Shown here piece by piece: positions 1 through 34,305 of a DNA stretch of 34,305 nucleotides (position 1 is its first letter; each line of letters opens with the position of its first letter). This stretch comes from Elusimicrobiota bacterium (GTDB lineage Bacteria; Elusimicrobiota; Elusimicrobia; Elusimicrobiales; UBA9959): the NCBI GenBank assembly GCA_016209085.1, contig JACQWV010000018.1, forward strand, positions 7,296-41,600. The letters are read 5' to 3'. The position numbers were made by a program, and so were the translations under genes. A model generated the notes under the pieces. That model made no database searches. It saw nothing but the letters and a program-made list of their open reading frames with translations, and had not been told where the DNA came from.

Positions 1-23
1 CGGGGCGCACCCTTTTTAACTAC

Positions 24-85
24 AGGTTGAGATTAAGATTGAGGTTGAGCAAGAATGTTCTTAACCTTAACCTCAACCTTAACCT
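24..85. repeat. Inverted hexamer-type repeat hairpin
   Basis: A stretch built of AGGTTGAG/GATTAAG-like units is followed after a short spacer by TTAACC/TCAACC units in the opposite orientation, so the two halves can fold into a long hairpin with G-T pairs. It touches the 3' end of the neighbouring minus-strand hxsB and could act as its transcription end, though no T-run is visible. Confidence 0.55.
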
Positions 86-1509
86 GCTGTTATCCATGAC
101 TCAAATATCGCCCTGTTGCCGGCATTTTTGAGTTTTTCCAGTATTATTTTATAAATCCCTTTTTGCAGGGCGCACCAGCTGCTTGAAGCCATGCTGCCCC
201 ATGGAGACTTCTGGGTTTCATAATTATGAACCGGGCAAACCCCGCAGAAAGGCTTAAAAGCGCATCTTGAGCATGAGACCTGATTTTCAAGACACGAAGC
301 CATTAAACACATCTTTGAAACGCCGGAATTTAAAATCTCCCTATAACCGTCCGCGCCCAGCCTGCCGAGTCTGAAAAAATCATCGCCGCACGCCCCGGTC
401 ATTCTTCCTTCGTCGCAGGCGTAAATTTTACCGTCATAATTGTAAGCCAGCTGGCCTATGGCGGCGCCGCACGGAGAACGCAAATCAAGAAAATTAGGGT
501 CCTCCTTTTTCAGGAGTTTCTTTAAAAATATGGCTGCAGACCTTTCAATAAATCTTTTCCCCCGCCTGTTGACGGCAAGAACGCAGTCCAGCGCTTCTCC
601 GTAAAATTCAAGGTATTCATGGGGAGAATATCCTATTCTATCCCACGCGCTTTTTGCATAGCCTATGGGCGAGAGAGGCCTTAAAAATATTCCTCCCAGC
701 CCGATATTTGCGTATTCGTCGATTATTTTCCGGGCATACTTGAGAGATTTTTTCGTGGTGGTCATAAGAGCCGAAGGGAGACAATCTCTCCGCCTTTTTT
801 TTGTTTCTTCCGCTTCTTTTAAAATCTTTTTAAGCCAGTTTACCGTGACGTTGTAAGACGAACCGGCGAAATAAATCCTGTTTGCGTCATGAAGCTCTCT
901 CGGACCGTCAAGAGAAGTGCAGACGGAAACTTTGTTTTTCATGAGGAAACCGAGTTTAAAACCGTCCATCAGACTCAGGTTTGTTACCACCGAAAGCGCA
1001 AGGTTTTTTTTGAATTTCCTGTTTTTATGTCCCGCGTATTCCACCGCAGATTTAAGGACTTCCCAGTTCAGCAGGGCCTCGCCTCCCTGAAATTCAACGC
1101 ATATATCCGGGTTAGGAGTTGAAAAGACAAAATCCAGGGTTTTTTTCGCCGTTTCCCAACTCATGTTATTTGCGGTATTTTCACGATTGGCTATCGCTCT
1201 GCAATAAGAGCAGAAATGGTTGCATTTGAGCGTCAGGACTATTATGTGAAGGCTGGGACCTTTGTAAACGTGCTCTTTCATGTTTCTCATCTGTTCGGCC
1301 AAGGTTTCAAAATCCAGCAGTTCTTTCACAAAACCTGCCCGCGCCATTTTTAAAAAAAACGCCGTGCCCGGTTTAATCCTGCCGGTTGAAATCCCGTCAA
1401 ACTCTATAGGGGAGGCAAAAATAAAGCCTCCGAAATCATTGGCAAGAAAATAATCCTTTTTTAATTTTTCAAAATACAGACTTGAAATAGAATATCGCTT
1501 TTTAGCCAT
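79..1509 (-). CDS. hxsB: HxsB-type radical SAM/SPASM maturase (third copy)
   Basis: This is a 476-residue peptide-modifying radical SAM enzyme of the His-Xaa-Ser system HxsB family. The N-terminal part carries the family's 'YFLANDFGGFIF' type segment (about residues 20-31). The radical SAM cluster motif is C96-x3-C100-x2-C103, followed by QGGEAL at about 141-146. The C-terminal SPASM region is intact: PCGAAIGQLAYNYDG (C347), ACDEGRM (C365), then C413, C416, C422, C425 and C446. It therefore probably holds the SAM cluster plus auxiliary 4Fe-4S clusters. It is the last gene of the minus-strand Hxs block, separated from the upstream fusion gene by repeats. It is closest in sequence to the HxsB at 8495-9940. 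The peptide it acts on is inferred from context to be the Ser-His-Gly protein at 6710-7006. Confidence 0.88.
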   Translation of the reverse strand: MAKKRYSISSLYFEKLKKDYFLANDFGGFIFASPIEFDGISTGRIKPGTAFFLKMARAGFVKELLDFETLAEQMRNMKEHVYKGPSLHIIVLTLKCNHFCSYCRAIANRENTANNMSWETAKKTLDFVFSTPNPDICVEFQGGEALLNWEVLKSAVEYAGHKNRKFKKNLALSVVTNLSLMDGFKLGFLMKNKVSVCTSLDGPRELHDANRIYFAGSSYNVTVNWLKKILKEAEETKKRRRDCLPSALMTTTKKSLKYARKIIDEYANIGLGGIFLRPLSPIGYAKSAWDRIGYSPHEYLEFYGEALDCVLAVNRRGKRFIERSAAIFLKKLLKKEDPNFLDLRSPCGAAIGQLAYNYDGKIYACDEGRMTGACGDDFFRLGRLGADGYREILNSGVSKMCLMASCLENQVSCSRCAFKPFCGVCPVHNYETQKSPWGSMASSSWCALQKGIYKIILEKLKNAGNRAIFESWITAG

Positions 1510-1588
1510 TTATTTATCTAAAAGAGATACCCCCTCTCCGTCTCCCTCTTAATAAGGGGGAGAAACAGCGGGGGTTTATTATATTTTT

Positions 1589-1605
1589 GCAAAGCTTCGC
1601 TTTGC
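1589..1605. repeat. REP-like hairpin
   Basis: GCAAAGC, a three-base loop and GCTTTGC form a perfect 7-bp hairpin followed by GGCTACA. Very similar hairpins (GCAGAGC/GCTCTGC followed by AACTACA or AAATGTA) lie at 8125-8140 and 31055-31121. The family resembles REP elements, and a REP-associated transposase is present in the window. Confidence 0.5.
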
Positions 1606-1615
1606 GGCTACATTT

Positions 1616-1663
1616 GCCTTATCACCTTGTCACCTTACTGCCTTGTTGCCTTATCGCCTGCCG
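1616..1663. repeat. Octanucleotide tandem array (GCCTTATC type)
   Basis: Six degenerate 8-bp units can be read in register: GCCTTATC, ACCTTGTC, ACCTTACT, GCCTTGTT, GCCTTATC, GCCTGCCG. The array sits directly against the stop codon of the HemN-like/rSAM fusion gene. Shorter versions of the same unit lie at 6675-6698. Confidence 0.7.
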
Positions 1664-4048
1664 TTATTTTATTATTGCTTTTATTTCATCTAAACCGAAA
1701 TTCTCAATATAATCCGAAACGGGTCCGGGACACACAAGAAGATATTTGCACACAAGACAGGGTTTCGGTTTTATCAATTCCCCGTGCCAGGCAGACTCTC
1801 TGGCGTCTCCGACGCTTTGTTTCTCCACAGGCATGTCTCCTGCAAGCTCCGCGTGCGGATGCAGAACGCACGGAGGCACATTAAAGAATTTAACGTCTGC
1901 TTTTCTTTTTTTTGCAAACATCGCCAGTTTTTTTATCTCGTGTTTTATTGAATCGTAAGCCACGGCAAGACGTCTTTCTCCGGAGAAATCAGCTTTCATT
2001 TTTCCGAAGTACCTCGGAAATATAAAAATAAAGCCTGAGACTTTAAACCGCGCAAAGTATTCCGCGAAGCCGGCAAGCTGCGTAGCGTTTCTTTTGTTTA
2101 TAAGACATGCGATATCAACCTTTATTTTAAGATTCAGGAAATTATTCAGCGATTTCACCGTATCCATAAAATTATTTCCCTGCACGAGACTGTCATGGGT
2201 TCCTGGAATGCGGCTGTGTATGGATATTACCGCCCCCGTCATCCCATGCTTTTTCAGATCCGCGCAATATGCCGGACGCGAAGTCACGGAACCGTTGGTG
2301 AAAACGATAATCTCTTTATAGCCTAATTTTTTTGCAAAGCCGGTCAAAACTCCAAGATGCGGACTCAGACACGGCTCTCCGCCTGCAAAAATAATGTCTT
2401 TAAAGCTTTTTTTCCTTGCTTCAGCAATGTCTGCAGCGAGCAATTTTAATGGTTTATCCTGAATTGCAACTCCCTTTGAACAAAAACCGCAGTTTAAATT
2501 GCAATTAGCGGTCAGTCTGCACTCATAAGCTACAGTGTTCATCCTGTTTATCGGATGCGGGAACGGTGATGCTGTTTGTGGTTCGTTGACTATTACTTGT
2601 GACTTGAGACCTGCGGCTTGAGACTTGTGACTTGTGACTTGCGACTTGTAACTTGTGACCTGAGACTTGTGACTTGTGACTTGGTATTTGTTTTTAAGTT
2701 TTTCTATCATTTCATCGGAATAAAATTGTTTTCTTATTTCAAATACGGCAGCTTGCCTGTTGACTACAATGAATGAATTTTCTCGTTCAATCAGAATGTT
2801 TTTTTTGACCATGTCTGCCAATTCTGTCTTGAATATTTTCTTTATATCCCCGGCAAATCTTAATTTAAAAGCTGACGCATCTATCTGCCCCCTGTGCAAA
2901 GCGTCAAGAGATATAAAATTTATCATTTCATCTTTTTCTGAAATAAAAACGCCTTTCTGAACCGGCAGAGCTCCTTTTGAAAGCCTGCGCTCATATTCAG
3001 TCTGACTGCACACGTTCTGATATCTGGCCTCTCCCATGGCATACGAAACAGCGCTGGGACCGAGCCCCAGTATTGAATATGAGCCGTCCTCTCCCTGGTC
3101 ATAACTGTACGGCCACTTATGGCCTTCCCTTTTATAAACCCAGTGTCCGCAGCTCGTGAGATAACCGCGGGAATGCAGGATATCCATTGCTTTTCTTCTT
3201 GCGGCTCTGGCTTTTTCAAGTTTGCCCGCCGGCAATGAGCCTGCTTTTGAAGACCCTTCAACCGCGCTGTAATGCTTGGGCTGGAAGTCAAATATATACA
3301 CTCTCTCAACATCAAGCTTTGAAACAATATCAACGTCTTTAAGGAAACTCTCATCAGACTGGCCCGGAAGGCCGACCATAAGGTCCACTTCCACCTGTTT
3401 TATTCCGACTTTTTGAGCCGCCTTTAGGACCTCCAGCGTCTGCCTGCGGTTCTGGACTCTGTTGAATTCCCTCATTAATTCATCGTCAAAACTCTGCACC
3501 CCGACTGCAAGCCATTCAACGCCGCATTTTTTCAGAAATTTCAATTTTTCCTCGTCAAGGGTGGCAGGGCTTGATTCAAAAGCTATCCTTGTATCAGGGG
3601 TTATTTTAAAATTTGAGCGCAGGAGCTTAAAAAACGCGTCTAGCCGGCTGCAATTCATAAGACTCGGAGTTCCTCCGCCCACGCAGAGGAATCTCAAATC
3701 CGTATTTTTAAAAAGCGGGCTTAGGATGGAAATCTCTTTTTTAAGGCCGCTCAAATATGCGTCAATATCTTCCGGTTTTTCAGCGGTTTTCTTATAAAAA
3801 CCGCAGAATCTGCATAATGTCCGGCAAAACGGGAAATGCACGTACACCACCGGCTCATGTTCCGGAAAATTTTTAAGAGAATTCTCCCATGCTTTTAATA
3901 TTCTGCCGGTTGAATCGGATTTAAAATTTTCCCATGCAGGAGGCGGAGGGTAATTGGGAGGGAATTCCGGGAAATTATCCCTGTCTGAAAGAGCAAAAAT
4001 CCTCCTCAACAAATCGTCGGAATATTTTTTTTGTTTAACAACTTCCAT
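1664..4048 (-). CDS. HemN/HemW-like radical SAM domain fused to a second radical SAM domain
   Basis: This 794-residue protein has two complete radical SAM domains. Residues about 60-450 look like HemN/HemW: C75-x3-C79-x2-C82 in 'PFCRTLCRFCGFY', GGGTPS at 124-129, and the 'LGLGPSAVSY' segment typical of that family. Residues about 500-794 form a second rSAM domain with C516-x3-C520-x2-C523 and GGEP at 556-559, ending in a C-terminal Cys group (PCLVCKYLLVCPGP). The linker at about 455-483 is a tandem heptapeptide of the QVTSHKS kind encoded by a 7-bp DNA repeat, so the fusion looks like two genes joined by read-through of an intergenic array. True HemN/HemW act on haem or its precursors. Many relatives do other chemistry, and this Hxs context suggests a peptide- or cofactor-related role, which is inference. 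Confidence 0.82.
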   Translation of the reverse strand: MEVVKQKKYSDDLLRRIFALSDRDNFPEFPPNYPPPPAWENFKSDSTGRILKAWENSLKNFPEHEPVVYVHFPFCRTLCRFCGFYKKTAEKPEDIDAYLSGLKKEISILSPLFKNTDLRFLCVGGGTPSLMNCSRLDAFFKLLRSNFKITPDTRIAFESSPATLDEEKLKFLKKCGVEWLAVGVQSFDDELMREFNRVQNRRQTLEVLKAAQKVGIKQVEVDLMVGLPGQSDESFLKDVDIVSKLDVERVYIFDFQPKHYSAVEGSSKAGSLPAGKLEKARAARRKAMDILHSRGYLTSCGHWVYKREGHKWPYSYDQGEDGSYSILGLGPSAVSYAMGEARYQNVCSQTEYERRLSKGALPVQKGVFISEKDEMINFISLDALHRGQIDASAFKLRFAGDIKKIFKTELADMVKKNILIERENSFIVVNRQAAVFEIRKQFYSDEMIEKLKNKYQVTSHKSQVTSYKSQVTSHKSQAAGLKSQVIVNEPQTASPFPHPINRMNTVAYECRLTANCNLNCGFCSKGVAIQDKPLKLLAADIAEARKKSFKDIIFAGGEPCLSPHLGVLTGFAKKLGYKEIIVFTNGSVTSRPAYCADLKKHGMTGAVISIHSRIPGTHDSLVQGNNFMDTVKSLNNFLNLKIKVDIACLINKRNATQLAGFAEYFARFKVSGFIFIFPRYFGKMKADFSGERRLAVAYDSIKHEIKKLAMFAKKRKADVKFFNVPPCVLHPHAELAGDMPVEKQSVGDARESAWHGELIKPKPCLVCKYLLVCPGPVSDYIENFGLDEIKAIIK
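2597..2680. repeat. Heptanucleotide tandem array (TTGTGAC) inside a coding region
   Basis: Twelve contiguous 7-bp units can be read, most of them TTGTGAC or TTGAGAC with single-base variants such as CTGCGGC and TTGTAAC. Three units equal 21 bp, so the array is open as a repeating seven-residue peptide (QVTSHKS type). It encodes the linker between the two domains of the fusion gene. Related arrays lie at 4072-4113 and 12683-12724. Confidence 0.9.
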
Positions 4049-4067
4049 ATTTATTCGTAGTTCGTTT

Positions 4068-5018
4068 TTAATTGTGACCTGCGCCTTGAGACCTGAGACT
4101 TGAGACCTGAGACTTTATTACTGCTTTGAACTCGCTCCAGCCGTAAATTTCAGGATATTCCTTCCATGGTCCCTCGCAGATTTTGAAATACAGGCATTTT
4201 CTGCATTTTTCATGCTTTATTTTGCCCTCCCTGCGGCGGTAGTCTCCATAACTATCCAGGTAAAAACCCGCGTCAGCCACCGGGCCTTCCGGAATGATTC
4301 GTTCAGCCACGCAGTCCTCATATCCCCGCATGAAACAGAACGGTATGGCCTCGGTATAACACCTGACTCGCGCTGTCCTGCCGATGTCAAGGGCTTTATG
4401 CACGTAATCAATAACAACGCTTTTTTCAGGCACAAGCCATTTTCTGTTTTTCCATGCGGTTCCGACCATGTGTATGAATGCCAGCTGGAACTGGTCCACG
4501 CCTAAATAAACCAGAAGCCTGGCAAGCTCCGGGAGATCCTGATAATTGCGGGAGGTTATTACTGTGTTTGTCAAAACAAAAAGCCCTAATTTTTTTGAAT
4601 TGATGATGCCCTGAACCACCTGGCGGAAACTGCCTTTTGAATGAGTGAGAGAGTCATGTATCCGGGCTCTGGAGCCGTGAATTGAAGGCCCCATCTCGGT
4701 TGCCCCCGCTTTTTTTAATTCAGCGCAGAACTCGTAATAGGCGAATTTCCTCCCGTTTGTCTGAACCTGTATGGTGTTAAAACCCGCGCCTCTAGCGAAT
4801 TTAACCGCGTCAAGAATATCCGGATGGAGCGTTGGCTCTCCGCCTGTAAAAACCACTCCGAGAATTTTCTGTTTCTTTGCGTTCACGAGAATTTTTTTGA
4901 TTTCATCAAGGCTTCTCATTTTATTCGCAGACCTTTTGTCGCCCTGGGCGCAGAAATCGCATAAATTATTGCAGTCAAATCCTATCTTCAAATCTATTCT
5001 TTTAATCATCGTCTTCAT
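4068..5018 (-). CDS. Radical SAM protein in the Hxs locus (possible HxsC-like partner)
   Basis: This 316-residue radical SAM protein has the cluster motif C16-x3-C20-x2-C23 ('CNNLCDFC'), followed by TGGEPTL at about 58-64 and a C-terminal Cys group in 'CRKCLYFKICEG'. The order TGGEPTLHPD, QTNGRKFAYYEFC, SIHGSRARIHDSL and the C-terminal CxxC-x6-C resemble the second rSAM enzyme of Hxs loci (HxsC). The 'CSQPPK' stretch I associate with HxsC is absent, so I do not give the symbol. The last residues (KSQVSSLRSQGAGHN) are encoded by a heptanucleotide repeat, so the natural C terminus may lie slightly earlier. It lies just downstream of the divergent HxsB and ends 19 bases before the fusion gene starts. 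It also resembles the second half of that fusion, suggesting duplication. Confidence 0.8.
   Translation of the reverse strand: MKTMIKRIDLKIGFDCNNLCDFCAQGDKRSANKMRSLDEIKKILVNAKKQKILGVVFTGGEPTLHPDILDAVKFARGAGFNTIQVQTNGRKFAYYEFCAELKKAGATEMGPSIHGSRARIHDSLTHSKGSFRQVVQGIINSKKLGLFVLTNTVITSRNYQDLPELARLLVYLGVDQFQLAFIHMVGTAWKNRKWLVPEKSVVIDYVHKALDIGRTARVRCYTEAIPFCFMRGYEDCVAERIIPEGPVADAGFYLDSYGDYRRREGKIKHEKCRKCLYFKICEGPWKEYPEIYGWSEFKAVIKSQVSSLRSQGAGHN
4072..4113. repeat. Heptanucleotide tandem array (TTGTGAC type)
   Basis: Six 7-bp units (TTGTGAC, CTGCGCC, TTGAGAC, CTGAGAC, TTGAGAC, CTGAGAC) cover the 3' end of the minus-strand rSAM gene. They have been recruited as its last dozen codons. Confidence 0.8.
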
Positions 5019-5019
5019 T

Positions 5020-5150
5020 TAAGTAATTAAGTTATTAAGTGAGTAAGTGATTAAGTGATTTAGTCCAGATTTTTTGTGCAGTCTTTCGCTTATGCTTAAT
5101 TACTTAATAATCTCTCAATCGCTTAATATCTTAATCACTTCTTAAATTAC
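5020..5150. repeat. Facing octanucleotide arrays (TAAGTGAT type)
   Basis: Five units in register (TAAGTAAT, TAAGTTAT, TAAGTGAG, TAAGTGAT, TAAGTGAT) are followed after about 35 bases by CTTAATTACTTAAT-type units in the opposite orientation. The two arms can pair into a long hairpin between two rSAM genes. The second arm supplies the last codons and the stop codon of the upstream hxsB-like gene. Confidence 0.75.
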
Positions 5151-6558
5151 TGCTGTTATCCAGCCACTTTCTGAATATCTTTTGAATCTTCGGTTTGCGC
5201 ATCATCTCAAAAATCATCCTGAATATGCCTTTGTATATCATACATCTCTCGTTTGAAGGCATGCTGCCCCAGAAGCTCTTCTGGAAAGCGTAGTTGTAAG
5301 CGGGATTCAGCCTGCAGAAAGGAGCGCATGCGCATCTCGCGCAAGCCGGTCTGGTAAGGCCCGGAAAAGCAGACAGAAGCATCGCCCTTGCAATGGGTTT
5401 TGTCAGAACCGTTTTAAAATCTTCCGTCCCCGCGTCTCCTAACTTTAAGAACATGTCTCCGGAATCAGCCAAAAGCCTTGCCTCGTCCGAGCCGTATATC
5501 CCGCCGTCCCGGTCGTAAGCGCATCTGTAAAAAAGGTCAAGGTTCTGGTATCTGGGTCTTTTGCCCGTCATAATTTGGGAGACGAACATCAGAGCGCCCT
5601 TTTCATATACCGGAATGCCGGACTTCCTGTTGATGTCAAGAATATAATTCAAAGCTTTCGCATAAAAATCCAGGAACCTGTCCGCGGTATATCCGACCTT
5701 ATCCCAGACAAGCTTTGCTCTGCCTATCGGGTCCAGAGGCGCCAATTGAATTCTGAAAAGCCCCTGTTTCACATATTCATCAATTATGTCCTTGTGCCTC
5801 AGGAGAGAAAACCTGGTAACGGTGCATATGGCATGAGGTTTTTCTATCACACCCCTGCCGGCCAAATCATTTAATTTTTTAAGCCTTTTTGAAACCAGTT
5901 CATATCCTGAACCGCCGGAAAATTTTCTGTTCAGGTCATGAAGGTCTTTCGGGCCGTCAAGAGAAGTGCAGAAGCTTGTCTTGTTTTTAACGAGAAAGTC
6001 CAGTTTTTCCTCGTTCATAGCGCAGAGATTGGTTACTATTGAAAAATTGGCGGATTTTTTTTCTTCTCTGCCTTTGTGCCGGGCATAATTTATAATAAAC
6101 CGGACAGTTTTAAAATTAAGCAGGGGCTCTCCTCCCTGGAACTCTATAAGCAAGTCCTGCGCCCCGCTCTGAAATATAAAGTTCACGACCTTACGCGCGG
6201 TCCGGAAGTTCATATCAGCTGACTTTTTCAGGGATTGAACCGAAGCCGCGCTGCAATAAACGCAATTTGAATTGCATCTGTTTGTGACTGATATTATATG
6301 GACGTGAGGACCTTTCCAATCCATAAGATAGTTTTGCCTGTAAACCGCTGCCAGACCGTCAAAATCAAGTGACTCCCTGTCAAAGAAATTTTCCTGAAGC
6401 ATTTTCCGGGTTGCGGGAGACGGGGAATTTCCGCTGATAAATCCGTGAAATTCTTTCTTTGACGTCAGAATGCAGGAACATGAGTCGTTTGTCAGGACGC
6501 AGCCGGAGGGAGTCTCCATGAAATAGAAATTATAAAAACGATTCTTGTGAATTTTCAT
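5131..6558 (-). CDS. Divergent HxsB-like radical SAM protein with degenerate SPASM domain
   Basis: This 475-residue protein matches the two other HxsB copies along its whole length. It has the radical SAM motif C95-x3-C99-x2-C102 and QGGEPLLN at 141-148. The SPASM region is eroded. The PCGASIGQ cysteine has gone, the TCDE cysteine is serine (S357 in 'GSDEARL'), the next ligand is Met/Leu ('RAMLLSAF'), and CGVCPVHN has become CRLNPAYN. C406, C409, C415 and C439 remain. The SAM cluster should still form, but a full set of auxiliary clusters seems unlikely. It is the gene immediately downstream of the Ser-His-Gly precursor, which suggests a dedicated role: a changed reaction, or substrate binding within a complex of HxsB paralogues. 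The role is inference. The last three codons and the stop lie in repeat DNA. Confidence 0.82.
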   Translation of the reverse strand: MKIHKNRFYNFYFMETPSGCVLTNDSCSCILTSKKEFHGFISGNSPSPATRKMLQENFFDRESLDFDGLAAVYRQNYLMDWKGPHVHIISVTNRCNSNCVYCSAASVQSLKKSADMNFRTARKVVNFIFQSGAQDLLIEFQGGEPLLNFKTVRFIINYARHKGREEKKSANFSIVTNLCAMNEEKLDFLVKNKTSFCTSLDGPKDLHDLNRKFSGGSGYELVSKRLKKLNDLAGRGVIEKPHAICTVTRFSLLRHKDIIDEYVKQGLFRIQLAPLDPIGRAKLVWDKVGYTADRFLDFYAKALNYILDINRKSGIPVYEKGALMFVSQIMTGKRPRYQNLDLFYRCAYDRDGGIYGSDEARLLADSGDMFLKLGDAGTEDFKTVLTKPIARAMLLSAFPGLTRPACARCACAPFCRLNPAYNYAFQKSFWGSMPSNERCMIYKGIFRMIFEMMRKPKIQKIFRKWLDNSSNLRSD

Positions 6559-6642
6559 TAACTATTAGATGGCCATCCGTATTTTTTGCAGGCGGTAATG
6601 GAAAGCATTGGAAACATGACGGAAATAGGTTATCAGTTTATC

Positions 6643-6678
6643 AGGCAATTTGGCTTTTAGTTAAAAACCAAATTGCCT
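6643..6678 (-). terminator. Hairpin between precursor and divergent hxsB
   Basis: AGGCAATTTGG and CCAAATTGCCT form a perfect 11-bp stem around a 14-base loop. On the minus strand it lies about 30 bases after the precursor's stop codon and before the hxsB-like gene. There is no T-run after it, so it is better seen as an mRNA 3'-end stabiliser or weak attenuator that could keep precursor message in excess over enzyme message. That role is inferred. Confidence 0.5.
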
Positions 6679-6698
6679 TGTCGCCTAATCGCCTAATA
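6675..6698. repeat. Short octanucleotide array (GCCTTGTC type)
   Basis: Three 8-bp units (GCCTTGTC, GCCTAATC, GCCTAATA) match the array at 1616-1663. They overlap the right arm of the precursor-downstream hairpin. Confidence 0.5.
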
Positions 6699-6709
6699 AC
6701 CCTTTCGGG

Positions 6710-7006
6710 TCAACACCAGCCGCCGCGGGCATGGCTTCCGTGAGAACTGTGAGAGCCGTGAGAGCCGTGCGAGCCGTGCGAGCCGTGAGAAGCATGGGAG
6801 CCGTGGCTCATATGGCTGTAATGGCCGGTGGAACTGAAAAAATTAGAGTGATACTGCCCGGCGCTGGCCTCGTCAACCATGGTGGAGCCGAGGATGCCGA
6901 GTATCAGTCCCGTTTTGACCACGTCGGAGTCAATCATTTTGGCTTCTTCGCTGTTTAAAAACATTTTGATGTTTTTTTTCAGTCTGCCTTTATTCCTGTT
7001 TTTCAT
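6710..7006 (-). CDS. Ser-His-Gly repeat peptide, HxsA-like RiPP precursor
   Basis: This 98-residue protein has a basic, helical leader (about 1-40, including 'KMFLNSEEAKMIDSDVVKTGLILGIL') and a C-terminal core of S-H-G/S-H-x triplets from about residue 58 to 91. It ends in ARGGWC. Short proteins with His-Xaa-Ser repeats after such leaders are the expected targets of HxsB/HxsD systems, so this is very probably the substrate of the neighbouring enzymes. The start overlaps the 3' end of the upstream Cys-rich gene by 17 bases. A perfect AGGAGG lies nine bases before the ATG inside that gene, which points to coupled but strong translation. The single terminal Cys after Gly-Gly-Trp is unusual in such a core. 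The actual modification is unknown; His, Ser and the final Cys are candidates. Confidence 0.87.
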   Translation of the reverse strand: MKNRNKGRLKKNIKMFLNSEEAKMIDSDVVKTGLILGILGSTMVDEASAGQYHSNFFSSTGHYSHMSHGSHASHGSHGSHGSHGSHSSHGSHARGGWC

Positions 7007-8090
7007 TTTCTTCCGCCTCCTCTTCCCCTCCGGGTAGATTAAATTTGTCCCGCATTTCCCTTGCCCTTTTGTTCATTTCAAGAACCGCCTTTTGTTCTTC
7101 CGTCACTCTTTTATCGTGTTCTTCGGAATCCTTCATTTTGTTATACGCGTAGCAGTAAGAATCAACCAGCTTTTCTTTTAAAAACTGACACTGACCGTTT
7201 GACTTTGACAGAAAAGCGGCGCACATCTCGGAATAGCCGCCGGGACATTGAGTCGGATTATTGCCGGCTATCCCTTTATAAGTAAAAAGAAGGTCCCTGC
7301 AGCCGTCCTGCCAAGAAGAACCGGCGCAGTCCATTTCGTTCCGCGGGAAATACTTGTAACATGTCTTTTTTTTATTTTTAGACTCAAAACTTTTCATAGA
7401 TAAATCCCGAGCCTGTTTCGGCAGTTCTTCAAATTTGTCGCAGAGACTGGGCAGACCGTGAGCAGCTGCCTTGCAGAACCAGTATTCGGGAATGTCGGCT
7501 CCTTTGATTCTGTCGCTTTTAAGAAATTCTTTGCAGTAAGAATCGTTCTTAACCATGCCGGCCATATATGCCGCGAACATTACATAGTTAACTTTATCAA
7601 TGCAGAAATACCTGGGATTTGAAAAAGCCTTGCCGTTTGAAGGAAGCTCATTGCATAAAGCAGGCTTCCGGGACGCAAGGGCTTCGCAAGCCTGGTAATC
7701 AGACAGCATTTGCCTTATATTCCCGCTTTCCTCGGCGGTAAAAGTAAATTTGAATTCTTTTTCGTCTTTGTTCATCTCTCCCCAGAATTTTCCGTGAGAA
7801 CTTATTATATTCTTCAGGGTTCCCGCCTTGCACGCCGGTTGTTTCTGATAGACAAAGCTGGCGAAGGTTTCAAATTTCTTGGGCTCCTCCTGGCGTCTCG
7901 GGAGAAAAACATCGGCAGGAGCGGCGCCGGTTGAAACAATTTCTTCAGTGAGCGGTATCCCCTGAACCGCTTCGGTTTTGATTTCCGTTCCTGTCTGCGG
8001 AACAGAAATCTCGGTTTTTCTCTGCAGATACTGAAGAACGACAAGAACAGCAATCAGCGCTATGACCGTCAATACCGCCCATTTTTTCAT
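6990..8090 (-). CDS. Membrane-anchored or secreted 14-cysteine protein
   Basis: I do not recognise this 366-residue protein. It starts with a classic signal or anchor helix (about residues 4-20, AVLTVIALIAVLVVLQYL) and then has a polar linker to about 75. A domain follows with fourteen cysteines, many as 'xxYCxxF', 'xxFCKAA' or 'PxLC' helices, which suggests repeated disulfide-bonded helical hairpins outside the cytoplasm. The C terminus (about 320-366) is highly charged and Glu-rich. The even number of cysteines and the secretion signal fit disulfide bonding; there are no metal-cluster CxxC motifs. It overlaps the Ser-His-Gly precursor by 17 bases and so is probably co-translated with it. 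A role as export partner, receptor or surface scaffold for the modified peptide is inference. Confidence 0.75.
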   Translation of the reverse strand: MKKWAVLTVIALIAVLVVLQYLQRKTEISVPQTGTEIKTEAVQGIPLTEEIVSTGAAPADVFLPRRQEEPKKFETFASFVYQKQPACKAGTLKNIISSHGKFWGEMNKDEKEFKFTFTAEESGNIRQMLSDYQACEALASRKPALCNELPSNGKAFSNPRYFCIDKVNYVMFAAYMAGMVKNDSYCKEFLKSDRIKGADIPEYWFCKAAAHGLPSLCDKFEELPKQARDLSMKSFESKNKKKTCYKYFPRNEMDCAGSSWQDGCRDLLFTYKGIAGNNPTQCPGGYSEMCAAFLSKSNGQCQFLKEKLVDSYCYAYNKMKDSEEHDKRVTEEQKAVLEMNKRAREMRDKFNLPGGEEEAEENEKQE

Positions 8091-8124
8091 AAATTTGCTC
8101 CAAATTTCTAATTATTCTTTTTTA

Positions 8125-8140
8125 GCAGAGCAAGCTCTGC
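8125..8140. repeat. REP-like hairpin
   Basis: GCAGAGC, two bases and GCTCTGC form a perfect 7-bp hairpin followed by AACTACA. It belongs to the same small family as those at 1589 and 31055. Confidence 0.5.
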
Positions 8141-8173
8141 AACTACAATTATTTTCCGTGATTCGTAGTTCGT

Positions 8174-8216
8174 CTTACTGGTTACTTGGTTACTGGCCAC
8201 TGGTTACTGCTGTTAC
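8174..8216. repeat. Degenerate 7-8 bp array (GGTTACT type)
   Basis: Units CTTACTG, GTTACTT, GGTTACTG, GCCACTG and GTTACTG follow one another between the Cys-rich gene and hxsD, and the last unit touches the hxsD stop codon. This is another unit sequence of the short-period arrays seen at many junctions in this window. Confidence 0.55.
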
Positions 8217-8491
8217 TTCTCTCCCAATGCCGAGAGGAGCGCTCTTGTAACTATTATCCGTGATATGTTTGAATTTTTCTTTGCCAAATCTATTCTGCAC
8301 TGCTGGTTCAGCGCCTCATTTAAGAACTCTCCGAATATATTCCCGGCAGCGCCGACGTCAATTTTATTATAACCGCTTTTAGCCGTGATTTTAATTTCAG
8401 CCTCATCATAGAATATAGATGCCGCCAGATTTAAGGCTTCTCCGGAATACAGGCTGGAATCAACTTCTTCCGTAATTTTTTTATTTCTCAT
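8213..8491 (-). CDS. hxsD: HxsD, His-Xaa-Ser system small protein
   Basis: This 92-residue cytoplasmic protein fits HxsD. It has a short beta-rich front ('VDSSLYSGEALNLAASIFYDEAEIKITA') and then 'FLNEALNQQCRIDLAKKNSNISRIIVTRAL', which matches the position of the family's LLNDYRLRE-type helix. HxsD always accompanies the HxsB maturase; a peptide-binding or scaffolding role is plausible but not proven. It starts only three bases after the HxsB stop, with AAAGGA six bases ahead of the ATG, so the two are clearly one translation unit. Length is normal for the family. Confidence 0.75.
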   Translation of the reverse strand: MRNKKITEEVDSSLYSGEALNLAASIFYDEAEIKITAKSGYNKIDVGAAGNIFGEFLNEALNQQCRIDLAKKNSNISRIIVTRALLSALGEK

Positions 8492-8494
8492 TTT

Positions 8495-9940
8495 TCATCC
8501 TTTGGCTGTCCATTTCCTGAGCAGCGCTTCGTTAGAAGGCTTTTTAAGAATGTCAAACACGGCGTCAAAAATGCCCATAAAAATTTCACATCTTGAATTT
8601 GCGGTCATGTTTCCCCAGATGCTTTTCTGCGAAGCGTAATTATGCACGGGACACACCCCGCAGTAAGGCTTATACGCGCACCTGTGGCACATGGGCTGCT
8701 GCTCTAAATTTGAAGACACAACGCACGCCTTGGTGGCCGCGTTGAGCATTATATGCCTGTAAGAATCTTCTGAAACGTTTCCGACCTTAAAGAGTCCGTC
8801 TCCCTCCCAGCCCAGCATTCTGGCTTCGTCGCACGTGTAAATAGCGCCGTCATAATTATAAGCCAGCTGGCCGATTGAAGCTCCGCACGGACACATCAAG
8901 TCAAGATAGCCGGGGTCCTCAAAATTGAAAAGCTTCTCTAAAATCATCTGGCAGGTTTTTTCTTTTATGTTCCTGCCTTTTCTGTTCAGCTCAACTATGT
9001 AGTTCAATGCGTCCCTGTAAAACCCGACGAACTCTTTCGGGGTGTATCCTATTTTATCCCACAGTTTAGCTGCATAACCTATCATGGACAAAGGCCGTAT
9101 GAAAATCGTGTCAAGCCCCAGCCTGCAGTATTCATCCACTATCTGACTCGGATACGCCATGGAGTATTTTGATACGGTAAGAAGAGCGCTCGGCTTGAAT
9201 ATTCTGGGCCTGCCGCTCTGGCTGTCGTGTTGTTTTTGAAATTCTTTTATCCATTTGACCGTAACGTCGTAGGAACTTGCGCCTGCGCGCCAGCGCCTGT
9301 TCCTGTTATGCAGCCGCCTCGGTCCGTCAAGGGACGTGCACATTGAAACCTCGTTGGACATCAGGTCATCCGCCTTTGCCTTATCCATCAAAGCAAAATT
9401 TGAAACCAGAGCCAGTTTGAGCTCCTTGCCCGCGCGCTTTTCTTTTTCCCTGGCGTATTTTACAGTCTGCTTCAAAACCTCCCAGTTTAACAGGGGTTCT
9501 CCTCCCTGGAATTCTATTGTTATGCTTTGTCTCGGGCTGTCAAACGCAGTATCAACCGATTTTACGGCTACCTCCAGGGGCATGTCGGTCTTTTTTGAAC
9601 CCGCGCTGACGGCGCCGGATTGACAGTAAAGACAGGTATGGTTGCAGCGCAGAGTCATGACCAGAATGTGCAGACCCGGTCCTAAAAACATGTGCGTATT
9701 GCGCTTTTTCCATTTTGACGCCAGATCTTCAAAATTAAGACAGTCCCGGACAAATCCCCTTTCTGCAAGCCGGCTGCGACATTTATCCGTTTTCGCCATT
9801 TTCCCGCGGGTCCACCTGTCAAATTCAGCTGGTTTAAGCCTTATGAAATATCCGAAGTCGTTCGTGACAAGATATTCGTTTGAGCGTTCCCGCCACTGGC
9901 AGTGGAAAACTTTATTTGATTCCGGCGCTTTTACCGCCAT
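8495..9940 (-). CDS. hxsB: HxsB radical SAM/SPASM maturase (first copy)
   Basis: This 481-residue enzyme is the most canonical of the three HxsB proteins in the window. The N-terminal 'YLVTNDFGYFIRL' segment is followed by the SAM cluster motif C99-x3-C103-x2-C106 and QGGEPLLN at 145-152. The SPASM region is complete: PCGASIGQLAYNYDG (C352), YTCDEARML (C370), C406, CHRCAYKPYCGVCPV (C418, C421, C427, C430) and C451. It should bind the SAM-cleaving cluster plus auxiliary clusters and modify a His-Xaa-Ser repeat peptide by radical chemistry. It overlaps the upstream HxsD-like gene by 29 bases and lies three bases ahead of the second hxsD. The ATG is preceded by GGGAAG at suitable distance. Its substrate is inferred from the precursor three genes downstream. 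Confidence 0.93.
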   Translation of the reverse strand: MAVKAPESNKVFHCQWRERSNEYLVTNDFGYFIRLKPAEFDRWTRGKMAKTDKCRSRLAERGFVRDCLNFEDLASKWKKRNTHMFLGPGLHILVMTLRCNHTCLYCQSGAVSAGSKKTDMPLEVAVKSVDTAFDSPRQSITIEFQGGEPLLNWEVLKQTVKYAREKEKRAGKELKLALVSNFALMDKAKADDLMSNEVSMCTSLDGPRRLHNRNRRWRAGASSYDVTVKWIKEFQKQHDSQSGRPRIFKPSALLTVSKYSMAYPSQIVDEYCRLGLDTIFIRPLSMIGYAAKLWDKIGYTPKEFVGFYRDALNYIVELNRKGRNIKEKTCQMILEKLFNFEDPGYLDLMCPCGASIGQLAYNYDGAIYTCDEARMLGWEGDGLFKVGNVSEDSYRHIMLNAATKACVVSSNLEQQPMCHRCAYKPYCGVCPVHNYASQKSIWGNMTANSRCEIFMGIFDAVFDILKKPSNEALLRKWTAKG

Positions 9941-10400
9941 ATTTTTCTTCCCATGTCTTTGATATTTCCAACGGATCCCCTGACTTTTTCCTTGAATTTT
10001 TTGATTCTTTTTTTATCTCTGATTCAACCTGGGCTATCAGTTTTTCAAGCTCTTTTTCCTGCTCCGGAGTCAGGCGCTCCGGCGCTCGGGACATCTCCCC
10101 TGAAGACATCGCTTTTTTAATCAGAAATTCTCTCAGCTTCTGGTTGTGCTCAAGAATGGCTGAACGCAGCTTTTCCCATTTCAACTCCTGTTCAAATCTT
10201 TTTTTCAGAGATTTGATTTCTCCGGGACTGAAGCCTGGTTTAAGTTTAAACACAGCCTCAATCAATCCGGTTCCCGCGATTTTTTTTAAAGACACATACG
10301 CCATGCCGGTAAAAACATAAGCGGCATAGCGGATTGTTTCAATAGAATATTTTTTAAGGTCCGCCTTAAGATAAATCTCTGTTTTAATATTTTTAGCCAA
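9912..10400 (-). CDS. HxsD-like protein with a long charged tail
   Basis: This 162-residue protein has residues about 10-100 that fit HxsD: 'KYSIETIRYAAYVFTGMAYVSL', then 'FEQELKWEKLRSAILEHNQKLREFLIKKAM', which corresponds to the LLNDYRLRE-type helix. The remaining 60 residues are Glu/Lys-rich and probably coiled coil, making it longer than the usual HxsD of about 90 residues. The start is TTG, supported by GGAGG seven bases upstream. It overlaps the following hxsB by 29 bases, so both must be translated together. Two HxsD proteins bracketing one HxsB suggest a two-subunit substrate-binding arrangement, which is inference. Confidence 0.65.
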   Translation of the reverse strand: MAKNIKTEIYLKADLKKYSIETIRYAAYVFTGMAYVSLKKIAGTGLIEAVFKLKPGFSPGEIKSLKKRFEQELKWEKLRSAILEHNQKLREFLIKKAMSSGEMSRAPERLTPEQEKELEKLIAQVESEIKKESKNSRKKSGDPLEISKTWEEKYGGKSAGIK

Positions 10401-10452
10401 GCTTTTTCCTCCAATGATAGTCTCTCGCCTTTATCCCCTATCCTCTACTAAA

Positions 10453-10490
10453 TTTCTTAATCACTTAATCGTTAAATCACTTTTTTATTA
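10453..10490. repeat. Octanucleotide array (TAAGTGAT type)
   Basis: CTTAATCACTTAATCGTTAAATCAC reads as about three 8-bp units of the TAAGTGAT family in reverse orientation. It lies between the surface-protein gene and the first HxsD-like gene on the minus strand and may mark the boundary between two transcripts. Confidence 0.6.
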
Positions 10491-11261
10491 TCTAATTCTG
10501 CAGCAATACATCCACCCTGCCCAGTCAAAACCGTCAGCGACGCTAGTCCACTCGACGCAGCTTGTGCCGGAGGGTATCGCGCACACGAAGTAGTAGAGTC
10601 TCAGCACTCCGTCTCCCCATGTGCCCATTCCTGTTTCATTGGCTATGCACGGCCATGCCCAGCCGCCCATCCCAAAGTACCTCCAGGTGCATACGCTCCT
10701 GAGACTTCCGCCTACCATAACATCCCCCTGCACGGTAAGATTGCCCTCAACGCTTCCGTATATCCTCATATTCCTGTTTATCTGAACGTCTCTGTTTACC
10801 TGAATGTCCCTTGTAAACTCAACGTCGCCGCCCTCTACCCGCAGCCTGTCGTCGCCTCCCAACATCAGTCTCATGTCATAATCACCAGAGGCTTTATTTG
10901 AAAAATCAATGTACGGCGTTCCCGAACCTCCCAATTCAATGGACGCCCCCTGATCCGTCCTCAGCGTTCCTCTGGATCCGCCCCACTGTACTTGTCCGGT
11001 TACCCTTGCGTTTCCGCTTACATCCAGTTTTTGCGACGGGCTTTGCGTGCCGATGCCGACATTGCCGCCGTCCCGGGCAAGATATGTATTGTCAGTTGTA
11101 AGCAGCCTTGCATAACCTCCGTACGGAGCAGGATAATAAGTGGTAAGCTGCAGGGTTTCAGAACCTAAGATTCTCGGATGCCCTGTGATAAAAAACAGAA
11201 CCATCAAACCGAAAACGCTTTTTCTGAAAAACTTAAACTCAATCGTCAGCGTTCTACTCAT
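10488..11261 (-). CDS. Secreted surface protein with TTYYPAPYG box and tail-fibre-like repeats
   Basis: This 257-residue protein has a basic start and a hydrophobic export signal at about 12-30, likely cut near 'ILGSETLQL'. 'TTYYPAPYGGYARL' follows, then 'GNVGIGTQSPSQKLDVSG' (about 65-83), a block common in phage-tail-like and bacterial surface fibres. The middle is a run of short beta repeats ('GDVEFTRDIQVNRDVQINRNM...') that probably forms a beta-helix or solenoid. The C-terminal third is Trp/Cys-rich and ends CCRIR, with six cysteines that could pair after export. I know the TTYYPAPYG box from Elusimicrobia/Omnitrophica-type proteins, so it is a taxonomic hint. It does not belong to the rSAM chemistry by sequence, but it lies directly upstream of the HxsD-like gene. 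Confidence 0.8.
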   Translation of the reverse strand: MSRTLTIEFKFFRKSVFGLMVLFFITGHPRILGSETLQLTTYYPAPYGGYARLLTTDNTYLARDGGNVGIGTQSPSQKLDVSGNARVTGQVQWGGSRGTLRTDQGASIELGGSGTPYIDFSNKASGDYDMRLMLGGDDRLRVEGGDVEFTRDIQVNRDVQINRNMRIYGSVEGNLTVQGDVMVGGSLRSVCTWRYFGMGGWAWPCIANETGMGTWGDGVLRLYYFVCAIPSGTSCVEWTSVADGFDWAGWMYCCRIR

Positions 11262-11322
11262 AAAAACCCCCGGTTATCGTCAAGATAAAATAAATAACAA
11301 AAATATATAAAAGATTAAGCGA

Positions 11323-12786
11323 CTAATCTTTCGTCTCCTCTAAAAATAGTTTACCAGAAAATTCCCGAAGTTTCAATAGGTATTTTTTCTGATAAAACGC
11401 CTGTCTTACAAGACACCACATGTTGGACGGAAGGACAAAATCATCGTTAACAAAATAAGCTCCCTGTTTCATCAAAACCTTTATCTGGGATTTAAAAGCC
11501 TCTTTAAAAGACACGCCGTAAATATTCTTGAATTCCGTTAAATTAAGGGAAAGTTCGTCGGTCAATTTTGTCAAGGCAAAATATATCATTTCCTCTCTCT
11601 CTCCGATGAATACGGCTCTGGCGACTGGCGAAATCCGTCTGCGGACTATTCTTTCATAATCTTCCCATCTGACATAATTCATATGCCGGGCCGAACTAAA
11701 AGCATGGGATATCGCTCCCGGACCGAGACCCAGCATAGATTTTTTCTTCCACAAATCAGTAGTCTGGATATTCCTTGAATCAGGCGTAAGCCCCATGGAA
11801 TCCGAATCTATCCTAATATATCCAGCATTTTTGAGCAGAGCGAACCCTTCCTGCCTGATGGACTCCACTAGACGCTCGTCCGGCCCCTTTCCGCCGGCCA
11901 ACGCATGCAGGGTATAAGGGGTATTTATAAACGTATTGAGGTGTAGCTGATCCGGCCTGAGGGCTGCTATGTTTTTTAAATCCGTCAAAAAACTTTTCCT
12001 GTTCTGGCCGGGCAGGCCGCAGATTAAATCAATGTTGATTCCGTTTATCCCGCATTCTTTGCACGCCTCGTACGCTTTTATCACGGAATCCAGCCTCTGC
12101 CTCCTGTAATTGGCGGACAGGACTTTCTTATCCAGGGATTGCGCGCCTATACATATCCTGTTGACGCCGCAGGATTTAAACGCCGAAATTTTATCATGCC
12201 CGGCGTCGTCAGGATGAATTTCCAACACAATCTGCGCATCCGGAGCGATCTTGAAATAACGGTTCAACAGATTAAAAAAAGTTTTTATTTCATCAGGCTC
12301 CATTAACGAGGGGGTGCCTCCGCCTATGTAAACTGAAGGTATTTTTGTTTTTTTAAACACCGGGGAAAAGAAAGAGCATTCCCTTTCCAGCGCGCTGAAA
12401 AAACGCCTGAACGACTCTATCCGCGCCGGACCGGAAGCGCCCACGGCAGAGACCGGCAGGAAACAGAATCTGCATCTTATTTTGCAAAAGGGTATGTTTA
12501 CAAAAAGACCTGTTTCATCTGAGCATTTCAGGCTTTTAAGCCAGACAGAGCGGACATTCACCCTGCGGGCAGAGACATCCTCCCATGAGCCAAAAGGCGG
12601 ATATTGCTCCGCATAACCCGTGTAATCCAGGGATTTTAAAGCAGATAGAAAATCCGTAAAAGATTCTTCAGAAATTTCCGACTTGAGACTTGTGACTTGA
12701 GACTTGAGACTTGTGACTTGTGACTTGCCACCGCCTCTGGCGGGGCTCCGCAGAATGCGGTAGCGACTTGTGACCATATTACGCAC
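11323..12786 (-). CDS. HemN/HemW-like radical SAM protein
   Basis: This 487-residue protein resembles coproporphyrinogen dehydrogenase-like enzymes. C101-x3-C105-x2-C108 ('PFCKIRCRFCFL') is followed by IGGGTPSLM and 'LGLGPGAISHAF'. The C-terminal part (about 385-470) resembles the HemN-type winged region. It shares this plan with the first half of the fusion at 1664-4048. Residues about 20-37 (KSQVTSLKSQVTSLKSE) are encoded by a heptanucleotide array, so the true functional start may lie after them. The apparent start is a GTG, with an ATG three codons in. It overlaps the upstream rSAM gene by 8 bases. Genuine HemN-type porphyrin chemistry cannot be claimed because related proteins act as methyltransferases, cyclopropanases or haem chaperones. 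Confidence 0.8.
   Translation of the reverse strand: MRNMVTSRYRILRSPARGGGKSQVTSLKSQVTSLKSEISEESFTDFLSALKSLDYTGYAEQYPPFGSWEDVSARRVNVRSVWLKSLKCSDETGLFVNIPFCKIRCRFCFLPVSAVGASGPARIESFRRFFSALERECSFFSPVFKKTKIPSVYIGGGTPSLMEPDEIKTFFNLLNRYFKIAPDAQIVLEIHPDDAGHDKISAFKSCGVNRICIGAQSLDKKVLSANYRRQRLDSVIKAYEACKECGINGINIDLICGLPGQNRKSFLTDLKNIAALRPDQLHLNTFINTPYTLHALAGGKGPDERLVESIRQEGFALLKNAGYIRIDSDSMGLTPDSRNIQTTDLWKKKSMLGLGPGAISHAFSSARHMNYVRWEDYERIVRRRISPVARAVFIGEREEMIYFALTKLTDELSLNLTEFKNIYGVSFKEAFKSQIKVLMKQGAYFVNDDFVLPSNMWCLVRQAFYQKKYLLKLREFSGKLFLEETKD
12683..12724. repeat. Heptanucleotide tandem array (TTGAGAC type) in coding sequence
   Basis: Six 7-bp units (TTGAGAC, TTGTGAC, TTGAGAC, TTGAGAC, TTGTGAC, TTGTGAC) are read through as the N-terminal heptapeptide repeat of the HemN-like protein. 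An isolated further unit lies at 12769-12775, beside the start codon. Confidence 0.8.
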
Positions 12787-13876
12787 ATCCTTTTTTAAAA
12801 ATTTTTATCAGATATTTGACGTATTTTTTCGCGGCAGGCTTCTTCATGGAAAGAGCAATAATATCTTTTAGCGCCTGCCTGCAAATCTGCGTGCGAAGCC
12901 TGTACGCCCTGCTCCCGTCTGCCAGGCCCGGAAGACAATAATAAGAACTTAAACAGTCAGCGCATGCGGGCGAGCCGGCTAGAGGCTTGCATTCTAAATA
13001 TTTCTTTAACAAACCGGAAGAGGCGTTCCCTACGGCAATTCTTTTTCTCTGCCTGTTATCCCTGATGAATGCATACGGATAAAAAGAAAAAGCGCCGTCC
13101 GGGAACATCTCAAAATCCCGGAAAAACGGGCAAAAAGCGCCGGCATAGGATTTTTCCTTAAAAAAATCCATAAACGCGTTTAATATAATGAAATCCCCGG
13201 AATACATTTTCTGCCTGACATAATCCGTTATTTTTTCCATGCTCCGGGCAAAATCCGAATAATTTTTTCCGCGCCATGGGAAACCGTGCACGCATTCTAT
13301 CCCGATGTTTCTGAAGCCCAGTTCCGCCAGCCGTTTAAAATCCTCATAAGCGTTCGCCGCGCTCTCCGGGTGCACGCAGAATATAACATGCAGATTGTTT
13401 TTCAGTTTTGCAAACAGAAGCGGAAATTTTTTCACGACCGCGTCATAGCTTCCCTGTCCGCCGGCGAATTTGCGGACTGAATTATGACTTTCTCTGGTTC
13501 CGGAGAAGCTTAACGAGAATGCTATGCCGTTCTTTCTGAAATAATCCGCGTGTTTTTCGGTTAAAAGAGCGCCGTTGCTCGCTACTGAAATAACAAGACG
13601 GCGCCTGAGTTTACGCGCTTTATGTCCGGCCAAAGCCGTTATTTCCTTCAAGAGTTCAAATTCCGTCAGAGGTTCGCCGCCGTATATTTCCAGTATTTTA
13701 TTCGGACCAGGAGAACCCAGGAACAAATCCAAGCCGTTTGCCGCATCGTTCATGGATATGGTTTCCCTGCCCCTCTTGTTTACAAAACAATGCGTGCATT
13801 CCATCGTGCACCGTGATGTCAGGGCAATTTTAAGTTTGGATATTTCTTTATTAAACATCTTTTTTGAGAATTTCAA
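12779..13876 (-). CDS. Radical SAM/SPASM-type protein
   Basis: This 365-residue protein has the cluster motif C23-x3-C27-x2-C30 ('CTMECTHC') and 'IYGGEPLTEFELL', both typical of peptide-modifying rSAM enzymes. The C-terminal third carries 'FCPFFRDFEMFPDGAFSFYPY' and then 'CKPLAGSPACADCLSSYYCLPG' and a last C, a pattern resembling SPASM/twitch auxiliary clusters. The start could be the ATG at the given end or the ATG six codons later (13858), which would reduce the overlap with the upstream gene from 26 to 8 bases. It is tightly linked to the neighbours on both sides. No specific substrate can be read from the sequence. Confidence 0.78.
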   Translation of the reverse strand: MKFSKKMFNKEISKLKIALTSRCTMECTHCFVNKRGRETISMNDAANGLDLFLGSPGPNKILEIYGGEPLTEFELLKEITALAGHKARKLRRRLVISVASNGALLTEKHADYFRKNGIAFSLSFSGTRESHNSVRKFAGGQGSYDAVVKKFPLLFAKLKNNLHVIFCVHPESAANAYEDFKRLAELGFRNIGIECVHGFPWRGKNYSDFARSMEKITDYVRQKMYSGDFIILNAFMDFFKEKSYAGAFCPFFRDFEMFPDGAFSFYPYAFIRDNRQRKRIAVGNASSGLLKKYLECKPLAGSPACADCLSSYYCLPGLADGSRAYRLRTQICRQALKDIIALSMKKPAAKKYVKYLIKIFKKGCA

Positions 13877-14870
13877 GGGCTCTCTTCAGTCTCCTGTGAG
13901 ACGGTTTCAGGGGGAACGCCGGAACTCTTTTTTTAACAGGCTTGAATTCCCTGCTTCCGAACAACTCCGCATACTTTTTTTCAAAGCCGAAGCATTTTGA
14001 ATCATAAATACAGCCGGCGCATGCCTTGTTTTTAACGCATAACCGCTTCTTTATCTCATGAACGCGGTCATTCTGCCCGTCCATATGAAAAAAAGGGTCG
14101 TCTTTGGCTCCGGATCCGGGCGGCCCCCATTCGCTCATCAGATGTGCCGCTTCCGGCAGATTGCACGGAGAGAAATTTATCAGTATCGTGTCTTCTATCG
14201 CCGCTTTTGAAGAACGGAGATATTCCAGAGATTTGCGCGCATAAGGCGCTGCTTGCGAAACGCTCACCTTGAATTCTTCCGCATGCTCTGACATGGCGCC
14301 GCTGTAATGCGGGAATATCACGTTAAAATCCTCTATTTTAAATTTCCCGGCGACGATTTTCAGTATTTCTTCCAGAAACTTATAGTTATGCCTGTTGAGG
14401 GCTATATTAACGGAAAGCTCCGCATTCAGCTTTAAAACGTTTTCAAACGCTTTAAGGATTTTCTTAAAAGAGCCGGGAACTCCGACCAGATAATCGTGCA
14501 AATCCGGCTTGTGGCCGTGAATGGAAAGACGGAAAATGTTTGCGCCCGCATCAGCCAGCTTCCTGGCATAATTAAAATCCGCTAATTTAAGCCCGTTGCT
14601 CATTACCTGTATGTAGGGATAACCGATTGATTTCGCCGCTTTGATTATTTTAGGCAAATCCGGCCTGAGAGTGATTTCTCCTCCTATTAAATAAGCGCAC
14701 CATGCGCCGTCCAGCCTGCCCCTGTAAAGAGCCTCTGCCGCCTGTTTGAAAGACATTCTGTCCTGCGCCCGCGTCAGAACCGAATCCGGGTGATAGCAGA
14801 ACCTGCACCTGGCGTTGCAATCATAATTCAATAAAACTTCGCAATTACGCGGTTTTACTGAGTGTTGCAT
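13851..14870 (-). CDS. Radical SAM protein, paralogue of 15564-16667
   Basis: This 339-residue protein has C18-x3-C22-x2-C25 ('CNARCRFCYHPDS') and 'IGGEITLRPDLPKI'. It also has 'LSIHGHKPDLHDYLVGVPGSF' and a C-terminal group (NFSPCNLPEAAHL, then CVKNKACAGCIYDSKCFG) that probably binds an auxiliary 4Fe-4S cluster. The order and wording of these blocks match the protein encoded at 15564-16667, so the two arose by tandem duplication and were later split by the transposase element. It overlaps the next rSAM gene by up to 26 bases. Function unknown; the family includes peptide- and sugar-modifying enzymes. Confidence 0.8.
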   Translation of the reverse strand: MQHSVKPRNCEVLLNYDCNARCRFCYHPDSVLTRAQDRMSFKQAAEALYRGRLDGAWCAYLIGGEITLRPDLPKIIKAAKSIGYPYIQVMSNGLKLADFNYARKLADAGANIFRLSIHGHKPDLHDYLVGVPGSFKKILKAFENVLKLNAELSVNIALNRHNYKFLEEILKIVAGKFKIEDFNVIFPHYSGAMSEHAEEFKVSVSQAAPYARKSLEYLRSSKAAIEDTILINFSPCNLPEAAHLMSEWGPPGSGAKDDPFFHMDGQNDRVHEIKKRLCVKNKACAGCIYDSKCFGFEKKYAELFGSREFKPVKKRVPAFPLKPSHRRLKRALEILKKDV

Positions 14871-14875
14871 AATTT

Positions 14876-15599
14876 AAAAAAAGGGGGACAGGCTACTTTT
14901 CTTCTCTTTTTCTTGGTCTCCCTCTCGGTTTTATCGTAGATTCCAACCCCAACTCCTTGCATATTTTGACCACCCACTGCAATGCACCATAGGGTGATTG
15001 TCTGTTTACACTCTGATGAACCCTCTCCAATTCCTTCTCGGTTAATGGTGTATCAACATACTCTGTCCAGTTTTTGGGTAATTCTATTGGAAGTTCAGCA
15101 ACTAAGAGAGCTGGCTTTTTGCCAGTTTTCTCAAAATGTGATGACCATTTCCAATCCTTAGCTGATTTGACAAGCCCAGCCCTTACAGGGTTACCTTCAA
15201 TATATCTTGTGACTGTTAATAGGTAACTGTCCTTCTGGACAATAAAACTTTTAAACCTGCCTTGCCATAAATGCCCGCTGGTTTTATAATGTCTGTGATA
15301 ACGACGGACATGGCTCGTCATAAGCCACTGCATCCATTTACTCAACTCCTCAGCCTTATTGGGCTTCAGTAAGATATGGAAATGGTTCGGCATTAAACAA
15401 TAGGCAAATATCTGAACAGGATACTGCGATTTTGATTCCTTCATCAAATTAACAAATACTTCGTAATCTAAATCTTTATGGAAGACTTGCTGCCTCCCAT
15501 TGCCTCGATTAATCACATGATAAACAAAACCATCAACCAATCCTCTTGCAACTCTCGGCATGGTTAATCTCCCTTAAAAAGTAGCCTGTCCCCTTTTTT
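14876..15599 (-). mobile_element. RAYT-carrying element with GGGGACAGGCTACTTTT ends
   Basis: The two ends are inverted copies of about 24 bases, with the core GGGGACAGGCTACTTTT on the left and AAAAGTAGCCTGTCCCC on the right. They enclose a single transposase gene. The element sits between two rSAM paralogues and forms the last codons of one of them. A TTTAAAA sequence occurs just outside both ends, but I cannot confirm it as a target duplication. Confidence 0.8.
14893..15561 (-). CDS. REP-associated tyrosine transposase (Y1/HUH family)
   Basis: This 222-residue protein belongs to the Y1 transposase (IS200-like, RAYT) family. Its start, 'MPRVARGLVDGFVYHVINRG', is typical. The HUH motif is seen in 'CLMPNHFHILLKP' (about residues 55-67), and the likely catalytic Tyr lies in 'VTRYIEGNPVRAGLV' (about 118-132). 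Such proteins cut and rejoin single-stranded DNA at hairpin-forming ends. It has no obvious frameshift and may be active. The flanking inverted ends and REP-like hairpins elsewhere in the window are possible substrates. Confidence 0.9.
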   Translation of the reverse strand: MPRVARGLVDGFVYHVINRGNGRQQVFHKDLDYEVFVNLMKESKSQYPVQIFAYCLMPNHFHILLKPNKAEELSKWMQWLMTSHVRRYHRHYKTSGHLWQGRFKSFIVQKDSYLLTVTRYIEGNPVRAGLVKSAKDWKWSSHFEKTGKKPALLVAELPIELPKNWTEYVDTPLTEKELERVHQSVNRQSPYGALQWVVKICKELGLESTIKPRGRPRKREEK

Positions 15600-16667
15600 C
15601 TCTTTAAAAATTGTTTTAACGGCAAACGATTCGGGTGTTTTTACAAGGGGTTTCAGTTCTAAATCCCCGAATAAAGACATATATTCCCTGTCAAGCCCCC
15701 TGCATCTTTTATCCAGGATGCACCTGGCGCATGCCATGGCTTTAATGCTCTGTTTATTCTTCATAACAGCCATATTAATAATAGAGCCGTCCGGAGACAT
15801 AAGAGGATCGCCGGCTTCGGCTTCAGACTCCCAGTCTGCAAGTATGTTCAGGTATTCGGGAAACAAACACGGCGGAAAATTCACAAGAATGCGGGAAAGA
15901 GCCGGCATGCCGGAATTTCTCAGAACTTCAAGTCCTTTTTTAATGAAGGGAGCGGTTGCGGAAATTTTTATCTTTAAGGCCTCAATATTATGTACAACGC
16001 ATCCGCGATAATGGAGGTAAATAATGTTGTAATAGTTAATTCCCAGCTCCTGCCAGGCGAATTCAAAAAACCTGCGGAAATGCCCGTAATTAAGCGCGTT
16101 TATCACCTGATTCGTGCCGACTTCCAAGCGCAGACGTTTCATGTTTTTTATTGCGTTCATTGCATTGTCAAAACTGCCGGATACTCCGAGCAGTTTGTCG
16201 TGTATCAGGGCATTATGACCATGCAAAGCAATATCAAACATATTAAAACCGCTCTCCGCCATTCTGCGGGCATATTTTAAATCCGAGAGTCGGCCTCCGT
16301 TGCTGCATAGTTTTATGCACGGATACCCGATTTTACGCGCAAAGCCCGCGATTTTATCTATATCCGGCCTGAGTGTGGGCTCGCCGCCTATTATCGCCGC
16401 TATCCAGCAGCCCTGTTTCCTGCCCGCATACAGGGCTCTGAATATTTCTTCAAGTTTCGGTTCAACTCCGCTATCAAACGAAGCAGGGTCGCCGTAACAA
16501 AACAAACATCTGCTGTTGCACGCGGAGTTCACGGTAACTTCACAGACCCTTGGTTTCAGGTTGATAGGCCATTTGACGGACTGAATTCTTTTTTTAAAAC
16601 CAGCCGCATCCAGACCGGGCATTCCGGTTAAGGCAAATCTGAGATTGGATTTTAAAAATGGGTTCAT
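15564..16667 (-). CDS. Radical SAM protein with C terminus rewritten by a transposon
   Basis: This 367-residue protein has C50-x3-C54-x2-C57 ('CNSRCLFCYGDPAS'), 'IGGEPTLRPDI' and 'IALHGHNALIHDKLLGVSGSF'. It also has a C-terminal Cys set (NFPPCLFPEYL, then CARCILDKRCRG), all matching its paralogue at 13851-14870. The last ten or so residues (KKGDRLLFKGD) are translated from the end of the transposase element, so the original tail, about 15-20 residues in the paralogue, has been lost. The catalytic part is complete, so the enzyme may still work. It is the first gene of the minus-strand block. Confidence 0.8.
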   Translation of the reverse strand: MNPFLKSNLRFALTGMPGLDAAGFKKRIQSVKWPINLKPRVCEVTVNSACNSRCLFCYGDPASFDSGVEPKLEEIFRALYAGRKQGCWIAAIIGGEPTLRPDIDKIAGFARKIGYPCIKLCSNGGRLSDLKYARRMAESGFNMFDIALHGHNALIHDKLLGVSGSFDNAMNAIKNMKRLRLEVGTNQVINALNYGHFRRFFEFAWQELGINYYNIIYLHYRGCVVHNIEALKIKISATAPFIKKGLEVLRNSGMPALSRILVNFPPCLFPEYLNILADWESEAEAGDPLMSPDGSIINMAVMKNKQSIKAMACARCILDKRCRGLDREYMSLFGDLELKPLVKTPESFAVKTIFKEKKGDRLLFKGD

Positions 16668-16680
16668 CTATATTTAGGGT

Positions 16681-16812
16681 CTGCTGAAAAACCCCCTTTC
16701 GGGCTGCAACTGCGACTTTTGGCCTGCGCCTTTGCGGTCTTCGGCTTACAGACTCTAACCGAGTATGCTCGCCTCAGCCCGCTTTGGCTCGGCTGCAAAA
16801 TCCGCAGTTTCG
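16681..16812. repeat. Imperfect inverted-repeat element at the head-to-head junction
   Basis: The stretch begins GGTCTGCTGAAAAACC and contains two facing imperfect arms, GCTGCAACTGCGACTTTTGG and CTGCAAAATCCGCAGTTTCG, around a C/G-rich centre. It looks like a MITE or REP-type element. It fills the whole gap between the outward-facing gene blocks and encodes the first codons of the next plus-strand gene. No clear promoter is visible for either side. Confidence 0.45.
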
Positions 16813-17796
16813 CATTGCTATGCAGCAGGAATCAATGCCGGCAGAACCCGTCTGACAGTTGATGAAATGAAAAGAGCGGTGAATATTTATTTAAAATCCG
16901 CCTCGTCTGAAAAAACCCGCGTAGACAAAATAAGCATTTCCGGCGGCGAGCCCCTGACGCAGTGGGAGTTGCTCAGGGAATTCATCCCCTGGATTTCCGG
17001 GAAAGACGTCAAAGTTGAGCTTTTTACGAACGGACTTTTATTGAACGCTGAAAAAGCGGATTTTCTCGTTAAACACGGAATCAGGCTGAAGATAAGCCTG
17101 GACGGCTACAAAACCACGCATGACAGGGCGAGGATAACGGCCGCCGGCTCTCCGACGTTTGACAGAATCGTTTCCAGAATACTGTCCATGCCTGAGAATC
17201 TGCGTTCAAGCCTGGAAGCTGTTCCGACCATATCTTCCCGGCGCCTCTCAGGTCTTTATGAAGACATGAGATTTCTGCTGTGGTTAGGCTTCGGCCGCAT
17301 AAATCCTTCTTTTGTCCTGCATGAAACCTGGTTCGAACGCGATTTTAAGGAACTTGGAAAACAGCTGAAAATGCTCCGGGATTTTACCTCAAAAGATAAA
17401 AAAGCCGGATTGAGGCTGGGAAAAATATTTCTCAAGGACCTGTCAAAAGGCCTGAAAGAATTCATGAAAACAAACGAGATTTCAATAGGCACCGACGGTT
17501 TTTTCTACCCCAATTCAATTCTGTCTTCATCCGCTCCGGTCAAAGACAGCCGGTTTAAGGACAAATACCGGGTCGGAAATCTTGAGACTGGCATTGACGG
17601 AAAAAAGTTCGGGGAACTGCGCGCAGAGGCTTGGCAAGAAATAAAAAAAACCGGGGCAGGATTTTACCTGGGCTGCCTGCTCTGCATGTACTACAGTTCA
17701 AAACTTCATGGAACGAATCTTGAAAAACTTCTTCTGAGCGGAGAAAAGATAGCTAAAATCACAATGGACTGCCGGATGGGAGAATTCTCCGGATGA
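16765..17796 (+). pseudogene. 5'-truncated radical SAM protein lacking two cluster cysteines
   Basis: Residues from about 16 onward look like a SPASM-type rSAM protein: HCYAAG, 'ISISGGEPLTQWELL' (about 56-70), 'VELFTNGLLL' and 'KISLDGYKTTHD'. The motif should read CxxxCxxC before 'YAAG', but only the last Cys (C18) is present. The two preceding positions are Ala and Val, and the first 15 residues come from the repeat element at 16681-16812. An in-frame stop lies four codons before the ATG, so no longer version exists. The body is otherwise open and overlaps the next gene by ATGA. I read this as a gene whose 5' end was replaced; cluster binding should be lost. Alternatively it survives as a non-catalytic partner. 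Confidence 0.65.
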
Positions 17797-19181
17797 AAAT
17801 TCTTCTGACCACTCCCCCTCTTCTGCCGTTTCACACCCTCCAGGGACTATTTCCGAACGGCTCGCCTTTAAATCTCCAGATACTCGCGGGAATATTAAAA
17901 TCAGCCGGTCATGAAGTCCAAATCGCGGACGTCACCCGCCTCCCGCCCATGCACTGGGTTTTCCTGGAGACGATAGAATCCTTTAAACCCGACATCGTGG
18001 GTTTTTCAAATTCCGAAATTTGCAACGCGCCTGTAATCATTGATACGGCCTCAAAACTGCGCAGACTTTATCCGGCCGTGAAACTGCTGGCAGGAGGTCA
18101 GTCTCCCACGTTCTGTCCCGAACTGTTTATCGGTCCCGGCAAACCTTTTCACGCGGTTGCTTTATACGAAGCCGAAGGAACAATCGTGCGTATTGTTGAG
18201 GCCCTGGCCTCAGGCGGTTCTTTTGACAACGTGGCCGGCGCCGCATGGCCCGGAAAAGACGGGCAAATCAAACGCTCTGAAATTGAGCGCATAATTCCTG
18301 ATTTAAATCTTCTGCCTCTTCCGCTCTGGGACGGAACTCTCAGGAAAGCCGCTTTTTCCCGCGGGCTTGCAGCCACGCTTGAGACCTCCAGAGGATGTCC
18401 CTGGGAGTGCACGTTCTGCTCCATTTCCGATTTTTACGGGAAACCTCCGAGATACAAATCCCCTGAACGCATTCTGACAGAGCTGAAAACGCTGAAATCC
18501 AAAGGCGTAACAGAGGCTTATTTCGTGGACGACTCTTTCGGCACAAAACCCGAAATCGTAAAAGAACTTTTTGAAGGCATGATAAAGGAAAAACTGTCCA
18601 TGCGCTTTCTCGCCCAGATCCGCGCCGACATTGTCTGCAATAATCCCGGCTTGATTGAACTTGCCGCCCGCGCCGGCATGTTCATGGCGGTCGTGGGCTT
18701 TGAAGGTTATACCTTGGGCATCCAGAATGAAACGCAAAAAGGCAATTCCGAACAGATAAATCATACGGCCAGCCGGATACTCAGACGCAACGGAATTGCA
18801 GTATACGGCACTCATGTATTCGGATGTCCCGGAAGTTCCTGGAAAGACAATTTTCTTACTTTTATAAAAGGCAGAAGGAATTCCGATTTATTCCGCATGA
18901 CGATTTTTACTCCGCTGCCCGGCTCCAGTTTGTACAGGCAGTTGCTGTCCGAAGGAGGGATTATCTCTAATAACCCCTCGGACTTTTATGAGGGAAAATT
19001 TCTCATAAAAAACTCTCATAACCCGTTTCTGGTTCAGCTCTGTTATTTTGCTTTGTTGGCCGTTCATTACTGTCTGCCCGGCACCATTTTAAAAATGATG
19101 CACCCGGACAGAATAATCAGGGTTTTTCACAGACGGGCATATAAAGGCGCCATACGCTTTGTGCTGGGAAAAATAAAATGA
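17793..19181 (+). CDS. B12-binding-type radical SAM protein
   Basis: This 462-residue protein has an N-terminal Rossmann-like cobalamin-binding-type domain (about 1-150, starting MKILLTTPPLLPF, with 'VKLLAGGQSPTF') and the radical SAM motif C202-x3-C206-x2-C209 ('SRGCPWECTFC'). The classical DxHxxG cobalamin ligand motif is not visible, as is common in this class. Relatives include methyltransferases and ring-forming enzymes in lipid, pigment and antibiotic pathways. The C-terminal helical part is about 130 residues long. The start overlaps the previous gene by four bases (ATGA) and its own end overlaps the next gene likewise, marking an operon. Substrate unknown. Confidence 0.87.
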   Translation: MKILLTTPPLLPFHTLQGLFPNGSPLNLQILAGILKSAGHEVQIADVTRLPPMHWVFLETIESFKPDIVGFSNSEICNAPVIIDTASKLRRLYPAVKLLAGGQSPTFCPELFIGPGKPFHAVALYEAEGTIVRIVEALASGGSFDNVAGAAWPGKDGQIKRSEIERIIPDLNLLPLPLWDGTLRKAAFSRGLAATLETSRGCPWECTFCSISDFYGKPPRYKSPERILTELKTLKSKGVTEAYFVDDSFGTKPEIVKELFEGMIKEKLSMRFLAQIRADIVCNNPGLIELAARAGMFMAVVGFEGYTLGIQNETQKGNSEQINHTASRILRRNGIAVYGTHVFGCPGSSWKDNFLTFIKGRRNSDLFRMTIFTPLPGSSLYRQLLSEGGIISNNPSDFYEGKFLIKNSHNPFLVQLCYFALLAVHYCLPGTILKMMHPDRIIRVFHRRAYKGAIRFVLGKIK

Positions 19182-20626
19182 AACCGCCTGTCGTTCTTCT
19201 TGTAAAAAGCAGAAGCCTCTCGTCCAAAGTTACGGGAATAACCCCGCCTCTGGGGCTTTTATACATTGCCGCGTACCTGAAAAAGCATTTCAGGGCGCAG
19301 GTGCGCGTCATTGACGCGGCGTTTGAGGCTGACCCCGTTGAGTCCGTGCTGAAATCCGTCAAAGAACTTTCTCCCGGCATTCTCGGGATAAGCTCTCTTA
19401 CCGCCGAATCTTTCCTGGCTCACCGCATATCACGGGCGGTAAAAACCGCCTGCCCCCCCATGCCGGTCATAATCGGCGGACCCCATCCCTCCTCGGAACC
19501 TTCATGGGCTCTGGAGGACAAGAATATAGACGCGGCCGTCATAGGCGAAGGAGAAGAGACATTCTATGAACTCGTACGGCTTGTCCATGAGGAAGGAGAG
19601 AACTGGAAAAAATCCCTGAATAAAATAGCCGGAATAGCTTTTATTGAAGACGGACGGCTCAATGTCACCGGGCCGAGAGAACCCATACAGGACCTGGATT
19701 CCCTGCCTTTCCCGGCGTGGGACATTATTGATTACCGCAGATTCTGGAAACGCTCAGGCATGGCAACGTTGGGCGCAAGACCCTATTTCACCATATTCAT
19801 TTCAAGAGGATGCCCCTATCAGTGCGTTTTCTGCCACAAGCTCTTCGGTAAAACTTTCCGCCACCGTTCCCCTGAAAATATAGCGGATGAAATATCCGGA
19901 CTTCTTAAACTGGGCGCCGGGCACATAGAAGTCCTGGACGACATAGCCAATTTCAAAAAAGAGCATTTCAACTCCGTGCTTGAAACCCTGCTTGACCGGG
20001 GGCTGCACCCTGTTTTGAGTTTTCCGAACGCAATCCGCGCCGATATCATGGACAAAGACTCGGTTGATTTGCTGAAAAAAACGGGCGCGGGCGAAGTTTC
20101 CGTGGCGGTGGAAACGGCCTCCGTGCGCCTTCAGAAATTATTGAAAAAAAACCTGAATCTTCAAAAAACAAACGAAACCATAGACCTGCTGGCAAAAAGA
20201 CGGATTCTCACGCGGGGATTTTTTATGCTTGGATTTCCGACCGAAACGGAAGAGGAAATGCGCTCAACCATCCGCTTCGCCCACAAATCCAATCTTCACA
20301 TTGCGCTGTTTTTCACGCCGAACCCGTACCGCAACACCGAGCTTTACGACATGTTCGTCAAAACGGGAAAGATGCCCAAAGACTTCAAAAGCATAGATTT
20401 TGAATATTACGGCGCTCCGTTCAACGCAAGCGAAGTGCCCGACAATTTGTACAGGCGGCTGTATAAATGGGCTTATTACGGATTTTATTTCAACCCGGCA
20501 AGAGCCTGGCGCATAGCGCGGGACAGGCCCGTATTATCCGACATTCCCATGCGCGTGTATTCTCTGCTGAGGAATGTGGCCTCGTTCCGCAGACTTAATG
20601 AAAGCAATAACCAGTCAGTTAAGTAA
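19178..20626 (+). CDS. B12-binding-type radical SAM protein (type A, first copy)
   Basis: This 482-residue protein begins 'MKPPVVLLVKSRSLSSKVTG' with a cobalamin-type domain (about 1-150, 'IIGGPHPSSEPSW' and 'IGEGEETFYELV'). The rSAM motif C212-x3-C216-x2-C219 ('SRGCPYQCVFCH') follows. It is nearly the same protein as 31163-32602, sharing the same start, the 'LDDIANF'/'LDDIVNF' box and 'QKLLKKNLNL', so it is a recent paralogue. It starts in an ATGA overlap with the previous gene and is followed by an octamer hairpin. Function within the class unknown; methyl transfer to an unactivated carbon is plausible. Confidence 0.87.
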   Translation: MKPPVVLLVKSRSLSSKVTGITPPLGLLYIAAYLKKHFRAQVRVIDAAFEADPVESVLKSVKELSPGILGISSLTAESFLAHRISRAVKTACPPMPVIIGGPHPSSEPSWALEDKNIDAAVIGEGEETFYELVRLVHEEGENWKKSLNKIAGIAFIEDGRLNVTGPREPIQDLDSLPFPAWDIIDYRRFWKRSGMATLGARPYFTIFISRGCPYQCVFCHKLFGKTFRHRSPENIADEISGLLKLGAGHIEVLDDIANFKKEHFNSVLETLLDRGLHPVLSFPNAIRADIMDKDSVDLLKKTGAGEVSVAVETASVRLQKLLKKNLNLQKTNETIDLLAKRRILTRGFFMLGFPTETEEEMRSTIRFAHKSNLHIALFFTPNPYRNTELYDMFVKTGKMPKDFKSIDFEYYGAPFNASEVPDNLYRRLYKWAYYGFYFNPARAWRIARDRPVLSDIPMRVYSLLRNVASFRRLNESNNQSVK

Positions 20627-20672
20627 TTAAGTGATTGAGCGATTTAGCTTTTAAACTTAATTACTTACTGAG
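20619..20672. repeat. Facing octanucleotide arrays between rSAM genes
   Basis: TTAAGTAATTAAGTGATTGAG is followed after about ten bases by CTTAATTACTTA in reverse orientation, giving an AT-rich hairpin across the stop codon. The paralogous gene at 31163-32602 is followed by the same kind of hairpin (32601-32747). Confidence 0.65.
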
Positions 20673-20721
20673 CTACGCAGAAATGTAAATCCTCACTGAA
20701 CACCGTTATGTCAGGCAAAAA

Positions 20722-20807
20722 TGTAGGGGCTCAATTCATTGAGCCCGTCCCTGCGTACGCAGGGACTGTCCCGTCCTTATAATTCAAGGAGAGGGACGAC
20801 CCCTACA
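20722..20807. mobile_element. 86-bp MITE-like palindromic element
   Basis: The ends are TGTAGGGG and CCCCTACA in inverted orientation. Inside lie three hairpins in a row: GGGCTCAAT facing ATTGAGCCC across two bases, the perfect 20-bp palindrome GTCCCTGCGTACGCAGGGAC, and a less perfect GTCCCGTCCTT/AAGGAGAGGGAC pair. No transposase is encoded. The layout is that of a small non-autonomous element that folds into a cloverleaf. It has landed over the 5' end of the next B12-rSAM gene. Confidence 0.78.
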
Positions 20808-22337
20808 CCAACGGCGTTGACTGAAGCGCCTGTCACCATGGCGCAGCTGGCAGCAGCGCTAAAGGACAGGCATCACGAGGCGCGCATTCTGGACGGCAAC
20901 GTGTATGAAATACCTCTCCGGAACTACGCTTCTATTATACGGTGGGCTGATGTCGTCGGCATCAATGTGATGTGCTCCTACGCGGCGCTGAACACGGAAC
21001 TGAACCTGAAGTTCATAAAGAATCTCAGGCCGGGCCTCCCTGTGGTAATGGGCGGGCATCATCCGACCTTCCAGGACGGAGAATGGCTGAATAAAGGGGC
21101 GGACGCGGTGGTGCGCCGCGAGGGGGAAATAACCTTCCCTGAACTGGTAGACGCGTTGGCGGCAGGACGCGACTTAAACGACGTGGCCGGAGTTTCGTGG
21201 CGAGATGAGGACGGTTCAATCCGGCGCAACCCTGACAGGCCTTTCATACAGAACCTTGACGACCTGCCAATGCCGGCATGGGACCTGGTAGATTTCTCCG
21301 GCTATTACCTTTATCTGCGCAAGCCGGGCCGTTCAGCTTGCGTGGAGACCGGACGCGGATGCGAGCAGCGCTGCACTTTCTGCCAGGTAGGACCCATGTG
21401 GCGCAATACCCACCGCTTCAAGTCTCCGGAGCGGGTGATTGAGGAGATGCGGCTGCTGAAACGCCATAACGTAACCCAGGTTTTCATAGTGGACGACAAC
21501 TACGGCTCTTCCATGGACACTGCCAGACAGGCAAAGATTTACGAGGGAATGGTCCGCGAGAATTTCGGATTTGAGTGGGGAGGATTCTTCCGGCACGATT
21601 ACATAAGGGCAAACCGCGCATTAATGAAAGATGCGGCCGCCTCGGGGCTGAAATTCGCGTGCGTGGGTTTTGAAAGCGTGGACAGCGCGGACATCAGGAA
21701 GTTCAACAAAGGCAATGCGGGTATCGCAGGGACTGAATTTTACGAAGAAGATTATCGCTTCCTGAAAGCGCTCGGAGTAACCGTGTTCGGCTTTCTGGTG
21801 GTAGGCTATCCGGGCGAAAACCATGCAAGTTCCATGAAAACCCTGGAGGATAATCGCCGCTTCTGCGATTACCCTGTAGTAACCCTGTACAAGCCTTTGC
21901 CCGGCACAGCAGGCTACGCAAAGACCAGACAGGAGCGCCTGCTGGCTAAGGAAATGTTCTATCACGATTCATTTACAGTTGCCGTGAGGGGGACCAGGCC
22001 CATACTTGCAGCGTATAACAGATTTTTCCTGCGCTACCTGGCAGATCCCCTGCGGTTGATACGCAATTTACTGGACCCAAGACTGCGCCGCGTGGAAACT
22101 GCTATAATACAATGGTTCATCATGGGGATGCTGCGCGCCAATAGCCAGAACATAGCGGATTTTTTCTGGTTTCTTTTTAAAGGCCGCAAGTCCGCAGAAG
22201 AGGAAGTGATAGAGCGCCTGCGCAAAAAATATCTTTCAGAGGAGAATGTATTGCGTTTAGCGCGTCGGATTGAAATTATGAAGAATATAAAAAAAATTCC
22301 GGGCTATATTGCAGACAACAGGCAGGTGAAGAAGTGA
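20739..22337 (+). CDS. B12-binding-type radical SAM protein with 5' end replaced by a MITE
   Basis: This 532-residue protein has C208-x3-C212-x2-C215 ('GRGCEQRCTFC') and a mostly complete cobalamin-type domain ('VVMGGHHPTFQDGEW'). Its relatives at 22334 and 32780 start with a first beta strand ('MNLLLTTP', 'MRNILMLQP') and about 30 residues before the 'P-V-T-x-A-Q-L-A' block. Here the first 25 or so residues are translated from the palindromic element, so that strand is missing. The open frame starts at a TTG inside the element; an ATG at 20838 is another possible start and would give an even shorter domain. It ends with a long helical tail. The enzyme may be impaired in cobalamin binding; the radical SAM core is complete. 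Confidence 0.75.
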   Translation: MSPSLRTQGLSRPYNSRRGTTPTPTALTEAPVTMAQLAAALKDRHHEARILDGNVYEIPLRNYASIIRWADVVGINVMCSYAALNTELNLKFIKNLRPGLPVVMGGHHPTFQDGEWLNKGADAVVRREGEITFPELVDALAAGRDLNDVAGVSWRDEDGSIRRNPDRPFIQNLDDLPMPAWDLVDFSGYYLYLRKPGRSACVETGRGCEQRCTFCQVGPMWRNTHRFKSPERVIEEMRLLKRHNVTQVFIVDDNYGSSMDTARQAKIYEGMVRENFGFEWGGFFRHDYIRANRALMKDAAASGLKFACVGFESVDSADIRKFNKGNAGIAGTEFYEEDYRFLKALGVTVFGFLVVGYPGENHASSMKTLEDNRRFCDYPVVTLYKPLPGTAGYAKTRQERLLAKEMFYHDSFTVAVRGTRPILAAYNRFFLRYLADPLRLIRNLLDPRLRRVETAIIQWFIMGMLRANSQNIADFFWFLFKGRKSAEEEVIERLRKKYLSEENVLRLARRIEIMKNIKKIPGYIADNRQVKK

Positions 22338-23938
22338 ACCTTTTACTTACCACCCCGCTGTGCATAGCATCGCGTTTTATGTCTGCCAATGATTTTCCTA
22401 TGGTCTGGGGACCGCATCCGCCGGTTACCCTAGCGCAGTTGGCAGCCATGGCCGGGCCCTCGCGGAAAGTGAAAATTTTTGACGCGCTGGTATCCGGATT
22501 GGACCTCAGGGAATTCGGAAAGTGGGCGGCGGAAGCTGACGCTATAGGCATCACCTGTTCCGCATCCCAGCTGGCATTGAACGCGGAAATAACGGTACGG
22601 CTGGTCCGCCGGCTCAGACCCGACCTGCCCATAATAATGGGCGGGCATCACCCGACTTTTTACGGTCCGGAATGGTTAGCACGCGGCGCTACAATCATAG
22701 TACACGGCGAAGGAGAACATACACTCGCGGAACTTTTGGATCGCATAGAGAAAAAGCGCGGGTTCCACGATGTGAAAGGGATTTCCTTTATGGAAGGAGG
22801 CCAGGTGGTGCGCACCCCGGAAAGGGAAATGGTGACTGATTTGGACAGCCTGCCTTTTCCGGCCTGGGATATGATGGACCTGCGCGGCTACCAGCAGTTC
22901 ACGGCCCGGGGCGGGCTCACCGTATCACTGGAGACCTCGCGCGGCTGCACGAACAGATGCTCTTTTTGCCTGGCCACCCGCATGTGGGACGGGAAACAGC
23001 GTTATCGTTCTATACCAAAGGTCATTGAAGATCTAAAGCGGCTGCAGGGCATGGGGGCGGACCAGTTGCTTTTCGTCGGGGACGGCTTCGGCAACCCGCC
23101 GGAATATCACGCCGAGCTCATGCGGGAGATGCTAAAAACCGGCATAGATATGCACTGGATGTCCTTCATGCGCGTTGACTCCATATTAAAGGATCCTATC
23201 CTGCCGGCGCTAATGGCACGCTCCGGTTGCAAAGCCGTGTTCATAGGTTTTGAGTCCCCGCGCCAGGACCTGCTGAAAAAGTGGAACAAAGGTCCTTCCG
23301 GCGCCGCCGACGTTTCTACATACCCCGAAGTGTTTCGGCTTCTGGACCAGGCCGGGATACTGGTCTTCGGTTTTCTGCTGGTTGGCCACCCTGACGAACG
23401 GCCGGAAGACATCCCTGAGACGATGCGGCTTAACCAGCAGTGGTGCGATATTCCCCTGGTCAACGCGCTGCAACCCATGAAGGGCACCCCTGACTACAAT
23501 GACTATGAACGCCGGGGAATACTGGCCAAGGACATGTTCTATCACGATGTGCGCATCCCGAGCCTGAAAGGCGTAGAGAAGAATGTGCCAATAGCCATGC
23601 GCATTTTTATGCGCCAGATACTTTTTAAGTTTCCGTTCCATGTCTTTTCCAGGAAGGAAACAAAGCGCCGGTTCCTACGGCATATGTACCGCTTCCTTGC
23701 CGGGGAATTTGCGGCCGCCTCGTTGGATGGCATGAGGGATTACCTGAAGCTGCTGAACTTCGGTGGGCTGAGCCCCGCCGAGCTGCAGGACGCAATAGTC
23801 CGCAAGCATACTTCCGAAGAAAGATTAGCGCTCCTGGCGCGAGCGTCCGCTGGAAGCCGCCCGGTACCTGACCCGGACAGAAAAAAATGGCAAAAATACT
23901 GCTCCGCAAATGCGTGTGGGACTTCAAATTTTACCTGA
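22334..23938 (+). CDS. B12-binding-type radical SAM protein
   Basis: This 534-residue protein starts with GTG overlapping the previous stop by four bases (GTGA). It has a complete cobalamin-type domain beginning MNLLLTTPLC, with 'IIMGGHHPTFYGPEW' and 'VHGEGEHTLAELL', then C205-x3-C209-x2-C212 ('SRGCTNRCSFC'). It also has a late 'FGFLLVGHPDE' strand and a helical tail of about 130 residues. It is closely related to the upstream neighbour, sharing the 'LAKDMFYHD' box, which also occurs in altered form at 32780. The repeated 'MFYHD' suggests a shared substrate or partner. It is followed after 16 bases by the next gene, still in the same operon. Confidence 0.87.
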   Translation: MNLLLTTPLCIASRFMSANDFPMVWGPHPPVTLAQLAAMAGPSRKVKIFDALVSGLDLREFGKWAAEADAIGITCSASQLALNAEITVRLVRRLRPDLPIIMGGHHPTFYGPEWLARGATIIVHGEGEHTLAELLDRIEKKRGFHDVKGISFMEGGQVVRTPEREMVTDLDSLPFPAWDMMDLRGYQQFTARGGLTVSLETSRGCTNRCSFCLATRMWDGKQRYRSIPKVIEDLKRLQGMGADQLLFVGDGFGNPPEYHAELMREMLKTGIDMHWMSFMRVDSILKDPILPALMARSGCKAVFIGFESPRQDLLKKWNKGPSGAADVSTYPEVFRLLDQAGILVFGFLLVGHPDERPEDIPETMRLNQQWCDIPLVNALQPMKGTPDYNDYERRGILAKDMFYHDVRIPSLKGVEKNVPIAMRIFMRQILFKFPFHVFSRKETKRRFLRHMYRFLAGEFAAASLDGMRDYLKLLNFGGLSPAELQDAIVRKHTSEERLALLARASAGSRPVPDPDRKKWQKYCSANACGTSNFT

Positions 23939-23954
23939 GCAGCGGAGAAACAAT

Positions 23955-25433
23955 ATGAAAATATTATTTTTGGACCCTCCCCATACATTCTGGGAATTTT
24001 TCAGGGGCATGACAGCATCACCCTCCCTTATATATCTTGTCGCTGTGGCGCGCCGCGAATTCGACGTAAAAGTCTTTGACGCGTCTATGGAACCGGATAG
24101 TCCATGGGACAGAACTGCCCAATACTTAGAAAAAGAGCGGCCTGATGTCGTCGCTATAACAGGCTCGGTAACGGCATTCTGGCCTACCACGCTGAACTGC
24201 GCGAAGCTGGTCCGCGAAATACTGCCGAAAGCCCGGATTATAACCGGCGGTTATACCGCTTCAATATTCTGGGAAGACGCGTTAAGGGACGAAGTCGCGG
24301 ATTATGTGATCATGGGCGAAGGCGAATTGACGTTAATGGAGCTTTTAAGAGCGCTGAACGCAAACAAAACCGACGTTTCCCGTATACTTGGCCTGGCATA
24401 TTTGAAGAACGGAGCGCCGGTGAAAAACGCGGCGAGGCCGTTAATGCAGAACCTTGACGAACTGCCGCCGCCCGCGTATGACCTGTTCCCCATGGAGCGT
24501 TATGGACTGGCGCCGTTCGGCGGCAAGGTGGGATTTACTGTAACCCTTGCAAGGGGCTGTCAGGGCAACTGCGTGTTCTGCTCCGAGACGCAGTTGTGGC
24601 AGCACACCTGGCGCGGGCACGGCGCGCAGTACATGGTGGATACCCTTGAAGTTTTAAGCGTAAAATACGGCAAAAAAATATTTTACATCGGCGACAACGA
24701 TTTCCTGCACGATGAGGAACGGACAGAAGAGTTCATCGCGCTGATGACTAAAAGACGGCCTGACGTGAAAATGTGGATACAGACCACCTGCGCCAACCTC
24801 ATCAAGAACGAAAAACATCTTAAATACCTCAGGGACATCGGCGTCTACCAGATAATGTTAGGAATAGAAACCGTTAGCCCCGAGGGGCTCAAGCGCCTCA
24901 ACAAGCCGCAGACAATGGAAACCGTGACTAGGGCGGTTTCAATTGCGCATTCTTACGATTTCATCCTCATGGGGATGCTCATGTGGGGCGCCCCGTGGGA
25001 CACAAAGGCCGGCCTGCATAATACGTTTGAATTCCTCTCTAAAACTTGCGACATAATCGGGCCCAATGCTACGACCCCGTGGCCGGGGACATCTTATTAC
25101 CAAGAATGCGAAAAGATGGGTGCGATTGAAGTCCGAGACCTTTCCAAATATAATATGTTGGACTGCGTGACCCGCACCGCTGAACTTTCGGCGAAGGAAT
25201 CCGACGCGTATTATAAGAATGTGGTCGGCAAGGGGCTCTTGTTCAACAAGAAATCTTTGTACAATTACTTTTTTTCGAACAAACTCCTGTACCGGACCTA
25301 CTACATGATGTTCGTCAAGATGGGCTGGAGTTTCTTCACAGGCAAGCCCTGGCGACAGAAAAATTACCAGCGTTTTGAGGATTTTATCCGCAAAAGACAC
25401 GGGGACATGATTCAAACCGGGGTACGCTCATGA
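23955..25433 (+). CDS. B12-binding-type radical SAM protein
   Basis: This 492-residue protein has its start set at the ATG with GGAG seven bases ahead. A reading that starts further upstream adds residues with no match to the domain. It has a cobalamin-type domain (MKILFLDPPHTFW, 'IITGGYTASIFWEDAL', 'IMGEGELTLMELL') and C202-x3-C206-x2-C209 ('ARGCQGNCVFC'). It differs from the neighbours by 'GHGAQYMVDTLEVL' and 'IGDNDFLHD', and so may act at another step. It ends in a Lys/Arg-rich tail. It is the last gene before the new promoter of the small-peptide cassette. Confidence 0.87.
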   Translation: MKILFLDPPHTFWEFFRGMTASPSLIYLVAVARREFDVKVFDASMEPDSPWDRTAQYLEKERPDVVAITGSVTAFWPTTLNCAKLVREILPKARIITGGYTASIFWEDALRDEVADYVIMGEGELTLMELLRALNANKTDVSRILGLAYLKNGAPVKNAARPLMQNLDELPPPAYDLFPMERYGLAPFGGKVGFTVTLARGCQGNCVFCSETQLWQHTWRGHGAQYMVDTLEVLSVKYGKKIFYIGDNDFLHDEERTEEFIALMTKRRPDVKMWIQTTCANLIKNEKHLKYLRDIGVYQIMLGIETVSPEGLKRLNKPQTMETVTRAVSIAHSYDFILMGMLMWGAPWDTKAGLHNTFEFLSKTCDIIGPNATTPWPGTSYYQECEKMGAIEVRDLSKYNMLDCVTRTAELSAKESDAYYKNVVGKGLLFNKKSLYNYFFSNKLLYRTYYMMFVKMGWSFFTGKPWRQKNYQRFEDFIRKRHGDMIQTGVRS

Positions 25434-25461
25434 TTGACACTGCAAACACCGGTCTTATAGA
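25434..25461 (+). promoter_or_regulatory. Sigma70-like promoter for the 40-residue peptide gene
   Basis: A perfect TTGACA is followed after 16 bases by TATAGA, itself leading into AATATTATAA, so a start of transcription at about 25468 is expected. That leaves a leader of about 24 bases holding AAGGAG and the ATG. It lies directly after the stop codon of the preceding operon and gives the peptide its own promoter. Confidence 0.6.
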
Positions 25462-25491
25462 ATATTATAAATGAGCGACAAGGAGAAAAAT

Positions 25492-25614
25492 ATGCCTGCA
25501 ACAAAACAAGCGGTAAGAAAAACCGCGAAGACTGCTATTAAACAACTGAACAAACCGAAAACCGGGACAAAGAATCTTTCTAGATACTGTCGTTCCGGCC
25601 GTGTCCTCTGGTAA
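25492..25614 (+). CDS. 40-residue basic peptide, candidate RiPP precursor
   Basis: The start is the ATG with a perfect AAGGAG six bases ahead. An ATG seven codons earlier (25471) has no such site. The peptide has a Lys/Arg/Thr-rich front of about 28 residues ('MPATKQAVRKTAKTAIKQ', then 'LNKPKTGTKN') with no acidic residue and a helical pattern. It ends in LSRYCRSGRVLW, holding the only Cys (C33) and the aromatic residues Y32 and W40. Such a leader-plus-short-core layout directly ahead of an rSAM/SPASM enzyme is the usual RiPP arrangement. A thioether from C33 or a Tyr/Trp crosslink is the likely modification, but I recognise no family. A strong promoter precedes it and a terminator-like hairpin follows. 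It could also be a small nucleic-acid-binding protein, given its charge. Confidence 0.72.
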   Translation: MPATKQAVRKTAKTAIKQLNKPKTGTKNLSRYCRSGRVLW

Positions 25615-25633
25615 GCGCCAAACAGTTCATATC

Positions 25634-25669
25634 CCGGAAGTCCCCGTTCTTGCGGGGACTTCCGGTTTT
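25634..25669 (+). terminator. Perfect 13-bp hairpin with T-run: attenuator between peptide and maturase
   Basis: CCGGAAGTCCCCG and CGGGGACTTCCGG pair without mismatch around the six-base loop TTCTTG, followed by TTTT. This is a textbook intrinsic terminator 20 bases after the peptide's stop codon and 13 bases before the maturase ATG. As the maturase has no other visible promoter, partial read-through would give much precursor and little enzyme. Confidence 0.85.
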
Positions 25670-25682
25670 CGCGGAGACAGGC

Positions 25683-27170
25683 ATGACGCTATCGCCAGTA
25701 TATCTTTTTGAAAAACTGGGACGCCGCATAGGCGTTTCAACTTGTACCGGAGACTTTTACGAACTCCCATTTGCAACCTTTAATTCCCTTAAAAAATGGG
25801 ACCACGCAATATGTAAAAGCAAAGGCGCCGTCTCCGCCGTTGCGGCCGAAAAACTGGCGAGGCGGTTTTCCATCCCGGAGGAAGTTTCCAGGCGCTTCCC
25901 TTTGCGTCCCGCAAGCTGCATGACGCCGAAAGTCTCGGCCATTCTTACCGACCTGACTTTGAATATAACCTCTGACTGCAACCTCCGCTGCGTCTATTGC
26001 TGGAACGACACCGGGAAATATTCCAACAGCGCATTTAAGAGCGAAAAGGCCGGGCCGCGCTCTGAAGCCCCCTGCCTTCCCCCAATGTCCCAGGAGACGG
26101 CAGTTAAGGCCGTAGACTTGCTGGTCCAAATGAGCGCAGGGGAGAAACAACTGGTAGTGGATTTCTACGGGGGAGAACCCCTGAAGAACCTCCCCACCCT
26201 TCTAGCCACAGTGGAATACTGCAAGACCATTGAAAGGAAGAAAAAAACAAAGTTCCATTTTTTGCTCGCCACCAACGGCACCCTTCTGACCCCGGAACTG
26301 GCCGAAAAACTCATAGGCCTCGGCGTGCAGATAGCGGTAAGCGTGGATGGACCAGGACCCATACACGACAGAAACAGGCCGATGCGCAACGGAAATGGCA
26401 GCTTCGCGGCGATAGCCGGGAACCTGCAGAAAATGCGCCCGGAAATAAGACTACGGCTCGTCGGTAGAACAACCGTAACGCCGTATTATACGGATATGGT
26501 CTCGCTTTACCGGAATCTGAAGGAACTGGGCTTTGAGCGAGTGGAGATATTTGAAAGCGAGGATGCCTGCCACAGGATAACACAGGGGCGAGAATCTATT
26601 TTTTTTCAGAAGCAGAAGGATTTCCGCAGACTTTTCAGGGAATATGAGCTGCTGGCCGGAAAATATTCCGAAGAGGCCGTCAGCGGCGTTCTTGACTACG
26701 GTAAGACCTTTTTCAACAGGTTCTTCAAACTTATGCAGCGGCTTTACTACAATCATCATGTCACAGGCGGCTGTCCGGCCGCCCAGGGGCAGATCGCAGT
26801 CTCGGCCGACGGGGAAATCTTTCCCTGCACCTCTTTCATAGGAATAACTGCCTTTTCACTAGGGAACGTGCATTCCGGTGTGAACCGGAAAAAATATCTT
26901 TCCCTTCTTGAACAGATGAAAAAAAGGTTCAGAGAATGCGGCAACTGCCGTCTGTTCAGCGTATGCGGGACCACCGGTTCATGCCTCAATATAAACCACT
27001 ACTTCAACAGGGACATCTCCAAGCCTCATCTTAGGAGCTGCAGGCTGTTCGAAGAAAAAATAAAACTGGCTATAGCCGTGCTCGCTGTCCTATCAGAAAG
27101 GATGCCTGACAGGCTGGAATCTCTTTTTGGACACGATCCGGTAGGTCGGCGCGGCAACAAACTTTATTGA
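25683..27170 (+). CDS. Radical SAM/SPASM peptide maturase of the thioether-forming type
   Basis: This 495-residue enzyme is taken from the ATG with GGAG ahead of it; a TTG 33 bases upstream lies inside the hairpin and is unlikely. Residues 1-90 form an N-terminal domain ('YLFEKLGRRIGVST', 'FYELPFATFNSLKKW') that may bind the leader peptide. C99-x3-C103-x2-C106 ('CNLRCVYCWND') and YGGEPL at 162-167 form the SAM core. The SPASM domain has all seven expected cysteines: C364 (GGCPAA), C382 (FPCTSF), C419, C422, C428, C434 and C453. 'GGCPAA...GEIFPC...LGNV' and 'CxxCxxxxxCG' are what thioether-forming maturases show. It follows the 40-residue peptide, which is the inferred substrate. Confidence 0.88.
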   Translation: MTLSPVYLFEKLGRRIGVSTCTGDFYELPFATFNSLKKWDHAICKSKGAVSAVAAEKLARRFSIPEEVSRRFPLRPASCMTPKVSAILTDLTLNITSDCNLRCVYCWNDTGKYSNSAFKSEKAGPRSEAPCLPPMSQETAVKAVDLLVQMSAGEKQLVVDFYGGEPLKNLPTLLATVEYCKTIERKKKTKFHFLLATNGTLLTPELAEKLIGLGVQIAVSVDGPGPIHDRNRPMRNGNGSFAAIAGNLQKMRPEIRLRLVGRTTVTPYYTDMVSLYRNLKELGFERVEIFESEDACHRITQGRESIFFQKQKDFRRLFREYELLAGKYSEEAVSGVLDYGKTFFNRFFKLMQRLYYNHHVTGGCPAAQGQIAVSADGEIFPCTSFIGITAFSLGNVHSGVNRKKYLSLLEQMKKRFRECGNCRLFSVCGTTGSCLNINHYFNRDISKPHLRSCRLFEEKIKLAIAVLAVLSERMPDRLESLFGHDPVGRRGNKLY

Positions 27171-27545
27171 CCAACGCATGCACGTCTTCCACCATCTATT
27201 TCGGAAAAGAGATAATTCTTCTGGCTTTATCCGATTGAACGCGGCTCCCGGAGCAGGACAAAAGGTAACAGGTGCCTTTTTTAATACTGTAAAGCCTTAT
27301 AAATTGCCAAAAAACCATCCTTGGAGAAGGTTCTCATTGAAAAAACCTGTGCCTTTGTCGGAGCCGGCTTCTGCAAGGACTTGGATATAAACAGTATCCA
27401 CAGAATTAACAAAAAGAAAAAAGGAGCAAAAAAGAAAAACTACGACCATGACATTTCTATTCTACACAAACACTGACATTTCTATTATCTTGCAACACCA
27501 CTCCCCTCCGACAACGTCCCCCCGGACACCTGGCATGCCATTCAG

Positions 27546-27585
27546 ACAAAACTCGGAAAAAGTCTTGACTTTTTCCGAGTTTTGT
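27546..27585. repeat. 18-bp perfect inverted repeat before the ATPase gene
   Basis: ACAAAACTCGGAAAAAGT faces ACTTTTTCCGAGTTTTGT with a four-base loop (CTTG). The symmetry is perfect. It overlaps a promoter-like -35 box and ends 14 bases before the ATG, so it could be an operator or an mRNA hairpin. Confidence 0.85.
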
Positions 27586-27593
27586 TGAATAAT
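27565..27593 (+). promoter_or_regulatory. Candidate promoter of the ATPase gene
   Basis: TTGACT and AATAAT are separated by 17 bases, directly ahead of the ATG. The -35 box lies in the loop and right arm of the inverted repeat, which suggests control by a dimeric regulator or cruciform. The very short distance to the start codon implies a nearly leaderless message. Confidence 0.45.
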
Positions 27594-27599
27594 AGAAGT

Positions 27600-28817
27600 A
27601 TGATTGAAAGAAACATACGCTCTGAAGCGGAAAACATCATTGGAAATTATAAAAAAATGGCCTTTATAAGCGGACCCAGACAGGTCGGCAAAACGACTCT
27701 TGCAAAAAAAATACTAAAAGAAACCGGGCAGGGAATTTATTTCAACTGGGACATAATAACCGACCAGAAAAAGCTGATAAAGGACCCTTATTTCTTTGAG
27801 AAAGAGAACAGAGAAACAAAAAAGATATTTCTGGCGGTTTTTGACGAAATACACAAATATTCAAAATGGAAAAATTATCTTAAAGGCGTTTATGATTCAT
27901 ACGCCGGAGAATTTGCGTTTATAGTTACGGGAAGCGGACGCCTGGACCTGTTTAAAAAAGGAGGAGATAGTTTGCTTGGCAGGTATTTTTCTCTCCCTTT
28001 ATTCCCGCTTACGGTCGGCGAAATTCTTGGCGGCATTCCGGACTGGAATGCGTTCAAACAGATGCTTGCGGATATGCCTGAGCCAAGCGGTTCCCGAAAG
28101 GTTTACGAATCGCTCATCAGACTATCAGGGTTTCCGGAACCTTTTCTAAGAGACAGCGAAAGATTTTACAGGATGTGGTTTCAGGAAAGAAAAACTCTTC
28201 TAATCCGCGAAGACATTAGAAATGCCTATGCCATACGAGAAATCTCAAACATGGAGGTTCTCTCAAATATTCTGCCGGAGAGAATAGGCAGTCCCCTATC
28301 AATTAACTCCTTGCGCGAGGATGTCGGCGTTTCTTTTGACACGCTTAAAGCCTGGCTCTTGACGCTCTCGCAGTTCTATTACATCTTTAAAATATCCCCC
28401 TTTTCAAAGTCTATTTCCAGAGCGCTTAAAAAAGAATCTAAAATATACCTTTACGACTGGGTGGAAGTCCCTGATGAGTCCTTCCGTTTTGAAAATCTTG
28501 CGGCGTTTCACATTTATAAAGCCGTAAATTTATGGCGCGTAATGGGACAGGCCCGCGCCGATTTGTTTTATCTGCGGGACAAGGAAAAACGGGAAGTGGA
28601 TTTCATCCTGACTGAAAACAACAAACCTTTAGTCTTGATAGAATGCAAACTTAATGAGGAAGATTTTTCAGGCAATTTATTGTCTTTCCAGAATAAACTG
28701 GAAGCTCCATTTGCCGTTCAGTTGGTTAACAAAAGGGGAATTTGCAGAAAAACAAGTAGAAACGGTTTTATTCAGTGGATGGTCTCAGCAGAGCGGTTTC
28801 TCGGCGCATTGCCGTAA
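27600..28817 (+). CDS. AAA-family ATPase with DUF4143 domain
   Basis: This 405-residue protein has a Walker A motif GPRQVGKT at about 25-32, a Walker B-like 'FLAVFDEIHKY' at about 76-86, and a sensor-like 'FIVTGSGRLDLF'. The C-terminal DUF4143 region ends in a nuclease-like 'REVDFILTENNKPLVLIECKL' (PD-(D/E)xK-type). These proteins occur in very many copies in uncultured bacteria; their role is unknown, with toxin-antitoxin-like or mobile functions suggested. The ATG is chosen over an upstream TTG that lies within the inverted repeat. Its own promoter and its unrelated content mark it as an insert between the rSAM operons. Confidence 0.88.
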   Translation: MIERNIRSEAENIIGNYKKMAFISGPRQVGKTTLAKKILKETGQGIYFNWDIITDQKKLIKDPYFFEKENRETKKIFLAVFDEIHKYSKWKNYLKGVYDSYAGEFAFIVTGSGRLDLFKKGGDSLLGRYFSLPLFPLTVGEILGGIPDWNAFKQMLADMPEPSGSRKVYESLIRLSGFPEPFLRDSERFYRMWFQERKTLLIREDIRNAYAIREISNMEVLSNILPERIGSPLSINSLREDVGVSFDTLKAWLLTLSQFYYIFKISPFSKSISRALKKESKIYLYDWVEVPDESFRFENLAAFHIYKAVNLWRVMGQARADLFYLRDKEKREVDFILTENNKPLVLIECKLNEEDFSGNLLSFQNKLEAPFAVQLVNKRGICRKTSRNGFIQWMVSAERFLGALP

Positions 28818-28938
28818 AACCTCGCTCTCCGAATAGTTTTGACGCTACGAAGATTTAGGATTTGTTAGAAATATAGCCGGCCTGGCATTCGTTGGTTATA
28901 GTGAGCGAAGTTGAACCATTTTTTATAAAATACTATTC

Positions 28939-29391
28939 ATGCGGAGAACCCTGCACATCGCCGTCGCGATTTTTCCCGTCATGGTTTTTTTAAGGGTGGC
29001 GCGGCATTACGGGCTCACTGACCAGGCGTGGATGAGAGCTTTTGTAACCGGCGCGGCTTTATCCTTAATCATAATAACCGCGTTTGTCCTTAAACGCGCG
29101 CGGTTCAGAGACCTCCTCTTCGCTTCAGGTTTGCTGTTAGTGTCCGGCGCAATCGCTTTCCTGGCTGACATAAAACCGATGCTGGCTGTTTATAAAAGAT
29201 TTCAGGGCTCTATATTTATGTTCTGGTACCTGCTGGTCAGGGCGGTCTTTGCTTTTGCGCCGGGCATGATTTCCGCTTTTGTCCAGGACCCGTATGAAAA
29301 GGCGCCGAAACTGGCCGCCGTTTTCACCTCTGCCATGTTTGTATGGTCGTTTTTTTTCACAATCCCATGGTCTCGGCAGTTCTGCCTGTGA
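28939..29391 (+). CDS. Small integral membrane protein, possibly frameshifted
   Basis: I do not recognise this 150-residue protein. It has four or five hydrophobic segments (about 7-20, 36-51, 61-73, 90-109 and 121-138) with basic loops. It ends abruptly in 'SFFFTIPWSRQFCL' after a run of eight T at 29350-29357. One extra base there would continue the frame as 'HNPMVSAVLPVILMLILLYPVE', a further good membrane helix, to a stop at 29507 that overlaps the next gene. The present end is therefore likely a frameshift, real, programmed or a sequencing error. No ribosome-binding site is clear. It lies upstream of the FAD protein and may form a unit with it. Confidence 0.6.
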   Translation: MRRTLHIAVAIFPVMVFLRVARHYGLTDQAWMRAFVTGAALSLIIITAFVLKRARFRDLLFASGLLLVSGAIAFLADIKPMLAVYKRFQGSIFMFWYLLVRAVFAFAPGMISAFVQDPYEKAPKLAAVFTSAMFVWSFFFTIPWSRQFCL

Positions 29392-29490
29392 TTCTCATGC
29401 TGATACTGCTTTACCCTGTGGAATGCCGCTCTGCGGCTGGCGCTGTACAACGCCAATTCCACAGGGTTGACCCGGTTGAAAGAGGCTCCG

Positions 29491-31020
29491 ATGGAACAAA
29501 TAGATAAAAAATACGATGCCGTGATAATCGGCGCCGGACCCGGCGGGCTTTCAGCCGGGTTGTCGCTTGCGGCCCGGGGCTGGAAAACGCTCATTGCGGA
29601 AAAAAACGACAAGCCCGGCGGCAACTGCGCCTCTCTTAAAATCGGGGATTACACTTTTGACCTGGCGGTTCACCAGCTTTCCGGCATAGGCGGGCCCGGC
29701 ATGGCAGCTGCTGTCCTTAAGAATTACGGCATAGCTGATAAAATAGCTTTCAGGCAGGTCAATCCCTTCCTGGTCGTGGACATGCCTGACCGCTCCTATA
29801 CTCTGGCCGGCGACAGGGACGGACTGCGCGCCGGACTGATAAAGGATTTTCCTGAAGACGCCTCGGATATAGACCGCACGCTGGCCGGCATGGACACGCT
29901 TAGGAAAGACGCCCTGATATCGCATCGCCTGCTCCACGGCTCAAACCCGGTAGTGAACAACATGATGGCAGAGACAGTGGACGCTCTGAAAATAGCCACA
30001 TTCCCTTTCACTTTCCTCTGGGGACTGCTTCTGAAGATGCCGTTCAACGCGGACATCATGATACGCCGCTGGATAAGAAACCCAAAACTGCGCTCCGTGA
30101 TTCATGCTTCCTGGATTTATCTGGGCCTGCCGCCCAGCCGGATTTCAGGCGTGATGATGGACGTTTTTGTATCCATGCAGCACGCCGAGCACACTTATTA
30201 CCCTGCAGGCGGTTCTCAGAAATTAGCCGACGCAATGGCGGAAGGTTTTCTAAGCCGCGGAGGAAAACTCCTGCTGAACTCTCCTGTCTCAAAAATAATG
30301 GCTGAGAACAGCCAGGTCAAAGGGGTGGAAATAGCCGGAGGAGAAAAATTTTATTCCGATATCGTGATTTCCAACGCCGACGCGCGCCACACTTACAGAG
30401 ACCTGTTGGAGCCGGGCCAGGCGCCGGAGCGGTTCACAAAAAAACTTTGGAAAATGTCTCTTTCCATGGCGCCCTTCCGCGTCTTTCTTGGCCTGGACTA
30501 TAACGTGGCCGAACACGGGCTGAAGTGCCACGAGTATATAATCTTCCCCGGTTACGACCACGAGGAGACGTACCGCTCTTTTGAGCGCGGCGAGCCTGCC
30601 GCTATGAGCGTATATTCTCCCACAAAAATATGCCAGGAACTGTCCCCGCCAGGGCACAGCACCCTGATACTCACCACTATGCTGCCCTGGCGGCCCGAGA
30701 AAGACTGGCGCGGCCGCGAACAAGAGCTGGCATCGGAAATGATAGAAATGGCGGAGAAGAAAAGACTGCCCGGCCTTTCAAAACATATTGCCGTAAAACG
30801 CATAATGACGCCTGAAGATTTCGCGGCGCTGACGAACGCTTCCGAAGGCTCTATGTACGGCTGGGCAAACACCCCGGACCAAGTGCTGACGCGCCGGCTT
30901 TCCATGAAGTCGCCTGTAAAAGGGCTTTACCACACTGGTCACTGGACCAGACCCGGCACCGGCGTCACAACTGCCATACTTTCAGGCTGGATGCTTGGCA
31001 ATATGCTCAATAACCAGTAA
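29491..31020 (+). CDS. Phytoene-desaturase-like FAD-dependent oxidoreductase
   Basis: This 509-residue protein begins with a dinucleotide-binding fold at about residues 8-40 ('DAVIIGAGPGGLSAGLSLA', then a Glu in 'IAEKNDKPGGNC'). It ends with 'GLYHTGHWTRPGTGVTTAILSGWMLG', the FAD-closing motif of the CrtI/amine-oxidase group. Members act on isoprenoid or other lipid double bonds, so a role in lipid or carotenoid-like metabolism is plausible. The start ATG has AGAGG ahead; an upstream TTG in frame is possible but has no such site. It is followed by a REP-like cluster and two B12-type rSAM genes. Confidence 0.85.
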   Translation: MEQIDKKYDAVIIGAGPGGLSAGLSLAARGWKTLIAEKNDKPGGNCASLKIGDYTFDLAVHQLSGIGGPGMAAAVLKNYGIADKIAFRQVNPFLVVDMPDRSYTLAGDRDGLRAGLIKDFPEDASDIDRTLAGMDTLRKDALISHRLLHGSNPVVNNMMAETVDALKIATFPFTFLWGLLLKMPFNADIMIRRWIRNPKLRSVIHASWIYLGLPPSRISGVMMDVFVSMQHAEHTYYPAGGSQKLADAMAEGFLSRGGKLLLNSPVSKIMAENSQVKGVEIAGGEKFYSDIVISNADARHTYRDLLEPGQAPERFTKKLWKMSLSMAPFRVFLGLDYNVAEHGLKCHEYIIFPGYDHEETYRSFERGEPAAMSVYSPTKICQELSPPGHSTLILTTMLPWRPEKDWRGREQELASEMIEMAEKKRLPGLSKHIAVKRIMTPEDFAALTNASEGSMYGWANTPDQVLTRRLSMKSPVKGLYHTGHWTRPGTGVTTAILSGWMLGNMLNNQ

Positions 31021-31054
31021 ACAGCAAACAGAATACAGGAAACAGGAAGTAGCG

Positions 31055-31121
31055 GCAGAGCGAAGCTCTGCAAATGTAGTTGCAGACCTTGGTCTGCAAA
31101 CGCATGCAAAGCAAGCTTTGC
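31055..31121. repeat. Cluster of three REP-like hairpins
   Basis: Three perfect hairpins stand in a row: GCAGAGC/GCTCTGC, TGCAGACC/GGTCTGCA and GCAAAGC/GCTTTGC, with loops of two or three bases. They match the single hairpins at 1589 and 8125 and lie between the FAD gene and a B12-rSAM gene, a typical place for REP elements. Confidence 0.7.
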
Positions 31122-31162
31122 CACTGGATGCTGGGTAACAGGCTCAGCAAACTAAAAAAATT

Positions 31163-32602
31163 ATGAGACCTCCTGTTGTTTTGCTTGTCAAAAGCAGAAG
31201 CGTGGTTTCCAAAATAAGGGGGTTTTCCCCGCCCATGGGGCTCCTCTATATCGCCTCGTATCTGCGCAAACATCTTTCAGCCGACGTGCGTATTATAGAC
31301 GCCCTTTTTGAAATAGACGTTTCCAAAAAAATACTCCAAGTCCTGGCCGGGCGCAAAATAGATATTGTCGGCATAAGCGGACTCACCTCGGAATCTTTTC
31401 TCGCTCATAAAATAGCCTCCGCAGTAAAAACCGAAAACCCGCAAATGCCTCTCGTGCTCGGCGGCCCGTATCCCTCGTCCGACCCGGAAACCGCTCTGAA
31501 GGATAAAAACGTGGACGCAGCAGTGATGGGCGAAGGCGAAGAGACTTTTGCGGAACTTGTCCGCATAGTTCTGGACCAGGGGCCCGGCTGGAAAAACGAA
31601 AACGTATTAAAGCAGGTTGATGGGGTCGCTTTCCGCAGCAACGGAGCAGTTCATATTACGCCACAGAGAAAATTCATAGAAAACCTGGACTTCCTGCCGC
31701 TTCCGGCATGGGACATGATTGATTACCGAAAATTCTGGAAAGTAGGCGGTATGGCCACTGTGGGAATAAGACCGTACATGCCCATTATCACATCGCGTGG
31801 ATGTCCGTATCACTGCCTGTTTTGCCATAACCTTTTCGGCAAGGCCTTCCGCGGACGTTCTCCCGAATCCGTGGCGGAAGAAGTCGCCGTGATTCATAAA
31901 TCAGGCGCCAGGGAAATTGAAGTGCTGGACGACATTGTCAATTTTAACCCGGAACGGTTCAACCGCATGCTGGAACTGCTTCTGGAGCGGAACCTGCGTT
32001 CCGTTCTGCATTTTCCCAACGCCATCAGGGCGGATATCATTCAAGAGGAATCCCTGGACTTGCTCAAGCAGGTGGGAGCGGGCGAAGTCTCGGTCGCTGT
32101 GGAAACCGCTTCCGAGCGTCTCCAGAAACTCTTGAAAAAAAATCTCAATCTTGAAAAAGTAAACAAAACCATAGACATGATGGCAAAGCGCAGGATATTT
32201 ACGCGCGGTTTTTTTATCCTCGGTTTGCCTGATGAAACCGAGGAAGAAATGCTCTCAACCATCCGTTTCGCGCATAACTCAAATCTTCATTTCGCGTTAT
32301 TTTTCAACCCGAATCCGTACCCCGGCACCGAGATGTACGACATGTTTAACAAAGCAGGCAGGATGCCTTCAGATGTGAGTTCCATAGATTTTGAATATTT
32401 CGGCGCGCCGTTCAACGCAAGCCATGTGTCAGGCAAAAGATATAGAATGTTATACAGACGGGCTTATTACGGATTTTATCTTAATTCTGTGCGCGCCTGG
32501 CGCATAGCCAGGGACGGCCCTTTCGGATGGGATATCCCTCTCAGAGCCGTAAATCTATTCCGTCATTATACTTCCTTTCGCCGTCTTAAGGAGAGCGAAT
32601 AG
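31163..32602 (+). CDS. B12-binding-type radical SAM protein (type A, second copy)
   Basis: This 479-residue protein begins 'MRPPVVLLVKSRSVVSKIRG'. It has a cobalamin-type domain ('LVLGGPYPSSDPETAL', 'MGEGEETFAELV') and C214-x3-C218-x2-C221 ('SRGCPYHCLFC'). Almost every block matches 19178-20626, including the C-terminal 'YYGFYLNSVRAWRIARDGP', so the pair is a recent duplication. Like its paralogue it is followed by an octamer hairpin and then a B12-rSAM gene of the second type. The surrounding FAD genes suggest lipid-like chemistry, which is inference. Confidence 0.87.
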   Translation: MRPPVVLLVKSRSVVSKIRGFSPPMGLLYIASYLRKHLSADVRIIDALFEIDVSKKILQVLAGRKIDIVGISGLTSESFLAHKIASAVKTENPQMPLVLGGPYPSSDPETALKDKNVDAAVMGEGEETFAELVRIVLDQGPGWKNENVLKQVDGVAFRSNGAVHITPQRKFIENLDFLPLPAWDMIDYRKFWKVGGMATVGIRPYMPIITSRGCPYHCLFCHNLFGKAFRGRSPESVAEEVAVIHKSGAREIEVLDDIVNFNPERFNRMLELLLERNLRSVLHFPNAIRADIIQEESLDLLKQVGAGEVSVAVETASERLQKLLKKNLNLEKVNKTIDMMAKRRIFTRGFFILGLPDETEEEMLSTIRFAHNSNLHFALFFNPNPYPGTEMYDMFNKAGRMPSDVSSIDFEYFGAPFNASHVSGKRYRMLYRRAYYGFYLNSVRAWRIARDGPFGWDIPLRAVNLFRHYTSFRRLKESE

Positions 32603-32747
32603 TGATTAGTGGATAGTGGTCGGTGATTAAGTGATTAAGCAAATAGTGATTAAGTAATTAAGTTCTATTTAAAAAATTTCTAAAAACTTAATCGCTTAAT
32701 TACTCAATACACTCAATTACTTTTTGTCACTCACCACTAACCACTTT
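32601..32747. repeat. Long facing octanucleotide arrays
   Basis: Units of TAGTGATTA and GTGATTAAG type run for about 64 bases. After an A/T-rich spacer come CTTAATCGCTTAATTACTCAAT units and finally TCACCACTAACCACT, the complement of the first units. The whole can form a hairpin of more than 50 pairs with mismatches, between two rSAM genes. Confidence 0.75.
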
Positions 32748-32779
32748 CTACGAGCAGTGTTGTTCATGATTCATATATT

Positions 32780-34213
32780 ATGCGCAATATTTTAATGCTG
32801 CAGCCCCTGAGAATATATAAACGCTGGCCGGCCCCGGAGGATTTCACCGGACTTCTGGGCGGAACCCCGACCCTCGCGTTTGCGCAGCTGCGCGCCTGCC
32901 TTAAGAATTATCAGGTTGACTACATGGACGGAACGGTCAGGGATTATTCATTGGCAGAACTGACAAAACGCGCTCAGGACGCGGACGCTGTGCTTGTAAA
33001 CGCTCACTCCAGCGTGGGCGCGCTTAATACGGAAGCGAACGTCAGACACTTGCTGGAAACCTGTCCGGGAAAACCCGTAATCGTGGGCGGGCATCATGCC
33101 ACTGCTTATGATTTTGAATGGCTGGAGCGGGGCGTTCATTTCGTGGTCAGGAACGAAGGAGAAAGAACCATAGTTGAATTGTTAGAAGCTGTTAAAAACG
33201 GCGGGGCTGTAGATAAGATAGCGGGAATTTCCTGGCAAGACGGAAAACGGAATTTTCATCGCAACCCCCCCAGACCATTAACTCCGAGTCTGGATGAACT
33301 GCCGATTCCGGACTGGACTATTTATAACCCTGAACTTTATTATCTGCCGCTGCCCATACCGGGCTATTCAACGACTGCGGAAACTTCAAGAGGATGCAGT
33401 TTCAGCTGCAAATTCTGCGCGGCAAGCGAAATGTGGAGCCATACGCACCGTTTCAAATCCCCGGGCAGGGTTCTTGAGGAACTGCGGATTTTAAACACGC
33501 TGGGATTTACCAGAATCTGGTTCTCGGACGACAATTTCGGAGCGGAGCCGGAGCGCTACGCCCTGATTTACGAAGGCATATTAAAGGAAAACCTGAAATT
33601 CAATTTCGCGGCGTTCATCCGTTCCGACGCGGTCGTGAGATCTCCTGAAACAATCAAGCTGGCTTACCGCGCCGGAATGCGCGTGGCTTTGCTGGGCATT
33701 GAAACCCAGATAAACAGGCTCCTTGAAGATTATTCAAAATCCACCGACGCCCGGACCAACCTGAAGGCGGTGGAAATATTGCGCGAGACCGGCATTTTTA
33801 TCGGCGGATTTATGATGGTCGGATATCTTGACGAAACTCGGGAGGAAACGGAATCCACTTTCCGCGCGGCAGACAAATTAACCGACTATCCCATCATATC
33901 AATATTTGAGCCGCGTTCCGGAACCAGGGATTTTACCCGCGCCAGAGAAAAATCTGATTTGCCCGGTGCAGACATGTTTTATCACAACACGGTTAAATTC
34001 ATTCCGAGCAAAAGACATCTTCTTCGTGAATACCGCGGTTTTTACAGGCGCTATCTGACCCATCCGAAGCAGTTAAGAAAATTTCTGTCCGGCACAGCCG
34101 TTGAGAAGGCGTGGTACCGCACCCTGTACAAGAATCTGGCGAAATCCGTTTTTTCTCTCTCTGCGGCAAAGATTTTGCACCCATGGGAAATGGTTCGGGA
34201 TATTCATAAATAG
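32780..34213 (+). CDS. B12-binding-type radical SAM protein (type B)
   Basis: This 477-residue protein has a complete cobalamin-type domain (MRNILMLQPLRIYKRW, 'VIVGGHHATAYDFEW', 'VRNEGERTIVELL') and C206-x3-C210-x2-C213 ('SRGCSFSCKFC'). It is related to 20739-22337 (shared 'HTHRFKSP' or 'NTHRFKSP' and 'DDNFG'/'DDNYG'), but with an intact N terminus. It keeps the 'MFYHN' box also seen as 'MFYHD' in the genes at 20739 and 22334. It ends with a short helical tail. The next gene, an FAD protein, begins 33 bases later. Confidence 0.86.
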   Translation: MRNILMLQPLRIYKRWPAPEDFTGLLGGTPTLAFAQLRACLKNYQVDYMDGTVRDYSLAELTKRAQDADAVLVNAHSSVGALNTEANVRHLLETCPGKPVIVGGHHATAYDFEWLERGVHFVVRNEGERTIVELLEAVKNGGAVDKIAGISWQDGKRNFHRNPPRPLTPSLDELPIPDWTIYNPELYYLPLPIPGYSTTAETSRGCSFSCKFCAASEMWSHTHRFKSPGRVLEELRILNTLGFTRIWFSDDNFGAEPERYALIYEGILKENLKFNFAAFIRSDAVVRSPETIKLAYRAGMRVALLGIETQINRLLEDYSKSTDARTNLKAVEILRETGIFIGGFMMVGYLDETREETESTFRAADKLTDYPIISIFEPRSGTRDFTRAREKSDLPGADMFYHNTVKFIPSKRHLLREYRGFYRRYLTHPKQLRKFLSGTAVEKAWYRTLYKNLAKSVFSLSAAKILHPWEMVRDIHK

Positions 34214-34246
34214 TGAATAGAAATTGAGTGATTAAGAGATTAAGTA

Positions 34247-34305
34247 ATGAAAAAAAGTTCTGACATTGTTATCATAGGCGCGGGGCTGACGGGACTGACG
34301 GCTGC
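34247..34305 (+). CDS. FAD/NAD(P)-binding protein, cut by the window end
   Basis: Only the first 19 residues are visible, MKKSSDIVIIGAGLTGLTA, which form the beta-alpha start of a dinucleotide-binding fold (GxGxxG). It is probably another phytoene-desaturase or amine-oxidase-like protein, as found at 29491. The start sits directly behind an octamer-type repeat stretch. Confidence 0.6.
   Translation, partial: MKKSSDIVIIGAGLTGLTA

Follow-up and report, generated by a model that had tools for sequence, protein, structure and literature searches.

A conserved peptide-maturase cassette in three Elusimicrobiota genomes: a RiPP family without a name, of the CteB/PapB kind

Is the 40-residue peptide encoded in front of a radical SAM/SPASM enzyme in an Elusimicrobiota genome a substrate of that enzyme, and if so, what would the pair produce? 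We address this in a window of 34,305 nucleotides, by which we mean the whole stretch of DNA that was analysed; it is part of a metagenome-assembled genome (G000:C47). Positions 25434-27170 hold, in succession, a promoter, a ribosome-binding site, the peptide gene, a perfect hairpin and the enzyme gene (Table 1). An initial annotation had read these elements as a RiPP system, and that reading is now supported by the conservation of the pair, by an invariant peptide tail whose DNA changes silently, by an RRE-like domain in the enzyme and by CteB as its best solved homologue. As a whole, the locus is best explained as a minimal RiPP system with thioether chemistry at Cys33, to which we give a probability of roughly 0.6. 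The cassette is a genuine RiPP family without a name, of the CteB/PapB kind, and apparently a peptide natural-product system undescribed so far; the literature searched yielded no paper on Elusimicrobiota radical SAM RiPPs, and the core motif of the peptide appeared in none of its relevant papers.

Table 1. Positions of the cassette elements and of the surrounding B12-radical-SAM cluster in the window
Feature	Position	Strand	Basis
Sigma-70-like promoter, TTGACA-16-TATAGA, alternatively 18-TAGAAT	25434-25461	+	Promoter scan, sequence
Ribosome-binding site, AAGGAG	25480-25485	+	Sequence
Precursor peptide, 40 aa	25492-25614	+	ORF and homologues in two relatives
Hairpin (perfect inverted repeat) between both genes, stem CCGGAAGTCCCCG	~25634-25665	+	Fold z, conservation
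Radical SAM/SPASM peptide maturase, 495 aa	25683-27170	+	Pfam, NCBIfam, PDB, Cys conservation
N-terminal RRE (leader-binding) domain predicted in the maturase, ~ residues 1-76	25683-25910	+	AF2 model, Foldseek
Seven clustered radical SAM enzymes with B12-binding domains; those scanned score as BchE/HpnJ-like	17793-25433 and 28939-34213		
Small membrane protein in the B12 cluster	28939-29391		
FAD phytoene-desaturase-like protein in the B12 cluster	29467-31020		

The initial annotation had proposed a search for the peptide-enzyme pair in related genomes, and this was run in six frames over 341 Elusimicrobiota genomes with a profile of each partner. The enzyme was found in exactly three of them, the window's own genome, GWF2_62_30 (L005, on G143:C95) and E14_concoct.bin.112 (L006, on G034:C313), and no less similar enzyme was added at E-values up to 1e-30. 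The peptide profile recovered the same three genomes at E ~1e-22 or better, the peptide lay directly upstream of every one of the three enzymes, and no credible peptide without the enzyme occurred among the 341 genomes. The peptide profile also gave more remote matches (E 6e-4 to 1) in another 164 genomes, which were taken as noise; the two inspected (L013 and L015) are broken frames that lack the core. The three enzymes are 79-84% identical, and clear similarity between the loci begins at the sequence ATTGACA and ends at the enzyme stop codon. Because the pair recurs intact in three genomes with differing flanks, we regard it as a real system. A genome-collection scan with the enzyme was also run, which detects close relatives only; viral contigs gave no homologue, and the best listed matches on plasmids, 25-30% identical, were general SPASM enzymes such as PeaB.

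The control elements are likewise shared. The promoter begins right where the preceding gene stops, with the -35 box at 25434-25439 and, after a spacer of 16 nucleotides, TATAGA at 25456-25461; with the alternative -10 box TAGAAT and an 18-nucleotide spacer, the scan counted 11 of 12 consensus matches. Both promoter and AAGGAG site had been named in the initial annotation and are present in the sequence. ATTGACA is the same at all three loci, both relatives reading TTGACA-17-TATACT, and each relative has GGAGG at approximately the equivalent position to the ribosome-binding site. Conservation of the -35 box, ribosome-binding site, peptide, hairpin and enzyme in two more genomes indicates that their succession here is more than chance.

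The peptide ORF runs for 40 codons from ATG 25492 to the stop codon TAA (25612-25614), as had been described; an upstream ATG at 25471 would give 47 residues, and the start kept in the relatives is that at 25492. It has a Lys-rich leader (residues 1-28) and a core, LSRYCRSGRVLW, at residues 29-40, with an overall pI of ~11.6. Its homologues (L005:5808-5918 and L006:5810-5920) have 36 residues each. The core is identical in 12 of 12 residues across the three loci and the leaders diverge, with 7 of 28 columns invariant, so that at the protein level these peptides combine the variable leader and kept core expected of a RiPP precursor. Core DNA differs between pairs of loci at 10, 9 and 5 of 36 positions, every one of these differences being synonymous, and when matched numbers of random changes were simulated (200,000 trials) the fractions of trials that left the core protein intact were 0, 5e-6 and 8e-4. 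In the leaders of L005 and L006, 15 of 23 differences fall in amino-acid-changing codons. Core changes that are exclusively silent, and so rarely matched in simulation, show that selection acts on the peptide. The two observations that had been named as fatal to the RiPP reading, a peptide not kept beside homologues of the enzyme and a tail conserved as nucleotides without its residues, are thus the reverse of what is found. Nor had the peptide been recognized as a member of any named class, and this stands: NCBIfam gave no match for any of the three peptides and Pfam none for the window peptide, and the PDB returned ribosomal-protein noise only.

The enzyme carries the radical SAM motif CNLRCVYC (C99, C103 and C106) and, as the initial annotation had recognized, seven SPASM-type cysteines (364, 382, 419, 422, 428, 434 and 453), all of them invariant in the three homologues, which share 13 invariant cysteines in total. 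Their arrangement, C364-X12-G-X4-C382, C419-X2-C422-X5-C428, C434 and C453, agrees with the pattern of SPASM enzymes (CX3CX2C with seven Cys as CX9-15GX4C-CX2CX5CX3C-C) except in the last spacing, which is CX2CX5CX5C and not the usual CX2CX5CX3C. Pfam scored Radical_SAM at 60 bits and SPASM at 20.0 bits, slightly below its cut-off of 21.5. Every named maturase family in NCBIfam stayed under its own cut-off: PapB (NF047865) was best with 221.3 bits against 340, followed by the nif11-peptide maturase (TIGR04064; 194.8 against 518.7), QhpD (TIGR03906; 192.5 against 453) and the SCIFF maturase (TIGR03974; 181.6 against 425), whereas models of the cyclophane or darobactin type were far weaker (YhhB 88 bits, DynA 73). 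The best PDB match was CteB (5wgg, E 4.5e-41, positions 9-465). By sequence, then, the maturase is closest to the thioether-forming maturases.

A leader-binding domain is likely at its N-terminus. The isolated first 76 residues were modeled by AF2 with medium confidence (pLDDT 68) as a three-stranded sheet followed by three helices, the full-length model having been set aside at pLDDT 44. Foldseek searches of the PDB with this model gave no match at E <0.001, and a sequence profile of the N-terminal region found no RRE there; each of the eight best Foldseek matches was a chain of a RiPP leader-binding protein (TbiB1 or the microcin B17 synthetase McbBCD; E 0.06-0.5), and although each is weak, taken together they make an RRE likely. 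All three loci have a short encoded precursor beside a modifying enzyme, in which a leader-binding domain is predicted from the window sequence; these features mark RiPPs independently of class, and the peptide is very probably the substrate of the adjoining maturase.

We propose that a precursor of 36-40 residues and one maturase, in which RRE, radical SAM barrel and SPASM domain are fused, would make up the minimal system, and that the enzyme probably rewires the invariant last twelve residues of the peptide. The RRE would bind the Lys-rich leader, and the 5'-deoxyadenosyl radical would take a hydrogen from the core. In CteB one site of the auxiliary cluster is left open, presumably for the donor Cys (PMC8326336); Cys33 could be held likewise and joined to the activated carbon, giving a thioether with a loss of 2 Da. 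We favour a thioether at C33 with moderate confidence. In CteA, Cys32 is linked to Thr34 or Thr37 (PMC8326336), and PapB joins Cys to the carbon beside an Asp or Glu carboxylate, tolerating 0-6 residues between the two (PMC9413430). The core here has a single Cys and is without Asp, Glu, Asn and Thr, so all the ranthipeptide acceptors named in these sources are missing and the usual ranthipeptide bond has no partner here. As the only carboxylate of the core is its C-terminus, the likeliest acceptors would be S35, in a C-X-S spacing like that of Cys32-Thr34 in CteA, or W40 at the C-terminus, and we put these forward tentatively. A host protease might then release a short, cationic cyclic peptide. 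With a single-Cys precursor lacking the known acceptors, a CteB/PapB-like enzyme would have to use an acceptor new to thioethers or make another kind of bond.

Several known systems resemble the cassette in part. SCIFF (ScfA/ScfB, CteA/CteB) likewise pairs a short, strongly conserved precursor of no settled function with an RRE-radical SAM-SPASM maturase that resembles QhpD (PMC8326336); however, its precursor packs six Cys into 45 residues and offers Thr as acceptor, and the system is widespread in Clostridia (PMC8326336), while the present cassette occurs in three Elusimicrobiota species. PapA/PapB provides the top NCBIfam model and the expectation of Cys-to-carbon thioether chemistry, but PapA has six CX3D/E motifs (PMC9413430), which a core without Asp or Glu cannot match. 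The QhpD and nif11-peptide maturases, next in profile score, act on a dehydrogenase subunit or on nif11-type precursors, unlike the present peptide. Mycofactocin (MftA/MftC) and PQQ (PqqA/PqqE) are made from invariant short cores by SPASM maturases, the mycofactocin precursor also ending in an aromatic residue as the present one does; in contrast to both, neither an MftB/PqqD partner nor genes of the MftE/PqqF type lie beside the present cassette, and the predicted RRE is fused to the maturase.

In the leading rival reading, also a RiPP, Y32 or W40 would be crosslinked through a C-C, C-O or C-N bond in the manner of PQQ, streptide or darobactin, or the C-terminal Trp would be oxidised or decarboxylated as in mycofactocin, to yield a small redox cofactor, with Cys33 serving for binding only. 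The aromatic residues and the C-terminal Trp are indeed invariant, a defined cofactor would suit the total invariance of the core and SPASM enzymes perform such reactions (PMC8326336), but the top scores of the enzyme belong to thioether formers, well above YhhB and DynA, and no PqqF/MftE-like processing gene is common to the loci; we consider it unlikely. A modification without a ring, such as an epimerised residue or an altered Arg or Ser, is improbable: epimerases and others do occur among radical SAM peptide enzymes (PMC8326336), but the full set of seven SPASM cysteines with a predicted RRE is as in CteB and the best scores are those of crosslinking maturases.

The hairpin between the genes raises a further alternative. 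Its arms, CCGGAAGTCCCCG and CGGGGACTTCCGG, are perfectly complementary and its fold z is -4.25 in the window and -5.80 and -4.56 in the relatives; the inner stem AGTCCCCG/CGGGGACT is identical at all three loci and the next outer G-C pair is swapped to C-G in L005. Each of the three genomes has a single copy, within the cassette only, and G145 has none; a genome-wide repeat is ruled out by this single copy. The initial annotation had called it a perfect terminator hairpin and attenuator, of which the hairpin is real and conserved, but the terminator function does not follow. Four T residues occur 3' of it here (TTTTCG), the relatives read CTATAG or CTTTATG and so lack the T-tract of an intrinsic terminator, it is absent from the output of the terminator scan and Rfam had no match in the window. 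Given the short T run here and none in the relatives, we infer instead a conserved mRNA element, for instance one that adjusts the amount of peptide relative to enzyme, or else a site for a protein. Could the short ORF then be a regulatory leader peptide or upstream ORF that steers the enzyme through this hairpin, with the enzyme acting elsewhere? The position of the hairpin directly 3' of the ORF, conserved and unique to the locus, would fit, but the C-terminus is kept at the protein level with freely varying codons, the T-tract is missing and the enzyme has an RRE-like domain, so this is very improbable. Chance, finally, does produce short ORFs, and five C-x6-W-stop patterns turn up when the window is read in all six frames, but a chance ORF is refuted: three genomes keep this ORF together with its start, core and stop, and the core substitutions are silent only.

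We return to the proposed thioether-forming RiPP system and to what its product might do. In the window the cassette comes after three genes of the B12-radical-SAM cluster. This cluster is conserved in E14_concoct.bin.112 (G034:C313 18740-32509), including the small membrane protein and the FAD desaturase-like protein, and there the cassette lies one gene earlier in the same cluster, inverted relative to the window. In GWF2_62_30 the cassette stands apart from the B12 cluster, a 71-72% identical homologue of the neighbouring B12 enzyme being on another contig. Within the phylum set, four genomes encode a homologue of that enzyme (23910-25433), and three of the four carry the cassette as well (Fisher P ~1e-4 within the family, uncorrected for shared ancestry or joint transfer), and a functional link between cassette and cluster is plausible. 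Between the window and G034 the maturases are 80% identical and the B12 neighbours 76-82%, as alike as or more alike than the slowly evolving RpoB (76.6%), which suggests horizontal transfer of the cluster with its cassette; mis-binning of contigs is a possible alternative. That the core stays invariant despite this apparent transfer suggests a target or partner that is well defined. No peptidase, transporter or immunity gene is common to the three loci. Considering this lack of a conserved immunity gene or transporter, the core invariance and the recurrence within the B12-radical-SAM cluster, we suggest, tentatively as to function, that the product is a conserved signal or cofactor-like compound and not a diversifying antibiotic.

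PapB is reportedly able to use the C-terminus of the peptide itself. A more specific and doubtful proposal is that Cys33 is joined to the C-terminal Trp (C-X6-W) in a naturally evolved side-chain-to-C-terminus thioether ring that needs no acidic or amide acceptor, and that the product, a conserved small molecule, acts together with the B12-radical-SAM/FAD pathway within which two of the three cassettes are located. All of these readings draw on three homologous loci.

Some neighbouring genes deserve mention in their own right. An AAA-type ATPase-like ORF of lower GC content (41%) lies between the cassette and the remaining B12 cluster (27582-28817), is absent at the equivalent place in G034 and looks inserted. 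Directly 3' of the cassette in GWF2_62_30 only, L005 7658-8887 encodes a protein that looks secreted and contains the metalloprotease-like motif AHEMLGH; it is a candidate leader peptidase, and the two other loci do not share it. Paralogous proteins starting MKLSVAANWDKALL...LKGLPVHSV (G143:C93 19353-20552 and G145:C216 20195-22560) adjoin homologues of the B12 enzyme 23910-25433 and are perhaps part of its pathway. Among the many other radical SAM genes of the window are three HxsB-like SPASM maturases above the TIGR03978 cut-off (79-1509, 5131-6558 and 8495-9940, all on the minus strand). Beside one HxsB-like gene, a secreted-looking protein with a LQLTTYYPAPYGGYARL motif (10488-11261, minus strand) is a possible maturase target, and its 45% identical homologue in G145:C216 (11278-12030) also lies near an HxsB-like gene.
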